Of a DNA stretch of 64,000 nt, positions 1-64,000 are shown one piece after another. The position numbers were made by a program, and so were the translations under genes. Source of the stretch: Catalinimonas alkaloidigena (GTDB lineage Bacteria; Bacteroidota; Bacteroidia; Cytophagales; Flexibacteraceae); NCBI RefSeq assembly GCF_900100765.1, contig NZ_FNFO01000002.1:806001-870000 (forward strand), read 5' to 3'. The notes beneath the pieces are model-generated. The model saw only the letters and a program-made list of their open reading frames with translations, searched no databases and was not told where the DNA came from. Each line of letters opens with the position of its first letter. Position 1 is the first letter of the stretch.

Positions 1-1
1 G

Positions 2-874
2 GTAGGAATACGTCCTGCTTCGGTTGCTGCTGATGCGGATACTTTATACCCAGCCTCCTTATTTGATGAGTGTAGTGATAGCTTAAGAATTATAACTGTT
101 ACTGATAATGGAGGTTATGTAACGGGCACTAACGTGTATGGGGATCTTGAAAAACTCCAGAAGTATGGGACAGATATGCCCTACGAACTCTCTTCAATAC
201 TTGTCGTTGTAGGGTATAAGTCTGTAGCAGTAGCTACTACCGAGATTTCTGGAGTAGTCTATGGCGCTACAGAAGCAGGTGAGCCAGGTGCTTTGTTAGG
301 CACAAGTGAACCAGTTACAATAGAAGAGGCAGATACAACGGCTTTCTTTACTCCCTTTGTATTTTCGACGCCTGTGCAATTACCTGATTCATTTTTTGTA
401 GGAATCACTATCCCTGACGGTAGCGGAGGCGATACAATCATGGTGGTCTCTACGAAGCAAGGTTGCTATTCCGGTTTTCAAGCAGCTTGGGAAAAGCAGG
501 CTGATGGAAATTTCTATCCATTTAATGCTGGAGACGGCACCTGGCAACTGGACGTAGATATGCTGATATTTCCTGTTATATCCCCCATTGCTGCCTCAGC
601 CAAAAATCTGTCGGCGGTGTATCAGCCCAGCATCTATCCCAATCCGGGCAATGGCCGGGCGACGCTGAAGTATCAGCTGCCGAAGGCTTCAGAAGTCAGC
701 GTGACGTTGCGCGACGTAACGGGTCGTGAGGTACAGCGTTTGGCAGAAGGGCTGCAGGGCGCAGGCAACAAGCAGGTGGAATTGTCGCTGAGCAACCTGA
801 ACAGCGGACTGTATTTCTACTCGATCGAAACGCCGGAAGGCATAGCATCTGGCAAACTGAACGTCGTGCGCTAA
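2..874 (+). CDS. T9SS-exported protein, C-terminal part (5' end outside window)
   Basis: The frame is open from the first bases of the window, so this is the 3' part of a longer gene; a GTG at 134 is in frame but is not a convincing start. The last ~75 residues form a type A T9SS sorting domain: IYPNPGNG, then VTLRDVTGREV, then NSGLYFYSIE and a final SGKLNVVR. This domain targets the protein through the outer membrane, with cleavage and usually surface attachment. The passenger has no motif I recognise; it looks beta-rich and may be an adhesin-like or binding domain. The passenger DNA (to about 600) is clearly more AT-rich than the sorting-domain DNA after it, which suggests the two parts have different histories. 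A hairpin terminator follows. Confidence 0.85.
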   Translation, partial: VGIRPASVAADADTLYPASLFDECSDSLRIITVTDNGGYVTGTNVYGDLEKLQKYGTDMPYELSSILVVVGYKSVAVATTEISGVVYGATEAGEPGALLGTSEPVTIEEADTTAFFTPFVFSTPVQLPDSFFVGITIPDGSGGDTIMVVSTKQGCYSGFQAAWEKQADGNFYPFNAGDGTWQLDVDMLIFPVISPIAASAKNLSAVYQPSIYPNPGNGRATLKYQLPKASEVSVTLRDVTGREVQRLAEGLQGAGNKQVELSLSNLNSGLYFYSIETPEGIASGKLNVVR

Positions 875-894
875 CACGAACACACCAGCGCATT

Positions 895-932
895 AAAAGC
901 TCTCTCGGCACACGTCGGGGGAGCTTTTTTTA
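895..932. terminator. Hairpin terminator between convergent genes
   Basis: AAAAGCTC at 895-902 pairs with GAGCTTTT at 921-928, followed by a T run. It ends the T9SS gene, and its tail overlaps the stop codon of the convergent nuclease gene. Confidence 0.75.
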
Positions 933-2351
933 TAACTGGAAACTCTGCCCTTTGGCGGGGATTTCGACGTTGTCGTAACCGAGTTGCTGGAGCTCCGACC
1001 GGAAGTTTTCCATCGCATCGGGGTATTCGCCGTGGCTCAGAAATACCTTTTTGAGGCGGTCTGGCTTCTGGTGTTTGACGAAGTCGAGGAGGTCGTCCAG
1101 GTCGCCGTGGCCGCTGAACACGTCCGTCGTCTCAATGTGGGCCTGTACCGTAAGTTCCTGTTTCCCCATCTTGATTTGTTTGTCGCCCCGCACCAGTTGG
1201 TGCCCGATGGTGCCTTCCGCAGCGTAGCCGATCATCAGGATCGTGCAGTAAGGATTGCCCAGGTTGACCTGAATGTGCTGCTCGACACGCCCACCGCTAA
1301 CCATCCCCGACGAAGAAATGATGATGCTGGGTTCCAGGTAGTTGGAGATGGCACGGCTGCGTTTGAGGTCTTCCACGTAATGCAGGTTCGAGAAGTCGAA
1401 CAGCTCTTCGTAGTCCTCGTGAAACTCCTGCGCTTCCTGGTTGAGTTGCCGGGTGAAGCGCTCGTAGACGCGCGTACTGCGCAGCGCCAGCGGACTATCG
1501 GCAAAGACCGGGATCGACGGAAAGCCGCGCTGGGCGTTGAGCTGGTTGAGGGTGTAGAGCAGGGCCTGCGTACGGCCAATGCTGAATGCCGGAATGATCA
1601 GTCGCCCCGGCATGTCGACGCAGGTGCGTTTGATCACGTCGGCCATGATGGTTTCGGGCGATTGCGTCGCCTGATGGCGTCGGTTGCCGTAGGTCGACTC
1701 GCACACCAGATAATCTACTTCCGGGAGCGGCTCAGGGTCGACCAGCAGCGGATAATTCTTCCGGCCCAGGTCGCCCGAGAACGCCAGCGTTTTGGTCTCG
1801 CCATTTTCCGTGATTTCCAGCAGAATGTGGGCGGCGCCCAGCAGGTGACCCGCCGGAATAAACGTCACCGCCAGTTGAGGACTCACCCGGAATCGTTGGT
1901 GAAACGCCAGCGTGACGAAGCGCTCCATCGTTTCCTTCACGTGCGACTCCAGGTACATCCCGGTTGTATCGATCTTCGGCTTGTTGTGTTTGCGGCGCTT
2001 TCCGCCGTGAATCTTGTTCAGGCGGCGGCGGTTCAGCGCGGCGGCGTCGTGCAACAGCAGCTCGGACAGCGCCATGGTCGGCGCGGTGCAGAGGATCTGC
2101 CCTTCGTAGCCGTCGCGCACCAGGTTGGGAAGGTTGCCGGAATGGTCGATGTGGGCGTGCGTCAGCAGCACCAGGTTGACCATCGAAGGCTCAAACGGAA
2201 AGACCGAGCGGTAGGGCAGCATGGTCGAGGGAACTTCCTCGCGTTCCATGTCGGCTCCACAATCGATCAGAATACGGTAATCACTGGCTAGTTCCAGCAG
2301 ATACATGCTGCCGGTGACTTGACGGGCGGCGCCCCAGAACGTTAATTTCAT
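930..2351 (-). CDS. MBL-fold beta-CASP RNase/exonuclease-like protein
   Basis: A 473-residue metallo-beta-lactamase-fold hydrolase of the RNA-processing beta-CASP branch (CPSF-73/YSH1-like). Residues 64-70 read THAHIDH, the HxHxDH zinc motif. GHLLGAAH and FSGDLGRKNY supply further metal-site segments, SPLALRSTRVYERF lies in the beta-CASP region, and GMVSGGRVEQH, FSGHGD and FLSHGE form the C-terminal motifs. The start at 2351 puts MKLTFWGAARQVTGS at the N-terminus, as is normal for the family. It probably acts as a cytoplasmic RNA endo/exonuclease; the substrate cannot be read from sequence. It is transcribed divergently from the Crp/Fnr gene. Confidence 0.9.
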   Translation of the reverse strand: MKLTFWGAARQVTGSMYLLELASDYRILIDCGADMEREEVPSTMLPYRSVFPFEPSMVNLVLLTHAHIDHSGNLPNLVRDGYEGQILCTAPTMALSELLLHDAAALNRRRLNKIHGGKRRKHNKPKIDTTGMYLESHVKETMERFVTLAFHQRFRVSPQLAVTFIPAGHLLGAAHILLEITENGETKTLAFSGDLGRKNYPLLVDPEPLPEVDYLVCESTYGNRRHQATQSPETIMADVIKRTCVDMPGRLIIPAFSIGRTQALLYTLNQLNAQRGFPSIPVFADSPLALRSTRVYERFTRQLNQEAQEFHEDYEELFDFSNLHYVEDLKRSRAISNYLEPSIIISSSGMVSGGRVEQHIQVNLGNPYCTILMIGYAAEGTIGHQLVRGDKQIKMGKQELTVQAHIETTDVFSGHGDLDDLLDFVKHQKPDRLKKVFLSHGEYPDAMENFRSELQQLGYDNVEIPAKGQSFQL

Positions 2352-2555
2352 GCAATTTATCGATCAGGGGTCGATTGTCTCTAAACCGCGTCCGCGTCTC
2401 GCCCCGGCAAAAAATCCACTCGCATTTTGCGAATCCGCAAATATACGGTACAGGCGATACAATACAATTATACTTTTCCGAGGGAAGAGGCGCCGTTTTC
2501 TCTGCTCAGAACTGAAATATGTGGATTTAAAATATGACGATTCTGATTTTATGAA

Positions 2556-2589
2556 TTTGTCAGACAGCAGCGCGCAACGCGTACCTTTC
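2556..2589 (+). promoter_or_regulatory. Bacteroidota-type promoter of the Crp/Fnr gene
   Basis: TTTG at 2556-2559 and TACCTTTC at 2582-2589 are 22 bp apart, close to the TTTG / TAnnTTTG pattern of Bacteroidota primary-sigma promoters. The gene starts 22 bp further on. The rest of the 2352-2611 gap is AT-rich and shows no gene. Confidence 0.5.
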
Positions 2590-2611
2590 CCGAAACTGCG
2601 TAGCTTTAACC

Positions 2612-3208
2612 ATGCAATCTGAATGGCAGCGTTTGCGTGCGGTCGTGGAGCAGCTCCTGCCGCTGAACGAAACGGAGTGGGAAGCTTTCCGTGCCGGATG
2701 GCAGTATGTTGAATTTGAGCGGGGGCAGTTGCTGACCCGGCCGGGCGACGTGGAGCGGCACCTCTATTTTGTGTTGGAAGGTGTGCAGCGGGGCTATCAC
2801 CTGCGAGAAACGCCCCTCGGCCACCCTCAGGAAGTGACGGTAGCGTTTACCTACCCGCCGAATTTCTCGGGCATTCCGGAGTCGTTCCTCACGCAGCAGC
2901 CGGCCCGCTATTACCTCGAAACGCTGACGCCCAGTCGAATGCTGCGCCTGTCGCACGATGCGCTGTATGCGCTGTTCGATCCGTATCCCCGCATCGAACG
3001 TTTGTTTCGGCTGGCTACGGAATCGGTACTGGTAGGGCTGGCCGCCCGGCAGGTCGAGTTGCTGTCCTTCACGGCCGAAGAGCGTTTCCGCGCCCTCCTG
3101 ACGCGAAGTCCGCACGTGTTGCAACTGATTCCGCAGAAATACCTCGCTTCGTACCTGGGCATGACCCCCGAAACGTTCAACCGCCTGTTGGGTTCCGTGC
3201 GCCTCTAA
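2612..3208 (+). CDS. Crp/Fnr family transcriptional regulator
   Basis: 198 residues: an N-terminal cyclic-nucleotide-binding-like beta-roll (about 15-115; FERGQLLTRPGD, FVLEGVQRGYH), a dimerisation helix (LYALFDPYPRIERLFRLATE) and a short C-terminal helix-turn-helix (QKYLASYLGMTPETFNRLL). The N-terminus has no cysteines, so it is not an Fe-S FNR proper. The C-terminus is short, as in many Bacteroidota members. A perfect TTGAT-N4-ATCAA box lies just downstream, in front of the alpha/beta hydrolase gene, making that gene a plausible target. Effector unknown. Confidence 0.88.
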   Translation: MQSEWQRLRAVVEQLLPLNETEWEAFRAGWQYVEFERGQLLTRPGDVERHLYFVLEGVQRGYHLRETPLGHPQEVTVAFTYPPNFSGIPESFLTQQPARYYLETLTPSRMLRLSHDALYALFDPYPRIERLFRLATESVLVGLAARQVELLSFTAEERFRALLTRSPHVLQLIPQKYLASYLGMTPETFNRLLGSVRL

Positions 3209-3214
3209 CGTGGC

Positions 3215-3228
3215 TTGATCCAGATCAA
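3215..3228 (+). promoter_or_regulatory. FNR/CRP-type box, TTGAT-N4-ATCAA
   Basis: A perfect inverted repeat TTGAT CCAG ATCAA, identical to the classical FNR half-site layout. Its centre (3221.5) lies about 42 bp before the transcription start predicted from the -7-like box at 3251, which is the class II activator position. Confidence 0.55.
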
Positions 3229-3250
3229 GATTTTTGGCGTCGTCGCCCGC

Positions 3251-3258
3251 TACCTTCG
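3251..3258 (+). promoter_or_regulatory. -7-like box before the alpha/beta hydrolase gene
   Basis: TACCTTCG matches TAnnTTTG at all but one fixed position, 24 bp before the ATG. No good -33 TTTG is present at normal spacing, which fits an activator-dependent promoter. Confidence 0.4.
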
Positions 3259-3281
3259 TTTCGCACTGATTTTCGAAACGC

Positions 3282-4187
3282 ATGGACCCTACGCTTGCTG
3301 CCCCCGCCGTTCGCCCGCCTGCGCCCTGGCTGGATCGCACCGAATACCCTTTTGCCGCACACTACCTAACGGTGGAGGACGCGCAACTCCACTACGTCGA
3401 CGAAGGGGAGGGGCCTCCGTTGTTGTTCGTCCATGGGACACCGACCTGGTCGTTTTTGTTTCGACATCAGATCAAAGCGTTGGCTGCGCATTACCGTTGC
3501 CTTGCACCCGACCACATCGGGTTCGGTTTATCGGATAAACCGGCGGCCTACCCCTACACGGTACAGCAACACGCGCAAAATCTGGTCGCACTGGTCGACG
3601 CCTTACAACTGCATTACATCACGCTCGTTGTGCACGATTTCGGCGGACCCATCGGGTTGTACCTCGCCACGCAACGTCCGGCCGCCATCGCGCGGCTGGT
3701 GATCTGCAACACGTGGGCGTGGTCGTCGGCCGACGATCCGGCGTTTATCAAGTTCAGCAAAGTGCTGCGCTCGCCCTTGTTGCCGCTGCTCTACAAAGGG
3801 TTGAATTTTTCGCCGCGCGTGCTGATTCCCCGGGCCTTTGCCGACCGGCGCAAGCTCACCAAGGCCATCCACCGGCACTATTACAAACCCTACCGCCGTC
3901 CGCGCGAACGCGGCGGCAGTCTGGGTTTTGCCCGCTCGCTTTTGGAGGCGCAAGAGTGGTTTCAGCAGCTATGGGAAGCCCGCGACGCGTTCTGTCACCG
4001 ACCCACGCTGTTGCTGTGGGGGATGGAAGATCGGTTTCTGTCGCCGCGCTACCTGGAACGTTTTCTGGCGCATTTCCCGCAGGCCAAAGCCCTTCGCCTG
4101 GAGGGGACAGGGCATTTCGTGCCGGAAGAAGCGGCTTCAGAAGTCACCCACGCCATAAAAGCATTTCTGGCAGAGCCTCTGCCGTAA
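3282..4187 (+). CDS. Alpha/beta hydrolase, haloalkane-dehalogenase-like
   Basis: 301-residue alpha/beta-hydrolase. HGTPTWS (51-57) is the oxyanion-hole segment, and HDFGG places an Asp nucleophile at 119 rather than Ser. D250 (WGMEDRF) and H278 (GTGHFVPEE) look like the rest of the triad. An Asp nucleophile and this layout are typical of haloalkane dehalogenases and epoxide hydrolases. The Trp that follows the nucleophile in dehalogenases is Phe120 here, and the usual HGNP Asn is Thr53, so the two halide-holding residues appear changed. A dehalogenase name would be unsafe; an epoxide hydrolase or other hydrolase is possible. It lies downstream of a Crp/Fnr regulator with an FNR-type box between them. 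Confidence 0.82.
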   Translation: MDPTLAAPAVRPPAPWLDRTEYPFAAHYLTVEDAQLHYVDEGEGPPLLFVHGTPTWSFLFRHQIKALAAHYRCLAPDHIGFGLSDKPAAYPYTVQQHAQNLVALVDALQLHYITLVVHDFGGPIGLYLATQRPAAIARLVICNTWAWSSADDPAFIKFSKVLRSPLLPLLYKGLNFSPRVLIPRAFADRRKLTKAIHRHYYKPYRRPRERGGSLGFARSLLEAQEWFQQLWEARDAFCHRPTLLLWGMEDRFLSPRYLERFLAHFPQAKALRLEGTGHFVPEEAASEVTHAIKAFLAEPLP

Positions 4188-4213
4188 CCGCGTTCCGTTC
4201 CCGGCAGAATGGG

Positions 4214-4221
4214 CATCTTTG
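4214..4221 (+). promoter_or_regulatory. Possible -7 box that decides the helicase start
   Basis: CATCTTTG resembles TAnnTTTG and sits 5 bp before the ATG at 4227. If real, translation must begin at 4227 or later, not at the upstream in-frame ATG at 4209, and the transcript would be nearly leaderless. Confidence 0.3.
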
Positions 4222-4226
4222 CGCCC

Positions 4227-6143
4227 ATGGCGGAAGAAGCATTACAGCATTTATTGCAACTGTTGCAGATCGAGCGCGACGAAGACCGGCGACAGTACGA
4301 AGAACAGATGATCCATACCTCCCTGGCGGAGCGGCGTCGGTTAGGCCTGACGTGGTATCCTGTACGCATTGCGGGAACGGGCTACGGCGTGGGCGAGCGG
4401 TTTTACGTGGAGCTGGAACGCACGCAGGACCAGGACCAGTCGCATCAGTTGCAGCCGGGCCGGAACGTCGAGTTTTTCAGCCGCCACCGCGAGCGGGAAG
4501 ACGCCGTCAGCAGTGTGATTCAGTATGCGGGACAGAACCGCGTCAAGCTTTTTCTGCCGGGCGACGAATTGCCCGAGTGGGCAAACGAAGGCAAGCTGGG
4601 ACTGACGCTGCTGTTCGACGACACCACGTACCAGGAGATGCGCGAGGCCGTGCAGGAGGTGCGTCGCGCCAAAAATAGCCGCCTCGCCGAGTTGCGCGAT
4701 GTGCTCTACGGGGTGCGGCAGGCGCAGTTCGACAAGCTGCCCGTTGTAGATGCACCGCACCTGAACGAATCGCAGCGGCAGGCCGTAGCGCAGGCGTTGG
4801 CGGCCCGCGATGTCGCCATCATCCATGGCCCTCCCGGCACGGGCAAAACCACCACGCTGGTAGAACTGATCCGGCAGACCCTCGACACCGAAACGCAAGT
4901 GCTGGTCTGTGCGCCCAGCAACACGGCCGTCGATCTCCTAACCGAACGGCTGGCCGCGCTGGGACTGCGGGTTCTGCGGGTGGGCAATCCGGCGCGCGTC
5001 AGCGAAGACCAGTTGCAACACACGGTCGATGCCCAGCTGACCACGCACGCCGACTATGCACAAGTGAAGAAACTCCGTCGGCAGTCGGACGAATACCACC
5101 GGCTGGCCCGGCAATACAAACGCAACTTTGGCCATTCGGAGCGGGAGCAGCGCCGCCGCCTGCTGGCCGAAGCCCGGCAATTGTCGCGCGAAGCCGCCCG
5201 GGTCGAAGATTATCTACTGGACAAGATTCTGAGCAGTGCGCAGGTCATCACCGCCACGCCCGTCGGCTCGCAGCAGCGCATGCTGGAAGAACGCTTTTTC
5301 TCCGTCTGCTTCATCGACGAAGCGGCACAGGCGTTGGAACCGGCCTGTTGGCTGCCGATCCGGAAGGCGAAGAAGGTGGTGATGGCGGGCGATCCTTTCC
5401 AACTCCCCCCGACGGTCAAATCGCCGGAAGCCGAGCGGCAGGGCCTCGGACGGACTTTGATCGAAAAAGCGATGGAACAGGTGCGGGTGCCGGAAGGCGT
5501 CGTGCCGCGTGTGGACGTGATGCTGCAAGTGCAGTACCGGATGCACGAAACCATCATGGGCTTTTCGAACGGGGAGTTTTACGGAGGCGCGTTGCAGGCG
5601 GCCGAATCGGTCCGGCTGGCCCAACTGGGCGACGAAGGGCCCGTGCTGGAGTTTGTCGATACGGCGGGCAGCGGCTTCGAAGAAGAACCCGAACCCGAGG
5701 GCAGCAGCCTCCGCAATCCGGAAGAGGCCGCATTGTTGCTGCGCCACCTCCGGCAGTTGCTCGACAGTTTGCCGGACGAAACGCGCGCCGCGTTGCGCAT
5801 TGGCATCATTTCGCCCTACAAAGCGCAGGTGACTTTGCTTCGCGAACGGCTGGCGGCCGATCCGATCGCGCGGATTGCGGCCCTTTCCGTCAACACGGTC
5901 GACGGTTTTCAGGGGCAGGAGCGCGACATCATTTGCGTGAGTCTGGTGCGCAGCAACGAGCGCGGCGAAGTGGGCTTTCTGGCCGATACGCGCCGCATGA
6001 ACGTAGCCCTGACCCGCGCCAAGCGTAAACTGGTGGTGATCGGCGACAGTGCCACGCTTTCGACGCATCCGTTCTACCAGCGCTTTCTCGATTACGTGGA
6101 GCAGCACCAGGCCTACCGCAGTGCGTGGGAATGGATGGCGTAG
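4227..6143 (+). CDS. SF1B (Upf1/IGHMBP2-like) DNA/RNA helicase
   Basis: About 638 residues. An N-terminal beta-barrel/stalk region is followed by two RecA-like domains with the full SF1 motif set: GPPGTGKTT (motif I, about 201-209), CAPSNTAVD (Ia), FIDEAAQALEP (II), GDPFQLPPT (III), QYRMHETIM (IV), TVDGFQGQERD (V) and RMNVALTRAKR (VI). This pattern is the Upf1-like branch, 5'-to-3' helicases acting on RNA or DNA. It is typical of the single-copy Bacteroidota protein annotated as an AAA domain/IGHMBP2 family helicase. An ATG at 4209 would add six residues, but 4227 fits the promoter-like box better. Confidence 0.9.
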   Translation: MAEEALQHLLQLLQIERDEDRRQYEEQMIHTSLAERRRLGLTWYPVRIAGTGYGVGERFYVELERTQDQDQSHQLQPGRNVEFFSRHREREDAVSSVIQYAGQNRVKLFLPGDELPEWANEGKLGLTLLFDDTTYQEMREAVQEVRRAKNSRLAELRDVLYGVRQAQFDKLPVVDAPHLNESQRQAVAQALAARDVAIIHGPPGTGKTTTLVELIRQTLDTETQVLVCAPSNTAVDLLTERLAALGLRVLRVGNPARVSEDQLQHTVDAQLTTHADYAQVKKLRRQSDEYHRLARQYKRNFGHSEREQRRRLLAEARQLSREAARVEDYLLDKILSSAQVITATPVGSQQRMLEERFFSVCFIDEAAQALEPACWLPIRKAKKVVMAGDPFQLPPTVKSPEAERQGLGRTLIEKAMEQVRVPEGVVPRVDVMLQVQYRMHETIMGFSNGEFYGGALQAAESVRLAQLGDEGPVLEFVDTAGSGFEEEPEPEGSSLRNPEEAALLLRHLRQLLDSLPDETRAALRIGIISPYKAQVTLLRERLAADPIARIAALSVNTVDGFQGQERDIICVSLVRSNERGEVGFLADTRRMNVALTRAKRKLVVIGDSATLSTHPFYQRFLDYVEQHQAYRSAWEWMA

Positions 6144-6231
6144 CCGGAAGCCTTTTGTGCAAAAAATAGGAACCGTTTGCACAGATTTTCTAACTTTTCG
6201 CCCTGAAACCGATTATTGATCTCAACCCATC

Positions 6232-7410
6232 ATGTCAAACCACCTCTCCCTTCTTGCCGCGACAGCCTTACTGGCCACTGCCGTGGGGTGCACGTCTCCC
6301 TCGAACGAAGACCAAACCGAAACGGTCGACTCCACCGAGACGACTACTACGGCGGAAGCCCGCATCTCGCAGGAGCCTTTCGGACAACTGCCGGAAGGCG
6401 ATTCCGTCACGCTTTACACCCTGACCAACCCGAGCGGGGTGAAGGTCGGCATCATCAACTACGGCGCCATCGTGACTTCCATTGTGGTGCCGGACCGAAA
6501 CGGCGAAATGGGTGACGTGGTGCTGGGCTTCGATAACCTGGAAGGGTACCTGATTCCGCCGCCTTACTTCGGCGCGGTGGTCGGGCGCTACGGCAACCGC
6601 ATCGCCAACGGGAAGTTTACGCTGAACGGACAGACCTACACACTGGCGAAAAACAACGGCCCGAACCACCTGCACGGCGGCAATAAAGGCTTCGACAAAG
6701 TAGTGTGGGACGCTGAGCCTTTCGAAGAGGGCGATGACGTAGGGGTGCGCCTGTCGTACACCAGTCCCGATGGGGAAGAAGGGTATCCTGGTACCTTGCA
6801 GGTGACGGTGACCTACACGCTGACGCCCGACAACGAACTGGAAATGCACTACGATGCGGAGACCGACAAGGCCACGCCCGTCAACCTCACGAACCACTCG
6901 TACTTCAATCTGTCTGCCGGAAAATCCAACGACATTCTGGGGCACGAATTGATGATCAATGCCGACCGCTACACCGTGGTCGACGCTACGCTGATCCCAA
7001 CTGGTGAGCAACGGCCGGTGGAGGGCACCCCGATGGATTTCACCGCGCCTCACGCCATCGGCGAGCGCATCGCGCAGGTGGAGGGCGGCTACGATCATAA
7101 CTACGTCTTGAACCGCACCAGCGGCGAGGGGTTGCAGAAAGCGGTTCGTGTGGTGGAGCCCACGAGCGGGCGTGTCATGGAAGTGACCACCACCCAGCCG
7201 GGCGTGCAGTTTTACTCCGGGAATTTTCTGGACGGCACCATCACAGGTCGGGGTAACGCCAGCTACATCAAACATGCCGGGTTCTGTCTGGAAACCCAGC
7301 ACTTCCCCGATTCGCCCAATCATCCCGACTTTCCGAGCACGGTCTTGAATCCGGGCGAGCGCTACGACGAAACCACGGTCTACAGATTTTCGGTACAGCA
7401 GGCGCAATAA
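6232..7410 (+). CDS. Aldose 1-epimerase (galactose mutarotase), lipoprotein
   Basis: 392 residues. The N-terminal signal ends in a lipobox with Cys20 (TAVGC), so the protein is an envelope lipoprotein rather than a cytoplasmic GalM. The mutarotase motifs are present: GRYGNRIANGKF, NHLHGG (first catalytic His), NHSYFNL (second His), and FCLETQHFPDSPNHP with the catalytic Glu. It interconverts the alpha and beta anomers of aldoses in the periplasm. A strong terminator, which also carries the attachment site of the downstream element, follows 32 bp after the stop. Confidence 0.93.
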   Translation: MSNHLSLLAATALLATAVGCTSPSNEDQTETVDSTETTTTAEARISQEPFGQLPEGDSVTLYTLTNPSGVKVGIINYGAIVTSIVVPDRNGEMGDVVLGFDNLEGYLIPPPYFGAVVGRYGNRIANGKFTLNGQTYTLAKNNGPNHLHGGNKGFDKVVWDAEPFEEGDDVGVRLSYTSPDGEEGYPGTLQVTVTYTLTPDNELEMHYDAETDKATPVNLTNHSYFNLSAGKSNDILGHELMINADRYTVVDATLIPTGEQRPVEGTPMDFTAPHAIGERIAQVEGGYDHNYVLNRTSGEGLQKAVRVVEPTSGRVMEVTTTQPGVQFYSGNFLDGTITGRGNASYIKHAGFCLETQHFPDSPNHPDFPSTVLNPGERYDETTVYRFSVQQAQ

Positions 7411-7441
7411 GCGTCTGTTCACGTCCGGCGCTCTACCAAAA

Positions 7442-7476
7442 AAAACGCCGTGGGTTGCTCAGGCCCACGGCGTTTT
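7442..7476. terminator. Bidirectional terminator split-copied by the element
   Basis: A 13-bp perfect stem: AAAACGCCGTGGG at 7442-7454 pairs with CCCACGGCGTTTT at 7464-7476 around a 9-nt loop, with A-rich and T-rich flanks. In the uninterrupted chromosome it would have served both the epimerase gene and the convergent subtilase gene now at 24.3 kb. Confidence 0.88.
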
Positions 7477-7480
7477 GCTT
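7450..7480 (+). repeat. attL: 31-bp direct repeat, left element boundary
   Basis: The 31 bp starting GTGGGTTGCTC and ending GTTTTGCTT recur exactly at 24284-24314. The repeat covers the loop and right arm of the terminator hairpin. Sequence outside the pair is GC-rich host DNA and sequence between is AT-rich, so these are the attachment-site copies. Confidence 0.9.
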
Positions 7481-7576
7481 TTGTTGCACTGAATATCCTT
7501 TTTTTGCTTTAAATGGGCGTTTTTGGCTTGTGTAGGGTACATGTGAAAGCATGATATTGCATAAAAAAGCAATGTT

Positions 7577-7617
7577 TGTTGTACCAAATGTTGTACCTGG
7601 TCTGATATTGTTGTACC
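7577..7617 (+). promoter_or_regulatory. Left arm-type sites, three TGTTGTACC repeats
   Basis: TGTTGTACC occurs at 7577, 7589 and 7609, and twice more at the right end (24208, 24219). Short direct repeats near both ends of an integrase-driven element are typical of arm-type recombinase binding sites. The last copy ends 32 bp before the integrase ATG, so the site may also control integrase expression. Confidence 0.55.
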
Positions 7618-7649
7618 TTATAGGATAGCAACAACCCTTTTTTACCCCT

Positions 7650-8879
7650 ATGGCAAGTGTCAAAGTAGTGCGTAAAGCCAACAAAGAAGATAAGTTTGGC
7701 AAGGCTCCCCTATACCTGAGAATTATCAAGGATCGTAAAGCAAAGTTCGTAGCCCTTAGTATTAGGGTGCTGGAAGAGGAATGGGATGAGGAAACCCAAC
7801 AGGTAGTTAAGATCAAAGGGTTAAAGGGCAGGGAGATGCGATTAAAAGTACAACAGTACAATAAAGCCATTGCCAAGAAAAGGTCAGAAGCAGAAGATGT
7901 AGCCCTGGATCTGGAAACTACTTCTAAGTATGTAGCACCTCAGAAGATCAAAGAAACCATCATGGGGAAGTCTTCAGAAAGTTTCCTAAAGTATGCTCAT
8001 AGATACCTTGCCTCATTAGAAAAATCCAAAAAAATGGGGACATTAGGTAAAGGTAAATCAGTGATATCGAAGCTAGAAATATACTTAGGCAGTAGGGATA
8101 TTGTATTCACAGATATAGATTATACTTTTCTGAAAAGCTACGAAACCTATCTGCGGGAAAGTCTTGGCAACTCTGTTAACACTATTCACAACAATTTCAA
8201 CGTAATCAGGAAACTGATTAATGAAGCAATAGCGGAGGGCCATTTGCCTTACGAGAAAAATCCTTTCTTGCGTTTTAAGATGAGGTTGGAAAAGACTACC
8301 AAGAACTACCTATCAGAAGAAGAACTAGATGCTATCGAAGCCTTACCCTTGAAGCCAGCCAGTAAAAGATATCAGCATCGAAGCATATACATCTTCTGCT
8401 GTTGGGCAGGAGGATTACGAATATCTGATGTAATTCAGCTACAATGGTTGAACTATAAAGAGGGAAAGATTACACTTACCATGTACAAAACGAACACTGT
8501 GGTATCAATAATGTTGCCTAAACGTGCCATTGAAATTATCGAGGAGTATGATCAACCAGATAAGAAGCCAACTGACTACATATTTCCCTTTTTACGGAAT
8601 GATCGTGATTATTCAGATCCTAAAGCTTTATTTAAAGCCATCTCATCGATTTCTTCTTATGCTAACAAAGATTTAAAGCGCATAGGGGAGGAGGCAGGTA
8701 TACCTCACGTATTACACTTTCATACCAGTAGACACACATTTGCTACCAGAGCATTACGTAAAGGCATGCGAATAGAGTACGTCTCGAAGCTATTGGGCCA
8801 TACTTCAGTGAAAACCACTCAGATCTATGCGAAAGTTGTGAATGAGGAGTTAGACAAAGCGATGGAGGCTTTTAACTGA
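7650..8879 (+). CDS. Tyrosine recombinase/integrase
   Basis: 409 residues. An N-terminal Arm-type DNA-binding domain typical of Bacteroidota integrases (about 1-95) and a SAM-like core-binding domain (about 105-215) precede the catalytic domain. Catalytic residues visible are R257 (GGLRISD), K280, H358 and R361 (HFHTSRHTFAT), H384 (LLGH) and Y393 (TQIYAKV). The full set argues for an active enzyme. It lies 170 bp inside attL and reads into the element, so it is the likely agent of integration and excision. Whether it also acts on the dispersed 41-bp palindromes is open. Confidence 0.95.
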   Translation: MASVKVVRKANKEDKFGKAPLYLRIIKDRKAKFVALSIRVLEEEWDEETQQVVKIKGLKGREMRLKVQQYNKAIAKKRSEAEDVALDLETTSKYVAPQKIKETIMGKSSESFLKYAHRYLASLEKSKKMGTLGKGKSVISKLEIYLGSRDIVFTDIDYTFLKSYETYLRESLGNSVNTIHNNFNVIRKLINEAIAEGHLPYEKNPFLRFKMRLEKTTKNYLSEEELDAIEALPLKPASKRYQHRSIYIFCCWAGGLRISDVIQLQWLNYKEGKITLTMYKTNTVVSIMLPKRAIEIIEEYDQPDKKPTDYIFPFLRNDRDYSDPKALFKAISSISSYANKDLKRIGEEAGIPHVLHFHTSRHTFATRALRKGMRIEYVSKLLGHTSVKTTQIYAKVVNEELDKAMEAFN

Positions 8880-8892
8880 AATATTTAAATAT

Positions 8893-9771
8893 ATGTTTAC
8901 TTTGGGTGAACTAACCAAAGCAATAGATAGAAGCATTGAATTGTTCTATTCTAGGTATGATGCGGTCAAACATAACAATGATGAATTTAGAGAAGTTGCT
9001 GATGAGAACGGAAAAGTTATAGCGTATTCTTTCGATCACCATGACGCTGAGCATGGTTTATATAGAAGAGAATTTCTACTTGAAAAAGACATTAGCAAAG
9101 CATCTCACGATTTAATCTTAGAAGCAATCTCCTTAATTGACAAGGATTTAAAGCAGCTTAACATAGAAAATCGAATACCTTATCTTAACCATGAGAAAGG
9201 AATTCTTCTGGGTTATCTGACTGACGATGGCAACCAAGACCTCTACAAAAAATATCCGTCAATTAAAACATATATTCAGGAATTATTACAGTGTATTGAA
9301 GATAAAATACAAGTAAATTATACTGTTAGCGTTTTCCCTGTTAAGAAGGTAAGACGGAAGAAAGGAGCCAAGCTTAGTCTCGATTCAGACTATATAGGCG
9401 ATAAATACTTTAATTATAGCGATAAGATTATAGATCTGCATAAGCAATTAACAAATCGAGGGTTACTTGCTAATAATACAAGAGAGGATTTTGTTCGCCT
9501 ATTTACAAATAGACCTTTAGAAAATACTATGCATTGGAAGGGGAGTCCATCTGAGCTAGCAGTTCTATTTTCTACCCTGCACAATAAGTTTAATGTAATG
9601 CACGGTTATACTAACTGGAAAGCAATCGAAAATGCGTTTATATATGATAGGATAAATTCTGAATTAAGAACACTTGCAGGAAGTGCTTCAGACGCACTAA
9701 AGAATTCGTTCCTTGCCCTTCTAAGCGAAATATTTTCAGGGATGGAAAAAAAGAAAAGCAAGCATAGTTGA
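8893..9771 (+). CDS. RteC-like protein of the element core
   Basis: 292 residues, starting 13 bp after the integrase stop, so probably cotranscribed. The C-terminal part (about 180-265) reads NRGLLANNTREDFVRLF, then MHWKGSPSELAVLF and MHGYTNWKAIENAF. This resembles the RteC/CTn-regulator type found beside Bacteroidota integrases, where such proteins influence element excision. The N-terminal part is helical and charged, with no motif I can name. Placement between integrase and ATPase supports a role in element maintenance or excision control. The family assignment is from memory of the pattern only. A terminator follows. Confidence 0.5.
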   Translation: MFTLGELTKAIDRSIELFYSRYDAVKHNNDEFREVADENGKVIAYSFDHHDAEHGLYRREFLLEKDISKASHDLILEAISLIDKDLKQLNIENRIPYLNHEKGILLGYLTDDGNQDLYKKYPSIKTYIQELLQCIEDKIQVNYTVSVFPVKKVRRKKGAKLSLDSDYIGDKYFNYSDKIIDLHKQLTNRGLLANNTREDFVRLFTNRPLENTMHWKGSPSELAVLFSTLHNKFNVMHGYTNWKAIENAFIYDRINSELRTLAGSASDALKNSFLALLSEIFSGMEKKKSKHS

Positions 9772-9830
9772 CCCATACTATGCAAATAGCGATTGTATAA
9801 CGATAAAATTTTATTTTCTTTTTGTTAATG

Positions 9831-9864
9831 AAAGCGTGCTCACTGTAATGTGGGCACGCTTTTT
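9831..9864 (+). terminator. Terminator after the integrase operon
   Basis: AAAGCGTGCTCAC at 9831-9843 pairs (one G-U) with GTGGGCACGCTTT at 9850-9862, followed by Ts. Confidence 0.8.
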
Positions 9865-10005
9865 ACTTTTTACACTATACGAGTTCTATGCATTGACTTT
9901 GCAAAGTGCAATTGGTTGGTAGGCAGCACTCTATCTTTGTTACATAATTCATATAACGGTAAAGAGATGTAATTACGTGACAAAAATATTTGTGACCAGT
10001 TACAA

Positions 10006-10131
10006 GGTAACGCTTACAAATACATCACAGACTTCAGAACCGAGGCATAAAGCCTTCAGATGCTGCAAGCTTACGTTATTAGTAAGCTTTCGTTACCGGC
10101 GTTGGAGGTGTGAAAGGAACTAGCCTCCAAC
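10006..10131 (+). other. Structured non-coding segment (candidate ncRNA or replication origin)
   Basis: Several nested perfect stems in 126 bp: GGTAACG (10006-10012) with CGTTACC (10091-10097) encloses AAGCTTAC (10067-10074) with GTAAGCTT (10082-10089) and a small AGGC/GCCT hairpin near 10043. It is followed by GTTGGAGG (10101-10108) with CCTCCAAC (10124-10131). No ORF crosses it. It lies about 85 bp before a RepA-like ATPase gene, where an origin with iterated hairpins or a regulatory RNA would be expected. Confidence 0.5.
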
Positions 10132-10214
10132 AAATTGGTGTATAGCTTTTCTTCAAATGGAGCCTAGAGCTATTGTTGAATAAATGCAATTTATTGAATC
10201 TTAAACAATTTGTG

Positions 10215-11345
10215 ATGTTAGAACATGAAGAGCCTGATGAAAGAAATCAGGACAATACGCCTAAAGAATCACGAGGTGATCCACCTCTTGCTTTACCTTT
10301 AGATGAGATGCTAGAATCTTACAAAGATTTGGAAGACATCTTGTTTGAATGGTCAGGCATCAATAAAGGTGGGTATGGGTACGTGATAGGCAGCAGCAAA
10401 AGTGGTAAAACTATTTTCTGTGAATGCTTGGGTATGGCAATTGCTAGTGGTCAAACTCAGTTCTTAAAAAAGCCATTAGCGAAAAAGGAAGAATCACCGG
10501 AAAAGGTGTTATTCGTCTCCTGTGAGGAGTTTCCAAGTGCCAGAATCAAACGTAACGAAAAGCAAGCTGCCTATTTTGATAAATTGGCTGGATCAGCAGA
10601 ATGGCGGAAAAACTATCATGTAGTAACAGAAGCCTTTCCGCGATTCATTCACTCCTCTGCAAACTGGAAGACGTTGGTGAAGCTGTTGCTTGAACAAAAG
10701 CCAGATATAGTTTTCATCGACTCACTTACACGATTGACAAATGGACAGATCGAGGATAGTAAGACAGCCAATGCTTTGATGATGAAACTACGAGAGTTAA
10801 GCTATTTAGCGAAATGTACTCTTGTTGTGATTCACCATACTCCAAAACAAATGGGTAAGCCTCTCACGATTGACAGTGTTGCAGGTAGCAGGGTACTTAT
10901 TCAGGAAGCTGATTTTTGCCTTGGTATCAACAGAACATCATCCGGTACAAGATATGTTAAGGAGATTGTTTTTCGATACAAGCAAGAAGAAGTAGATAAA
11001 GTTACTCTCTTTGCCATCAACGATACGCTAATTATTGAGGCGCAAGGAGAAAAAGCTGAATGGGAAGTGCTTGGTGAAAATGATGGAAGGTCAGACCCTA
11101 GTAACTTGATGGCAGTTTATAAGTCTATTTGTGAGAAACCTGAAGGTAAAACAACCAAAGAACTCATGGATGAATTTGTAAAAACTGGCATCATCGGGAG
11201 ATCTACATTGTATCCATACCTGAAACAGTTGACTGAGGAAATGAAGATTATCAAAGAAGATAAAACCTATAAAAAGTTAGATCTTTTTGGTGATCAGAAT
11301 AACGTAGAAGAGGGAGATTCTTTAGATGAGCCAACAGAAGAATAA
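10215..11345 (+). CDS. RepA-like AAA_25 family ATPase
   Basis: 376 residues from the ATG at 10215; an upstream TTG at 10173 is in frame but unlikely. The RecA-fold ATPase has Walker A GSSKSGKT (59-66) and Walker B IVFIDS (165-170), with a sensor-like VIHHTPKQ after it. This matches the hexameric RepA/AAA_25 helicase-loader type found in plasmids and integrative elements. The C-terminal 90 residues (SNLMAVYKSICEKPEGKTTKELMDEF..) look like a winged helix. It probably opens or replicates the excised element at the structured segment upstream. The stop codon abuts the first cassette-border repeat. Confidence 0.72.
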   Translation: MLEHEEPDERNQDNTPKESRGDPPLALPLDEMLESYKDLEDILFEWSGINKGGYGYVIGSSKSGKTIFCECLGMAIASGQTQFLKKPLAKKEESPEKVLFVSCEEFPSARIKRNEKQAAYFDKLAGSAEWRKNYHVVTEAFPRFIHSSANWKTLVKLLLEQKPDIVFIDSLTRLTNGQIEDSKTANALMMKLRELSYLAKCTLVVIHHTPKQMGKPLTIDSVAGSRVLIQEADFCLGINRTSSGTRYVKEIVFRYKQEEVDKVTLFAINDTLIIEAQGEKAEWEVLGENDGRSDPSNLMAVYKSICEKPEGKTTKELMDEFVKTGIIGRSTLYPYLKQLTEEMKIIKEDKTYKKLDLFGDQNNVEEGDSLDEPTEE

Positions 11346-11385
11346 TCTATCCAATCCAAAGCACTATATGTTGGATTTGACAGAC
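11346..11385 (+). repeat. Cassette-border palindrome copy 1 (divergent)
   Basis: TCTATCCAATCCAA at the left and TTGGATTTGACAGA at the right form an imperfect inverted repeat of the same length as the clear copies (40 nt), but with several base changes. It touches the stop codon of the ATPase gene and is followed 3 bp later by another copy. Confidence 0.5.
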
Positions 11386-11388
11386 AAA

Positions 11389-11430
11389 ATCTAAGCAGTC
11401 TAATTTATAGTACCGTTGGACTAGACAGAC
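11389..11430 (-). repeat. Cassette-border palindrome copy 2 (inverted)
   Basis: Read on the minus strand it begins GTCTGTCTAGTCCAA and matches the copies at 17961 and 21018 over almost the whole 41 bp. It is the only clear copy in this orientation and marks the boundary between the element core and the cassette half. Confidence 0.75.
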
Positions 11431-11434
11431 AATT

Positions 11435-11467
11435 AAATGGGCTTAACACGTTGTGTTAGGCTCATTT
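11435..11467. terminator. Bidirectional terminator
   Basis: AAATGGGCTTAACAC at 11435-11449 pairs with GTGTTAGGCTCATTT at 11453-11467, allowing two G-U pairs. It separates the convergent ATPase and DUF262 genes. Confidence 0.7.
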
Positions 11468-11481
11468 GCTTATCCTGTCAT

Positions 11482-13503
11482 TTACTTTCTGAATTCGTTG
11501 ATCCGCTTTTCCATCCCGCTTTCATCAACGAACTTCCAAAATGTCCACCCATTTTCAGTGGTATGTTCAGGAGCACCTAAATCTATTTTTACAGCATTAG
11601 CAGCTGCACTTGGGCTCTCGTAAAGATCACCTTTATAAAAGATCTTTGCAGTTGATGGATTGAAAACAGCGCTAGCCTTGTTTGACTTATAAGAGCAGTA
11701 TACATTGATATTAGCTGTTTCTTCAAATCTAACCTCCTCATAAAATTCTTCTTTAATCGAATCCTTTGGAACAATCACATGCTTGTTCACAATGTCAAAT
11801 ATTGCACTAGCTCTTAGTTCTACAAAGAAATTGAATTCCTTATCATACTCACCAGTCAGCAATTCACTAGTAATTAAGTGACTTTCTAATGATCGCCCTA
11901 TATTGGGGTTAACTAGTTGGATCGTTGATAGATATTCTGATGGAGGTTGATCACTTATTCTGATATTCTGGATTTTTGGAACAAGTGTTCTGTTAGCTAC
12001 ACAATCTATTAAATCTCTATCTATTTCATTGGTAAGAGACTTGTTAAGATAACTCTTTGGAAAAATGTGGTGATCCTCGAGAGTTGAATTAAGTGAAAGT
12101 TTTGCATCATTATTCCAGTTCAGCAACCCTTTTTTCTCATAGCTTATGATATTCAGTAAACCCTTATAAACTGCATTTGCTTTTTTATCAAATGAATATA
12201 TATCTTCTACTGATAAGGTTTGAATTTTTGTTAACTTATTAAAGAAGCTTAGGTAAGTTATTTTTTTATCATTGGCAATAATAGTCAACGCGTTAGAATC
12301 TTCTATGATACGTTCGTTAGATGAACCTGAGTATCTCAATGAAAAAATTGAATTCCAATACCAAAAATCAATAAATCGCTTTTGCTTTGAACTCATAAAA
12401 TGATAATCTCCTCCTATTTCATTAACAAAGTTTATTAAGGGAATCATCATATTGTCATAGGGAATCCAATCCTGAGATATGATATAGTGGTTATCATATA
12501 AATAATCTAATGTCCTCTTGTAACTCAAGCATATTTTATCCCACCACTCCTTAAAATCCTCTGCATTAAGAGAGGTGAGAATATAATTTCTGTTTATCTC
12601 TTTAGGAGAACTTTTTCTATAAGCAATGGCACGAACAATTATTTCCGGAATTAGATTGTAGTTTTGATGCTTTTGCTCAAACTCTTTTATCTTTTCTTTT
12701 AGGTTGAAATTGCCAGTATAGAGCTTTGCAGCTAGTATATCAATGAAATTTAGCTGAACCCCTCGCGTGTTACTTCTTTCAAAAAACACTACAAACTTCT
12801 CAAGATTCATATCCAGTAAATAGAAAGAAAGAAGCTTCTCAGACTTAAATAAGTCGGCAATCTTTTTTTTTAAATTCCTAAATTTTTTGAATTCTCCTTT
12901 AAAGTCAAACCCCGCTGTACTACTATAATTTTTGTAATAAGTAGAAGTGAAGAAAAATTTCTCCTTTACATCGTCTTCATCATAATCATTTTGCTCAATC
13001 TCCCAAACATCAGATAAGCGAATTGAAAGTCTTTCTGAACTTTGTTCCCCTGTAATCTCTTCAAGCAGTTCTTCTAGTTTCGCACTTTCAAAAGATGGGC
13101 TTTCTATCTCATCTTCACTTTTTGCTATGAACCAAATTTCATCTGTTCCCTTTAATGCTCTATATATTGAAGTTGATCTTTGTTGACCATCTAGTATCAA
13201 TCTGAAATTTCCCCCTGTCTTATTGATTTTTTCTATTTCAGACTTCGTTACAGTCTTAATTTCTAATGAAGGCCTCTTCCTGCCTTTCGTTATCTTTCTT
13301 CGGTTATCTATCTCCCTTACTGCAATATCAAATGAAGGTATTCCATAAATAATTGCTCCTATAAATATATCTTTGATCAAGGAGTCGAATAAATCGTATG
13401 TTTTTGATACTTCCCATACAAAATCTCTTTGAAATTCTGGTAAAAATATCTTCTTAGCATCTATATCTTCAATAAGGTTCTTAATTGATTGTGTTTGCTC
13501 CAT
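11482..13503 (-). CDS. GmrSD-type DUF262/HNH nuclease with RAMA-like C-terminus
   Basis: 673 residues from the internal ATG at 13503, preferred because MEQTQSIKNLIEDI starts the domain as in homologues; an ATG at 13554 adds 17 residues. The N-terminal DUF262 (GmrS-like, ParB/Srx fold) has FQRDFVW (24-30) and DGQQRS (105-110), the latter associated with NTP hydrolysis. The C-terminal half has an HNH/DUF1524-like motif (DHHIFPKSYL near 478, then NRTLVP). The last ~60 residues (LYESPSAAANAV, NGWTFWKF) resemble a RAMA/DUF4357 domain proposed to sense modified DNA. The family includes type IV restriction enzymes against glucosylated phage DNA. It sits alone between two border repeats. Confidence 0.85.
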   Translation of the reverse strand: MEQTQSIKNLIEDIDAKKIFLPEFQRDFVWEVSKTYDLFDSLIKDIFIGAIIYGIPSFDIAVREIDNRRKITKGRKRPSLEIKTVTKSEIEKINKTGGNFRLILDGQQRSTSIYRALKGTDEIWFIAKSEDEIESPSFESAKLEELLEEITGEQSSERLSIRLSDVWEIEQNDYDEDDVKEKFFFTSTYYKNYSSTAGFDFKGEFKKFRNLKKKIADLFKSEKLLSFYLLDMNLEKFVVFFERSNTRGVQLNFIDILAAKLYTGNFNLKEKIKEFEQKHQNYNLIPEIIVRAIAYRKSSPKEINRNYILTSLNAEDFKEWWDKICLSYKRTLDYLYDNHYIISQDWIPYDNMMIPLINFVNEIGGDYHFMSSKQKRFIDFWYWNSIFSLRYSGSSNERIIEDSNALTIIANDKKITYLSFFNKLTKIQTLSVEDIYSFDKKANAVYKGLLNIISYEKKGLLNWNNDAKLSLNSTLEDHHIFPKSYLNKSLTNEIDRDLIDCVANRTLVPKIQNIRISDQPPSEYLSTIQLVNPNIGRSLESHLITSELLTGEYDKEFNFFVELRASAIFDIVNKHVIVPKDSIKEEFYEEVRFEETANINVYCSYKSNKASAVFNPSTAKIFYKGDLYESPSAAANAVKIDLGAPEHTTENGWTFWKFVDESGMEKRINEFRK

Positions 13504-13562
13504 TAGATATTTGGTGGTTACGATCAGAAAAGTAGGTATTATTAATATTTTCACAAAACGAT

Positions 13563-13605
13563 GTATCTATCTAGTACAAATTATAATAGCCTAGACTAAA
13601 TAGAC
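13563..13605 (+). repeat. Cassette-border palindrome copy 3
   Basis: TCTATCTAGTACAA at the left and TAGACTAAATAGAC at the right, with ATAATAGCC in the centre as in the copy at 16122. It lies about 60 bp upstream of the preferred start of the DUF262 gene. Confidence 0.8.
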
Positions 13606-13852
13606 TTTATTTTTTACTTAGGATTTCGTGGGCTTTTGTATTAATAGCAAAGCCATTCTAAGCAGCGATTAAAGGTAAAGGGTGGTACACTTCGCAAGCA
13701 ATTCAGAGGCATACAACTCTATTTTTACCTATATTTTCATCGCTTGTTCTCACGATTATAGTTTTACGAATACTCAGCAAGTTCCAGTTATCTACAGCCA
13801 TACAAAGCAATGCTCATGGAATAGTACTGAAATAGTTGCCAGCCTGGGTTAG

Positions 13853-13893
13853 GCCATTTTCAGGCATTGTGAAGCACGTTTGAATAGATAGAC
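13853..13893 (-). repeat. Decayed cassette-border palindrome
   Basis: Read on the minus strand from 13893 it starts GTCTATCTATTCAAAC, agreeing with the consensus left arm at 14 of 17 positions when a one-base gap is allowed. The other arm is barely recognisable. Confidence 0.4.
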
Positions 13894-14453
13894 CCTATTT
13901 CATCATGTACTGATGTCAAGGCTTACCAGTTGGCATACAATAACCAATTTCCAAAATGGCAGGAAATTTCCTTTACTAGATGTGAAAATAAAGCTATATA
14001 AGCTCATGATACTGAAGGCAATTTCCCCTGAAATAGATCAAAATGCAATCTATATTGCTGTTACTACTTTAGGAGATTTCTCTAAGCCTTATGTTCGAGC
14101 TTGTATAGCTTAATCTTTTCATATCTACTAACATAAGCATACATAAAACACCAATATGTATAGCAATGCTATTGTCTTTGATAGTGGTATGTCAGCTTGG
14201 TTGCTCTGAGATGTTCTAACGTTTTTTGTTAGAAGATGCAACAAATCGTAAGCTATTCATCAGTATCAGGAGCATAGGTTTTACTCGTGTTGCAACTCGC
14301 CTCCATGTCAAGTCAGCTAAGCAATTAATGCCCCTACGAGTTTGTACTCCCTGCAACCAATTAGTGGTCTTTGCATATAGCCACAAATCTATTCATAATC
14401 ACTTACCGTCTATTAAGTATTTTAACTTACTGATTATCAGAATATTAACCAAT

Positions 14454-14500
14454 GTCCATCTCAATTCAAATAAAAGAAAAACGGGTTGGACGAATTAGAC
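14454..14500 (+). repeat. Decayed cassette-border palindrome
   Basis: GTCCATCTCAATTCAA at the left and TTGGACGAATTAGAC at the right, spaced as an imperfect inverted repeat. It is weaker than the clear copies but correctly placed downstream of the next cassette gene. Confidence 0.35.
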
Positions 14501-14706
14501 TTCATAGCGTAGAAGAAACCTTTTGCGCGTAATGCTTATCTAAGCTTAATAGAAGATTGTTTTGCCATTCTACGAAACGCTGAACATATTTCCAAACACG
14601 CTCTTAACTAAGCTATATACTTTCACTGACTCAAGCCTACAACTGAAATCTATCTCAAATGATAGATTGAGTTGATCACAATGATATAAGAAGTTCTGTG
14701 GTAATT

Positions 14707-15747
14707 TTATTTTTTCTTTGGTCTAGGAAGACCTTTTACGATTCTATCTTTTATTGTATTCAAGCTGAATGTTCCTGATACAAAAAAGTAATTAGGATCT
14801 TTACTACCTGCACTGACTATGTTGTAACCAATATTAAACGCTTGTGCAAATGCAAATCGCGCCTCACTATTAAAGCTACCATTGCTATTTCTATCAAATC
14901 TGTCAAACTTTTTACTAAGAAAACTTAAAACAATACCAAAATTGTTTTTAGGAATATATACGTCAGAAATATTTACATAATAGTAAGGAGTTAAGGCGAA
15001 GGGTAATTTGGACCCTAAGCTAGATGAAATCCAGAACTGTGGCAAAGAAATCGAAAGTCTATAATTTCTAGTAGGGTCAATTGGAGAAAAATAGCCATCA
15101 TTAGTACCGTTAGAGGCTACATTATCATCTATATAAAAGGTGTTACTTCTGTTTTGATAAGAAGTTAAGTTGTCAGTAGCTATGGAATGTTGATAGCTTG
15201 CTGAGAGGGAAATTACAAATTTTGTGCTACGAAAAATAGATAAATTTCCTCTTATACCAGGGCTAAACCTATTTGTTTTACTATTGGAAAAAGAATCATT
15301 GATTGTATCGTAATAATTGAAATTCTGGTACTCACCAAATGCTGAAACTGAATATGTGAAATAAAATCCGGCCTTTGCAGATGGATTAATTAGAGAGTCA
15401 AACCCCCATGAATATCCCAGTTCAACTACTGGGGAGTAATTTGTTTTTTTGTCAAAAATTAAGGTTGACTTAGAATTATTTACCGCATTGGCTTTAAAAA
15501 ATAGTATCTGAGACTTAGCCATAGTATTTATTGTATCTCCTGAATTTGCATCAAGAACATAATACATCTTCCTATAGAACTGATGTATAGGCGCAGTAAA
15601 TCCAACATTTTTTGATGACAATTCAGGTTGAATTGTAGTGGTCGGCACACCAAAGATGAAATTACCTTTTGAATCAGTTATAACATCCTGAGCCATAAGG
15701 TTTGAAAAAAGAAAGAATATTAAAAAGTAAGAAAATAAATATTTCAT
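14707..15747 (-). CDS. Secreted outer-membrane beta-barrel-like protein
   Basis: 346 residues. A clear signal peptide (MKYLFSYFLIFFLFSNLMAQ) is followed by alternating hydrophobic/polar strands with many aromatic residues (VVELGYSWGF, AGFYFTYSVSAFGEY, VISLSASYQHS, LTPYYYVNISDVYI, NYFFVSGTFSLN). These suggest a barrel of the outer membrane. I cannot name a family. It is the only gene between decayed border repeats at 14454 and 15859, so it seems to be a cassette of its own. A surface barrel carried with nucleases could affect phage adsorption, but that is inference. Confidence 0.65.
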   Translation of the reverse strand: MKYLFSYFLIFFLFSNLMAQDVITDSKGNFIFGVPTTTIQPELSSKNVGFTAPIHQFYRKMYYVLDANSGDTINTMAKSQILFFKANAVNNSKSTLIFDKKTNYSPVVELGYSWGFDSLINPSAKAGFYFTYSVSAFGEYQNFNYYDTINDSFSNSKTNRFSPGIRGNLSIFRSTKFVISLSASYQHSIATDNLTSYQNRSNTFYIDDNVASNGTNDGYFSPIDPTRNYRLSISLPQFWISSSLGSKLPFALTPYYYVNISDVYIPKNNFGIVLSFLSKKFDRFDRNSNGSFNSEARFAFAQAFNIGYNIVSAGSKDPNYFFVSGTFSLNTIKDRIVKGLPRPKKK

Positions 15748-15858
15748 AAGATGTGTAGATATTTTTTGTAATTAAAACAGGCCCTAAGAAGATAAATTAT
15801 TATACAGCTGTCAATACTTACTTTTCAGTATTTTTTTATTCAATCTTTTTCTTATGAA

Positions 15859-15896
15859 GTCTATCTAGTGCTTACTCAATACCCTAGAAAATCTAC
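15859..15896 (+). repeat. Cassette-border palindrome, half-decayed
   Basis: The left arm GTCTATCTAGT is perfect; the right arm (CCCTAGAAAATCTAC) is degraded. It lies 112 bp upstream of the barrel gene start. Between it and the copy at 16122 there is no gene, only a hairpin terminator. Confidence 0.6.
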
Positions 15897-16083
15897 CTTC
15901 CCACATCTTGCATACATACTATACATAATACAATAGCTTAAACTGCATTTCTATTTGCAGAACCTGACAGGTGCTTACTACCACATACTCCCCCCTTTGT
16001 AAGTGTGAAGCCCTCCACCCACCTTCTTTATGTGGCTGAATATTTACATGAGTAGATACAAACGTGAAGGTCTATAAACAGAA

Positions 16084-16104
16084 AAACCCCTATCAAAGGG
16101 GTTT
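16084..16104 (-). terminator. Terminator for the nuclease pair
   Basis: AAACCCC (16084-16090) pairs with GGGGTTT (16098-16104). On the minus strand the stem runs into a T5 tract, as needed to stop transcription of the upstream minus-strand genes. Confidence 0.65.
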
Positions 16105-16121
16105 ATGAGTAAAACTATATG

Positions 16122-16161
16122 GCTATCTAGTCCATGCTGTAGTAGCCTGGACTGAATAGAC
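16122..16161 (+). repeat. Cassette-border palindrome copy 4
   Basis: GCTATCTAGTCCA at the left, TGGACTGAATAGAC at the right, and GTAGTAGCC in the centre. It lies 13 bp beyond the stop codon of the 231-residue nuclease gene. Confidence 0.85.
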
Positions 16162-16174
16162 TTTTCATAGGTCA

Positions 16175-16870
16175 TCATTCAATCCATTTCTTGATATCGC
16201 TCACAATTTTTGTTGTATCATCCCTTACCTCTTTTCCCGTATACCTAAGCACCTTAAAACCAAGCTCTTGTAGCTTTCTATCAATATTCCTATCTCTCAG
16301 TGCTTGATCTTCTGTTCTCTCGTGATAGGTATGGCCATCAGTATACACGCATAGCTTCGTATCACGCTTCTCTATATAGAAGTCAACGATAGTCATTACC
16401 TCTTTGAAGTTATTGTGTTTGTCTCTATATGTCTTTCCAGCTACTGAAATGCTTTTACCATACCAATTCAAGGGGTACTGTGGCTGGAAGCTTATGTATG
16501 ACTTTAAGAGTTCCAAATAAAGTTGTCTTTCAAGTGGGCTTTGCAATACAAACAGACATTGTTTACAGCTAGGAGTTAACTTATAGGCACAAGTTGAACA
16601 AAGGGAATCATCTTTGTAATGTTCATCTACTACTCGTGCCTGGTCTTCTGTAATCCTTAATACTTCTGCCGTACTAGTTGATTCTAGTATCGTATCTATC
16701 TCATTCCTTAACTTCAAGAGATCATCCCTACCACAAATAATGGTCTTATCCCATTGCTGCCCTTTCTCATGTAGTTGGAATAAATACCTAGTAAATTCTT
16801 CCTTCTCACTAGATAGCCCTAGTGAATCGTTCATCTTTATTTTTTTAATGTTTACAGGTATTATTCCCAT
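16175..16870 (-). CDS. Vsr/DUF559-like PD-(D/E)XK nuclease with Cys4 cluster
   Basis: 231 residues. A charged N-terminus is followed by a likely zinc knuckle, C91-x2-C94 and C102-x2-C105. The C-terminal Vsr/DUF559-type fold then reads E114 in SPLERQLYLELL, D163 (IVDFYI), YTDGHTYH (177-183), RDRNIDRKLQELGF and VLRYTGKEV. The usual IExDG Glu is replaced (VYTDG), as in nuclease tails attached to some helicases. It lies 96 bp downstream of another predicted nuclease gene on the same strand, and the two share one pair of border repeats, suggesting a two-gene system acting on DNA. Confidence 0.7.
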   Translation of the reverse strand: MGIIPVNIKKIKMNDSLGLSSEKEEFTRYLFQLHEKGQQWDKTIICGRDDLLKLRNEIDTILESTSTAEVLRITEDQARVVDEHYKDDSLCSTCAYKLTPSCKQCLFVLQSPLERQLYLELLKSYISFQPQYPLNWYGKSISVAGKTYRDKHNNFKEVMTIVDFYIEKRDTKLCVYTDGHTYHERTEDQALRDRNIDRKLQELGFKVLRYTGKEVRDDTTKIVSDIKKWIE

Positions 16871-16966
16871 ATCTCTTTAGTAAATCCTGACTATATGTAC
16901 TGATGGATTTTAATAGGGAGATAGCCTGAAAATACATGTGACAACCTCTCCATCTATATGATGTTA

Positions 16967-17836
16967 TTAATCAACTCGAATCCCGAATTTTAACAGCATC
17001 TTAGGAAGATGATCTTCCAGATTTTCAATGTGCCTATCATCGAGTTCAATAAGGTTGAGGTTGTTAGCAGCATAGACAGCTTGTTTTACTTTCTTACGCT
17101 CCTGATACTTTGCATCATTTTCTAAACCCCAATACTCGATGTAAAAAGGATTCTTGTTTACTTGATTAGGGACATAGAAATCAGAATATACATCTTCCTC
17201 CAGGGGCAACCTTCTTTCATAAGCATGAACGATCCCATAGTCATATAAGGCATTATCAATAATTACTTCAGCTCTAGAGCGTACTAGATGTCCATCCTTA
17301 GCGCGTAGATTGGCGGGAAACTTTTGCCTGAAGTCATTCAGCTCAGTACCTTGCTCAGTAGGCAGTTGTTCAGCATTACCTACAGAACGAAGGAGTACTT
17401 TGTGTGATAGTATATCAGTAGGCCACATCACGAAGGTTCCTCCTGACTGATGTTCTATTTGTACGCCTCTTACTTTCTTGCCTAGATCTGTGATTTCCCA
17501 ACCCTTCACTCCTTTTGCAATCCAGCCAATCTCAGCAAATACTAAGTTCATTCGCTGAGAGGATAAATCGAATTCCTTACCCACAGAAGTAGCATTGATC
17601 AGATCCTGCCTTGCAGTATTACTAAACTGTAAAGGATTGAAGTCAGGAGGCCATACAATGTATTGCCCATATTTATCACTGATAACCACCTCTCCACCAC
17701 ATTCTTCTCCTTTGCTGGTTAATACCCATTGATCTCCTTGACGTGAGATGAAGTTCTGATCAAAAAGTGTGTTGAATAATTCTCGACTTACAGTATCAAG
17801 TGTTTTGGCTAATGCTGAGGTGCTTATCTTTCTCAT
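16967..17836 (-). CDS. Tandem winged-helix protein with PD-(D/E)XK nuclease tail
   Basis: 289 residues. Two related ~60-residue N-terminal repeats (about 5-65 and 82-142), each with an SALAKTLD/TSVGKEFD-type helix-turn-helix start and a VWPPDF/MWPTDI end, look like duplicated winged-helix modules. The C-terminal nuclease (about 185-289) has E190 (RSRAEVIIDNAL), D219 (YSDFYVP), E234 (FYIEYWG) and a Lys-rich KKVKQAVY, the E-D-ExxW pattern of nuclease tails. It is the first gene of a two-gene module with the Vsr-like protein. The duplicated DNA-binding front may recognise the target; that is inference. Confidence 0.7.
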   Translation of the reverse strand: MRKISTSALAKTLDTVSRELFNTLFDQNFISRQGDQWVLTSKGEECGGEVVISDKYGQYIVWPPDFNPLQFSNTARQDLINATSVGKEFDLSSQRMNLVFAEIGWIAKGVKGWEITDLGKKVRGVQIEHQSGGTFVMWPTDILSHKVLLRSVGNAEQLPTEQGTELNDFRQKFPANLRAKDGHLVRSRAEVIIDNALYDYGIVHAYERRLPLEEDVYSDFYVPNQVNKNPFYIEYWGLENDAKYQERKKVKQAVYAANNLNLIELDDRHIENLEDHLPKMLLKFGIRVD

Positions 17837-17960
17837 AGTGATTATAGAGGTGATTCATAACAAGTCGCACAAGCTATGAAACAACGTCTACAAATCATCA
17901 GTGAAGTAATGTATTTGATAAAATCACCTAACCTCTACTAATGTAAATTCTAAGAGGTAT

Positions 17961-18001
17961 GTCTATCTAGTCCAAACTACTATGAATTAGACTCGATAGA
18001 C
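17961..18001 (+). repeat. Cassette-border palindrome copy 5
   Basis: GTCTATCTAGTCCAA at the left and AGACTCGATAGAC at the right, 41 nt long, 125 bp upstream of the winged-helix nuclease start. The remainder of 17837-18209 is AT-rich with no gene. Confidence 0.88.
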
Positions 18002-18209
18002 ACTATTAATAACGAATTGTTAGTAAGTGAGAGAATGGATAGTTATACTTTTACATAAAAAAACTTTAATAAAAGAAGCAACTTATAGACTATCAATGTT
18101 ATATATATTAAACAAATAATTAATTAAAAGAAGATATATCATTAATATATATAATATTAATCTCAAAGGATCTTTCATGTACTAAAACTCATCTCTCATA
18201 TGACGCTAT

Positions 18210-19049
18210 TTACAGTGTAATTATACGCTCCTTTGATATTGACTTAGATTTCATGCTAGAAAAGTTTGAGATATACTTTTCTAAGTTTTGTTTGTTTCCT
18301 GAATAACAAAATCCTCGACTATAATTAAACTCTCGATCATTAGATCGAATCCACTCAAAAGCCAGATCGTTATTTATAACTGTAAAGTCACTATCTGATA
18401 CTTTTTTCTGACTTGGCACATATACTAATGTACTTACTTTATGTAACGTGTTTTCGTAGTATTTGTCATGAAATTCGAGCATACTAATTAAACTATTCTT
18501 ATTATAAGAAGCATAGTCTTTTGATACAATGAAGATCCTAACAACTTCACCTCCTCTGTTCAAGATGTTTCTTTGAGGTTCAATAAATTCATTCATATAC
18601 TTACGATAAGGACATTTCTCACCCCAGACCTCGATATCTTTAGAATTGTTTATATTGTGAGTTGCCCAATATCTAACTGGAGTATTTTCTCTTACCAATG
18701 CATTTAAAACTTCAATTGTATAATCATCTAATTCATCAGGACTAAGTTCTATTCTGCCTGAAGTAAGCTCCTCTAGTGCCCGATTTATAGAGATGGCTTT
18801 TTTTATCCAAACAAGGTTTCTACATCTTACCTTATTAAACCTATTTGAAAGAAATTGCATAAATTGAGCCTTCGTAGCAATCTCAATTTGTCTGGTTTCT
18901 AGCCAAAGAAAAAAGGAACTTGATAGTAATGTAAAGTAAATAGTAGTAACCCCTACAAAAACTCTATTAAAAAAAAACAAACATAAAATAGAATAAAACG
19001 CTCCTAGTACTAAAGACACAATTACAAACCCATGTTTCTTTAGATCCAT
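18210..19049 (-). CDS. Two-TM membrane protein with unknown cytoplasmic domain
   Basis: 279 residues from the ATG at 19049; an in-frame ATG at 19121 would prepend a sequence unlike a normal N-terminus. Two hydrophobic helices (about 7-27 and 32-50) are followed by a ~225-residue soluble domain (NALVRENTPVRYWATHN, PYRKYMNEFIEPQRNIL, GGEVVRIFIVS, DLAFEWIRSND). I do not recognise the fold; it is loosely like PLD-type signalling domains but lacks HKD motifs. Two TM helices plus a soluble domain is the layout of many abortive-infection membrane effectors. It shares its cassette with the TIR-domain gene. Confidence 0.55.
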   Translation of the reverse strand: MDLKKHGFVIVSLVLGAFYSILCLFFFNRVFVGVTTIYFTLLSSSFFLWLETRQIEIATKAQFMQFLSNRFNKVRCRNLVWIKKAISINRALEELTSGRIELSPDELDDYTIEVLNALVRENTPVRYWATHNINNSKDIEVWGEKCPYRKYMNEFIEPQRNILNRGGEVVRIFIVSKDYASYNKNSLISMLEFHDKYYENTLHKVSTLVYVPSQKKVSDSDFTVINNDLAFEWIRSNDREFNYSRGFCYSGNKQNLEKYISNFSSMKSKSISKERIITL

Positions 19050-19227
19050 TATATTATAGTGTGCTAAGTAGACAAATACTATATAAACCTTATAACAGAA
19101 GCAATGTAAAAAAACTTTCATTCAATGCACCTTGGTTGTATAATATTTTTTTCATTTAAAGTTTAGTGAAATTTGTAATAATATTTACTGTTTAAATCTC
19201 GTAAGCGCAATTACTTACCACCTAAAG

Positions 19228-19237
19228 CCCCCCCCCC
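19228..19237 (+). repeat. Poly(C)10 tract
   Basis: Ten consecutive C in otherwise AT-rich DNA, in the gap between the two-TM gene (minus) and the 120-residue gene (plus), about 180 bp and 110 bp from their starts. It is a candidate slippage tract. Confidence 0.5.
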
Positions 19238-19347
19238 TTAACTATTCAACTTCCCCAACCGCCCCTTTTAAACAAAGCATCATCACCCCACAGCTATACT
19301 TAGCAGAAAGGTTCTGCCTTCGATCTAACAGATTAAAGTGTATAGCT

Positions 19348-19710
19348 ATGTTAACAGTAGTAGATTACAAACCTTGCAAAAACAAGGATGGGAAGAAATT
19401 CTTTATCCTGAAGTTGGAAGGGCATATTGAAATGGTGAAGTCCAAACAGTCAGGTAGGTACTATGCCACAAGAATCAAGACCACAATGGCCTGCACATTC
19501 AATGAGAAGAGTTGTAAGGAGATGCTTGGGAAGGAGATCCCAGGTAGGATCATAAAGGAGCAGGTAGAGCCTTATACGTACGTAATACCTGATACTAAGC
19601 GGGAGATCACTTTAGACTTCAGGTATTCGTATCAGCCTTCTTATCTGCCAGCAGGAGGTAGCTTGATAGCCATGCAGAGAGAGCTATTGAAGCTGAATTA
19701 TAATAACTAA
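19348..19710 (+). CDS. Small protein of unknown function (120 aa)
   Basis: 120 residues, rich in Lys and Tyr, without signal peptide or TM helix (VVDYKPCKNKDGKKFFILKL, then YYATRIKTTMACTF, then REITLDFRYSY). It is the only plus-strand gene in the cassette half of the element and is followed by its own terminator, so it is independently transcribed. No family recognised. Possible roles include an inhibitor, an immunity-like partner of its neighbours or a DNA-binding accessory; the sequence does not decide. Confidence 0.55.
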   Translation: MLTVVDYKPCKNKDGKKFFILKLEGHIEMVKSKQSGRYYATRIKTTMACTFNEKSCKEMLGKEIPGRIIKEQVEPYTYVIPDTKREITLDFRYSYQPSYLPAGGSLIAMQRELLKLNYNN

Positions 19711-19714
19711 CAGA

Positions 19715-19744
19715 AAAGGCAGTTCTAACAATGGAGCTGCCTTT
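19715..19744. terminator. Hairpin terminator
   Basis: AAAGGCAGTT (19715-19724) pairs with AGCTGCCTTT (19735-19744). It lies between the 120-residue gene and the convergent TIR gene. Confidence 0.65.
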
Positions 19745-19781
19745 AATCAAACATATTTTAATGTATCAGTGAACTATAAAA

Positions 19782-20906
19782 TTAATCGAATTCTCTTTTA
19801 ATAGTTGCAACGACATCACCAAATATTTCTTTTATGTTATTCTTGCTAAATCTTAACTGTTGAACACCATTAATATTAGAAAACTCTTCTGTGTCATTTT
19901 CCATTGCAACAATCGCTCTATTAAACCCTAGCTTTCCCTGAAATAATCCAATCTCATGGATTACATTCTGCCTTGCTCTCATTTTACCATCTTTTGTTTC
20001 ATCTTCTCCAGTCATTACCATAATCGCAAAAGTAGACTTGGTAGACATATCTTCTAATATATCTCTTATATGATGCCCAGCACGAGCACCAGATTCAAAG
20101 GCTTCAACCTTAATATTATGCAAATCACTAAGATGATCCTTCAATTCCCTCCATTGCTTATTTCCTCCATGGCCTATAAACACAACTATTTTGTCTTTTG
20201 CTATATCCTTTGATATTTCAACATGTGATTTAGACACCAATGATTCCACTTCTGAAAAAATTGATCTAACTAGATGTGCGAACGTTGAACGAACTATCAC
20301 CACTAGCTCAAATCTTGAATGGGAATCTAACCACAATGATACTTTAGAAGTAGATACGTTTATTGAAAATTCATCACACTCCTTATCATAGTAAGATAGA
20401 AAATCATTCAAATTTCCAAATTCCCATCTTTCGTTATTTCGTTTGGTCTTTAATGTTGAGTATTGTCCATCTTTAAAATGCTCTTCCAATAGAGATTTAA
20501 TGTCTCTTCTATCAATAAATACTCCTTTAAAGGTTTTGCCTTTCTGCAAACTATTACTAGGAGCATCCTCTTTCTCCTCTACAAAAATACTTTCATCAAG
20601 CAACTCTATAACACTGTCAATTAATTCTTTGTGTCCCTTAATTTCAATTTTAGTTTTGTGATTACTAAAATAATTGTATGCAAATGCGACACCTTTCCAG
20701 TAGATGTTTGCACCTATATATTTATATTTGAGATGAATTTTCGACTTAAGTTCCTCTATTGTATCAAATGTATATTCATCATTTTCTACTTCGATAGAAT
20801 AAGAAGATGAATATTTTTCACCTGATAGCTGCGAGATATGATCAATTAGGTTGTAAAAAGAGGTCAGTTCTAGCTTTTTCCTGTTATATGTTCTTGATAG
20901 TTTCAT
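19782..20906 (-). CDS. TIR-type (CAP12/Pycsar-like) effector with duplicated N-terminal domain
   Basis: 374 residues. The C-terminal ~135 residues (238-374) match the bacterial TIR-like nucleotide-binding type used as NAD-degrading effector: IVVFIGHGG (240-248), ARAGHHIRDIL, FAIMVMTGEDE, RARQNVIHEIGLFQGKLG with E318 as likely catalytic Glu, and FSNINGVQ. The N-terminus seems to hold two copies of a ~100-residue unit (about 10-110 and 127-228), each ending in a similar amphipathic helix. No cyclase or CD-NTase gene is nearby, so it is not a recognisable Pycsar or CBASS operon; the N-terminal repeat pair may itself be the sensor. It probably triggers cell arrest on phage infection. Confidence 0.75.
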   Translation of the reverse strand: MKLSRTYNRKKLELTSFYNLIDHISQLSGEKYSSSYSIEVENDEYTFDTIEELKSKIHLKYKYIGANIYWKGVAFAYNYFSNHKTKIEIKGHKELIDSVIELLDESIFVEEKEDAPSNSLQKGKTFKGVFIDRRDIKSLLEEHFKDGQYSTLKTKRNNERWEFGNLNDFLSYYDKECDEFSINVSTSKVSLWLDSHSRFELVVIVRSTFAHLVRSIFSEVESLVSKSHVEISKDIAKDKIVVFIGHGGNKQWRELKDHLSDLHNIKVEAFESGARAGHHIRDILEDMSTKSTFAIMVMTGEDETKDGKMRARQNVIHEIGLFQGKLGFNRAIVAMENDTEEFSNINGVQQLRFSKNNIKEIFGDVVATIKREFD

Positions 20907-21017
20907 AAGATCCAGTTCCGATTCAGTCTGATATATTTATTTTTGGTGAATATAAAGGCAAAGGTATTTATATTTGATTTGCTTTGATTCCCCATGTTCA
21001 GCACTATACAATTTGAT

Positions 21018-21058
21018 GTCTATCTAGTCCAAACCACAATAGATTGTATTAGATGGAC
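21018..21058 (+). repeat. Cassette-border palindrome copy 6
   Basis: GTCTATCTAGTCCAA at the left and TATTAGATGGAC at the right, 41 nt long, located between the TIR gene start and the stop of the 658-residue nuclease gene. Confidence 0.88.
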
Positions 21059-21109
21059 AATAAAATGAGACTTATATCATTTCAATAACTCACAATAATT
21101 ACTTCTGAT

Positions 21110-23086
21110 TTAATCTTTATATTGGATAGCTTCAGAGTAAATATCGCAATCCATAAAGTCAAAAGATAACTTGTTATTAGTATACTCAAACAGCCCTCTT
21201 AACTCATCAATAGCAGGAGGCGAGAAAAAGTACGACTTCATGTTTTTAGAGAAATCTTCTTCGCTTTTGTAATGTACCTTCTCAGATACTACTTTAATCA
21301 AAAAATCATCTCTTTCTGATTTCGAGGCAATAAAAGTACTTAATTTGCCAGAATTAAAATAAGAAGACAGCATAACATAATCAACAATAGCTACATTATC
21401 AAATATCCTTCCACTAAAATTAGGAAAATTAGTAACAACTATTGTAAGTATCTCTTTGCGCTCAATATCTCCAATATCTGATTTAAACTTATCAATATTT
21501 TTAATAACAAAGCTAGATTTTCTATTAATCTGTACAGCTCCATCTCTCAATCTTTTTAATGCATTATGCTCATCACGAGGGCCTAAGGGAAACTTAATAC
21601 ATTTTACTTCCCCAAAAACACATATATGCTTCAGATTAACTACAAAATCTATTTCTTCAAAACTTCCATCTTCTAACTTAAAAATTGCCTTGTCAGGGAT
21701 AGAATAATCATATCCTTTTTCATCCAACGCGTCTTTCAATTTATTTATAATTTTCTTCTCAAATAATTTGCCTCGAGTATCTAAATCCACACCCCCATCT
21801 TCTAACCATCTATCAATAAGCACAATATTATTTGAGTAAACTATGGGCAAAATTGGGCAAAGTAAGTCATCATTAACTTCAACAAGAGGATACTCCCAAA
21901 AATTAATTCTAGACTGGGATTCGTTTTTCACTAAATCAATAAACTCCGAAACTTGGACTTCAGTATATGTGGTTCTACTTATAAGATATTTTATTAGTGC
22001 TTTTCTTTTTATTTTGTATGGAAGCTTCTGGAAATCTTTTATAGCAAAAACCGAGTCGTCAACTATTTTGATATTCATCGCTTTTCTCAACAGAGATTGA
22101 AGAACATCAAATAGAGCATTTAAATCATACAAAGTTAAATTCGTGAAATTTGGTAAAGGATAGTTTTCTAAGAAGCTGTAGAAAGCACCTAAGAAGTTAA
22201 CATTGGATACATCAAAATATGTATCTTCAGCATCAATTCCATCTGATAATTCATAGTTAATGTAACCCTCATTTACTTCGATACTTGAAATGTGAGATTT
22301 CCTTTTATTGAGCAAGGATTGTTCCAATATTCGTTTACCTAGTAACTCGTTATTTTGGATGAGTGCCTTAGTTTTTAAATCAAATGCTAATGCATACTGC
22401 TGCATCCTAAAAAATCCAATATTATCCAATAGCAATTCTTCTCTATTTAGAGAACTAAATTGTATTTTTCTGCCACTCAGACTACTATATCCATCCCTCC
22501 AAACACATCTATCATATTCATTTTTTAATACAAAATAAAAAGTTGACACAACTTGCATCCTGAAAATATCACCTATTGTCTCTATATCTTCTCTAGATTC
22601 ACTTTCATTTATTTCCTCATCTTTGAAGTAGCGAGCATAATTTAACAAAATACCTACGCCATCAAGGTTGCTTTCCAAAGCTAATCCAGTGTTTATTTTT
22701 CCTATACTTGGATCAATTGATTCACTCTTATGCTTAAAATAGTCTTGAAGATTGATAATGTCTAAATTTGAAGTACTTTCTGATATATTTTTGGAAACGA
22801 TAAGTAGCTCTCTATTGAACGACGCGATGCTATAATTGAATAAGTCATCTATTGATATGCTTGATCTAAAAATATGTATTTTTAGAAAATTGAAAACCTT
22901 CTTAAAAGTTTCATGAAGTGCTTCTGCGACATTCAATGTCTCCAGCATTTTTAAACTTTCATCGTTAAATAATCTATCTTTAGCCAATTCTTTTATAATA
23001 GACTCAAATGCTTTCTTCTTATCAAAGTTATCGCTAAATGGATTGGCTTCCTTTTTTTTCAATAAAACTTTTCTTATTGGATTCAT
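21110..23086 (-). CDS. Large protein with C-terminal PD-(D/E)XK nuclease domain
   Basis: 658 residues. About 430 N-terminal residues are helical, acidic and unrecognised. A nuclease core follows: RGKLFEKKIINKL supplies the first acidic residue, EEIDFVV has Asp near 477, and FGEVKC has the ExK pair near 492-494. This is the archetypal D-ExK arrangement of restriction-type nucleases; a Gln/Arg-rich helix (GAVQINRKSSF) follows, as expected. The gene lies 46 bp after a DUF2726-like nuclease gene on the same strand within one pair of border repeats, so the two form a probable two-component nuclease system that I do not recognise. Confidence 0.65.
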   Translation of the reverse strand: MNPIRKVLLKKKEANPFSDNFDKKKAFESIIKELAKDRLFNDESLKMLETLNVAEALHETFKKVFNFLKIHIFRSSISIDDLFNYSIASFNRELLIVSKNISESTSNLDIINLQDYFKHKSESIDPSIGKINTGLALESNLDGVGILLNYARYFKDEEINESESREDIETIGDIFRMQVVSTFYFVLKNEYDRCVWRDGYSSLSGRKIQFSSLNREELLLDNIGFFRMQQYALAFDLKTKALIQNNELLGKRILEQSLLNKRKSHISSIEVNEGYINYELSDGIDAEDTYFDVSNVNFLGAFYSFLENYPLPNFTNLTLYDLNALFDVLQSLLRKAMNIKIVDDSVFAIKDFQKLPYKIKRKALIKYLISRTTYTEVQVSEFIDLVKNESQSRINFWEYPLVEVNDDLLCPILPIVYSNNIVLIDRWLEDGGVDLDTRGKLFEKKIINKLKDALDEKGYDYSIPDKAIFKLEDGSFEEIDFVVNLKHICVFGEVKCIKFPLGPRDEHNALKRLRDGAVQINRKSSFVIKNIDKFKSDIGDIERKEILTIVVTNFPNFSGRIFDNVAIVDYVMLSSYFNSGKLSTFIASKSERDDFLIKVVSEKVHYKSEEDFSKNMKSYFFSPPAIDELRGLFEYTNNKLSFDFMDCDIYSEAIQYKD

Positions 23087-23132
23087 AGTATTAGTTTATA
23101 CACTCACACAATTATTATATACAATATCAAAA

Positions 23133-24005
23133 TTAATTTACCGTATCTCTAATTAAGATTGAGAAGTCCTTCTCTGAAATAATTTTCCCTCTAGATCTTA
23201 TCCTGTATAACTTATGTCCAGCCAATCTAATTATATTATCTTTCATCTTGTCATTCTCAATCTGCTTGTCTGAATCATGAAAAATACTATCAAGCTCAAA
23301 AAAGTATTTAGGCTTATAAAACTCCTCTTGATCTAATACAACACAATCAATCAATGACCTGAAGAAGAAACTTCTCTCTTTTTGTTGTAGTAGCCCTTGA
23401 ATTGCTTCAAAGTTTATAATCGAACTCAGTGCAATATTTGGAAAAACAACATACATTGGGAATGCTTCCCTCAACGCTCTAAAGAATAAGTATTCTTGTT
23501 CAGATTTGAATAAACTTATTGTGTGATCTATTTCTGATTCTCCTTGTGTCTCTGTTAGATGAATGTAATCTGATTGCGAGTGTTTCACATTAACAGGCTG
23601 AGTTCTTTTAAACTCTTCTATCACCTGTTTACAAAAGAAATGACTGGGTAAGTTCTTTGCGTATTGATAAGCTTCTTTTAATCTTTCTGCTTCATAGTAT
23701 TCAGTAGCTAATTTAACTACCAACTTCTCAAAATCGTCTTTATCTAATTTGAAGTCAAAGCCAGGTGTCATATGTAGCAAATAAAATTGCTCTAAGTAGT
23801 GAACATGATTAGATTCACTTGAAAAGGATTTACCTAATATCAATTCCTTTATAAAAACATCTTCTAAGATTCTATTTGCGATAGGATCTTCCCTAATCTG
23901 CTTGTAGATCTTATTATTTTTGAATAGCTCTATAACTTCACGCCATAACTTTGCCTGAATTAATTTAAAGAGTTCTTCCCTATCGTATCTTGATATAACA
24001 TTCAT
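23133..24005 (-). CDS. DUF2726-like PD-(D/E)XK nuclease
   Basis: 290 residues. The N-terminal half is helical (about 1-135; TEYYEAERLKEAYQYA is reminiscent of a TPR). The C-terminal half resembles DUF2726: E171 (KSEQEYLFFRAL), VVFPNIALSSIINF, D220 (SLIDCVVLD), E237 (FFELDSIFH) and K253/K255 (NDKMKDNII). These form a complete E-D-ExD nuclease core of Vsr/DUF559 type. It is the promoter-proximal gene of a two-gene unit with the 658-residue nuclease; both carry intact-looking active sites, which is unusual and suggests either two cleavage activities or a heteromeric complex. Confidence 0.68.
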   Translation of the reverse strand: MNVISRYDREELFKLIQAKLWREVIELFKNNKIYKQIREDPIANRILEDVFIKELILGKSFSSESNHVHYLEQFYLLHMTPGFDFKLDKDDFEKLVVKLATEYYEAERLKEAYQYAKNLPSHFFCKQVIEEFKRTQPVNVKHSQSDYIHLTETQGESEIDHTISLFKSEQEYLFFRALREAFPMYVVFPNIALSSIINFEAIQGLLQQKERSFFFRSLIDCVVLDQEEFYKPKYFFELDSIFHDSDKQIENDKMKDNIIRLAGHKLYRIRSRGKIISEKDFSILIRDTVN

Positions 24006-24109
24006 TAGCTGAGTATAAAGAGGTTAAAAGTAGATCAGCCTGTTAATGTAATAGATGCCTAATTGCAAATCAACAGATTCATGAAATCTAATTAAATAAT
24101 ACAAGTGAA

Positions 24110-24150
24110 GTCTATCTAGTCCAAGCTACAACAGCCTTTACTAGATGGAC
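24110..24150 (+). repeat. Cassette-border palindrome copy 7
   Basis: GTCTATCTAGTCCAAG at the left and CTTTACTAGATGGAC at the right, 41 nt, 105 bp upstream of the DUF2726-like gene and the last copy before the right end of the element. Confidence 0.88.
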
Positions 24151-24207
24151 TCATGGTGTGTTCAGCTTTGAATGATGAAGGGGAAGGTACAAAAGTAAAT
24201 ATCAAAA

Positions 24208-24227
24208 TGTTGTACCTATGTTGTACC
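24208..24227 (+). promoter_or_regulatory. Right arm-type sites, two TGTTGTACC repeats
   Basis: TGTTGTACC at 24208-24216 and 24219-24227, identical to three copies near attL. A related inverted copy (GGTACAAAA) lies at 24185. Confidence 0.55.
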
Positions 24228-24237
24228 TACAAACAAA

Positions 24238-24270
24238 AATCCCTTGCAAGTAATTGACTTACAAGGGATT
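24238..24270. terminator. Strong hairpin next to attR
   Basis: AATCCCTTG (24238-24246) pairs with CAAGGGATT (24262-24270), with inner AAGT/ACTT pairing. T-rich DNA follows on neither side, so it is either an insulating terminator or a recombination-site feature. Confidence 0.5.
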
Positions 24271-24283
24271 ACTAATCAAGCTT

Positions 24284-24314
24284 GTGGGTTGCTCAGGCCC
24301 ACGGCGTTTTGCTT
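24284..24314 (+). repeat. attR: 31-bp direct repeat, right element boundary
   Basis: Exact copy of 7450-7480. Only the GTGGG/CCCAC part of the original terminator stem remains here, so the subtilase gene (stop 27 bp away) has lost most of its hairpin on this side. Confidence 0.9.
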
Positions 24315-24340
24315 ATAAAAAGCACTACTACTACTTGCGT

Positions 24341-27300
24341 TTATTCTACGACCAGCCGTTGGGTACTTACGTCCTGGCCACTGCGGACCTGAAGCAAATA
24401 CACACCGGGTTGTAGAGAAAGATTTTCCATGCGATGAGCCTCCTGACGGGCTACCGGTTCGGTGAAACTGGCGTGGTATACCTGCCGCCCCGTCATGTCG
24501 ACCAGCGTAACTGACCACACCGGATCTTTGCGCTCTCGCAACGCCAGATTGAAGCTGCCGCGTGTCGGATTCGGGAAAGCCCGGACCGAAAAGGTGCCGC
24601 TACGTCCGAATTGTACGCTGCGCAACGACGAGGTCGTGGAAGCGCCGTCGTAATCGGTCTGGCGCAGTCGGTAGTACGAAAGGCCACCCAGGGGAGACGG
24701 GTCTGTGAAATGATAGGAATGGGTGAATTGCGAAGTTCCGGCTCCGTCGAGGCGTCCCAGCGCTTCGAAGTGAACCCCGTCGGCCGAGCGCTCGACGGTG
24801 AAGAATGCATTGTTGGTTTCGGAGGCGGTGACCCAACGCAACACGACGGCCTCGTTTTCGGCGGAAGCGGTGAACGATGTCAGCTCGATGGGCAGCGGTA
24901 CACCGGGTTCCAACACATTGACTCGGTAAGTGGCTTTCTTGCTTTCGAACAGCGAATCGGTGTTGGAAACGTAAAAGACCGTGTCGCGCTGCAACGACGT
25001 GGTGACCACCTGCGCGCCTTCGTAGAACGGCAGGCTGTCGTCCGGATGATAATAGAAGCGGAAGCGGCTGCCCTTCCGCGGTTGCACCTGGGCAGAATCG
25101 CCTTCGTAAACGGTAGACGAGCCCGTCGGCACCGGTCCGGTGTGTTCCCGACGGAATTGCTGCGCAATGAGTTCGGTCGTGGCTTGCAGTTCGTCGAGGT
25201 TATGTTCGGCCAGCAAGGCAAACGCAATCGTGGCGCTTTCGCCGCGGTTCAGGTGGGCGACCCGCGCCCCAATGATGTTGGACACGTCGGAGCCTTCCAG
25301 CGTAGCAAAGTCGGTTCCGTTGGTAAAGGCCTGGTGCTTTTCTTCTTTCGAAAGGCCGTCGTACAAGATGATGGGTCCTTCTTCGCGCTCGAACGACAAG
25401 GCGTAGCTGGTCGGTTGCTGGGGCGAGAGGAGCGCAATGCCTCCCAGGGGACTGCCGCCTTGCTGGTCGTAGGTGTACGAAAGCTGATGGGACGCGTCCC
25501 AGGCCACGCCGTTTCGCTGCGCGTCGACGCCCACGTTCCAGTCGGCGTACAGTCCTACGTAGAGATCTTCAAAGTCCTGATTCGTAATGTTTTCTACGCG
25601 GTATTCCATCACCACCGTATTTCTGAGGGGAGCCGCTTGCCAGGCGTAAGCACGTTGTGTGACGCGCACGCCCGCGGTGCCGGGTGCGGCTTCGTCGGTC
25701 AGTACCGAATTGATCAGTTGCCGATCCGTTGTGTTTGCCGGATAAACGCCCATGGCCGTTTTGAAGTCGTCGTTGTACGACCAACTGTCGTTACGGACGC
25801 AGTCGGAGACGCGATCCGGCGCAAGGGCGACGATCAATCCGGCCTCGCGCAACAAGTTGGTGTTCTGGTATTTGAAGCCATTGCCCTGACGCATCCACCG
25901 CACGTCGTTGAAACCGATGCGACCGGTGCTGGTGATGGTGGCCAGCACCTGATCGGCCGAAAGGTCGATGTAGTCGGGATTGAAGGCGACCGTAAAGCGG
26001 GCTTCTTCCTGCCGCCCTGCGTATTTATAAATCACCGTGAAGGTGGCGTTGTGCCACGCGGGCGTGTTGGCGGCCAGTTTGATCCGAAACGGTTGTGTGG
26101 TATTGCGTGCCGAGTCGCCCGAGCGGACTTCTTCCAGGTACGAATCGTCTTTGATGACGGTCACGTAGGGCGACGAGGTGGTCAGCAGCAGATCGATGCG
26201 CTCCAGAGGGCTCAGGTAGTTGCTGAACGTGCACCAGATGGGCACCGCTTCGCCTGGCCAGGCGGTGTTCATACCGTGGGTAGCAACCTGCCAGCTTTTC
26301 AGCGAAACGGAATACAGGTTGGTTTCGGTCAGCGCGCGGTAGAGGTTGAGGCGTCCGTTGCCGAGTTTGCCGGCGTATGCCGCATTCAGGTGGTCGATCG
26401 GGTCGGCCGACTGCTTGAGGCGCGCGGCAACCTGGTCGGCCGAGAGTTCGGGAAAGTGTGCCCGAACCAGCGCTGCGGCTCCCGCTACAATGGGGGAGGC
26501 GAACGACGTGCCCGTCTGGCCGCTGGAGTAGCCACCGTTCATGTTGGTGCTGTAGAGTCCTTCGCCGGGCGCGGCCAGATCGACCGCTGTGTTGTATTCG
26601 GCCGAGGCGACTTTCCGGTCGGCGCGGTTGCCGGTGCCGACGCCCGTCACCGAAATGACGTGGTCGTACGATGCCGGGTAGAAAAGCGATTGTACCCCGT
26701 CGTTTCCAGCCGCCGCCACCAGCACGGCGTCGTGGGTCAGGGCGGCGTAGTTGATGATGTCCTGTTCGTAAGCGGAAGGTTGCCCGCGCCGTCCCCACGA
26801 AAGGTTAATCACTTTGCAGCCATGTTCGGCCGCGTAGACAATGCCTTCGTAGCCACGGAAGCGGCCGTTGTTGTCACCGTAAATTTTAATGGGCAGAAAG
26901 CGCGATTTTCCGCCGATGCCGGCGATGCCTTTGCCGTTGTTGAATGTGGCCGAAGCCATCCCGGCCACCTGGCTGCCGTGGCCCCAGGTTTCCATCACGT
27001 CGTTATCGCCGTCCGAAAGGTCCCAGCCAGCGTAATTATCCACGTAGCCGTCGCCGTCGTCGTCGATGCCGTTGATCGGATCGGCCAAGTTATAGGCCAC
27101 ATTGTCTCTCAGGTCGGGGTGATCCAGGTTAAATCCCGTATCGACCAGCCCGATCAGGATGTCGTCCGAACCCTGTTGCACGTCCCAGCCTTCCCAGGCT
27201 TTGATGAGCGCCAGCATGTTGCGCTGGTTGCCGGTACCGGGCTGCGCATGCGGATCGGAGGGCACATAAAGCGGTTCGTATTCGTAGTGCGGTTCGGCAT

Positions 27301-27676
27301 AGGTCACGGCCGGATGTTGCCGCAACACTTCCAGCACTGGTTCGGCCAGCGCACCCGCAGGGAGTTCGATGTTATAAATGCCGTCCAATGGTGTGGGCGT
27401 GCGCTTCAACGATTGTGTCGTCAGTGCTTTGGGGTTGCGTACCACCTGCTTGTGCAGCGCCGGAAAGGCCTTGCCCCGGTTCATGCCCCCCAGGCGGGCA
27501 ATCAACGCTTTCAGGTCAGACGGCAGGTCTTCGGCCGTAGAATCGATCTTTACGACCAGGTAGTCCCACTGGTCATTCTTCTTGGAAGAACCTTTCTTCG
27601 TCGGTTGTGCGAGTGCACTGGCAGACAGGATAGTTACGAGTGTAAGGAAAATGAGGAAACCCACAGACCATCTCAT
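24341..27676 (-). CDS. T9SS-exported subtilisin-like serine protease (S8)
   Basis: 1111 residues from the ATG at 27676, which starts a clear signal peptide (MRWSVGFLIFLTLVTILSAS-ALA); an in-frame ATG at 27778 would bury it. Residues ~25-150 are an inhibitor-like propeptide. The S8 domain has D179 (GLVDTGFNLDHPD), H233 (GHGSQVAGMAS) and S391 (GTSFASPIVAGAA), with a DDDGDGYVDN calcium-type loop near 205. A long beta-rich middle region follows. The C-terminus has a fibronectin-like unit (ELTSFTA..YYRLRQTDYDG) and a T9SS type A sorting domain (FPNPTRGSF, GVYLLQV). It is a secreted or surface protease. Confidence 0.93.
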   Translation of the reverse strand: MRWSVGFLIFLTLVTILSASALAQPTKKGSSKKNDQWDYLVVKIDSTAEDLPSDLKALIARLGGMNRGKAFPALHKQVVRNPKALTTQSLKRTPTPLDGIYNIELPAGALAEPVLEVLRQHPAVTYAEPHYEYEPLYVPSDPHAQPGTGNQRNMLALIKAWEGWDVQQGSDDILIGLVDTGFNLDHPDLRDNVAYNLADPINGIDDDGDGYVDNYAGWDLSDGDNDVMETWGHGSQVAGMASATFNNGKGIAGIGGKSRFLPIKIYGDNNGRFRGYEGIVYAAEHGCKVINLSWGRRGQPSAYEQDIINYAALTHDAVLVAAAGNDGVQSLFYPASYDHVISVTGVGTGNRADRKVASAEYNTAVDLAAPGEGLYSTNMNGGYSSGQTGTSFASPIVAGAAALVRAHFPELSADQVAARLKQSADPIDHLNAAYAGKLGNGRLNLYRALTETNLYSVSLKSWQVATHGMNTAWPGEAVPIWCTFSNYLSPLERIDLLLTTSSPYVTVIKDDSYLEEVRSGDSARNTTQPFRIKLAANTPAWHNATFTVIYKYAGRQEEARFTVAFNPDYIDLSADQVLATITSTGRIGFNDVRWMRQGNGFKYQNTNLLREAGLIVALAPDRVSDCVRNDSWSYNDDFKTAMGVYPANTTDRQLINSVLTDEAAPGTAGVRVTQRAYAWQAAPLRNTVVMEYRVENITNQDFEDLYVGLYADWNVGVDAQRNGVAWDASHQLSYTYDQQGGSPLGGIALLSPQQPTSYALSFEREEGPIILYDGLSKEEKHQAFTNGTDFATLEGSDVSNIIGARVAHLNRGESATIAFALLAEHNLDELQATTELIAQQFRREHTGPVPTGSSTVYEGDSAQVQPRKGSRFRFYYHPDDSLPFYEGAQVVTTSLQRDTVFYVSNTDSLFESKKATYRVNVLEPGVPLPIELTSFTASAENEAVVLRWVTASETNNAFFTVERSADGVHFEALGRLDGAGTSQFTHSYHFTDPSPLGGLSYYRLRQTDYDGASTTSSLRSVQFGRSGTFSVRAFPNPTRGSFNLALRERKDPVWSVTLVDMTGRQVYHASFTEPVARQEAHRMENLSLQPGVYLLQVRSGQDVSTQRLVVE

Positions 27677-28572
27677 TTCACAGCTTATTTTTAATGTTAT
27701 GATGACTTCCGTCCAGTGGCGCGCGGCGTGTATCGAAAGAGGGAATCCTGATGTGTGAACTCGGGAAGGGCCGACCAACGGGGTGACAATGCCCTTTTAA
27801 ACCTCCTGCGGATGCTTGCCTGATGCACCGGCTGATAGTTTGAAGGTATCAGGCGTCAGGTTGGAGTGCTGCGCATTTGTGGCGTGGACGCGTCTAGAGT
27901 AAGATTTGGAAAATGGAAAGGGACTCAGCTAAAAAAGCGCAGTTTTTGTGCGGACCTCTCACAGAATGTGATTTGTAAGCGTATGAGTATGTGTAGGTTA
28001 GCGAATGGCACGCCTTTCTTTTAGGGTGCTTATTACTTACTGTATCCAAAGCGTTTTTTTGACCGACAGAAGGTTGCGTTTACGACGTAAGGTTCGACGC
28101 AAAGGAAGGAAAAGGCTACAAGAAGGACACGCCGTAGGAGGTCACCGATGGCGCAGGAGCGCTACGGTCCACTACAAAATTGTTACGCCAGCGAAGCAAG
28201 TGAAAGCGGAAAGAGTGCCGTACCTCAGCGGGCTTTAAACTGCGGAAGGGCATGCGGCGGGACCGATGCCGAAAGCGAGGAAAGCGGTTGCGATGGCCGA
28301 ATAGGCGGTTCTGAGATGAGGGCAAAGGCAAGAATGGCCAGGATCCATGCCATCCAGAGCAGGAGGAGAGATTTGGTGTGGATCTTCGGATGTGGTTCCA
28401 TACAGAGTAGAATTGTCAACGACGAGCGGTACATGATAGACGGTTCGCCATACGCAAAGCGCGTGTGGTCGAAACCCTAGGAAGTTGCAAAAAACGTAAG
28501 AAGACGGCAGCAAACATAGTAAAAAGCCGACATTGCTAACTAGTTAATTTCCTATTTTTTGTACGTATTGTT
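27677..28572. other. Intergenic region upstream of the subtilase gene
   Basis: About 900 bp with no strong gene. It must hold the subtilase promoter near 27.7-27.9 kb; I see no exact TAnnTTTG box. Several short overlapping frames occur at 28.0-28.5 kb. Only one (28225-28401, minus) has protein-like features and is listed separately. Confidence 0.5.
28225..28401 (-). CDS. Possible small single-TM protein (58 aa)
   Basis: Starting at the ATG at 28401, the frame gives a charged start (MEPHPKIHTK), one hydrophobic helix (SLLLLWMAWILAILAFALI) and a Pro/Ser-rich tail. A positive N-terminus plus one helix is typical of small membrane proteins. No homolog recalled, and overlapping frames exist on both strands, so this is a candidate only. 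Confidence 0.3.
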   Translation of the reverse strand: MEPHPKIHTKSLLLLWMAWILAILAFALISEPPIRPSQPLSSLSASVPPHALPQFKAR

Positions 28573-29082
28573 TTATGATTGGTTGTGTTGTTGTCCAACT
28601 TCTCCCACCAGGCGTACGGGAAGGGGATCGGTGCAAGCCGCTAATAGCTGAGCCTGAGTAACCTCCAGAACCGGGTGGCGCCAGTCGGGTGCGATTTCGG
28701 CCAGGGGAGCCAGCGTGAAGCGGCGGTTTTGGAGTTCCGGATGAGGAATCTGCAGGCGCGGCGTGTCCATTACTTCCTCACCATAATAAAGAATGTCGAT
28801 GTCGATGGTGCGTTCGTGCCAGCGCTGGAATCGCACCCGTCCCAATTGGTGCTCCAAGGCCAGAATGCGGTCGAGTACGGCTTCCGGTGCCAGCGTCGTG
28901 GCGATCTCCAGCACCTGATTGTAAAAATCGGGTTGGTCCGCCACGCCCCAGGCCGCGGTTTCGTAAAGGGACGACGCCCGCACGACGGTACCCACCTGTT
29001 GTGCCAGCAACTGCCGGGCCTGAGCAAGTTGCGCCGCCCGGTCGCCCAGGTTACTGCCCAAAAGAATATATACTGTTGTCAA
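28573..29082 (-). CDS. folK: HPPK, dihydropterin pyrophosphokinase
   Basis: FolK transfers pyrophosphate from ATP to 6-hydroxymethyl-dihydropterin in folate synthesis. The conserved run is present: YILLGSNLGDR at the start, SSLYETAAWG, DFYNQV, LEHQLGRVRFQRW, then ERTIDIDILYYG with the metal-binding Asp pair, and IPHPELQNRRFTLAPLAE. The family normally begins just before the first strand, which points to the TTG at 29082 (preceded by AGGAAGAG) as start. ATGs at 29142 and 29157 would add 20-25 unrelated residues. It is divergent from sppA. Confidence 0.93.
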   Translation of the reverse strand: MTTVYILLGSNLGDRAAQLAQARQLLAQQVGTVVRASSLYETAAWGVADQPDFYNQVLEIATTLAPEAVLDRILALEHQLGRVRFQRWHERTIDIDILYYGEEVMDTPRLQIPHPELQNRRFTLAPLAEIAPDWRHPVLEVTQAQLLAACTDPLPVRLVGEVGQQHNQS

Positions 29083-29109
29083 ACCGCTCTTCCTGTCCAG
29101 AGGCCGTTG

Positions 29110-29123
29110 GTTCGTTTTCGAAC
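29110..29123. promoter_or_regulatory. GTTCG-N4-CGAAC palindrome between folK and sppA
   Basis: GTTCG TTTT CGAAC; its exact complement GTTCGAAAACGAAC occurs at 36559-36572. It lies in the folK-sppA divergent promoter region. I see no sigma-54-like box beside this copy. Confidence 0.4.
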
Positions 29124-29190
29124 ACTGAAGTGCGAAAGTCATGCTATTTTTACACACATTTACCAGATCCTGAAGATTTATTTAAACGCC

Positions 29191-30963
29191 ATGTTATCCT
29201 TTTTAAAATACGTACTGGCTACCCTGGTGGGGTTGGTACTTTTCTGCATCGTGGGCTTTCTCCTCTTGATTGGCATCGCCGCTGCCACTTCGGACGACGA
29301 AGTCGCGGTCAAAAGTAATTCGGTCCTTAAAATTTCGCTCGACCGCCCGTTGCTGGAGCGCGATCCTGACGATCCGTTCGAGGGCCTGGACCTGCCGCTG
29401 GTGCAGCAGCAGGAGGGCATTGGCCTCTACGAATTGCGCGAAGCGCTGAAAAAAGCGGCCAAAGACGACCGCATCAAAGGCGTTTACCTGGACGTATCGG
29501 CGGTGCAGGGTGGCTACGCGCAGATTGAGGAAGTGCGGCAGATGCTGCTGGAGTTTAAGGAGTCCGGCAAGTTCATCACTACTTATAGCGAGACTTACTC
29601 GGAAGGGGCGTACCTGCTGGCGGCGGTGGCCGACGACATCTGGATGAACCCCGCCGGTGGGCTGGAGTTTAACGGCCTGATGGCAGAAACGCCCTTCTTC
29701 AAAGGCATGCTCGACAAAATCGGGGTGGAGCCGCAGGTGATCAAAGTCGGTGACTTCAAAAGTGCTGCCGAGCCGTTCACCAACACGGAATACAGCGCGC
29801 CCAACGAAGCGCAGATTGCCTCGTTCCTTAACAGCATTTACGACAACTACCTGCGCGAAGTCTCGGAATCGCGTCAGATTCCCGTTGCGGAACTGCGGCG
29901 CATTTCGGACGAATTGCTCATTCAGCTGCCGGAAGATGCCCTCAAACACAAGCTGGTGACGCACCTAGGGTACTTCGACGAAGTGCTGACCGATTTGCGG
30001 CAACGCCTGAGCGTGGAAGAGGATGACGATATTCCGTTCGTTACGCTCACGAAGTACAAAAAAGCGCGTCTGGACCAGGACAAAGAAGAAGTCAACACCT
30101 CGCGTGACCGCATTGCCGTCATCTTTGCCTCCGGCGAAATCCAGGGCGGAGAAGGCAGCGAGTCGGTGATCGGCTCCGAACGCATCGCCCGCGCCCTGCG
30201 CGACGCCCGTCTTGACGACAAAGTGAAGGCAGTCGTGCTGCGCATCAACTCGCCGGGGGGCAGTGCCCTGGCGTCGGATGTAATGTGGCGTGAAGTAAAA
30301 CTGACGTCCGACGTGAAGCCCATCATCGCTTCCATGTCGTCGGTGGCGGCTTCGGGAGGGTACTACATGGCGATGGCGTGTGACACGATCGTGGCGCAGC
30401 CGACTACCATCACGGGCTCGATCGGCGTGATCGGCATCATTCCCAATGCACAGAAACTGCTGAACGACAAACTGGGTATCACGACCGATTTGGTCGAAAC
30501 CAGCGAACATGCCGATCTGATTAACGTGACGCGCCCGCTGACCGAATTTGAGCGGAGTGTGTTGCAGCGCCAGGTGAACGCTACCTACAACGAATTTACC
30601 CAGAAAGCCGCTACAGGGCGTAATCTGCCCCTCGATTCCTTGCAGGCAATGGCCGGCGGTCGGGTTTGGTCGGGAGCCGAGGCCGAAGCCCGTGGGCTGG
30701 TCGACGTGCTGGGCGGCCTGGATTCGGCCATCGCAATTGCAGCCAATGCGGCCGGACTGGAGCAGGACAAGTACCGGGTGCGCTTCCTGCCCGAGCAGAA
30801 AAACTTCCTGGAAGAACTTATGAATACTTCGGAAGAAGAATTTCACGCGCGGATCTTGCGCTATCAGTTGGGAGAATACTACCCCCTGATCCAATCGGTG
30901 CAGCAGTTGAAACACTGGCAGGGCATCCAGACGCGTCTGCCTTTCGAGCTGATCATTCGCTAA
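29191..30963 (+). CDS. sppA: Signal peptide peptidase SppA, 67-kDa type
   Basis: 590 residues. One N-terminal membrane anchor (about 8-32) precedes two tandem ClpP-like S49 domains. The catalytic Lys is K190 (VGDFKSAAEPF) in the first domain and the nucleophile is S388 (SSVAASGGYYMAM) in the second, the Ser/Lys dyad layout of full-length E. coli-type SppA. The segment INSPGGSALASDV (about 352-364) is the oxyanion-loop region. It degrades leftover signal peptides in the inner membrane. The ATG at 29191 is chosen because the anchor follows directly. A hairpin terminator follows. Confidence 0.94.
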   Translation: MLSFLKYVLATLVGLVLFCIVGFLLLIGIAAATSDDEVAVKSNSVLKISLDRPLLERDPDDPFEGLDLPLVQQQEGIGLYELREALKKAAKDDRIKGVYLDVSAVQGGYAQIEEVRQMLLEFKESGKFITTYSETYSEGAYLLAAVADDIWMNPAGGLEFNGLMAETPFFKGMLDKIGVEPQVIKVGDFKSAAEPFTNTEYSAPNEAQIASFLNSIYDNYLREVSESRQIPVAELRRISDELLIQLPEDALKHKLVTHLGYFDEVLTDLRQRLSVEEDDDIPFVTLTKYKKARLDQDKEEVNTSRDRIAVIFASGEIQGGEGSESVIGSERIARALRDARLDDKVKAVVLRINSPGGSALASDVMWREVKLTSDVKPIIASMSSVAASGGYYMAMACDTIVAQPTTITGSIGVIGIIPNAQKLLNDKLGITTDLVETSEHADLINVTRPLTEFERSVLQRQVNATYNEFTQKAATGRNLPLDSLQAMAGGRVWSGAEAEARGLVDVLGGLDSAIAIAANAAGLEQDKYRVRFLPEQKNFLEELMNTSEEEFHARILRYQLGEYYPLIQSVQQLKHWQGIQTRLPFELIIR

Positions 30964-31031
30964 GCGACCCTTCCCGATCGCTGAAAAAATGGTCTGAAAA
31001 TCTAGGCATACAGGCCGCGTTCTTCGATAAA

Positions 31032-31068
31032 AAACCGTCATTGCTCAGGAGAGTGGTGGCGGTTTTCT
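31032..31068 (+). terminator. Terminator after sppA
   Basis: AAAACCG (31032-31038) pairs with CGGTTTT (31061-31067), with partial pairing inside. Confidence 0.5.
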
Positions 31069-31147
31069 AGTTCATCGAGAAAATATAAAATCTGATCCGC
31101 TCTTTCCCGTTTCTTTTTCAACTCACTTCTCATCCCTCTCAATCGCT

Positions 31148-32578
31148 ATGAACACCCGTCTGCTGTACGCGCTTCTTGGGGTAAACCTGCTTTTTCTGCC
31201 GCACTTGGCGTCGGCCACACACGTCCGCGGTGGCGAAATCATCTATCGCCAAGACTCACTCGATCCCTTCACGGTCCATTTCGAAATTATTGTCTATCGC
31301 GATCAGAACGGAATCGACTTAAAAGATCTGACGTTTTACTCTGGAGATACCTCAGCGGGCATTCTCCTGGGAGACGACCAAGTAACCGTAACCACGTATC
31401 CACAGGCTTTTTTACCGGACACGGACCGATGGTTTTACCAATACAGCCATACGTACGACAAACCAGGGAAGTACCTCGCCGCCACCGTGGTGCAGAACCG
31501 GAACCGGGGGGTAAGTAATTTTGGGAGCGGCGCTTCCGATATGTACAGTTTCTATGTGGAAACGCAGGTGGACCTGACCGGGCCAACCCCGAATACCTCC
31601 CCGCGTTTTGCCATGCCCCTGTTGACGCAAATCGCAGGAGGATTCGAATCAACTTACGCCCTTACCGCCTACGATCCGGATGGCGACAGTCTCTCGTACA
31701 GGTTGGTATTGCCTCGGTACTTCGAAGAAAACTCGGTCGATGGTTCTCTGGCGAAACCCCTGCCCAATTACTTTTTTACCAATTCGACCGCTGAGGGGGA
31801 TACGATCTGGATTGAACCGGTTACCGGCGTGTTGCATGTAACCAATACCCTATTTGGAGAGAGTACCTATGCCGTAGAAGTATCGGAGTGGGATACAGCC
31901 ACGAAGCGTAGGAAGGGCTACGTGGTCCGCGACTTCCAGTTACTGATCGAGGATCGCCCCGCCGTTTCGAACGAACCGCCGCGCGTCAAAGGACCGGTTA
32001 CCGATTGGAACGCGGAATTCTGGGTTTCGCCGGAAAGGCCCCTGGAAATCTCGATCGTCGCTGCCGCCACCGTTGGCGAAAGTGCCACGTTATTCGTGGA
32101 CGGAGAACCTTTACGTTTGCTGGGTGCAGCGGTAGAAGTAGAGCATGAAAGCGCCGATACGGCCTGGGTCACCTTCCGCTGGACGCCTCCGGCCGGCGCC
32201 GCACGCAGCCAGCCCTACGACGTGGTGTTTCGTAAAAACGAATACAAAGACCTATCAACTGCCGTTGGCACGGCGTCCGATTTGGTGGTACGGATTCATG
32301 TAGACCGGGCTACGGCCCTCGACGACCGTACCGCGCGTCCCTTCCTGAAAGTTTATCCCAACCCTACGGCCGACGTAGTGCGCTTTGAATTGCCCGACCT
32401 GACCGGGGCCACCCGCTTCTACTTGTACAACGCCACCGGCCAACTGGTTTACCTGCGTCCGCTGAACCACACTCCGTCGTTCGCCGTCGATCTGCGTACG
32501 TTGCCGACCGGAGCTTACCTGTATCGTGTTCAAACGACTTCAGGACAGATCTGGAACGGGCGACTGGTGCGCCAGTAA
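31148..32578 (+). CDS. T9SS-exported surface protein
   Basis: 476 residues. A signal peptide (MNTRLLYALLGVNLLFLPHLASA) is followed by THVRGGEIIYRQ, the start seen in many large Bacteroidota gliding-associated or adhesin-like exoproteins. The middle shows cadherin/Ig-like beta segments (YALTAYDPDGDSLSYRLV, TGVLHVTNTLFGESTYAVEV). The C-terminal ~70 residues form a T9SS type A sorting domain (VYPNPTADVVRFELP, NATGQLVY, LPTGAYLYRVQT, GRLVRQ). It is probably displayed at or released from the cell surface. Ligand unknown. It stands alone between sppA and a membrane-protein gene. Confidence 0.85.
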   Translation: MNTRLLYALLGVNLLFLPHLASATHVRGGEIIYRQDSLDPFTVHFEIIVYRDQNGIDLKDLTFYSGDTSAGILLGDDQVTVTTYPQAFLPDTDRWFYQYSHTYDKPGKYLAATVVQNRNRGVSNFGSGASDMYSFYVETQVDLTGPTPNTSPRFAMPLLTQIAGGFESTYALTAYDPDGDSLSYRLVLPRYFEENSVDGSLAKPLPNYFFTNSTAEGDTIWIEPVTGVLHVTNTLFGESTYAVEVSEWDTATKRRKGYVVRDFQLLIEDRPAVSNEPPRVKGPVTDWNAEFWVSPERPLEISIVAAATVGESATLFVDGEPLRLLGAAVEVEHESADTAWVTFRWTPPAGAARSQPYDVVFRKNEYKDLSTAVGTASDLVVRIHVDRATALDDRTARPFLKVYPNPTADVVRFELPDLTGATRFYLYNATGQLVYLRPLNHTPSFAVDLRTLPTGAYLYRVQTTSGQIWNGRLVRQ

Positions 32579-32695
32579 GCAAAAACGCTTCGGTCTGTCG
32601 GATCGACGGTTCAGCCTGCCGGACTGACGGCTGGCGACGAGCGTGCGGGCGGGGTGGGGCAGGAGCGCTTACTTTCAGGGAAACAATGGAACGCC

Positions 32696-33376
32696 ATGGA
32701 AACCCTGATTCGCTCGTTGCTCATCCTGCACATCGCCGCCGGCTTCACCGCACTGGTGGCCGGTTTTATCGCCATCGTAACTCCTAAAGGAAAAACCGCG
32801 CATCGCCTGAGCGGGCGCTGGTATTTCTGGGGCATGGTCGTGATTGCCATCACGGCCGCGCTGATGGCTGGCTACCGGGGCAACGATTTTCTGTTCACAG
32901 TCGGGGTCTTCAGCTTTTTTCTGAGCTACACTGGCTACCGGGCGCTGCAACGAAAGCGCGGCGAACCCGCCCGCGTCCTCGACTGGATGCTGACGGGGCT
33001 GGCCCTGGGAACGGGCGTCTACATGGTGGGCAAAGCGGGGCTGGGCTTTTTCAGCGAAGGCTCTGGCTTTGAACCAGTGCTGCTGGTATTTGGGGCGTTC
33101 TGTGCACGGAGTGGCTGGCAGAGCCTGCGCGAGTTTCGGCGGCCGTTCGACCCCGCCCGCGATCGTCACCGCTGGTTGTTTCAGCACCTAGGACACATGG
33201 GCGGGGCGTACATCGCCACGTTCACGGCGTTTCTGGTGACCAACGTTTCGTGGCAGCCCGCCTGGGTGGTGTGGTTACTGCCGACGGTGATCGGTACCCC
33301 GCTGATTGCCTACGCCATTCGTCATTACCGGCAACGGCTCCGGACCCGACAAACATTGGCCGTAGAGCGGACGTAA
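32696..33376 (+). CDS. Multi-pass membrane protein, DUF2306-like
   Basis: 226 residues from the ATG at 32696; an in-frame GTG at 32654 is less likely. There are about six to seven hydrophobic helices: LILHIAAGFTALVAGFIAIV, WYFWGMVVIAITAALMAGY, FLFTVGVFSFFLSYTGY, WMLTGLALGTGVYMVG, a segment around EPVLLVFGAF, then GGAYIATFTAFLVTNV and VWLLPTVIGTPLIAYAI. Conserved-looking His residues (LHIAAG, AHRLSGR, FQHLGHMGG) resemble the DUF2306 type of haem-like or integral membrane proteins. Function unknown; there is no operon partner. Confidence 0.7.
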   Translation: METLIRSLLILHIAAGFTALVAGFIAIVTPKGKTAHRLSGRWYFWGMVVIAITAALMAGYRGNDFLFTVGVFSFFLSYTGYRALQRKRGEPARVLDWMLTGLALGTGVYMVGKAGLGFFSEGSGFEPVLLVFGAFCARSGWQSLREFRRPFDPARDRHRWLFQHLGHMGGAYIATFTAFLVTNVSWQPAWVVWLLPTVIGTPLIAYAIRHYRQRLRTRQTLAVERT

Positions 33377-33672
33377 ATTTTTTCCGGACAGGACACAAAA
33401 CTTCATTCGGCTGGAGGCCTGCCGCAGACAACAGCGTTTCGGCAACCGCAAAGTTTGCTATCCGATTTCCCTTTTCAGAGCGATAGAGAAGGTTTCTGTT
33501 TCACCCTTGTTCGGACCAAACACTTTCCGGATGAGGGTGTTTTTTAGTATCTTACAGCAGCCCACACCGAATTTTCGTGCTCGTGAGCGCGGAAACACCG
33601 CCGCGGCGGTTGCACTTTCGTGCGGCAACCCATATTTTGACCCCTACAAGATCAAACGATATTGCAAGGCCT

Positions 33673-36078
33673 GTGGATACTGTAACCTTAACCGAAAACT
33701 TAACCCGTGAACAGGTACTCCGCGATTACCGGATTGCCTGCGAGAGCCGTGAAGTCAGCCTGTTGGGGCGCAAAGAGGTGTTTATGGGCAAGGCGAAGTT
33801 CGGCATTTTCGGGGACGGCAAGGAAGTAGCCCAGCTGGCGATGGCGCGCGTGTTTCGGAACGGCGACTTTCGGTCGGGCTACTATCGTGATCAGACGTTC
33901 ATGTCGGCCATTGGTGAACTGACTTGGCAGCAATACTTCGCCCAGCTCTACGCCCACGTTGACGAAGAGGCCGATCCCGCCTCGGCCGGGCGGCAGATGA
34001 ACAGCCACTTTGCCACGCACTTGTTGGAGCGCGATGGCTCCTGGCGCGAACTGGTCAAGCTGAAGAACGTCATCTCGGATCTTTCGCCGACGGCCGGGCA
34101 GATTCCTCGCCTCATTGGGTTGGCGTATGCCTCGAAGCTCTACCGGCAGAATCCGGACCTGAAGCAGTTTGCGCAATTCTCTGAGAACGGCAACGAAATC
34201 GCCTTCGGGACCATAGGCAACGCATCTACCTCCGAAGGAATTTTTCTGGAGGCGATCAACGCCGCGGGCGTGTTGCAGATTCCGCTTCTGATGTCGGTCT
34301 GGGACGATGGTTACGGCATTTCCGTTCCGAACGAATACCACACGACCAAAGGTAGCATTTCGGAAGCGCTGGCCGGTTTCCAGCGCACCGACGAAAAGCC
34401 CGGCTTCGAAATCTTCACCGTGCGGGGTTGGGATTACGAAGCGCTGTGTGAAGCATACCGGCAGGCCGCCAGCCTCTGCCGTCGCGAGCACGTGCCAGTG
34501 TTGTTGCACGTCATCGAAATGACCCAACCCCAGGGCCACTCCACGTCGGGCTCGCACGAGCGCTACAAGTCGAAAGAGCGACTGACGTGGGAAAAGAAAT
34601 TTGATTGCATCCTGAAGATGCGCGAGTGGATGCTGGACTCGGGTCTGGCCGAAGAAGACGAACTCGTGCAGATCGAAAAAGAATCGAAAGAAGTTGCCCG
34701 GCAAGCGCGCAACGCTGCCTGGAAGACGTATCTCGCCGATACCATGGGGCAACAGCAAACCGCATTGCGTTTGCTGGAAGTGGCAGCCCGCCACAGCCCG
34801 AACGCTGCGACACTGCGGAGCCTGCGGCAGGAACTGCAAAAGACCCTCAACCCCGTGCGGAGCGACGCCGTGCGCACCGTTCGGAAAGCCTTGCGCATCT
34901 TGCGTAACGAACCGCTGAACACCGGACGGCAGCAATTACTTTCCTGGTACAACGCCATCCGCAAAGATTACGACGAGCGCTACAGCTCACACCTGCACAG
35001 CGAATCGGCCGACTCGGCCCTGCGCGTCGCTACCGTGGCGCCCGCATACAGCGACGAAAGCCCTCTGGTCGACGGGCGTGAAGTGATTCAGGCCTGTTTC
35101 GATGCGGCCTTGGGGCGCGATCCTCGCATCTTCGCTTTCGGGGAAGATGTCGGGCAGATCGGCGACGTTAACCAGGGCATGGCCGGTCTTCAGGCCAAGT
35201 GGGGGGAATTGCGCGTCACCGATACCGGGATTCGCGAACCGACCATCATCGGGCAAGGCGTCGGAACGGCGTTGCGCGGGCTGCGTCCCATCGCGGAGAT
35301 CCAATACCTCGATTATACCTACTACGCCCTGCAAACGTTGAGCGACGACCTGGCGTCGTTGCACTACCGCACCAAAGGACGGCAAAAAGCGCCCGTCATC
35401 ATTCGTACGCGGGGGCACCGCCTGGAAGGCATCTGGCATTCGGGCTCGCCCATTGGCGCCTTGCTGCACAGCCTGCGGGGCATTTACCTGCTGGTACCCC
35501 GCAACATGACGCAGGCGGCCGGTTTTTACAACGTGCTGTTGCAGGCCGACGATCCGGCGCTGGTGATCGAATCGTTGAATGCGTATCGCCTGAAAGAACG
35601 ACTGCCCGACAACGTCGGCGAGTTTACCATTCCGCTGGGCGTACCCGAAGTGCTGCGCGCAGGCCAGGACCTGACGGTCGTCACCTACGGATCGATGTGC
35701 CGGATCGTGCTGGACGCTGCTGAGCAACTGGCCGAATACGGCATCGACTGTGAAGTGATTGACGTCCAAACCCTTTCGCCATTCGACATTCACCACTCGA
35801 TCGTGGAATCGGTAAAGAAAACCAACCGGGTAATCTTTGCCGACGAGGACGTGCCCGGCGGGGCATCGGCCTACATGATGCAGCAGGTGATAGAAGGGCA
35901 GGGTGCCTACCGCTACCTGGATTCCGAACCGCGCACGCTTTCGGCACGGGCACACCGCCCGGCTTACGGTTCCGACGGCGATTATTTTTCCAAGCCCAAT
36001 CTGGAAGATGTTTTCGAACTGGCCTACGCCCTGATGCACGAAGCCGATCCGCAACGGTTTCCGGCCTTGTTCGACTAA
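33673..36078 (+). CDS. Fused E1 alpha/beta subunit of a 2-oxoacid dehydrogenase
   Basis: About 801 residues, start taken as the GTG at 33673 (VDTVTLTENLTREQ); a GTG at 33577 would add a non-homologous stretch. The N-terminal ~420 residues resemble the TPP-binding alpha subunit (SLLGRKEVFMGKAKFGIFG, GNASTSEGIFLEAINAAGV, WDDGYGISVP). The C-terminal ~340 are the beta subunit (FGEDVGQIGDVNQG, GIREPTIIGQGVGTALRGLRP, DEDVPGGASAYMM). This single-chain E1 is usual in Bacteroidota and acts in branched-chain or pyruvate-type oxidative decarboxylation with E2/E3 encoded elsewhere. Cytoplasmic. A strong terminator follows. Confidence 0.88.
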   Translation: MDTVTLTENLTREQVLRDYRIACESREVSLLGRKEVFMGKAKFGIFGDGKEVAQLAMARVFRNGDFRSGYYRDQTFMSAIGELTWQQYFAQLYAHVDEEADPASAGRQMNSHFATHLLERDGSWRELVKLKNVISDLSPTAGQIPRLIGLAYASKLYRQNPDLKQFAQFSENGNEIAFGTIGNASTSEGIFLEAINAAGVLQIPLLMSVWDDGYGISVPNEYHTTKGSISEALAGFQRTDEKPGFEIFTVRGWDYEALCEAYRQAASLCRREHVPVLLHVIEMTQPQGHSTSGSHERYKSKERLTWEKKFDCILKMREWMLDSGLAEEDELVQIEKESKEVARQARNAAWKTYLADTMGQQQTALRLLEVAARHSPNAATLRSLRQELQKTLNPVRSDAVRTVRKALRILRNEPLNTGRQQLLSWYNAIRKDYDERYSSHLHSESADSALRVATVAPAYSDESPLVDGREVIQACFDAALGRDPRIFAFGEDVGQIGDVNQGMAGLQAKWGELRVTDTGIREPTIIGQGVGTALRGLRPIAEIQYLDYTYYALQTLSDDLASLHYRTKGRQKAPVIIRTRGHRLEGIWHSGSPIGALLHSLRGIYLLVPRNMTQAAGFYNVLLQADDPALVIESLNAYRLKERLPDNVGEFTIPLGVPEVLRAGQDLTVVTYGSMCRIVLDAAEQLAEYGIDCEVIDVQTLSPFDIHHSIVESVKKTNRVIFADEDVPGGASAYMMQQVIEGQGAYRYLDSEPRTLSARAHRPAYGSDGDYFSKPNLEDVFELAYALMHEADPQRFPALFD

Positions 36079-36084
36079 AAAGCG

Positions 36085-36116
36085 AAAGGCGACGTGCTGA
36101 ACTACGTCGCCTTTTT
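36085..36116. terminator. Bidirectional terminator
   Basis: AAAGGCGACGT (36085-36095) pairs with ACGTCGCCTTT (36104-36114), with T and A runs outside. It lies between the E1 gene and the convergent small secreted-protein gene. Confidence 0.88.
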
Positions 36117-36135
36117 AGTGCCGGCACATAACCGC

Positions 36136-36438
36136 TTACAGGTTGACAGGTTTCAACGAATTGTCGTAAGCAGGTTTCTCGTCCAGAATGTAATAGTCTA
36201 CACCGGCGTACGAAAACAAGAACAACGTTTCCGGCATCAGGTCCGTCGTACTTTGCGTTTCCTGCATCAGCTTACCCGACAGGTTATACACCTGCAGGGT
36301 ATGCACCGCGGCGGTCGTCGTTTCCGTTTTGTCTTTTTTCTTGTGCTTGCCGTTGTCGTCGGTGGCAGCGAACGTTTCTGATTTGGCGGCCGTAGCCAGA
36401 ACTAGCGTCAGGGCAAGAAGGGTTTTGAGCGTTTTCAT
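36136..36438 (-). CDS. Small secreted protein (100 aa)
   Basis: 100 residues from the ATG at 36438. A signal peptide (MKTLKTLLALTLVLATAAKS) is followed by a Lys/Thr-rich linker (NGKHKKKDKTETTT). The rest, VHTLQVYNLSGKLMQETQSTT with FLFSYAGVDYYIL, resembles a shortened T9SS-type beta sandwich (YNLSGKL is like the usual NxxGqlV strand). It might be a vestigial or stand-alone sorting-domain relative. The upstream region carries a perfect -24 sigma-54 box and a palindrome pair, so its expression may be signal-controlled. Function unknown. Confidence 0.65.
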   Translation of the reverse strand: MKTLKTLLALTLVLATAAKSETFAATDDNGKHKKKDKTETTTAAVHTLQVYNLSGKLMQETQSTTDLMPETLFLFSYAGVDYYILDEKPAYDNSLKPVNL

Positions 36439-36487
36439 GATTGAAAGAAAATTTAGTTTAGAAAAAATACTGGGTTGCTGTCTAATT

Positions 36488-36503
36488 TTCCAGAAACGTG
36501 CCA
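36488..36503 (-). promoter_or_regulatory. Sigma-54-like promoter of the small secreted protein
   Basis: On the minus strand TGGCAC (36503-36498) is a perfect -24 box. The -12 box after 5 bp reads TGGAA and only partly fits TTGCA. The ATG is 50 bp downstream. Confidence 0.4.
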
Positions 36504-36558
36504 ACTCTATAAAAACCTTATTTTTGGCTATTAGAGGCGTATTTTGCGAGAAGGCGAT

Positions 36559-36589
36559 GTTCGAAAACGAACACTCGGTTTCCGGAAAC
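36559..36589. promoter_or_regulatory. Palindrome pair, candidate upstream activating sequence
   Basis: GTTCGAAAACGAAC (36559-36572) and the perfect 12-bp palindrome GTTTCCGGAAAC (36578-36589) lie side by side, 56 bp upstream of the -24-like box. GAAACGAACA-type direct repeats overlap them with 21-bp spacing. Confidence 0.45.
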
Positions 36590-36693
36590 GAACAATCGAT
36601 TTTGTAAAAAAGCGCTCTGGCGGGCGGACCTGTTTCCGTTCCCCTCCGTATCGTTCGGCTCCATCCGCAATGGCGCAACCAGAGGCAGCACGA

Positions 36694-36703
36694 TAAATCT
36701 TTG
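36694..36703 (+). promoter_or_regulatory. -7-like box of the ECF sigma gene
   Basis: TAAATCTTTG contains AATCTTTG, close to TAnnTTTG, followed by GCGC. It is the best promoter candidate for the sigma-FecR-SusCD locus. Confidence 0.4.
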
Positions 36704-36836
36704 CGCGCGCAATAAGGGTAAAGCGATACCGACTCGTCATTACAATGAACAACCTGATCCGAACCACCCGTCTATGCGTGCGTCTTCCGCTCACCATGCT
36801 TCTGCATCCGTACCGACCGATTGGGAGCACGAGGGC

Positions 36837-37439
36837 ATGAGCGATCCGCTGGACAAAGAGTGGGCGCTGCGCGAAGCGTTTGCCACGGACCCGAGGCAGG
36901 GGTGCGAACTCCTGTTCCGGTGCTATTATACCGGCCTGTGCAGCCATGCCGTGCGGTTTGTCTACTCCCGGCAGGTGGCAGAAGATCTGGTCGGAGAGGT
37001 CTTCGCCACGCTTTGGCAAAAGCAGCTCTACCAGCAGATCAAAGGGAGTTACCGGGCGTACCTTTTTGCGGCGGTCCGCAACCGGGCGGTGACTTACCTG
37101 CGCTGGGAATTTGCCCGCGACCGCGCCTCGACCGATGCAAGTCAGCTAGAAGATCTGTTGCAACAGCCTTCGCCTGAGCAGATGATGCAATACGACGAAC
37201 TGTACGGCCGCATTCGCCAAACCGTGGAGGCGCTCAGTCCGCAGAGTCGGAAAGTCTTTCTGATGAGTCGGTTTGAAGGGAAGCCGAACAAAGAAATTGC
37301 GGAAGAATTGAGCCTTTCGATCAAAACCGTGGAAGCGCACATGACCAAAGCGTTGCACGCGCTCCGCAAGGCCCTGAAAGGGGAGTGGCTGTTGCTGGTA
37401 AGTGCGCTGGGGGCCACGTTCATGCACCTGTTTTTTTAA
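36837..37439 (+). CDS. ECF RNA polymerase sigma factor (SusCD-locus type)
   Basis: 200 residues from the ATG at 36837, which has GAGGGC just before it and opens straight into region 2; an ATG at 36774 would add 21 low-complexity residues. Region 2 is FRCYYTGLCSHAVRFVYSRQVAEDLVGEVFATLWQ. Region 4 is LSPQSRKVFLMSRFEGKPNKEIAEELSLSIKTVEAHMTKAL. It matches the Bacteroidota subgroup of ECF sigmas paired with FecR-like anti-sigma proteins. The next genes (FecR, SusC, SusD) are 45, 80 and 9 bp apart and probably form the controlled operon. Confidence 0.92.
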   Translation: MSDPLDKEWALREAFATDPRQGCELLFRCYYTGLCSHAVRFVYSRQVAEDLVGEVFATLWQKQLYQQIKGSYRAYLFAAVRNRAVTYLRWEFARDRASTDASQLEDLLQQPSPEQMMQYDELYGRIRQTVEALSPQSRKVFLMSRFEGKPNKEIAEELSLSIKTVEAHMTKALHALRKALKGEWLLLVSALGATFMHLFF

Positions 37440-37484
37440 AACCACCTCGCCTTTGTAACGACCCGTTTACTTCGATTTTCGATC

Positions 37485-38465
37485 ATGGAGCAGCAACTCT
37501 CTCAAACCATACTTCATACCTACTTTGCCGGGCAAGCAACGCCTCTGCAAAAGCAGATGATTTTGGAGTGGTTGCAGCACGCCGAAAATCAGGAGCTTTA
37601 TTACCAATGGCTGGAAGCGTGGGAAGCCGAGCACCCGCAATACATGGCCGACCCGGCTCCGGCGCTGGCGCAGTTTCAGGCCCTGTTGGACCGGCAGGCA
37701 ACTCCGGCGCAACCGACTCACGTAAAAGCTCCGGCCGTGCGTCGCGTACGGTTCCGCTGGTGGTGGCCGGCGGCCGCGGCAGTTGTCATCGGCATGGGTG
37801 TGGGCTTGTTCGGTCGGTCGCTCGGGTACCGGCATTACACGACGGCCTACGGCGAGGTGCGCGAGGTATTATTGGAAGACGGCAGTCGCGTGACGCTGAA
37901 TGCACACTCGTCTCTGTACGTTCCCCGTTGGTTCGGTGGGTGGGGGCGGACGGTGCGCCTGGAAGGCGAGGCCGAATTCGTTGTGCAGCCTACGGACGAT
38001 CACCAACGGTTTCTGGTCGAAACTTCGGAAGGGACGGAAGTCGAAGTGCTGGGAACAACGTTTGCGATCGCCAGTCGTCCGCGAGGCACCCGGGTCGTGC
38101 TGCTGGAAGGGAGCATACAACTCCAGACGTCGGCCCAAGCCCTTACGCTGGAGCCAGGCGACGTGGCCCGGATTGGGGAGGAGGGCACCATCCATCGCCA
38201 GCAAGTCGACTCTGTGACGCCCTATCTGGCCTGGAAAGATCATCGATTTGTGTTCGACGAAACCACGCTGCGCGAAGTGGCCGATCAGGTAAACGAGATT
38301 TTCGGGGTGAAGGTCGAGATTGCCGATCCCACGTTGGCCCGCCGGACCGTGACCGGAACCTATCAGGCCGAAAATGCCGATGATCTGCTGTTGGTACTGG
38401 CCGAACTGATGGACATCGAAGTAAGCCAGCAGGGTGACGACCGTCGCCTTTCTGCCCGGCAGTAA
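37485..38465 (+). CDS. FecR-family anti-sigma factor
   Basis: 326 residues. The N-terminal cytoplasmic part (1-85) would bind the sigma factor. One TM helix (WWWPAAAAVVIGMGVGLFG, about 86-105) is followed by the periplasmic FecR domain (GEVREVLLEDGSRVTLNAHS, FVVQPTDDHQRFLVETSEG, VEVLGTTFAI, LLEGSIQL). A C-terminal DUF4974-like/STN-type unit (LREVADQVNEIFGVKVEIAD..DDLLLVLAELMDIEV) should contact the signalling domain of the SusC-type receptor. It transmits ligand binding at the outer membrane to the sigma factor encoded just upstream. Confidence 0.93.
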   Translation: MEQQLSQTILHTYFAGQATPLQKQMILEWLQHAENQELYYQWLEAWEAEHPQYMADPAPALAQFQALLDRQATPAQPTHVKAPAVRRVRFRWWWPAAAAVVIGMGVGLFGRSLGYRHYTTAYGEVREVLLEDGSRVTLNAHSSLYVPRWFGGWGRTVRLEGEAEFVVQPTDDHQRFLVETSEGTEVEVLGTTFAIASRPRGTRVVLLEGSIQLQTSAQALTLEPGDVARIGEEGTIHRQQVDSVTPYLAWKDHRFVFDETTLREVADQVNEIFGVKVEIADPTLARRTVTGTYQAENADDLLLVLAELMDIEVSQQGDDRRLSARQ

Positions 38466-38545
38466 TCCCGCCAGAGGAAGCGAGGCCTTTGCCCGGATAT
38501 CCCCCTTTTCGAGTATATTGCTTTTGACGTATCCTGCAACAACCT

Positions 38546-41500
38546 ATGAGACGCTGCACCCACCACAACTTGCGGAGGCTCGCCCTGTTGGGTATGCTAT
38601 CCCTTTGTGCGTGTGGTCTTTTGGCTCAACCCGGCCCCGCTGATTCCTCTTTCGCTCCGGCACACGACGACGCGGCACCTCCCGGTGCCACCCTGCCTTT
38701 ACGAGAAGCATTACTGCGCCTACAGACGCATTTTGGCATTGACATTCTCTTCGAAGAGACGGCGCTCGACCGCCAGGAAGTGCCCCGGGACGCATTCGAT
38801 GCGAAGCAAAGCGTAGAACAGAACCTGACCACGTTGCTGCACGCCACCGGGCTTCAGTTCCGGAAAATAAAGCACAACACGTTTCTGATCAAAGAACTCC
38901 CGGCGGGCGATACGCTACTGGCGCCGCACCGGCCTCTGTTTGGCGCACCAGTGCCGAATGAGGACACGGCGGCGGATAAAGAACCAACGGCCCTATCCGA
39001 GACGTATGCGATCTCGGGGCGGGTGACCGACGTGCGCGGCATGCCGCTGCCGGGCGTAAACGTCTGGGAAAAAGGTACAACCAACGGAACGGTGACCAAT
39101 CGGGAAGGGCGATGTTCGCTGCCGGTGTCGGAAGGAGCCGTGCTGGTCTTCAGTGCGGTGGGGTTCAGGCCGCAGGAAGTGCGGGTGGCAAACCGCGCCA
39201 GCGTCGACATCGCACTGCGGGAGAATGTGCTGGCCCTGAATGAAGTGGTGGTGGTGGGCTACGGCGCGCAGCGCAAAGAAGACGTCACGGGGGTGGTTGA
39301 GACCGTTGAGGTGCAGTCGTTTAACCAGGGCGCGATTGTGACGCCCGATCAGCTCATCAGTGGTAAAGTGGCGGGTGTTCAGATCACGCAAAATTCAGGG
39401 GAGCCAGGCGGGCAGACCTCCGTCCGCATCCGGGGTGGCACCTCGATCAATGCCAGCAATGAGCCCCTGTACGTGATCGACGGCGTGCCGATCGACAATG
39501 CGCCCTTCAACCCGCGTGGTTTCACGGCCGGGCGTAACCCACTCAACGCACTGAATCCGGCCGATATCGAGTCGTTCACGGTGTTGAAAGATGCCTCCGC
39601 TACCGCCATTTACGGCTCGCGTGGGGCCAACGGCGTCATCCTCATCACGACCAAGAAAGGCCACGCCGGCGAAGACGTACGCGTTCACTACGACGGTTGG
39701 GTTTCGGCGGCCACCCTTGCCAGGGGGGCGTCGGTCCTGAATGCCGAACAGTTCAGCCACCTGATCCGGGAACAGGCTCCGGAACGCGCGCCTTTTATCG
39801 GTACCGCCGCAACGGACTGGAGTCGGGCGATCTACCAAACGGCCTGGGGGCAGAACCATGCGCTGAGCCTGACGGGTGGAGGCAAACACTCGGGCTACCG
39901 GGCTTCGGTCGGGTTTATGGACCAGAACGGTATTCTGAAAACCTCGCGGACCCAGCGCACCAGCGTTTCGCTCGGCCTGCGCGAAGATCTTCTCAACGAC
40001 CAACTGCGCCTGGATCTGCACCTGAAAGGTGCCTACGCTTACGACTGGTTCGCGCCGCTGACCGCCATTGGCCATGCGGCGCGATTCAATCCCACTCAAC
40101 CCGTTTACGACGCGGACAGTCCCTGGAGCGGTTTCTACGAAGAAGCTAACGACCTGGCACCGAAAAATCCGGTGGCCGAACTCGCCCTGACGCGCGACCA
40201 GGGGCAGCAATACCGGAGCATCGGCAACCTGCAGCTCGATTACCAACTGCCCTGGCTTACCGGCCTGAGTGCGAAACTGAACGTAGGCTACGACCTCCAG
40301 AACGGCGACCGAAAGCGGCTCCTGCCCACCACTTTGCGGTCGCAGTACACCACGCACGGCGAAATCAGAGTCGCCGACGTGACGCGCACCAACAAGGTGC
40401 TCGATACCTATCTGACGTATCGCCGCGCGTTCGAAGCGTTCCAAAGTACGGTCGAGATGACCGGTGGCTATTCGTACCAGGATTTTCGTAACGTCTATCC
40501 CGAGTACCTGGGCTTCGATTTTTCGTCGACCCTGCAAAACGAACTGGGCTTTGACAATCCGCGCTATGTGCGACAGACCGAGCACGTCACCACGGTGCTG
40601 GCGAATCGGCTGATTGCCTTTTTCGGACGCATGAACTACACCTGGAAAGACCGTTACCTGATGACGGTCACGGTGCGTCGCGACGGCTCTTCGCGCTTCG
40701 GGCGGAGCCACCGGTGGGGCACTTTTCCGTCGGCGGCGGTGGGCTGGCGTGTGAACAACGAGCCTTTTCTGGCGCAGGCAACGTGGCTGTCGACGTTGAA
40801 GCTGCGGTTAGGGTGGGGCGTTACGGGCAACCAGGACATTCCTGACTATCGGTTTTTGCCGACGTACATGCCGGGCGACGGACGTACGCAGGTGCAGTTC
40901 GGCGATGAGTTTGTCTCGACGCTGCGGCCCAACGGGTACGATCCTAACCTGAAGTGGGAAGCGACGCGTTCGGTCAATCTGGGGCTGGAATACGGTTTCT
41001 GGCAGAACCGCCTTTCCGGTGCGGTGGAACTCTACCACAAAAAAACGGACGATCTATTGTTCGAAGTGGCGGTGCCCGCCGGGGCTAACCTTTCCAATCT
41101 GATTCTCACCAACATTGGTACGGTCGAAAACCGTGGCCTTGAATTCAGCCTGAACAGCAAAGTGGTCGCCCGCCAGCGCGCGACCTGGGAGGTAGGACTG
41201 GTAGCAGCCTATAATCATAACCAAGTGCTGCGCCTGGCCGGCAGCGTCGATCCCGATTTTCAGGGGTATCCCACCGGCTTGATTTTCGGCGGAACGGGCA
41301 ATACCGTACAGATTTTACGCGAAGGAGAGCCCGTTAACGCCTTTTTTGTGTTCCGACACAAGCTGGATGCGAACGGAAATCCGCTGCCCGACGGCGTGGA
41401 TCATAACGGCGACGGTGTCCTCAACCCGGCGGATCTGTACCAGGACCTGAACGGCGATGGCCTGGTGAACGAACAGGACCGCGCGCCTTTTCACGCCCCG

Positions 41501-41965
41501 GCACCGCAGATGCTGTATGGCCTTACGTCCGGCGGAACGGTGGGCCCTTTCGACTGGAGTGTAACCCTGCGGGCGCAAACCGGCAATTACGTTTACAACA
41601 ATGGCGCCTCGTATGCCGCCCTGAGCCGCATCACGACCGAAATCACGCCGACCAACCTGCCGACTTCGTATGCCGCTACGCAGTTTCTGGTGCCACAGTA
41701 CTTTTCCGATCGCTTTGTCGAACGGGCGTCGTTTGTGCGTTTGGATAACCTGACGGTCGGTTGTAACCCGCTGTCGCGGTCCGAACTTGTGCAACTGCGC
41801 GTGTACGCTACCGCGCAAAATCTCTTTGTTCTGACGCCGTACAGCGGGCCGGACCCGGAGATCGGCAACATCAGTGGCAAAACCGAAGAAATGCGGTACG
41901 GTATCGACGATGCCCTGTATCCGCGGGCACGTACGTTTCTATTGGGCATTCACCTCAGCTTTTGA
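38546..41965 (+). CDS. SusC/RagA TonB-linked outer-membrane transporter with STN domain
   Basis: 1139 residues. After a signal peptide come an STN signalling domain (about 50-115, PLREALLRLQTHFGIDILFEE), a carboxypeptidase-D-like beta sandwich (about 152-225, ISGRVTDVRGMPLPGVNVWEKGT), the SusC motif NEVVVVGYG, a plug (VRIRGGTSINASNEPLYVIDGV) and a 22-strand-type barrel ending RTFLLGIHLSF. The STN domain shows it is a transducing receptor that signals to the FecR/sigma pair. With SusD it imports a glycan or other large ligand in a TonB-dependent way; nothing nearby reveals the substrate. Confidence 0.95.
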   Translation: MRRCTHHNLRRLALLGMLSLCACGLLAQPGPADSSFAPAHDDAAPPGATLPLREALLRLQTHFGIDILFEETALDRQEVPRDAFDAKQSVEQNLTTLLHATGLQFRKIKHNTFLIKELPAGDTLLAPHRPLFGAPVPNEDTAADKEPTALSETYAISGRVTDVRGMPLPGVNVWEKGTTNGTVTNREGRCSLPVSEGAVLVFSAVGFRPQEVRVANRASVDIALRENVLALNEVVVVGYGAQRKEDVTGVVETVEVQSFNQGAIVTPDQLISGKVAGVQITQNSGEPGGQTSVRIRGGTSINASNEPLYVIDGVPIDNAPFNPRGFTAGRNPLNALNPADIESFTVLKDASATAIYGSRGANGVILITTKKGHAGEDVRVHYDGWVSAATLARGASVLNAEQFSHLIREQAPERAPFIGTAATDWSRAIYQTAWGQNHALSLTGGGKHSGYRASVGFMDQNGILKTSRTQRTSVSLGLREDLLNDQLRLDLHLKGAYAYDWFAPLTAIGHAARFNPTQPVYDADSPWSGFYEEANDLAPKNPVAELALTRDQGQQYRSIGNLQLDYQLPWLTGLSAKLNVGYDLQNGDRKRLLPTTLRSQYTTHGEIRVADVTRTNKVLDTYLTYRRAFEAFQSTVEMTGGYSYQDFRNVYPEYLGFDFSSTLQNELGFDNPRYVRQTEHVTTVLANRLIAFFGRMNYTWKDRYLMTVTVRRDGSSRFGRSHRWGTFPSAAVGWRVNNEPFLAQATWLSTLKLRLGWGVTGNQDIPDYRFLPTYMPGDGRTQVQFGDEFVSTLRPNGYDPNLKWEATRSVNLGLEYGFWQNRLSGAVELYHKKTDDLLFEVAVPAGANLSNLILTNIGTVENRGLEFSLNSKVVARQRATWEVGLVAAYNHNQVLRLAGSVDPDFQGYPTGLIFGGTGNTVQILREGEPVNAFFVFRHKLDANGNPLPDGVDHNGDGVLNPADLYQDLNGDGLVNEQDRAPFHAPAPQMLYGLTSGGTVGPFDWSVTLRAQTGNYVYNNGASYAALSRITTEITPTNLPTSYAATQFLVPQYFSDRFVERASFVRLDNLTVGCNPLSRSELVQLRVYATAQNLFVLTPYSGPDPEIGNISGKTEEMRYGIDDALYPRARTFLLGIHLSF

Positions 41966-41974
41966 ACGGGTAGT

Positions 41975-43543
41975 ATGAAGCAGCTGAGCCACATCATCGC
42001 GGGAATTTGCATGCTGACGCTGGCGGCCTGTACCGACCTGGATCTGGAGCCGCAAAGCAGCCTGACCAGCGACAACGCTTTCGCTTCGCCCGATGCTTAC
42101 CAGGCGTTTCTGGCGCGGGTGTACGCGGGCCTTTCAGTGAGTGGACAACAGGGCCCCTCGGGCGATCCGGACATCAAAGGTATCGACGAAGGATTCTCCA
42201 ATTACCTACGGCAGTACTGGAAAGCGCAGGAGCTCACGACCGACGAGGCCGTGATCGGGTGGAGTGATGCCGGCTTGTCCGATTACCACGATCACGACTG
42301 GACGGCCGCCAACCAGTTTATCACGGCGCTCTACAACCGAGTCTTCTATCAGATCTCCATCAGCAACGAATTTTTGCAGGAAACGACGGACGAGAAATTG
42401 GACAGCCGTGCCGTTGGCGAGCCGCTGCGTACCCAGATCCGACGCTTCCGGGCCGAAGCTCGCTTTTTGCGGGCGCTCAGCTACTGGCACGCCCTTGATC
42501 TGTTTGGGCCCGTGCCGTTCTATACCGAAACGCATCCCCACGGCGAAGCGCCCGATCAGGCATCGCGGCAGGACGTCTTTGCGTTTGTGGAGCGGGAACT
42601 GCTGGCGATAGAAGCCGATCTGTACGCCCCCCGGCAAGGGCCGTACGGTCGGGCTGACCGGGCTGCGGCGTGGACGCTGCTGGCCAAGTTGTACCTGAAT
42701 GCGGAAGTCTACACCGGCCAGCCGCGGTATGGCGATTGTCGGGTCGTCTGCGAGCAAATTCTGGGCGCGGGTGTCTATGCACTGACGCCGGTGTACCTGC
42801 ACCTGTTCCGGGCCGACAACCACACGTCGCCGGAAATCATCTTTCCCATTACGTTTGACGGACTGCATACCCAGACGTTCGGCGGCATGACGTTCCTGAC
42901 GCATGCGGCGGTGGGGGGGCGCATGGACGCGGCCGACTACGGCATCGACGGTGGGTGGTGGGGCCTGCGGACGACCCGCGCCCTGGTGGAGCGTTTCCCG
43001 GGGGGAAGTGCAACGGCCGACGGACGGGCCACGTTCTATACCGACGGGCAGACGCTGGAGATCGACGCTTTGTCGGATTTTACGCAGGGATATGCCCTGC
43101 CCAAGTTCACGAACCGGACGGCCGCAGGCGCGGCGGGCTCGCATGCTACGTTCCCCGACACCGATTTTCCGTTTTTTCGATTGGCCGATGTCTACCTGAT
43201 GTATGCCGAGGCGGTAGTACGGGGCGGTGGGGGCGACCGGGTTCGGGCGCTTGCGTACGTTAACCAGCTTCGCGAACGGGCGTACGGCACAACCGAAGGG
43301 ACGCTGACCGAAGCGGATCTGACGCTGGCGTTTCTCCTGGACGAGCGGTCGCGGGAGTTGTACTGGGAAGGCCAACGCCGGACTGACCTGATTCGTTTCG
43401 GGCAGTTTACCACCCACGGGCGCTGGCCCTGGAAAGGGGGCGTGAAAGAAGGCAAGCCCACCGAAGCGTTCCGCGAATTATTCCCGCTGCCGGCCTCCGA
43501 ACTGCTGGCCAATCCTAAATTGATACAAAATCCTCATTACTAA
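41975..43543 (+). CDS. SusD/RagB-family ligand-binding lipoprotein
   Basis: 522 residues beginning 9 bp after the SusC stop. The lipoprotein signal ends at Cys19 (LTLAAC), followed by TDLDLEPQSSLTSDNAFASPDAYQAFLARVYAGL, the normal SusD start. The TPR-like helical core includes AEARFLRALSYWHALDLFGPVP, and the C-terminus has the typical ERSRELYWEGQRRTDLIRFG and PLPASELLANPKLIQNPHY. It is a surface lid protein on the SusC channel. A terminator ends the operon; no hydrolase or other enzyme is included in the locus. Confidence 0.95.
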   Translation: MKQLSHIIAGICMLTLAACTDLDLEPQSSLTSDNAFASPDAYQAFLARVYAGLSVSGQQGPSGDPDIKGIDEGFSNYLRQYWKAQELTTDEAVIGWSDAGLSDYHDHDWTAANQFITALYNRVFYQISISNEFLQETTDEKLDSRAVGEPLRTQIRRFRAEARFLRALSYWHALDLFGPVPFYTETHPHGEAPDQASRQDVFAFVERELLAIEADLYAPRQGPYGRADRAAAWTLLAKLYLNAEVYTGQPRYGDCRVVCEQILGAGVYALTPVYLHLFRADNHTSPEIIFPITFDGLHTQTFGGMTFLTHAAVGGRMDAADYGIDGGWWGLRTTRALVERFPGGSATADGRATFYTDGQTLEIDALSDFTQGYALPKFTNRTAAGAAGSHATFPDTDFPFFRLADVYLMYAEAVVRGGGGDRVRALAYVNQLRERAYGTTEGTLTEADLTLAFLLDERSRELYWEGQRRTDLIRFGQFTTHGRWPWKGGVKEGKPTEAFRELFPLPASELLANPKLIQNPHY

Positions 43544-43593
43544 CCTGCAACCGAAGTTCGCGTAACAACAGGATAAGATTTGGTGGTGTAAGT

Positions 43594-43643
43594 AGGACTG
43601 AGCCCCGGCGAGAGCAATTCTTGCGCGGGGTTCGTCCCTTTTT
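43594..43643 (+). terminator. Terminator of the SusCD operon
   Basis: GGAC..GAGCCCCG (43595-43607) pairs with CGGGGTTC..GTCC (43626-43637), followed by T5. Confidence 0.7.
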
Positions 43644-44268
43644 AACGGGCGTGTTTCTCCGAAATTTTCTCGAAATACTCGGAGACACTGGTCGCTCGCC
43701 GGAAAAACGACTTGAGCAACGTAAAGGCAAACAGCCCGCTGCCCAAAAACATCAGCAGGTTCCAATAGAGGGCCACCGGGGTGGTATAAGGTTCGAGCAG
43801 AAGCGCTTCCGGCGCAATGGTCAGCAGGTCCGATTCCAACAGGTGCAGGTTGTCAGCACTTAGCTTCTCCAGGCCCGCTTTGGTCACACCGCTCAGTAGG
43901 GTGCTGTCGGGCAGGAGGCAAGTGTTGTAGTTTTCGCAATTGCGGGGGCGTTTGGGAAGTTGCACCAGCAGATGAGCCGTTACGGGCTGCCCGGCGAGCA
44001 GGCGATCCTGCTGTGCCTGGCTGATGACCGGATAAGTAATGTCTGTGGTCAGCGAGCGCTCGTCGGCCGAAGTCAGGTACGGCCCGGCGGCAATGGCGTT
44101 GTGGATGGTCACGTAACGAGGATCGTGCGCGCCCTCGGTTTCCAGCGCCGCAATATCCGCCTCGTACGGCGTGCGGGCGTAGTAGTTAATTTTAAGGCCG
44201 TCGAGACCTTTCCAGGAGACGAAGAAGAAGAGCGCCCCGAACAGGAGCTTGTTGAAGATGGTGCGCAT
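43642..44268 (-). CDS. Membrane protein of unknown function, two TM helices
   Basis: 208 residues. The N-terminal helix (LLFGALFFFVSWKGL) and a C-terminal helix (LYWNLLMFLGSGLFAFTLL) flank a ~145-residue extracytoplasmic domain (ITYPVISQAQQDRLLAGQPVTAHLLVQLP, CENYNTCLLPDSTLLSGVTKAGLEKL). A pair of Cys residues (NCENYNTC) may form a disulfide. A basic tail follows (FFRRATSVSEYFEKISEKHAR). The sequence resembles no family I know. It is convergent with the SusCD operon. Confidence 0.7.
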   Translation of the reverse strand: MRTIFNKLLFGALFFFVSWKGLDGLKINYYARTPYEADIAALETEGAHDPRYVTIHNAIAAGPYLTSADERSLTTDITYPVISQAQQDRLLAGQPVTAHLLVQLPKRPRNCENYNTCLLPDSTLLSGVTKAGLEKLSADNLHLLESDLLTIAPEALLLEPYTTPVALYWNLLMFLGSGLFAFTLLKSFFRRATSVSEYFEKISEKHAR

Positions 44269-44668
44269 CAGCTAGTAGACAGACCAGCGGGCAAATTACG
44301 GGACGTGCCAAACAAAAAAAGACAAAACGTGTTTCCGAAGAGTACAGGCGTCCGACGCCGCACCGATTCGTTGTGCCTATCGCTGCGTTCCGGCAAATAT
44401 GCACGGGAGAAGGTTCTGATTCTGCAACTAAATCCGTAGGTTCGCTACGCGAAGTGGGATCAGTCCGATCGAAGCGTACATGGCGCGACAGGCCTCGGCA
44501 GTATTTTTTGGGCTACGCGGGTGTGGTTTCTTCATGCTACTCTAGGCCCAGGAGTGCGCTCTCCTACCCAACAGGCCGAAGGTCGCGAGCGGCGAAAGAC
44601 TGAGAAACTAGAAGCAATTTGTACTTTATAGTGACGTTGTTCCTCGGAAAGTGGGCGTAAGGAGCCAT

Positions 44669-44676
44669 ACTTTTTC
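44669..44676 (+). promoter_or_regulatory. -7-like box of the histidine kinase gene
   Basis: TACTTTTT fits TAnnTTTG except the last base. It supports a start after ~44.68 kb. The rest of 44269-44728 shows no gene. Confidence 0.3.
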
Positions 44677-44728
44677 CGGATGCTTCCGCTTCCCGAACAA
44701 CCGACCAGATACATTATTTTACGCGATT

Positions 44729-47128
44729 TTGAATCCTTTGCCATCTTCTGAGTTTGGCCAGACCCCGTGGCTACACGACTTATACATGCAGGCTCCGGTT
44801 GCCATCGGAATTTACCTCGGTGAGCAGCACGTCATTCAGTTTGCCAACCCCCGCATGTGCGAGATTTGGGGGCGCAGCTTCCAACAGGTGATCAATACGC
44901 CACTCTTCAAAGCATTGCCCGAAGTCAGCGGACAGGGATTTGAGGAGATTCTGGCCGACGTGTACCATCGGGGAGTGCCTTTTACGGGCGACGAGTTGCC
45001 GGCCACCCTGCAACGGAACGGCAAGCTGGAACTGGCATACTTCAACATCCTGTATGATCCGCTGCGCAACGAGCAGAACGAAGTGTACGGCGTTTTGCAA
45101 ACCGCCATCGAAGTGACCGAATTGGTGGAAGCGCGTAAAAAGGCCGAGTACAACGAGGAAACCCTGAAAGTCGCGCTGGAAGCCGCCCGCATGGGTACTT
45201 TCCTGGTCGATTTTGTGCACCAATCCTTAACCACTTCCAAAAGCTACGACCAGATTTTTGGCTATGCCGACGGCGACTTCGTCTGGGATCAGACGCGCTT
45301 CTGGCGCCATGTGCTGCCGGAAGATCGGCCCGAGCTCGAAGCGGTCTACCAACGAGGCTTGCAAGAAGGCACGCTTGATTTCGAAACGCGCATTCGGTGG
45401 GAAGACGGAAGTCTGCACTGGGTGCAGGTCAAGGGTAAAATATCCTTCAACCTCAAGGGAAATCCGATGCACCTGACGGGCATCGTCATGGACATTACGG
45501 AGCAGCGACAGGCCGCCGAACGCGAACGGCAACTGGCCGCCGAACAGGCCGCCCGCTTGGAAGCCGAACGGCAAGGGAAAATCCTCCACGATTTGTTCAT
45601 GCACGCTCCGGCGCTGATCTGCATTCTGAATGGGCCGACCCACACCTTTACGTTGGTGAATCCCCTTTACCAACAGTTATTTCCGGGGCGGCAGTTACTT
45701 GGGGTGCCGTTGCTGGAGGCCTTGCCGGAATTGACCGGCCAGCCCATCGAGGGCATCATCAACCAGGTCTATGAAACCGGCGAGACGTTTGTCGGCAAAG
45801 AAGTCCCTGTGGAACTGAAGCGGGACGACACGCGCCAGCTGGTAACTACCTATTTCAACTTCGTCTACCAGGCCATGCGCGACAAGGACGAGAACGTCAG
45901 TGGCATTTTGGTCTTTGCGTTCGATGTGACGGAACAATTGCTGGCCCGCAAACAGATCGAGCACAATGCAGAGAGCCTGCGGCTGGCCCTGGAGGCCGGC
46001 AGTATGGGCACCTGGGATCTGGATCTGGTCCGGCAGACTACCGTTCGGACGATCCAGCACGATGCCATTTTCGGTTACGAACGCCTGCTCGATCACTGGG
46101 ATTACGAGAGCTTTATGCGCCACGTGCTGCCGCAGTACAAAGAGGAAGTCGCCCGTGCTTTTCAGAAATCGTACGCGAGCGGTGAACTTAACTTTGAAAC
46201 GCGCATCCAGACCATCGATAACCATTTGCGGTGGATTGCCGTACGCGGCCGCACGTTCTACCAGGACGCGCAACCGATCCGCATGGCCGGGGTCGTGATG
46301 GACATCACTTCGCGCAAGCGGGTCGAAGAGCAGTTGCAGCAACTGACCGAAGAGCTGGCCAGCAGCAATGAAGAATTGCTGGCCGCCAACGAAGAGATTC
46401 GGGCGGGTATGGAAGAGCTTTCGCTGGCCAACAAGCAGCTGCGGCTGATCAATGCCGATCTGGACAATTTCATTTATACCGCCTCGCACGACCTGAAAGC
46501 GCCCATCCTCAACATCGAAGGGCTGATGAAACTTCTGGTGCGCAACCTGCCGATCGAGAGCCTGGAGAACCAGACGGTCACCAAGATCATGAGCTCGATC
46601 GACAATTCGGTCAAGCGATTCCAAACTACTATCGAAGAGCTGGCCAACATCACCAAGCTCCAGCGCGAATCCGAAGAGCCCGTGCTGATCGAGTTTGCGA
46701 CGGTGGTGCGGGACGTACTGCTCGACTTGCAGACGCAGGTAGAAGAAGCAGAACCGCACATCGAAACGCATTTTGAAGCCTGCCAGCCCCTGCGCTTCTC
46801 CTATAAAAACTTGAAGAGTGTTTGTTACAACCTGATTTCCAACGCCATAAAGTACCGGGCACCAGAGCGTCCCCTAACGATTTCGATCACTTGTTACCAG
46901 GAAGCAAGTTATCAGGTGCTGGAGGTAGAAGACAACGGGTTGGGCATGAAAGAAGAAAACATTCCGAAGGTGTTCAGCATGTTCAAGCGGCTGCATACGC
47001 ACGTCGAGGGGTCGGGCGTAGGGCTTTACCTAGTTAAGCGCATCGTCGACAACGCCGGCGGCAAGGTCGAGGTGGAAAGTGAGGAAGGCGTCGGGACCAC
47101 GTTCCGCGTTCTGTTGCCCATGGACTGA
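44729..47128 (+). CDS. Multi-PAS sensor histidine kinase
   Basis: About 800 residues from the TTG at 44729 (LNPLPSSEFGQTPWL); a GTG at 44651 is in frame but lies before the promoter-like box. Four PAS/PAC units alternate: a pair of the type LYMQAPVAIGIY / LFMHAPALICIL, each followed by a GTFLVDFVHQSL / GTWDLDLVRQTT unit with a PAC end (MDITEQRQ, MDITSRKR). A coiled coil leads to the H-box YTASHDLKAPILNIEG, then N-box YNLISNAIKYRAP, G1 EDNGLGM and G2 GSGVGLYLVKRIV. There are no TM helices, so the kinase is soluble. No response regulator is adjacent, making it an orphan. The duplicated PAS-PAC pair suggests internal duplication. Confidence 0.9.
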   Translation: MNPLPSSEFGQTPWLHDLYMQAPVAIGIYLGEQHVIQFANPRMCEIWGRSFQQVINTPLFKALPEVSGQGFEEILADVYHRGVPFTGDELPATLQRNGKLELAYFNILYDPLRNEQNEVYGVLQTAIEVTELVEARKKAEYNEETLKVALEAARMGTFLVDFVHQSLTTSKSYDQIFGYADGDFVWDQTRFWRHVLPEDRPELEAVYQRGLQEGTLDFETRIRWEDGSLHWVQVKGKISFNLKGNPMHLTGIVMDITEQRQAAERERQLAAEQAARLEAERQGKILHDLFMHAPALICILNGPTHTFTLVNPLYQQLFPGRQLLGVPLLEALPELTGQPIEGIINQVYETGETFVGKEVPVELKRDDTRQLVTTYFNFVYQAMRDKDENVSGILVFAFDVTEQLLARKQIEHNAESLRLALEAGSMGTWDLDLVRQTTVRTIQHDAIFGYERLLDHWDYESFMRHVLPQYKEEVARAFQKSYASGELNFETRIQTIDNHLRWIAVRGRTFYQDAQPIRMAGVVMDITSRKRVEEQLQQLTEELASSNEELLAANEEIRAGMEELSLANKQLRLINADLDNFIYTASHDLKAPILNIEGLMKLLVRNLPIESLENQTVTKIMSSIDNSVKRFQTTIEELANITKLQRESEEPVLIEFATVVRDVLLDLQTQVEEAEPHIETHFEACQPLRFSYKNLKSVCYNLISNAIKYRAPERPLTISITCYQEASYQVLEVEDNGLGMKEENIPKVFSMFKRLHTHVEGSGVGLYLVKRIVDNAGGKVEVESEEGVGTTFRVLLPMD

Positions 47129-47154
47129 CCGCCGTGCGGTTCCCTGTTTTTTTC

Positions 47155-47162
47155 GTACTTTC
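47155..47162 (+). promoter_or_regulatory. -7-like box of the Rrf2 gene
   Basis: TACTTTCG, one mismatch to TAnnTTTG, 53 bp before the ATG. Confidence 0.35.
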
Positions 47163-47215
47163 GAACAAGGTAGCCAGGGTTCGGTCGGCTGCCGTGCGGT
47201 TCTGTTACTACATCC

Positions 47216-47653
47216 ATGCTTTCTAAAAAAACCAAATATGCGATCAATGCCCTGGTTCGTCTCGCCAAGGAGAAAGAGCGTGGGCCCATTCTGATCAGTG
47301 AAATCTCGGAGCGGGAAAACATTCCCAAGAAATTTCTGGAAGCCATTCTGCTGGACCTGAAAAATGCGGGTGTGCTGGGTAGCAAAAAAGGGAGGGGTGG
47401 AGGCTATTACCTGCTGCGCGATCCGGCGGAGGTCAATCTGGCGGACGTGATCCGTCTGTTCGACGGGGCGCTGGCGCTGTTGCCCTGCGTAACGTATAAG
47501 TATTACGAGCGTTGTGAAGAGTGTCGCGACGAAGAAACCTGCGGCATCCGCGACGTGATTGCGCAAGTGCGTGACCAAACGGTGAAGATCCTGAAAGACA
47601 ACACATTAGCGGACATCATACGCCGGGAAGAGACGCTGAAGATCACGCCCTGA
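47216..47653 (+). CDS. Rrf2-family transcriptional regulator
   Basis: 145 residues. The winged helix-turn-helix at the N-terminus (KKTKYAINALVRLAKEK, ISERENIPKKFLEAILLDLKNAGVLGSKKGRGGGYYL) is the Rrf2 signature. Cys 91, 100, 103 and 109 (CVTYKYYERCEEC....C) are at positions comparable to the Fe-S ligands of IscR, so a cluster is possible. The next gene is a TonB receptor with two operator-like repeats in its promoter, followed by a TauE/SafE permease. In Bacteroidota such Rrf2/TonB/TauE sets go with sulfur assimilation, so a sulfur-responsive repressor is the likely role. Confidence 0.9.
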   Translation: MLSKKTKYAINALVRLAKEKERGPILISEISERENIPKKFLEAILLDLKNAGVLGSKKGRGGGYYLLRDPAEVNLADVIRLFDGALALLPCVTYKYYERCEECRDEETCGIRDVIAQVRDQTVKILKDNTLADIIRREETLKITP

Positions 47654-47671
47654 AATTTTTTTACATCAAAG

Positions 47672-47688
47672 TCTACTAAGTCTGTAGG
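47672..47688. promoter_or_regulatory. Operator-like site 1 (Rrf2 candidate)
   Basis: TCTACTAAGTCTGTAGG, an imperfect palindrome (CTAC/GTAG). A related copy lies at 47791. It sits upstream of the AATCTTTG promoter-like box at 47708-47715. Confidence 0.5.
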
Positions 47689-47707
47689 TTTTTAGATTTA
47701 TTGTTCG

Positions 47708-47715
47708 AATCTTTG
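47708..47715 (+). promoter_or_regulatory. -7-like box between the two operator sites
   Basis: AATCTTTG is close to TAnnTTTG, with operator-like repeats on both sides, the arrangement expected for repression of the TonB receptor gene. Confidence 0.35.
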
Positions 47716-47790
47716 TGAACGAGATCGGGGCGCGTGACGCGCTAGACTCAGGTGTGCTTCTGGAAAGAAGCAATTTTTTTGCCTTATAAA

Positions 47791-47807
47791 TCTATTATTT
47801 CTGTAGA
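47791..47807. promoter_or_regulatory. Operator-like site 2 (Rrf2 candidate)
   Basis: TCTATTATTTCTGTAGA: TCTA...TAGA palindrome matching site 1 at 12 of 17 positions, 18 bp before the TonB-receptor ATG. Confidence 0.5.
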
Positions 47808-47824
47808 CTTTATTGATTTATGAT

Positions 47825-50620
47825 ATGAAACAGGTACGCTTTCTTCTTTTCCTCCTGGTGCTGGTCACGGCGATTGCCCCGTGGGTCCGCGCGCAAAACA
47901 GCCCCGTATTGATCACCGGACAGGTCCACGATACCCAAACGCAGGAACCCCTGATTGGCGTCAACGTCATGGTCCAGGGCACCGTAACCGGTACCATCAC
48001 CGATGCCGACGGAAATTTCAGCCTGCGTACGCAGTTGCGCCTGCCGCTGGTGCTGGTCTTTTCGATGGTGGGATTCGAGCCTCGGGAGGTCACGCTCAAC
48101 AGCGCTAACACCGGCCTGAACGTTTCGCTCAATGCACAGACCGTCCTGGCCGACGAAGTGGTGGTTACGGCTTCGCGGGTAGAAGAACGCATTGCGCGGT
48201 CGCCGGTCGCCATCGATAAGCTCGACATTCGGGCCATCAAGGAGACACCCGCCCCGACCTTTTTCGATGCGCTGGAAAGCGTGAAGGGCATTCAGATGAC
48301 AACGTCGAGCATGGGCTTCAAGGTGCCGAACGCGCGTGGCTTCAACAATACGACCAACGCGCGTTTTACCCAACTGGTCGACGGAACCGACGTGCAGTCG
48401 CCCGGCATCGGAGCACCGATTGCAAACACACTCGGCCCGACGGAACTCGATATTGAAAGTATTGAAATTATGCCCGGGGCTTCGTCGGCCCTCTACGGCA
48501 TGAATGCCCTGAACGGAATGATCAACATCCAGACCAAAAGCCCATTCCTTTACCAGGGCCTGAGCGTCTACCAGAAAGTGGCAGTCAACCACATCAACGA
48601 TCCCGATCTGCCGGCAAAGCCGTTTACCGAAACGGCCCTGCGCTACGCCAAGGCCTTTAACGACCGCTTTGCTGTTAAAATCAACCTGGGGTACACACGA
48701 GGCACCGACTGGGTCGCCAACGATACGCGCGACCTGAACCCGGATGCCAACGCTTCGGTAGGCCTGACCGGTGCCGATAATCCGGGGCTGGACCCGATCA
48801 ACAGCTATGGCAACGAAAACTCGAACCGGCGTAACCTTGAGGTCGACGGAAAGCTTTATCAGGTGCGGCGCACAGGCTATTACGATCGGGAGATCACTAA
48901 CTACAACATCGAAAACATCAAAGCCGATGTGGCCCTGCACTACCGTCTGACCGAGCGCCTGGAGGCCATCTATACCTACAAAGTGGGTCGTGCCGACGCC
49001 AATTACACGCGCGGGAACCGCATTGGCCTCGACGACTTTCTGCTGCAACAGCACCGGGTGGAACTGAAGGGCCCGCGTTTCCTGCTGCGCGCTTACGAAG
49101 TGCACGAAAATTCCGGCAATAGCTACAACATGCGTCCGCTGGGCGAAAACCTGGATCGCTCCTTCAAGTCAGACGACGTGTGGTTTGCCGACTATAAAAC
49201 GGCGCTGACGACACAGCTCGACGCCGGCGTAGCGCAGGCAGAAGCCCACCGGCTGGCGCGTCAGGCTGCCGATGCGGGTCGATTCCAGCCCGGCACGCCG
49301 GAGTTTGAGGCGGAACGCAAACGGCTGATCGGCATCAACAACTGGGACCAGGGCGCCTGGTTGCTCATGAAAAACCGCTTCTATCAGGCCGAAGGGCAGT
49401 ACGACCTGAGCGAGCTGGTCAACAACCGGTTCAACCTGCTGGTGGGAGCCGACCACCGAACCTATGTAATTTATCCGGACGGCAACAGTTTCATCAATCC
49501 GGACGAGCCAGGCGAAAATCTGTACTACAGCAAGACCGGCGGTTTTGTGCAGATAAGCCGGACGATGCTGGACAAACGCCTGAAGGTGACGGGATCGTTG
49601 CGCCTCGACAAGGCCGACTATTTCAAAAGCAAACTCAACCCACGGGTTTCGGTGGTGTATACGGCCAATGAAGTGCACAACTTCCGGGTTTCGTACCAGA
49701 ACGGCTATCGCTTTCCGACCATTTTCGAAGGGTTTTCGTACGTGAACAACGGCGGCATCCGGCGCCTGGGAGGCTTGCCCCTGATGTCGCAGCGGGATCA
49801 GATTTTCGAAAACTCGTACGTGCGCTCGTCGGTCGATGCGTTCCAAAAAGCGGTGGTGAGCGATGTCAATACCCTGGGACTGACCCGCGAAGAAGCGGCA
49901 CTGAAGAACAAAGATCTCCTGCTCCGCAACACCTACACTTATCTGCAACCCGAGCACATCCACGCGTTCGATGCGGGCTATCGCGCTTCGCTTTTCAACA
50001 ACAAGCTGTACGTCGATGTGGATTTGTATTTCAACATCTACAGCAACTTCATCGATCAGCTGGAGGTCGCGGTGCCCAACCGGGGAACCATCGGGCAGGT
50101 ACAGGAAGGGGGCGTCGATTCCACCCTTTTCCAGATGGTCGACACCCGTACGCAGGAGCGGTACCGCATGTGGACCAATTCGACCAGCATCACGTATAAC
50201 TACGGCGCTTCGGTGGGACTGGCCTACAACCTGTACAAGAATTATACGCTGAGCGGCAACCTGAGCTATGCAGTGCTGGACCGCGTCGCCAAACGCGATC
50301 CGCTCGAAGCCGCCTTCAACACGCCCCAATACATAGTCAACATGAGTTTCGGCAACCGGCAGGTGCTCAAAAACCTGGGCTATAACCTGGCCTGGCACTG
50401 GCAGGATGCCTTCCTGTGGAAAGCGTCGCTGGCCAACGGCACCGTACCGGCCTACCAAACGGTCGACGCGCAGGTGACTTACCGCGTGCCTTCCTGGAAG
50501 GCGACCGCGAAGCTGGGAGGCTCTAATCTGCTCAACCACCGTTACGTCCAGTACATCGGCGGACCTACGGTCGGCGCGATTTACTACTTGGCCCTGACGT
50601 TCGACGGCTTACTGAACTAA
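47825..50620 (+). CDS. TonB-dependent receptor with carboxypeptidase-D-like domain
   Basis: 931 residues from the ATG at 47825 (MKQVRFLLFLLVLVTAIAP; signal peptide ending RAQ); an upstream TTG is in frame. The CarboxypepD_reg-like domain (about 30-105, ITGQVHDTQTQEPLIGVNVMV) is followed by DEVVVTASR, a plug (VPNARGFNNTTNARFTQLVDG, GASSALYGMNALNGMINI) and a barrel ending NLLNHRYVQYIGGP. It is not SusC type and has no SusD partner. With Rrf2-type operators upstream and a TauE/SafE permease 31 bp downstream, an organosulfur or sulfur-containing ligand is a reasonable guess. Confidence 0.92.
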   Translation: MKQVRFLLFLLVLVTAIAPWVRAQNSPVLITGQVHDTQTQEPLIGVNVMVQGTVTGTITDADGNFSLRTQLRLPLVLVFSMVGFEPREVTLNSANTGLNVSLNAQTVLADEVVVTASRVEERIARSPVAIDKLDIRAIKETPAPTFFDALESVKGIQMTTSSMGFKVPNARGFNNTTNARFTQLVDGTDVQSPGIGAPIANTLGPTELDIESIEIMPGASSALYGMNALNGMINIQTKSPFLYQGLSVYQKVAVNHINDPDLPAKPFTETALRYAKAFNDRFAVKINLGYTRGTDWVANDTRDLNPDANASVGLTGADNPGLDPINSYGNENSNRRNLEVDGKLYQVRRTGYYDREITNYNIENIKADVALHYRLTERLEAIYTYKVGRADANYTRGNRIGLDDFLLQQHRVELKGPRFLLRAYEVHENSGNSYNMRPLGENLDRSFKSDDVWFADYKTALTTQLDAGVAQAEAHRLARQAADAGRFQPGTPEFEAERKRLIGINNWDQGAWLLMKNRFYQAEGQYDLSELVNNRFNLLVGADHRTYVIYPDGNSFINPDEPGENLYYSKTGGFVQISRTMLDKRLKVTGSLRLDKADYFKSKLNPRVSVVYTANEVHNFRVSYQNGYRFPTIFEGFSYVNNGGIRRLGGLPLMSQRDQIFENSYVRSSVDAFQKAVVSDVNTLGLTREEAALKNKDLLLRNTYTYLQPEHIHAFDAGYRASLFNNKLYVDVDLYFNIYSNFIDQLEVAVPNRGTIGQVQEGGVDSTLFQMVDTRTQERYRMWTNSTSITYNYGASVGLAYNLYKNYTLSGNLSYAVLDRVAKRDPLEAAFNTPQYIVNMSFGNRQVLKNLGYNLAWHWQDAFLWKASLANGTVPAYQTVDAQVTYRVPSWKATAKLGGSNLLNHRYVQYIGGPTVGAIYYLALTFDGLLN

Positions 50621-50651
50621 CCACTTTTTCTAATCCTTGCGGAGCAATTCC

Positions 50652-51587
50652 ATGAAACGAATCATGAACCAGGTAGCGGGCGTGTTGCACATTCCCGCCC
50701 TGACCATCGGTGCTAAAACGTACCATCCCGGGCGACTGTTGATGCTCCTGCTGTCGCTCGTGTTTCTTTACAGCATGATGTTGCTGGTCGACTGGATCGG
50801 GTGGGGGCAGCTACTCGCGTTCAAGAGCGTGCTGTACGAGCACCGCGTCGAACTTCTGCAGTACATGGCCGTCGGGTTTGTTGCGCAACTGATCGATGGC
50901 GCGCTGGGCATGGCCTACGGGGTGAGTTCCACCTCGTTTCTGCTGAGCCTGGGGTTGCCTCCGGCCGCCGCCAGCGCCAGCGTGCACCTGGCCGAGGTAT
51001 TCACCACGGGTTTTTCGGGGCTGGCTCACCTCACGTTCCGAAACGTGAGCCGGAAACTGCTGGGACGGCTCATTTTGCCGGGGATGATCGGTGCGGCGGC
51101 CGGTGCCTATCTGCTGAGCAGCTTCGACGGTGATTTTATGAAACCGTTCATTTCGCTCTACCTCCTGATCATGGGGGGCATCATCATCCGCAAGGCGTTG
51201 CGCAAACAATCGCCTGCCGAGCAATCCACGAAGAACCTGGGCGCACTGGCCGCATTCGGCGGACTGGTCGATGCCATTGGTGGCGGAGGCTGGGGGCCGG
51301 TCGTGACCACCACGTTGCTGGGGCGGGGACACCACGCCCGTTACGTAATTGGGTCGGTCAATACGGCCGAGTTTTTTGTGGCGCTGACCAGCTCGATCTT
51401 CTTTCTGCTGATGCTGGGCAGCCAGCCGTGGCTCATCGTGATGGGGCTGGTGTTGGGCGGGCTCTTCTCGGCGCCGTTGGCCGCGTGGCTCTGCCAGCGC
51501 CTGAAGCCGCGCACGCTGATGCTGATCGTCGGGACGGTGATTATCCTCCTGAGCCTGCGCACCGTATTCACCAGTTGGGTACTGTAA
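50652..51587 (+). CDS. TauE/SafE-family permease (sulfite exporter type)
   Basis: 311 residues from the ATG at 50652, 31 bp after the receptor gene, so cotranscribed. Eight to nine hydrophobic helices include the family repeats GALGMAYGVSSTSFLLSLGLPPAAASASVHLAEV and GGLVDAIGGGGWGPVVTTTLLG, the two pseudo-symmetric halves of TauE/SafE. The family moves sulfite, sulfoacetate or related anions across the inner membrane. The link to an Rrf2 regulator and a TonB receptor supports a sulfur role. Confidence 0.9.
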   Translation: MKRIMNQVAGVLHIPALTIGAKTYHPGRLLMLLLSLVFLYSMMLLVDWIGWGQLLAFKSVLYEHRVELLQYMAVGFVAQLIDGALGMAYGVSSTSFLLSLGLPPAAASASVHLAEVFTTGFSGLAHLTFRNVSRKLLGRLILPGMIGAAAGAYLLSSFDGDFMKPFISLYLLIMGGIIIRKALRKQSPAEQSTKNLGALAAFGGLVDAIGGGGWGPVVTTTLLGRGHHARYVIGSVNTAEFFVALTSSIFFLLMLGSQPWLIVMGLVLGGLFSAPLAAWLCQRLKPRTLMLIVGTVIILLSLRTVFTSWVL

Positions 51588-51656
51588 CGCATTTGAAATT
51601 TTGCTACCTTACGTGCCCTTGATTTTTAGATTATTCATCCCAAAATACTTACTATC

Positions 51657-52295
51657 ATGGCACTTCGATTAGGCGATGTAGCTCCTGATTTTACCGCTGA
51701 AACGACAGAAGGCACCATTCATTTTCACGAATGGCTGGGCGATAGCTGGGGCGTACTTTTTTCGCACCCGGCCGATTTTACGCCCGTTTGCACCACGGAA
51801 CTAGGCACTGTGGCGCGCTATAAACCTGAGTTCGAAAAGCGTAATGTAAAGGTGATCGCCCTGAGTGTAGATCCGCTCGGATCGCACAACGAATGGGTAA
51901 AGGACATCAACGAAACCCAGAAAACCAACGTGAACTACCCGATGATTGCGGACGAAGATCAGCACGTGGCGAAGCTCTACGACATGATCCACCCCAATGC
52001 GTCGGACACGCTGACCGTACGTTCGGTGTTCATCATCGGAGCCGATAAAAAAATAAAGCTGATTCTGACGTATCCGGCCTCAACCGGGCGCAATTTCGAC
52101 GAGATTCTGCGGGTGATCGACAGCTTGCAGCTCACGGCGAATTATAGTGTGGCGACTCCCGCCAACTGGCAGCACGGGCAGGACGTGGTGATTTCGCCTT
52201 CGATCAAGGACGAAGACATTCCGGCCAAGTTTCCGAAAGGTCACCAGAAGGTGAAGCCGTACCTGCGTACGACGCCGCAGCCTAACCTGGACTAG
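51657..52295 (+). CDS. 1-Cys peroxiredoxin (Prx6 type)
   Basis: 212 residues. FSHPADFTPVCTTELG carries the peroxidatic Cys45 in the PxxxT/S-xx-C context. There is no other Cys in the protein, so it is a 1-Cys enzyme. The extended C-terminus (LQLTANYSVATPANWQHGQDVVISP..) is the Prx6-type dimerisation/arm region. It reduces hydroperoxides in the cytoplasm. Its position 69 bp after a probable sulfur-regulated permease gene could be coincidental or tie it to sulfur/oxidative stress. A bidirectional terminator follows. Confidence 0.94.
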   Translation: MALRLGDVAPDFTAETTEGTIHFHEWLGDSWGVLFSHPADFTPVCTTELGTVARYKPEFEKRNVKVIALSVDPLGSHNEWVKDINETQKTNVNYPMIADEDQHVAKLYDMIHPNASDTLTVRSVFIIGADKKIKLILTYPASTGRNFDEILRVIDSLQLTANYSVATPANWQHGQDVVISPSIKDEDIPAKFPKGHQKVKPYLRTTPQPNLD

Positions 52296-52320
52296 TCAAC
52301 ACGACTTTTAAACCCACAAA

Positions 52321-52352
52321 AAAAGCCCGCGACCAGAAGTTGCGGGCTTTTT
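52321..52352. terminator. Bidirectional terminator
   Basis: AAAAGCCCGC (52321-52330) pairs with GCGGGCTTTT (52342-52351). It serves the peroxiredoxin gene and the convergent TolC gene. Confidence 0.9.
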
Positions 52353-52370
52353 TAGGTTCAGGTGGTTTGG

Positions 52371-53735
52371 TTATTCAATAAAATCTTCGCGCAACTGGCC
52401 CGTCTGGTAATCGAGCATAATCTTGCGAAATACGTTGGCAAAACGGGCCTGCGCCAGTTCGGACTTGGCTTGCACGAGGTTGGTGTTGGCCGTATACAGT
52501 TCTACAAAATCGCCCGCGCCCAACTTGAACCGCTCGTTCTGCGCCTCGTACGCGAGTTGCGCCGCCTCAACACTGATTTTAGCGGCATCGAGTTGTTCGA
52601 CAGCGGCCTGGTATTCCAGCAGCGCCGTCTGTATGTCGGTAAAGATGGTCCGTTTCAGCTTCTCTTCGTTGAGCTGGGCTTCGCGCAGTTGAGTTTTGGC
52701 GCGAATTACTGTGGTGCGGGTCTGGTAACGACTGAAAATCGGGATGCTCAGACTCAGACCATAATAGGTGTTAGGGTTACGAACCCAGAATTGCTCGTCG
52801 AACGGAACCACACTTTCCTCGCCCGCCGGGTTTTGCTGCCGTACGGAGGTGGAGTAGCGGGTCGCGTATTCGTAGAACGCCGAAAGCGTAGGCATGTAGC
52901 TGGCCCGCTGCACTTGCAAATTGCTCTGCCAGGCTTCGATCAGCTTTTCCTGCTGCTGCACATCGGGTCGGTTTTGTAGGGCCAGATCGTACATTTCGTT
53001 CAGATCCAGGCTGTTGTTTTCGAGCTGAATGCTGTTTTCGACCGATTGCGGGCTGCTGAGGTAAAAGGGGCGGGTAGGCGGGAGCTGTAGCAATTGGATG
53101 AACTGGGCCTGATCGACCCGATATTTGTTCTTGGCCTGGATTAACTGTAACGCCAGTTTTTTGACCTGAGCCCGCTGGTTGTAATAGTCGGTAATGGGGC
53201 GTGTGCCAATTTCCGCATAGTTTTCGAGCAGCGTTTCCAGTTGCTGCTGGTCGTCCAGGTTCTGCTGCGCGATGGCGACCAACTCACGGTCCAGGAGGAC
53301 TTGCAGGTAATTCTGCGCAACCAGCGAGACGAGTTGCTGGCGCTGTTGTTCGATGCCTTTGCGTTGCGCGATGACCTGTGCCTGACTCGCCCGCAGTTGG
53401 TTGATCCGCCCAAACCCTTGGAACAAGTTCAGGTTGGCCGTAAAACCAGCATTCATCTGTTCGAGCGTTGTCGTAAACAGCCGCCCGGTCGACTGGTCGA
53501 AGTACAACCCTTTGGAGCGAAACGCATTAGAGTAGAGAGATGCACTGGGCAGAAAGTTGGCGTAAGCCTGCGCGCGTTGTGCTTCGTTCAGGTCCAACTG
53601 GTTTTCGAGCAACCGCAGGTCCAGGTTCTGCTGACGGGCAATGCGCACGGCCTGCTCGAACGTGAGGGTGTCGGTCTGTGCCGCGGCCGAAAAGGCGACG
53701 CACGTTCCAAGCAGGAGACAGAAGAGTTTTTTCAT
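52371..53735 (-). CDS. TolC-family outer-membrane efflux protein
   Basis: 454 residues with a signal peptide (MKKLFCLLLGTCVAFSAAAQ). The TolC-type duplicated helical/barrel pattern begins LTFEQAVRIARQQNLDLRLLENQLDLNEAQRAQAYANFLPS and repeats near residue 230 (MYDLALQNRPDVQQQEKLIEAWQSNLQVQRASYMPTLSAF). It forms the outer-membrane channel for an ABC or RND exporter. Its ATG overlaps the stop codon of the ABC ATPase gene (ATGA), so translation is coupled, yet no membrane-fusion or permease gene is adjacent. Confidence 0.92.
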   Translation of the reverse strand: MKKLFCLLLGTCVAFSAAAQTDTLTFEQAVRIARQQNLDLRLLENQLDLNEAQRAQAYANFLPSASLYSNAFRSKGLYFDQSTGRLFTTTLEQMNAGFTANLNLFQGFGRINQLRASQAQVIAQRKGIEQQRQQLVSLVAQNYLQVLLDRELVAIAQQNLDDQQQLETLLENYAEIGTRPITDYYNQRAQVKKLALQLIQAKNKYRVDQAQFIQLLQLPPTRPFYLSSPQSVENSIQLENNSLDLNEMYDLALQNRPDVQQQEKLIEAWQSNLQVQRASYMPTLSAFYEYATRYSTSVRQQNPAGEESVVPFDEQFWVRNPNTYYGLSLSIPIFSRYQTRTTVIRAKTQLREAQLNEEKLKRTIFTDIQTALLEYQAAVEQLDAAKISVEAAQLAYEAQNERFKLGAGDFVELYTANTNLVQAKSELAQARFANVFRKIMLDYQTGQLREDFIE

Positions 53736-54439
53736 GACAAAGACGAGTTGGCGCTGATGGGTTGAGTTTTTTCATCGCTGACGACCATGCCGTCCAACAA
53801 TTGCACGATGCGCCCGCCGTACTGTGCGTTCTCTTCCGAGTGCGTTACCTGCAGGATCGTAATGCCTTCTTCCTGATTCAGCTTCTGGAACAGCTCCATG
53901 ATTTTTCGGCCCTGTTCCGAGTGCAAATTTCCCGTAGGTTCGTCGGCCAGCAGAAGCTTCGGTTGCACAGCCAGTGCCCGGGCCACGCCCACCAGCTGCT
54001 GCTGTCCGCCCGAAAGCTGGTGCGGAAACAGGTCGCGTTTGGCGACGATGTTGAAGCGGTCGAGCAGGTCAGACACAATGCGCTTGCGGTCGTCCGATTT
54101 TACTTTCTTATAAAGCAGCGGCGTCTCGATGTTTTCGTAAACCGTCAGCTCGTCGATGAGGTGATAGGCCTGGAAGATGAACCCGATGTTGTTCTTGTGG
54201 AGATCCGACCGTTTCCGTTCGCTGAACGTATGCACCGGTTCGCCTGCAAAGTAGTACTCGCCTTCGGAGGGTTCGTCGAGCATGCCGATGATGTTCATCA
54301 GCGTGGATTTCCCCGATCCGCTAGGCCCCATGATGGTCACAAATTCTCCTTTTTCAATCTCCAAATTGATATCTTTCAGTACAAAAGTCTGGTGGAGTTT
54401 GGTGCGGTAGTACTTGTCGATGTGTCGGAGCTGAATCAT
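53732..54439 (-). CDS. MacB/LolD-type ABC transporter ATPase
   Basis: 235 residues from the ATG at 54439 (MIQLRHIDKYYRT); an upstream in-frame ATG would add 45 unrelated residues. Walker A GPSGSGKST, Q-loop FIFQAYHLI, signature LSGGQQQLVGVARAL, Walker B LLLADEPTGNL and H-loop VTHSEENA are all present. It belongs to the MacB/LolD group, which works with FtsX-like permeases and TolC. The partner permease is not in this operon. Upstream lies a sigma-54-like promoter with a palindromic activator site, consistent with inducible control. Confidence 0.9.
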   Translation of the reverse strand: MIQLRHIDKYYRTKLHQTFVLKDINLEIEKGEFVTIMGPSGSGKSTLMNIIGMLDEPSEGEYYFAGEPVHTFSERKRSDLHKNNIGFIFQAYHLIDELTVYENIETPLLYKKVKSDDRKRIVSDLLDRFNIVAKRDLFPHQLSGGQQQLVGVARALAVQPKLLLADEPTGNLHSEQGRKIMELFQKLNQEEGITILQVTHSEENAQYGGRIVQLLDGMVVSDEKTQPISANSSLS

Positions 54440-54478
54440 GATGATCGGATTTTGTTGGATGATGATCGAATAGCCGTT

Positions 54479-54494
54479 GCCAACAAGCATGCCA
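54479..54494 (-). promoter_or_regulatory. Sigma-54-like promoter of the ABC-TolC operon
   Basis: On the minus strand TGGCAT-N5-TTGGC (54494-54479) approximates TGGCAC-N5-TTGCA, 40 bp before the ATG. Confidence 0.4.
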
Positions 54495-54537
54495 TGTCCC
54501 ACAGGGTGAATCAGAGGCCGAAAAGTGGGGGAGTTGT

Positions 54538-54551
54538 GTCCGATAACGGAC
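54538..54551. promoter_or_regulatory. GTCCG-N4-CGGAC palindrome (activator site candidate)
   Basis: GTCCG ATAA CGGAC, 44 bp upstream of the -24-like box. It has the same 5-4-5 layout as GTTCG-N4-CGAAC at 29110 and 36559. Confidence 0.45.
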
Positions 54552-54673
54552 AGCGGGTGTTCGGTTGCGTACAAGCAAAAGGCCCCAAACGAAACGATGC
54601 TGCGGGAAAGTAGCGTGTCGGCACGAAAAAGCTACGCTACGAAATTTCCGGGCACAAAACAAAATCTAATCCC

Positions 54674-54681
54674 TATATTTG
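54674..54681 (+). promoter_or_regulatory. -7 box of the AGCS symporter gene
   Basis: TATATTTG matches TAnnTTTG fully. The ATG is 103 bp downstream. The remaining 54440-54784 gap holds the divergent promoter of the ABC operon. Confidence 0.45.
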
Positions 54682-54784
54682 ACGCTATAGGGTGTATTTT
54701 GTGCATTTGCATGCGCAACTACCTTTCGCCCGTAACGGTTACTTCGTTCGTCAATCAAACGCTTTCATCTCCTAATTTTTCTGC

Positions 54785-56302
54785 ATGAAAAGAGTTATAC
54801 TTTTCTTATCTGCTCTGCTGTTGCTGAGCCCGGTATGCTACGGACAAGAGGCAGCACAAACCATCGACCAGCAAATCAATTCTGTTTTTGAGCCGGTGAC
54901 CGAGGCCATTGAGGCGGTGGTGTTCTTTACCATTCCTGTCGGTGGCGGGCGGTCCATTCCTTTCGTCCTGATCTGGCTCATTGTAGGCGCCTCCGTGTTT
55001 ACCGTCTACATGGGATTTATCAACATTCGGGGCTTCAAACACGCCATCGACGTGGTCCGAGGCCGTTTCGACGATCCTAACGATGCCGGTGAAGTAAGTC
55101 ACTTTCAGGCACTTACGGCAGCACTATCCGGAACGGTCGGAATCGGCAACATCGGCGGTGTGGCCCTGGCCATCTCGACCGGTGGGCCGGGGGCTACGTT
55201 TTGGATGATCCTGGCCGGGCTATTGGGGATGTCGTCCAAATTTGTAGAATGTACGCTGGGCCTGAAATACCGTGACGAACACGCAGACGGTACGGTTTCG
55301 GGCGGACCGATGTATTACCTGAGTAAAGGATTCGCCAAGCGCGGTTGGGGCGGCGTCGGAAAAGTACTGGCGGGTTTCTTTGCCATTGCCTGTATCGGCG
55401 GATCGTTCGGGGGGGGGAATATGGTGCAGATCAACCAGGCTACCCAACAGTTGATTCAGGTAACCGGCGGCGAAGAAAGCTTCTTTTTTGAGAACAAATG
55501 GTTGTTTGGGGTCGTGATGGCTCTGGTCATTGCGGTCATCATCATCGGGGGGATCCGCAGCATCGCGAAGGTGACGGACAAAGTAGTCCCCTTTATGGTC
55601 GGGATTTACATCCTGGGCGCCCTTGCTGTAATTGCGGTGAATTTTCGGCAGATTCCGACGGCTTTTTCCGCCATTATTGAAGGGGCGTTTTCGCCCGATG
55701 CTGTGTTCGGTGGTATCTTGGGCGTTCTGTTGGTAGGATTTCAGCGTGCCGCGTTTTCGAACGAGGCTGGGGTGGGATCGGCTTCAATCGCCCACTCCGC
55801 TGCCAAGACCGACGAACCGATCAGTGAAGGCATTGTCGCCTTGCTGGAGCCCTTTATCGACACGGTCGTAATCTGTACAATGACGGCCCTGGTGATCATC
55901 ATTACCGATGCCTATCAGGCAGGCGATTCTGAAGGGGTGCGTCTTACTTCCCGGTCATTTGCTACGGTCTTTTCCTGGTTCCCTTACGTGCTCTCCATCG
56001 CGGTCATCCTGTTTGCGCTGTCTACCATGATTTCCTGGTCTTATTACGGCCTGAAAGCCTGGACGTACCTGTTCGGTGAAACGCGTGCGGCCGATATCTC
56101 TTATAAAGTGATCTTCTGCATTTTCGTTGTGGTAGGGTCTGCCATCAAAGCCACCAGCGTATTCGACTTTGGCGATGCCATGATTTTCGCCATGTGTTTT
56201 CCCAACATGGCGGGATTGTATCTGTTAGCGCCCGAAGTGAAACGCGACCTGACCCGTTACCTGAAGGAAGTAAAATCGGGGAAAATCAAGCAGTATTTTT
56301 AA
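54785..56302 (+). CDS. Alanine/glycine:cation symporter (AGCS family)
   Basis: 505 residues. After a cleavable-looking signal ([20 protein letters not shown]) the protein is a multi-TM AGCS carrier: [101 protein letters not shown] and [11 protein letters not shown] are family hallmarks. It takes up Ala/Gly with Na+ or H+. The unusual N-terminal signal-like segment and a ~30-residue linker precede the first transport helix. A strong terminator follows. Confidence 0.95.
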
Positions 56303-56323
56303 GCGATAAAAGACTTAAAACAC

Positions 56324-56358
56324 AAAAGCCCCGGCTGCAAACTGCAACCGGGGCTTTT
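56324..56358. terminator. Bidirectional terminator
   Basis: AAAAGCCCCGG (56324-56334) pairs with CCGGGGCTTTT (56348-56358). It lies between convergent genes. Confidence 0.92.
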
Positions 56359-56377
56359 TAATGTCTATCTACTAGCT

Positions 56378-58318
56378 CTACTCTTCAACTACTTCCACTT
56401 CTACACGCTTGTTTTTGTAAGCGAGCGTCGACTTTTTATCGTACACCGGGCGTTTCCCACCCCAACCGACAGTTTCAATACGGTCTGTAGAAATCCCGTT
56501 GAAAACCAGGTAGTCGCGAATAATGTCGGCACGAAGCTGAGACAAATGCTTGGCTGAGCCTGTCGTCTCTTTGGTGGTGCCGTTTACGTAGAAGAAGTTG
56601 TGAGCATCTTCATTGCGGACAATGATCTTGCCGATGCCGCCCCCGTTGGTGTGGCCGTGGATGCGGATCTTCACGTCGTCGTTCTCCTGCATCAGTTCCA
56701 ACAGGCTGGTGAGTTCATACTTTGATTTAACCAGCATGATGGCGGCATCGTCGTGGAAGAAAACGTTGTACATCACGTTGATGTCGCCTTTCCGGTAGCG
56801 GTCGATGTATTGATCAAGCACGATCGTATCACGATTCAGGAAGACACTTCCAGCAGCAAGCGTCGTATCGTTAAAGAGATGGTCCAGATCCAGGTCCAGC
56901 TCGGTGCGACGGAACCCAAACTTGTCAATTACGACAGAGTTACGACGTGGCTTCGATTTCTCCAGGTAGAGCGCTTCGGTTTTGAAAGCTTCCAGTTCAC
57001 CGATTGGGGAGCCGTCTAAGGGGCTTACCACCATAGCCGAGGTCTCGACTGGCTTGCTGTTACGCGAGTTATAGACGTTCAACTTGAGGAAGTACGTTTT
57101 GCCTTCGGGTTTCGCCGGAGCAAGGGCCACAGGTTCAGATTGCTCTTCTTGCTCCTCGGCAGGTGTGGCGACCACTTCCTTTTCCTTCTCCGAAGCTTCG
57201 ACTGGTGTGGGCTGAGTTTCGGATGCAGCTGGTGCCTTGGTGGCAGTGCTGGTGCCCTTTTTCGTGGTATTGGACGAGCCGGTCTTAGCAAGTGTAGAGC
57301 TGGTCACCGCATTGGGCGTATGCCCTTGCTGGTTTTCCGAAGAAGCCAAGAGCGGGGTAGTCGATTTTGAAGTAGGCTGAGTTTTACGCCCTGCCGTACG
57401 GCTATAATCAGGTTGCACATCGCGCACAACGAGTTTCTGGCCAACGTAGATCAAGCTCTCCGAAAGCTCGTTTCTGCTCTCTACATCTTTGATGCTCATC
57501 CGGTACCAACGGGCGATAGAGTAGATCGTTTCGTCTTTACTGACGGTGTGGTAGCGCTCGCCTTTGCCGGGCTTCGAGGCTTTGGGAGCAGCGGCTGGCG
57601 AAGCGGTTACCGCGGGCGTGCTGGCAGACGATTCGGCCAAAGCTACGGTTGCTTCCTGTTCCACTTCTTCGTGTACATCCGAGCAGTCGGTAAATTTCAG
57701 ACTGTACCCTTTGCTGCCCATCAGCGGAGAATCCACCAGAAGGAAGAAGGTCTCGCCGCCCTTCAGAGGAACCGCCGAGCTAAAGGTGTGGTGCGATTCG
57801 GCATCTTCAAAAGGATGAAGGGCCTGGCACGAAAGTCCGGTGACGTTTTCGTGGATAGAGTTATTAAAGGCTACGTTACCGCGCACAGGACGCACTGATC
57901 CATTTTGCAAGGCATCGAAGAAGGCCACAGCATCGTCGGTCTGATACAACAGAAAGTCGTAGTCTTCGTCGCCTTGTTGAGGCTCCAGGCGGAAAATCAA
58001 ATTCGCCCCGGCCGCTTCTTTTGGAACGGTGATGCGGTACCAGATGGAATTATGTTCCTGCTCCAGAATTTCGTGTACGGCGGCCACTTCCTGGAAGTAA
58101 CCGGGTCCGGTAGGATGATCGGTAGTGGTGTACAGTTGATCCCACGTCAATTCAATAGCGTGCGCTGCATCGCTCGTACTGATTTTTTCCTCTTCTTTCG
58201 CGAGGTGAGAGCAACTGGTCCACAATCCAATACATACCAAGAGGTATCCGGCCGTGAATGCAGGGTGCCTCCTGTTCTTTCTCCAGAGTGGTAAGATGAG
58301 CGTTGTAAAACGGCGCAT
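56378..58318 (-). CDS. LysM- and OmpA-domain envelope lipoprotein
   Basis: 646 residues from the ATG at 58318. The lipoprotein-like signal ends LLVCIGLWTSC. A beta-rich domain follows (about 45-215, WYRITVPKEAAGANLIFRLEP, GGETFFLLVDSP). Next come a low-complexity Ala/Ser/Pro linker, a LysM (about 255-300, YHTVSKDETIYSIARWYRMSIKDVESRN..YVGQKLVV), a second low-complexity Thr/Lys/Glu linker, and an OmpA-like domain (VKIRIHGHTNGGG, LSQLRADIIRDYLVFNGISTDRIETVGWGGKRPV, NKRVEVEV). The LysM and OmpA parts should both bind peptidoglycan, anchoring the envelope. Its partners cannot be read from the neighbours. Confidence 0.88.
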   Translation of the reverse strand: MRRFTTLILPLWRKNRRHPAFTAGYLLVCIGLWTSCSHLAKEEEKISTSDAAHAIELTWDQLYTTTDHPTGPGYFQEVAAVHEILEQEHNSIWYRITVPKEAAGANLIFRLEPQQGDEDYDFLLYQTDDAVAFFDALQNGSVRPVRGNVAFNNSIHENVTGLSCQALHPFEDAESHHTFSSAVPLKGGETFFLLVDSPLMGSKGYSLKFTDCSDVHEEVEQEATVALAESSASTPAVTASPAAAPKASKPGKGERYHTVSKDETIYSIARWYRMSIKDVESRNELSESLIYVGQKLVVRDVQPDYSRTAGRKTQPTSKSTTPLLASSENQQGHTPNAVTSSTLAKTGSSNTTKKGTSTATKAPAASETQPTPVEASEKEKEVVATPAEEQEEQSEPVALAPAKPEGKTYFLKLNVYNSRNSKPVETSAMVVSPLDGSPIGELEAFKTEALYLEKSKPRRNSVVIDKFGFRRTELDLDLDHLFNDTTLAAGSVFLNRDTIVLDQYIDRYRKGDINVMYNVFFHDDAAIMLVKSKYELTSLLELMQENDDVKIRIHGHTNGGGIGKIIVRNEDAHNFFYVNGTTKETTGSAKHLSQLRADIIRDYLVFNGISTDRIETVGWGGKRPVYDKKSTLAYKNKRVEVEVVEE

Positions 58319-59477
58319 GTCAAGATAAATAAGATTAAACAAGCTCAGCTAATTCGCTGATTGTGAGTTCTCTGAGTTGTAAATATCATCAATAGAATAG
58401 TGCGCTCCGAAAATGCCGTTGGGCGGCCGGAAATTAAAATGTGAGTTTACAAGGTCGATTGTAGGCCTTTAAAATAAAACCGCTTATTACCTCCCCCTTC
58501 TTGCAGCGTAGTGGTCATTGTTTCCGTGCTGTATCCACCGAACGCACGAAGCATTCCTAGGGAAATCTAGGCGGTCGGCAAGGAAAAAAAAAGCTACGCG
58601 AAAATCCCCTACGGTCCGACGAAACTAGGTTTTTGTTAGGTGAGGCCAGCGTGTGGCACAAAAACAGTTGCTCGTCGGGCAGTAGCCAGCACCTGCGAAA
58701 CGGCGACACGTGGTGCATCGTCGAGGGACATGCACGAGGCGCTATCGTGCATAAAGTGCAAAGAAAGTGTGCGTCTTGGACGTAAATATTTCATCGGGTA
58801 GAAATGCGTAATTTCTTGCGAGCCTCTTTTGGAAACCAGACGAACTCCTTGAGGTAGAACGTATTGTAGACGTTACTTTTGCAGGTGCAACTCCCCCTGA
58901 GAGGAGGGGTATCTGACTTCTTCTGCAGACTCTAAAATAAAAGCGAGTCGAGCCAAGGCGGGGGAAGGGAAACACCGTAACACGATGGCGCGGGACGTAC
59001 TGCATTCGTAGCAACTTGGGACTCATCTCCCTTAGGGAAAGTTTAGGCCGAGGGAAAGCAATCGCTGTGGAGATTTGCCTGATCGAAGACGATCCGGGAG
59101 TGAGAAGCCCGTAACGCGTTGTTTTTGCCCCCAACGAAATGTAAGGCTGATTCTTTCGTGCGGGGAAGAAAAATGAAAAGAACGTATTTCAGAGTTGGTG
59201 AGCTTGTAGGGCATTATTCCTGTGGTGGGGAAGCACTAAACTGTATTTCTGTCGGCATACAGTTGGATCACAGGGTGTTCATCCGTAAATAGATTTTATT
59301 TTTCGAGCAACAAATAAATTTTCTCTCTGCCCTCGGCAGAATGCATCCCGAGTACGAAGGTTCATTGTTACATATAATTCAGCTATATTTCCGCGAAAAT
59401 TCGGCAGGTAGGCCGGACAATAACCTGAAGCCTGGGCGTAGGGCTCTTTGCTTCGTGTCAGGAACGAAAAAATAGGT
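58319..59477. other. Long gene-poor stretch with one strong hairpin
   Basis: About 1.16 kb. Short frames on both strands have no protein-like features. A perfect 8-bp stem ATGCACGA (58730-58737) / TCGTGCAT (58745-58752) with a 7-nt loop stands in a GC-richer part (58.63-58.76 kb) that also shows CGAC/GTCG pairings, so a non-coding RNA is possible. I do not recognise RNase P, tmRNA, 6S or SRP signatures. Confidence 0.4.
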
Positions 59478-59864
59478 ATGCAAGAATTGATACTGCAACC
59501 GACGGTCAAATCTCCCCGTGTGCACTTTGATCCTGTGACGGGAAAACTTGAAATTTCAGGAAAATCGATTCCTGAGAATTCCTATAACCTCTACAGACCG
59601 TTGATTGAGTGGGTAGAAGACTATGTTGCGCAACCCGCTGCCCGTACAGAGCTCATCTTTAAGCTGACGTATTTCAACTCCAGCTCAGCCGAGTATATTC
59701 TGGAATTGATGAAGAAGCTGGAAAGCCTCCACCTGAAAGGGAGCCCCGTAGAAGTGCGTTGGTTCTACGACGAGGAAGACGAAGACATGGAGCAGATTGG
59801 CGAAGATTTTAAAGCCATTTTGCGGCTTCCGATCCACATGGTTGTGAGCGAAGAAGATCGCTGA
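59478..59864 (+). CDS. SiaC-like regulatory phosphoprotein (DUF1987)
   Basis: 128 residues from the ATG at 59478 (MQELILQPTVKSPRVHFDP); an upstream ATG would add ten. PVTGKLEISGKSIPENSYNLYRPLIEWVEDY and LTYFNSSSAEYILELMKKL are typical of DUF1987; NSSSAEY holds the serine/threonine region that SiaB phosphorylates and SiaA dephosphorylates in the Pseudomonas system. There it controls a diguanylate cyclase. No SiaA/B partners are nearby, so partners here are unknown. The stop is 4 bp from the dprA stop, convergent with no terminator between. Confidence 0.85.
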   Translation: MQELILQPTVKSPRVHFDPVTGKLEISGKSIPENSYNLYRPLIEWVEDYVAQPAARTELIFKLTYFNSSSAEYILELMKKLESLHLKGSPVEVRWFYDEEDEDMEQIGEDFKAILRLPIHMVVSEEDR

Positions 59865-59868
59865 CAGC

Positions 59869-60990
59869 TCATTTTTTATGCGTCAGGCAATACTTTTTTC
59901 CCGGCAGCGCTTTGATCATTCCCTGAAACTCCAGATTCAGAAGTAAAGAAGCCAGGCGCCCCGCCGCTAATTGTGTAGCAAACCCCAACTCGTCGATCTG
60001 CTGAGCCCCCTGTTGCCGAAGCACCTGCAAAACACTCAACTCCTCTGCCGAGAACAACGACTCGTCCAGGTGCAGTTGCGTCGTGGTGGCGCGAGCGGGC
60101 GCGTCCAAATCCCAGTTCAGTAGCTTTTCCAGGTCTTCGATGTTCGTATAAATAGCCGCCTTCAACTGGCGGATCAGGCGGTTGCAGCCTTCAGAATAGG
60201 GGTTACCCAGATTGCCCGGAACAGCCAACACCTCGCGGTCGTACTGATGCGCCATGTCCGCGGTGATGAGGGCTCCCCCCTTGGCGGCGGCCTCGACCAC
60301 AACCAGAGCGTCGCATAAACCGGCGATGATCCGGTTGCGTGCCGGAAACTGAGGGGCGTCGGGCTTGGTGCCGAACGGGTTTTCGGTCAGCAAACCTCCG
60401 TGTGTGCGCATCTGCTGGGCGGTCGCCTTGTGGGCCGCGGGGTAGACCAAGTCGAGTCCGTTGGCCATTACCCCAATGGTAGGCAACTGGTGCTGCACTG
60501 CGGCGCGATGGGCCGTAATGTCGATACCGTAAGCCAGACCGCTGACCACCAGACATTCGTGCGGCACCAGGTCGCGGACAATCTGTTCGGTAACGCTTCG
60601 TCCGTAGTCGGTCGCCTGGCGCGTGCCCACAATGCCGACGATGCGGGCGTGGTTGAGCGAGGCGGTGCCCTGGTAATACAGTAGGGGAGGGCTATCGGGC
60701 AGGTGCTTGAGCCGCGAAGGGTAGGCCTCGTCCGTAAACCAAAGCAGTTGCACGTCGTGTTTTTCGACCAGCGCCAGTTCGCGTTCGGCCTTAACGAGCA
60801 GATCCGCTTGCTGAATGTTGTCGGCAATGAATTTTCCGATACCCGGAATCCTGAGCAGTTTGCCCCGGGGCGTGGTAAAAACCGCCTTGGCCGAGCCGCA
60901 GTACCCAATCAACTGGCGTGTGAGCACACTACCGACTTTGGGCACAAACGACAGCGCCAACCGATAGAGAATCTCGTCGGCGTCTTTCAT
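59869..60990 (-). CDS. dprA: DNA processing protein DprA
   Basis: 373 residues. An N-terminal SAM/HhH-like region (about 20-65, GIGKFIADNIQQADLL) precedes the Rossmann-like DprA core: GIVGTRQATDYGRSVTEQIV, VVSGLAYGIDITAHRAA, VMANGLDLVYPAAHKA, GLLTENPFGTKPDAPQFPARNRIIAGL, VEAAAKGGALITADMAHQYDREVLAVPG and GCNRLIRQLKAAIY. A C-terminal winged helix (about 300-365) ends the protein. It binds incoming ssDNA and loads RecA during transformation. Its start overlaps the stop of an upstream MerR-type gene (ATGA). Confidence 0.95.
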   Translation of the reverse strand: MKDADEILYRLALSFVPKVGSVLTRQLIGYCGSAKAVFTTPRGKLLRIPGIGKFIADNIQQADLLVKAERELALVEKHDVQLLWFTDEAYPSRLKHLPDSPPLLYYQGTASLNHARIVGIVGTRQATDYGRSVTEQIVRDLVPHECLVVSGLAYGIDITAHRAAVQHQLPTIGVMANGLDLVYPAAHKATAQQMRTHGGLLTENPFGTKPDAPQFPARNRIIAGLCDALVVVEAAAKGGALITADMAHQYDREVLAVPGNLGNPYSEGCNRLIRQLKAAIYTNIEDLEKLLNWDLDAPARATTTQLHLDESLFSAEELSVLQVLRQQGAQQIDELGFATQLAAGRLASLLLNLEFQGMIKALPGKKYCLTHKK

Positions 60991-61319
60991 GCGTCGGGCA
61001 GCGATTCTTTCATCTCCAGTAGAAACGAGCGGACTTTTTCCAGGCGGCGTTTCATGGTGGTACGTTCGGCAGCTACCTGATTTTGCTTACGCAACTCATC
61101 CCGGGCACCCTGGAGTTTGTACCCGCGTTCCTTCACCAGGTGATAGATGCGCTGAATTTGGTCTACATCTTTCTGAGTATAAATCCGATTCCCCTTGCGG
61201 TTTTTCTTGGGTTGGATAGACGGAAATTCAGTTTCCCAGAAACGAATCAGTGAGGCATTCACCCCCAGCATCTGCGCCAGCTCTCCGATCGTGTAGTACC
61301 TTTTTTCAATCTCGTCCAT
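60987..61319 (-). CDS. MerR-family transcriptional regulator
   Basis: 110 residues from the ATG at 61319 (MDEIEKRYYTIGELAQMLGVNASLIRFWETEFPSIQPKKNRKGNRIYTQKDVDQI); an ORF extension to 61400 is unlikely. The MerR winged helix is followed by a short coiled coil (KLQGARDELRKQNQVAAERTTMKRRLEKVRSFLLEMKES). It lacks an effector-binding domain. The stop codon overlaps the dprA start, so the two are translationally coupled. This MerR/dprA pairing may place competence genes under its control. Confidence 0.9.
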   Translation of the reverse strand: MDEIEKRYYTIGELAQMLGVNASLIRFWETEFPSIQPKKNRKGNRIYTQKDVDQIQRIYHLVKERGYKLQGARDELRKQNQVAAERTTMKRRLEKVRSFLLEMKESLPDA

Positions 61320-61402
61320 AAGCTTCTCTAAATTGGTAATACAAAGGTAACAATTGCGCTTGGCTGACGTCAGCCCGGCACGAGCACACCGACAAAACAA
61401 AA

Positions 61403-61426
61403 CAGGCTCCGTATGTCGGGAGCCTG
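61403..61426 (-). terminator. Terminator of the M23 peptidase gene
   Basis: CAGGCTCC (61403-61410) pairs with GGAGCCTG (61419-61426). On the minus strand it is followed by TTTTGTTTT. Confidence 0.7.
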
Positions 61427-61457
61427 CCTGGAATGAGTTACTATAGTGGTAAGTGAT

Positions 61458-62426
61458 TTAGTCGAACGATTGGTTTTGATTGGACGACACTTCCAGCATG
61501 TCCTGAAACTCGCTGGGCGACAAGTCACTGTAAAAGAAGTTGATCGGGTTAATGCGCGTGCCGTTTTTGATCACCTCATAGTGCAGGTGCGGGCCTGTAG
61601 ACTTGCCGGTGCTGCCGATGTAGCCGATCACGTCCCCACGTTTAATGTGCTGGCCTTCTTTCGCTACGATCTTGCTCATGTGTCCGTAGAGTGACTGGTA
61701 GCCGAAGCCGTGGTCGATAATGACACACTCGCCGTAGCCGCCGTTGCGCCGTGCTTTGATGATCTTCCCGTCGCCCGTCGCGTAGATTTTAGTGCCGGTC
61801 GGTGCCGCAAAGTCCAGCCCCTTGTGCATCTTGATCGTTTTATAAACCGGATCGACGCGCTTGCCAAAGCCAGAGCCCACACGCATGTTGTCTTTCAACG
61901 GGCGAATGGCCGGGATGGCCGCCAGCATTTCGTTTTTGTTCTTAATCAGTTCAACCAGCTCGTCGTACGACTTGGTCTGGATGTACATCTCTTTCTTTAA
62001 CTGATCGAGCCGGGCCGTCGTGCTGATGATCAGATCTTCACGGCTCAGGCCTTTTTCCATCAACTCCCGGTAGCGTTCCGCACCACCGACCCCTGCGCTG
62101 CGCACCGATGCCGGAATGGGTTCGGCTTCGAAGATCGTGCGGTAAATGTTATCGTCACGGCTCTGCAACGAAGTCAGCATGTCTTCTGTCTGGTGCATCC
62201 GTTCGTCCAGCACTTCGTAATAGAATTTCAGTTCCTGGTTCTCCTTGCGCAGCGCGGCCTCAGTAGGCGAACCAAAGATTTTTCCGTAGAAAAACGCGAT
62301 TACTCCACCCGTCACCGCTGCCAGCATCAGAAACGCTAATCCATTGATCAGGATGTCTGAAGTCGAAGTGCGTACCTGTTCGTACTTGCAGGTGTGGGTG
62401 TCGTAGTAGTATTTAATTTTTGCCAT
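61458..62426 (-). CDS. M23-family murein peptidase with TM anchor and coiled coil
   Basis: 322 residues. A short cytoplasmic N-terminus (MAKIKYYYDTHTCKYEQV) and one TM helix (ILINGLAFLMLAAVTGGVIAFFYG) are followed by coiled coil (about 55-170). The LytM domain comes last: MRVGSGFGKRVDP, MHKGLDFAAPTGTKIYATGDGKI, VIIDHGFGYQSLYGHMSKI and STGPHLHYEVIKNG. The zinc ligands (H..D, HLH) are intact, so it should be an active endopeptidase acting on peptidoglycan in the periplasm. It lies downstream of the divergent alaS promoter region. Confidence 0.93.
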   Translation of the reverse strand: MAKIKYYYDTHTCKYEQVRTSTSDILINGLAFLMLAAVTGGVIAFFYGKIFGSPTEAALRKENQELKFYYEVLDERMHQTEDMLTSLQSRDDNIYRTIFEAEPIPASVRSAGVGGAERYRELMEKGLSREDLIISTTARLDQLKKEMYIQTKSYDELVELIKNKNEMLAAIPAIRPLKDNMRVGSGFGKRVDPVYKTIKMHKGLDFAAPTGTKIYATGDGKIIKARRNGGYGECVIIDHGFGYQSLYGHMSKIVAKEGQHIKRGDVIGYIGSTGKSTGPHLHYEVIKNGTRINPINFFYSDLSPSEFQDMLEVSSNQNQSFD

Positions 62427-62749
62427 GAGCTAACCCAGGTGCAGAGATTGTCCTAATTTTGTTGATCGACGAAGTGAAAACGGATGCTTAAAGTCTTCAG
62501 CACTAGTATTGTACTCTCGCAAGGTAGGAAAATTTTCCCTTCGCTATTTTGACTTGTAGTATAATCGGTAAAGTTCAAAAAACTTCGTTGCCTCAGTGGC
62601 TAACTCCTTCATTATGAAGAAGAAAGGCCATTTGATCAAAAGCTATAAAAAATTGTACAGATCGGCTGTTCGGTGTTGTCTGATTTGAATAATAAATGGA
62701 ACCTATCGCCTTTGGGGCGCTCCCGCCGATCAACTGAATTTTCACACTT

Positions 62750-64000
62750 ATGTCCATGAAAGCCAAAGAGATACGCCAGACTTTCCTTGAATTTTTCAAA
62801 AGCAAGGGGCACCAGATTGTTCCCTCCGCACCGCTGGTCGTGAAGAACGATCCGACGCTGATGTTCACCAACGCGGGGATGAACCAGTTTAAAGACTATT
62901 TTTTAGGTAATAAACCGGCTCGTAATAAAAGGGTTGCGGACACACAGAAATGTTTGCGCGTCTCGGGCAAGCACAACGATCTGGAAGAAGTAGGGCACGA
63001 TACGTACCACCACACCATGTTCGAGATGCTGGGCAACTGGTCGTTCGGCGACTACTTTAAGAAAGAGGCCCTGCAGTGGTCGTGGGAGTTGTTGACAGAA
63101 GTCTACAAGCTACCGGCCGACCGCCTCTATGCTTCTGTGTTCGAGGGAGATGCAGCCGATGGCTTACCTGCCGACGAAGAGGCGCTGGCCCTCTGGCGGG
63201 AGATGTTGCCCGACGACCACATTCTGTACGGAAACAAGAAAGACAACTTCTGGGAAATGGGCGATACGGGACCCTGCGGTCCGTGTTCGGAAATCCACAT
63301 CGACCTGCGGAGCGACGAAGAGCGCGCCAAGGTGCCGGGACGCGAGTTGGTCAACCGCGACAACCCGCTGGTCGTGGAGATTTGGAACAACGTTTTCATC
63401 CAATTCAACCGGATGGCCGACGGGTCGCTGGTGCCCCTCCCCGAAAAGCACGTGGATACCGGTATGGGCTTCGAGCGACTTTGCATGGCGATTCAGGGCA
63501 AGACGTCGAACTACGATACCGACGTGTTCCAGCCCATGATTCAGTTCATCGCCCGCGAAGCCGGTACCACCTACGGAGCCGATCCAAAGAAAGACATCGC
63601 GATGCGCGTGTTGGCGGACCACATCCGCGCAATTTCGTTCAGCATTGCCGATGGGCAACTGCCTTCCAACCAGCGGGCGGGGTACGTCATCCGGCGTATC
63701 TTGCGACGGGCGGTGCGTTACGCCTACACCTTCTTAGGATTCAAAGAGCCTTTTCTCTATCGCCTGGTGCCTCTGTTGGCCGATCAGTTTGCGGATGTGT
63801 TCCCTGAACTCAAAGCCCAACAGGACTTTGTAGCACGGGTAATTCAGGAAGAGGAATCGGCGTTTCTGCGTACGCTGGAGACCGGACTGCGTCGCCTCGA
63901 CGCGCTAACCAACGAAAATACCAGCGGGGTGATCGACGGGGCTACCGTATTCGAACTGTACGACACGTTCGGTTTTCCGGTCGACCTGACGGCACTGATT
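62750..64000 (+). CDS. alaS: Alanyl-tRNA synthetase, N-terminal part (runs off window)
   Basis: 417 codons are visible and the gene continues past the end. Start ATG at 62750, or 62756 two codons later. [104 protein letters not shown] and [10 protein letters not shown] are class II AlaRS motifs, covering the aminoacylation domain. It charges tRNA-Ala. The 62427-62749 gap upstream contains its promoter and nothing else that I can see. Confidence 0.97.

What the first reader, a model, noticed from the sequence alone, without database searches (positions are those of the whole stretch)
21110..24005. Two-gene unit in which both proteins carry complete PD-(D/E)XK nuclease cores
A 658-residue protein (unknown 430-residue front, D-ExK core at the end) and a DUF2726-like 290-residue protein are 46 bp apart, bounded by border repeats. 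No methylase, helicase or ATPase accompanies them, so self/non-self discrimination must be built into the unknown regions. I do not know a described defence system with this composition.
Basis: partly seen in the sequence, partly recalled or inferred. Interest (0 to 1): 0.65.

Follow-up and report, generated by a model that had tools for sequence, protein, structure and literature searches.

The report
Two nuclease genes in defence island
Two neighbouring bacterial genes each encode a likely DNA-cutting enzyme inside a mobile element that carries other anti-virus-type genes, but no relatives that were examined occur as this pair, so it is probably a stand-alone defence nuclease with a neighbour rather than a new two-part system.

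Summary
The genes are real: P2 (290 aa, 23133-24005 -) then P1 (658 aa, 21110-23086 -), 46 bp apart. P1 has a PD-(D/E)XK core; P2 is a DUF2726 protein with E-L-D-S..H, not ExK. They are the outermost unit of a 16.9-kb AT-rich integrative element (7450-24314; 31-bp direct repeats, tyrosine recombinase) with other defence-like cargo (CAP12/Pycsar-type TIR, DUF262, PDC-S69). The 'border repeats' are two of six same-orientation 41-bp imperfect palindromes separating five cargo units; they are not special to this pair.

No P2-type protein lies in 12 P1-type loci examined and no P1-type protein in 15 P2-type loci. P1 relatives keep no constant partner and several lie beside defence genes (type I RM, short Argonaute/TIR, once third in a PDC-M65 operon).

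Best reading: P1 is a stand-alone defence nuclease, organised like Shedu but not matching its profiles, whose front senses or restrains; P2 is a separate DUF2726 nuclease sharing its unit. A dedicated two-nuclease system is not supported, though not excluded. No function was tested. The most novel open point is the six-site array as an integron-like cassette system.

The parts
21110..23086 (-). P1, 658 aa: ~430-residue front of unknown kind, PD-(D/E)XK (NERD-like) core, ~90-residue tail
   Evidence: alignment A1; NERD PF08378 13.9 bits, under the 22.1 cut-off; model
21380..21772 (-). P1 nuclease core, residues 439-569
   Evidence: invariant residues; fold matches over about 424-586
23133..24005 (-). 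P2, 290 aa, DUF2726 nuclease-like protein with its own front
   Evidence: alignment A4
23193..23504 (-). P2 DUF2726 domain, residues 168-271
   Evidence: PF10881, 1.3e-7
24110..24150 (+). S5, 41-bp imperfect palindrome, outer border of the P2-P1 unit
21018..21058 (+). S4, 41-bp imperfect palindrome, inner border of the P2-P1 unit
17961..18001 (+). S3 site
16121..16161 (+). S2 site
13565..13605 (+). S1 site
11345..11385 (+). S0, the most divergent site, between two convergent gene ends (a further half-site at 11416-11430)
7450..7480 (.). left 31-bp direct repeat of the element (attachment-like)
   Evidence: identical to 24284-24314
24284..24314 (.). right 31-bp direct repeat of the element
7650..8879 (+). 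tyrosine recombinase (Arm-DNA-bind_5, Phage_int_SAM_5, Phage_integrase)
8893..9771 (+). platform gene, 292 aa, no family match
   Evidence: 24% identical protein in the sister element
10173..11345 (+). AAA_25 ATPase of the platform (RepA-like)
   Evidence: 35% identical protein in the sister element
11482..13554 (-). cargo unit S0-S1: GmrSD_N (DUF262) protein with a sub-cut-off RAMA match
14707..15747 (-). cargo unit S1-S2: 346-aa protein, no Pfam or PADLOC match
16175..17836 (-). cargo unit S2-S3: DUF559 protein (16175-16870) and PDC-S69 protein (16967-17836)
18210..20906 (-). cargo unit S3-S4: 303-aa protein, a 120-aa ORF on + (19348-19710), CAP12/Pycsar-type TIR protein (19782-20906)

Best explanation
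P1 is a stand-alone defence nuclease that rides in a mobile element loaded with defence-type genes. Its front ~430 residues would sense a phage or plasmid cue, or hold the enzyme in check; the C-terminal PD-(D/E)XK core then cuts DNA. P2, just upstream in the same border-to-border unit, is a DUF2726 nuclease of another family (E-L-D-S..H..K) that is probably co-transcribed and inherited with P1 but is not an obligatory partner. Shown here: the genes, the conserved core residues of both, the element and its cargo, the lack of co-occurrence in the loci examined, and defence genes next to several P1 relatives. Inferred: that either cuts DNA, that the front senses anything, that they share a transcript, that they protect the host.
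For: Core residues invariant over 7 diverse P1-type proteins and over 11 P2-type proteins. Restriction-endonuclease-fold matches of the P1 core, e.g. Can2, McrC, FokI. P1 relatives change neighbours: one gene, near identical at DNA level, follows an HNH protein annotated as phosphorothioated DNA-binding restriction endonuclease in a Klebsiella plasmid and follows type I RM genes in the 2 E. coli genomes opened of the 3 that carry it, with a SIR2-family gene further on in both. In G575 the relative lies near dGTPase, short-pAgo and TIR-type genes. In Flavobacterium profundi (37% identity over the full length) it overlaps the end of PDC-M65B. No P2-type protein in 12 of 12 P1-type loci, no P1-type protein in 15 of 15 P2-type loci.
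Against: No activity was tested and no background rate of defence neighbours was computed. P1 relatives without recognised defence neighbours: Cytobacillus, Lysinibacillus and Rhizobium plasmids, G682 (contig ends just after the gene) and G600. In F. profundi the relative is tied to two other genes, so it may need partners, although the two other strong PDC-M65B loci opened lack it. P1 and P2 are 46 bp apart with no border site between them, which favours joint expression and may mean a real, rare partnership. Close relatives of P1 are scarce: of 6 aligned relatives only one is above 25% identity, so absence of pairs says little about the closest subfamily.
Confidence: 0.58

Rival explanations
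1. P2 and P1 form a genuine two-nuclease defence system, rare and recently assembled, in which one protein senses or nicks and the other finishes.
For: Same strand, 46-bp gap, one unit between S4 and S5 with no site between them, both cores conserved.
Against: 0 of 12 and 0 of 15 loci show the pair; the best P2 relative found (46%, Spirosoma plasmid) has no P1-type neighbour; the best P1 relative has other partners.
Confidence: 0.22
2. P1 and P2 were separate cargo cassettes whose dividing border site was lost; they now travel together by accident and act independently. (Compatible with the best explanation; it differs in the origin of the pair.)
For: Border sites separate all the other units; no pairing elsewhere.
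Against: No trace of a border site in the gap: best 15-bp arm matches there have 6 and 7 mismatches. Two other units also hold more than one gene.
Confidence: 0.3
3. P1 serves the element itself (stability, exclusion of rival elements) or DNA repair rather than anti-phage defence.
For: P1 and several relatives lie on an integrative element or plasmids; its fold is also common in repair and mobile-element proteins.
Against: Several relatives lie beside defence genes.
Confidence: 0.2
4. About the borders only: the 41-bp palindromes are operators of a shared regulator, not cassette borders.
For: S3, S4 and S5 lie about 105-125 bp upstream of the first gene of a unit, S1 next to one; the sites are near-palindromic; a sister element with a 75% identical recombinase lacks them.
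Against: S0 lies between two convergent gene ends with no sizeable gene start nearby; S2 is 374 bp from the next sizeable start.
Confidence: 0.35

Closest known systems
Shedu (SduA)
   Same: Single protein with an N-terminal regulatory part (recalled) and a PD-(D/E)XK core; P1's core aligns to 8ps4_A at Z 7.7, rmsd 4.6, 138 residues
   Different: No Shedu-type family listed for P1 in Pfam or PADLOC; the front cannot be compared at this model quality; Z under 8 may mean the common fold only
NERD-domain nucleases (PF08378)
   Same: P1 and 4 of 6 relatives scanned give weak NERD matches over the core; NERD is listed for the Mokosh type I and Nhi-like defence systems (PMC10952713, passage)
   Different: P1 scores 13.9 bits, under the 22.1 cut-off; long front of unknown kind
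DUF2726 (PF10881) proteins
   Same: P2 passes the cut-off (31.8 vs 24.7 bits); a 2013 survey calls DUF2726 a REase-fold DNase found fused to an AbiJ-type N-terminal domain (PMC3710099, passages)
   Different: P2 has a ~160-residue front shared with other P2-type proteins; whether it equals any AbiJ-type domain was not tested
PDC-M65 (PADLOC candidate)
   Same: The closest P1 relative is the third, overlapping gene behind PDC-M65A and B in F. profundi
   Different: No M65B match in the window's genome; the two other strong M65B loci opened lack a P1-type gene
Integron cassette arrays / pdif modules
   Same: Several same-orientation recombination-like sites divide cargo units in an element with a tyrosine recombinase
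   Different: No integron integrase over the cut-off in the genome; likeness to dif or attC was judged only by recall; the sister element lacks the sites

Membership tests
Shedu (SduA) | Shedu nuclease-domain profile match (DUF4263 in Pfam; name recalled) | tested here: not met
   Pfam scan at E<=1 lists only NERD for P1; PADLOC lists nothing
Shedu (SduA) | single protein, PD-(D/E)XK core plus N-terminal regulatory domains | tested here: inconclusive
   core fold supported; the front is mostly modelled under pLDDT 50
NERD (PF08378) | score over the Pfam cut-off | tested here: not met
   13.9 bits vs 22.1; four relatives 17.4, 14.0, 14.8, 18.7, also under
DUF2726 (PF10881) | score over the Pfam cut-off | tested here: met
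   31.8 bits vs 24.7 for P2
PD-(D/E)XK superfamily (P1) | fold and conserved acidic residues | tested here: met
   Foldseek alone gave nothing at E <= 0.001
PD-(D/E)XK superfamily (P2) | canonical ExK motif | tested here: not met
   invariant E237, D239, S240, H243, K255
PD-(D/E)XK superfamily (P2) | fold | tested here: inconclusive
   P2 model unusable, mean pLDDT 38.7; rests on the DUF2726 match and the literature
PDC-M65 | M65B partner present in the genome | tested here: not met
   no match in G000
PDC-M65 | M65A partner present in the genome | not tested
   only window cargo genes were scanned with PADLOC
Integron | integron integrase (TIGR02249) over its cut-off | tested here: not met
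   58.3 bits vs 265 for the element's recombinase; 0 of 21 matches in the genome over the cut-off, best 102.6
Integron | sites recombine and cassettes excise | not testable with these tools
   needs reads or bench work
Two-gene system P2+P1 | recurrent co-occurrence | tested here: not met
   0 of 12 and 0 of 15 loci
Any defence system | protection against phage | not testable with these tools
   no assay available

The most novel reading that the evidence does not exclude
The element is an integron-like defence platform of a separate kind: six same-orientation 41-bp imperfect palindromes (S0-S5), found in its genome only in this element, are recombination sites that let one- to few-gene defence cassettes, P2-P1 being one, be gained, lost and shuffled without an integron integrase.
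Probability: 0.25. Interest if true: 0.7.

Novelty: new member of a known kind. Interest (0 to 1): 0.33.

Why it matters
P1 belongs to a family without a PADLOC or NCBIfam match or an above-cut-off Pfam match (for the members scanned) whose ~650-730-residue members were found in Bacteroidota-type genomes, Proteobacteria and Bacilli, several beside defence genes; testing one would tell whether the family is a single-gene defence. If the site array is a cassette system, it would show a way to shuffle defence genes outside integrons.

Tried and rejected
Two-component system: not the leading reading, because the pair was not seen elsewhere. Named system: no PADLOC, NCBIfam or Pfam model covers the pair; PHROGs gives only a 20-bit match for P1 and a chance-level one for P2. 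Phage origin: no match for P1 or P2 in phage records or viral contigs (pattern-based and limited to relatives that share the patterns). PDB by sequence: none for P1, one chance-level designed protein for P2. Structure: the P1 model (2 sequences) serves only for the core; the P2 model was not searched.

Limits of the samples. In one search, 36 of 395 genomes matched the P1 profile, but 30 of the 38 rows (29 genomes) start at profile position 621 or later, the SEC-C end of two members, and were set aside. Of the 7 genomes left I dropped G702, whose protein did not match the profile at E <= 0.01. G395 is a TPR protein with a weak match (26.5 bits) that PADLOC likens to viperin-associated NERD; it is among the 12 loci but is a doubtful relative. 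L006 (Klebsiella), L093 and L094 (E. coli) hold nearly one gene, so the 12 loci are at most 10 independent genes. In one search a third matching genome (G101) was a short, chance-level match and was not opened. Weak P2 rows G142 and G070 were not opened. Opened: 5 of 6 P1 plasmid records, 4 of 14 P2 plasmid records, 2 of 3 E. coli genomes. Vibrio hits H25/H26 were not opened. In the Aliarcobacter plasmid (L036) the P2-type gene appears broken (longest open piece 152 aa). P2 was not searched in the genomes of the class sample.

Border sites. The element's recombinase as their reader is weakened by the sister element L103. The 14-mer genome search gave 5 matches, all in this element, but its reversed control gave 8, so the claim of restriction to the element rests on the 40-bp pattern (5 forward, controls 0; S0 itself is too divergent to be found that way). 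0 of 295 other phylum genomes matched and no viral contig (exact pattern only). A Bacteroidota promoter consensus (recalled) found nothing in the P2-P1 gap but also missed the starts of four of the five units, so it decides nothing. The platform protein at 8893-9771 matched in 2 of 198 class genomes, its own genome and one weak hit, and in no plasmid record, so other elements of this kind could not be compared.

Literature. Searches gave no description of the pair; 'PDC-M65' is in no held paper. Papers were seen only as listings with abstract starts, except passages in PMC3710099, PMC10853773 and PMC10952713.

Full report
What is there. The window lies in a 7.1-Mb genome (G000:C2:806001-870000). 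A low-GC stretch (2-kb bins of 31-38% from 8 to 24 kb, against 48-63% elsewhere) runs from about 7450 to 24314 and is flanked by identical 31-bp direct repeats. It starts with a tyrosine recombinase, a 292-aa protein without family match and an AAA_25 ATPase, followed by five cargo units whose larger genes are on the minus strand except a 120-aa ORF. The pair under study is the outermost unit: P2 (23133-24005), then after 46 bp P1 (21110-23086). Each has a single match in the genome.

The proteins. P1 has a ~430-residue front with no family match and a core at about 435-570. Over seven aligned proteins the invariant positions are P400, G439, E443, E478, D480, E493, Q519, R522 and D569; the residue two after E493 is K in six and R in one. 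The AlphaFold2 model from two sequences is poor (mean pLDDT 46.2), with block means of 57-86 over 431-580. Foldseek gives no match at E <= 0.001; VIA-align 2 aligns the core to restriction-endonuclease folds: Upx Z 10.7, Can2 10.4, McrC 10.0, FokI 8.5, Shedu SduA 7.7. These support the fold, not a function. P2 is a DUF2726 protein (31.8 bits, cut-off 24.7). Among its invariant residues over 11 aligned sequences are E171, D220, E237, D239, S240, H243, D252 and K255, so it lacks a canonical ExK. Its own single-sequence model is not usable.

Border repeats. The repeats that bound the pair are two of six 41-bp sites, S0 to S5, all in one orientation: a 15-bp arm, an 11-bp middle and a more variable inverted arm. 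With a matrix from all six, the twelve best positions in the window are these sites read on both strands (22.1 to 57.1); the next is 5.3. Left out one at a time, each still scores 24.2 to 50.4, with 4 to 10 of 127,920 positions higher, no more than the other five sites on both strands would give, and the best other forward position at -0.7 to 8.3. In the genome the 40-bp pattern occurs only in this element, and in 0 of 295 other phylum genomes. S0 lies between convergent gene ends, which speaks against an operator role for that copy; S3 to S5 lie about 105-125 bp upstream of a first gene, which fits one. A sister element in the same genome (L103, 6068-19173) has a 75% identical recombinase, a 35% identical AAA ATPase and a 24% identical second gene in the same order, its own 23-nt flanking repeat with one mismatch, and none of these sites. 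So the sites are not simply what this recombinase needs. Their reader is unknown.

Do the two families go together? In the phylum samples P1 was matched at full length in its own genome and one other of 395, plus one chance-level row, and P2 in 14 of 390 including its own, two of them weak; only the window's genome has both. With profiles, 12 P1-type loci held no P2-type protein and 15 P2-type loci held no P1-type protein, within flanks of about 5 to 9 kb, less where a contig ended (L033, L075). The 12 include one doubtful relative (L079) and three copies of nearly one gene (L006, L093, L094). The best P2 relative found, 46% identical in a Spirosoma plasmid, has no P1-type neighbour; two IncC-type plasmid relatives of P2 directly follow a 241-aa hypothetical gene, so P2 may have another partner there. 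The best P1 relative, 37% identical in Flavobacterium profundi, overlaps the end of PDC-M65B behind PDC-M65A. Two other strong PDC-M65B loci had no P1-type gene.

Defence context. The same element carries a CAP12/Pycsar-type TIR protein, a GmrSD_N (DUF262) protein, and a PDC-S69 protein followed by a DUF559 protein. P1 relatives lie downstream of type I RM genes in two E. coli genomes (HsdM frameshifted in one), with a SIR2-family gene further on in both and a NACHT-domain gene annotated in one; downstream of an HNH nuclease annotated as phosphorothioated DNA-binding in a Klebsiella plasmid; and near a dGTPase, a short pAgo and a TIR partner on the other strand in G575. The Alteromonas plasmid relative is followed by an AbiEii-annotated gene. 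Relatives in Cytobacillus, Lysinibacillus and Rhizobium plasmids, G682 and G600 show no recognised defence neighbours. This is an association by inspection; no background rate was computed.

How it most likely works. P1 is best seen as a stand-alone nuclease organised like Shedu: a front that senses or restrains and a PD-(D/E)XK core that cuts. P2 probably adds a second, independent nuclease. Fold and residues of P1's core are shown; sensing, cutting, co-transcription and protection are inferred. Membership of Shedu and NERD was tested by profile and not met; membership of DUF2726 was met.

Verdict. The pair as a system is not supported, though a rare recent partnership is not excluded. P1 is an uncatalogued member of an ordinary kind, the single-protein defence nuclease. 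The more unusual feature is the array of six sites, which may make the element a cassette platform; that remains open.

Noticed in passing
window 11345-24150: Six same-orientation 41-bp imperfect palindromes divide the element into five cargo units, integron-like, with no integron integrase over the cut-off in the genome.
   Followed up: partly
L103 6068-19173 (G000:C2, about 305-318 kb): Sister element in the same genome with a 75% identical recombinase and the same platform order, other cargo, another flanking repeat and none of the 41-bp sites.
   Followed up: partly
window 19348-19710 and L103 8442-8801: A ~120-aa protein starting MLTVVD occurs in both elements (seen by eye in the ORF lists, not aligned); no Pfam match for the window copy.
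   Followed up: no
window 16175-17836: A PDC-S69 protein (325 bits) directly followed by a DUF559 protein: another nuclease-like pair in a nearby unit.
   Followed up: no
L023 4636-9964 (Flavobacterium profundi): A P1-type nuclease gene overlaps the end of PDC-M65B and follows PDC-M65A, as a possible third gene of that candidate system.
   Followed up: partly
L077 5330-9817: 1495-aa protein with a P1-like first ~600 residues and a ~890-residue extension; no Pfam or PADLOC match.
   Followed up: no
window 11518-11592 and 13702-13958: Short repeats of 77-78% link the 3' end of the DUF262 gene with the next unit, perhaps a decayed second copy; may be chance.
   Followed up: no
L076 6808-14239: P1-type gene near a dGTPase and a short pAgo/TIR pair in one defence-like cluster.
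   Followed up: partly
L037 3833-5411 and L038 3819-5411: In two IncC-type plasmids a 241-aa hypothetical gene ends 13-27 bp before the P2-type DUF2726 gene, a possible different pair.
   Followed up: no
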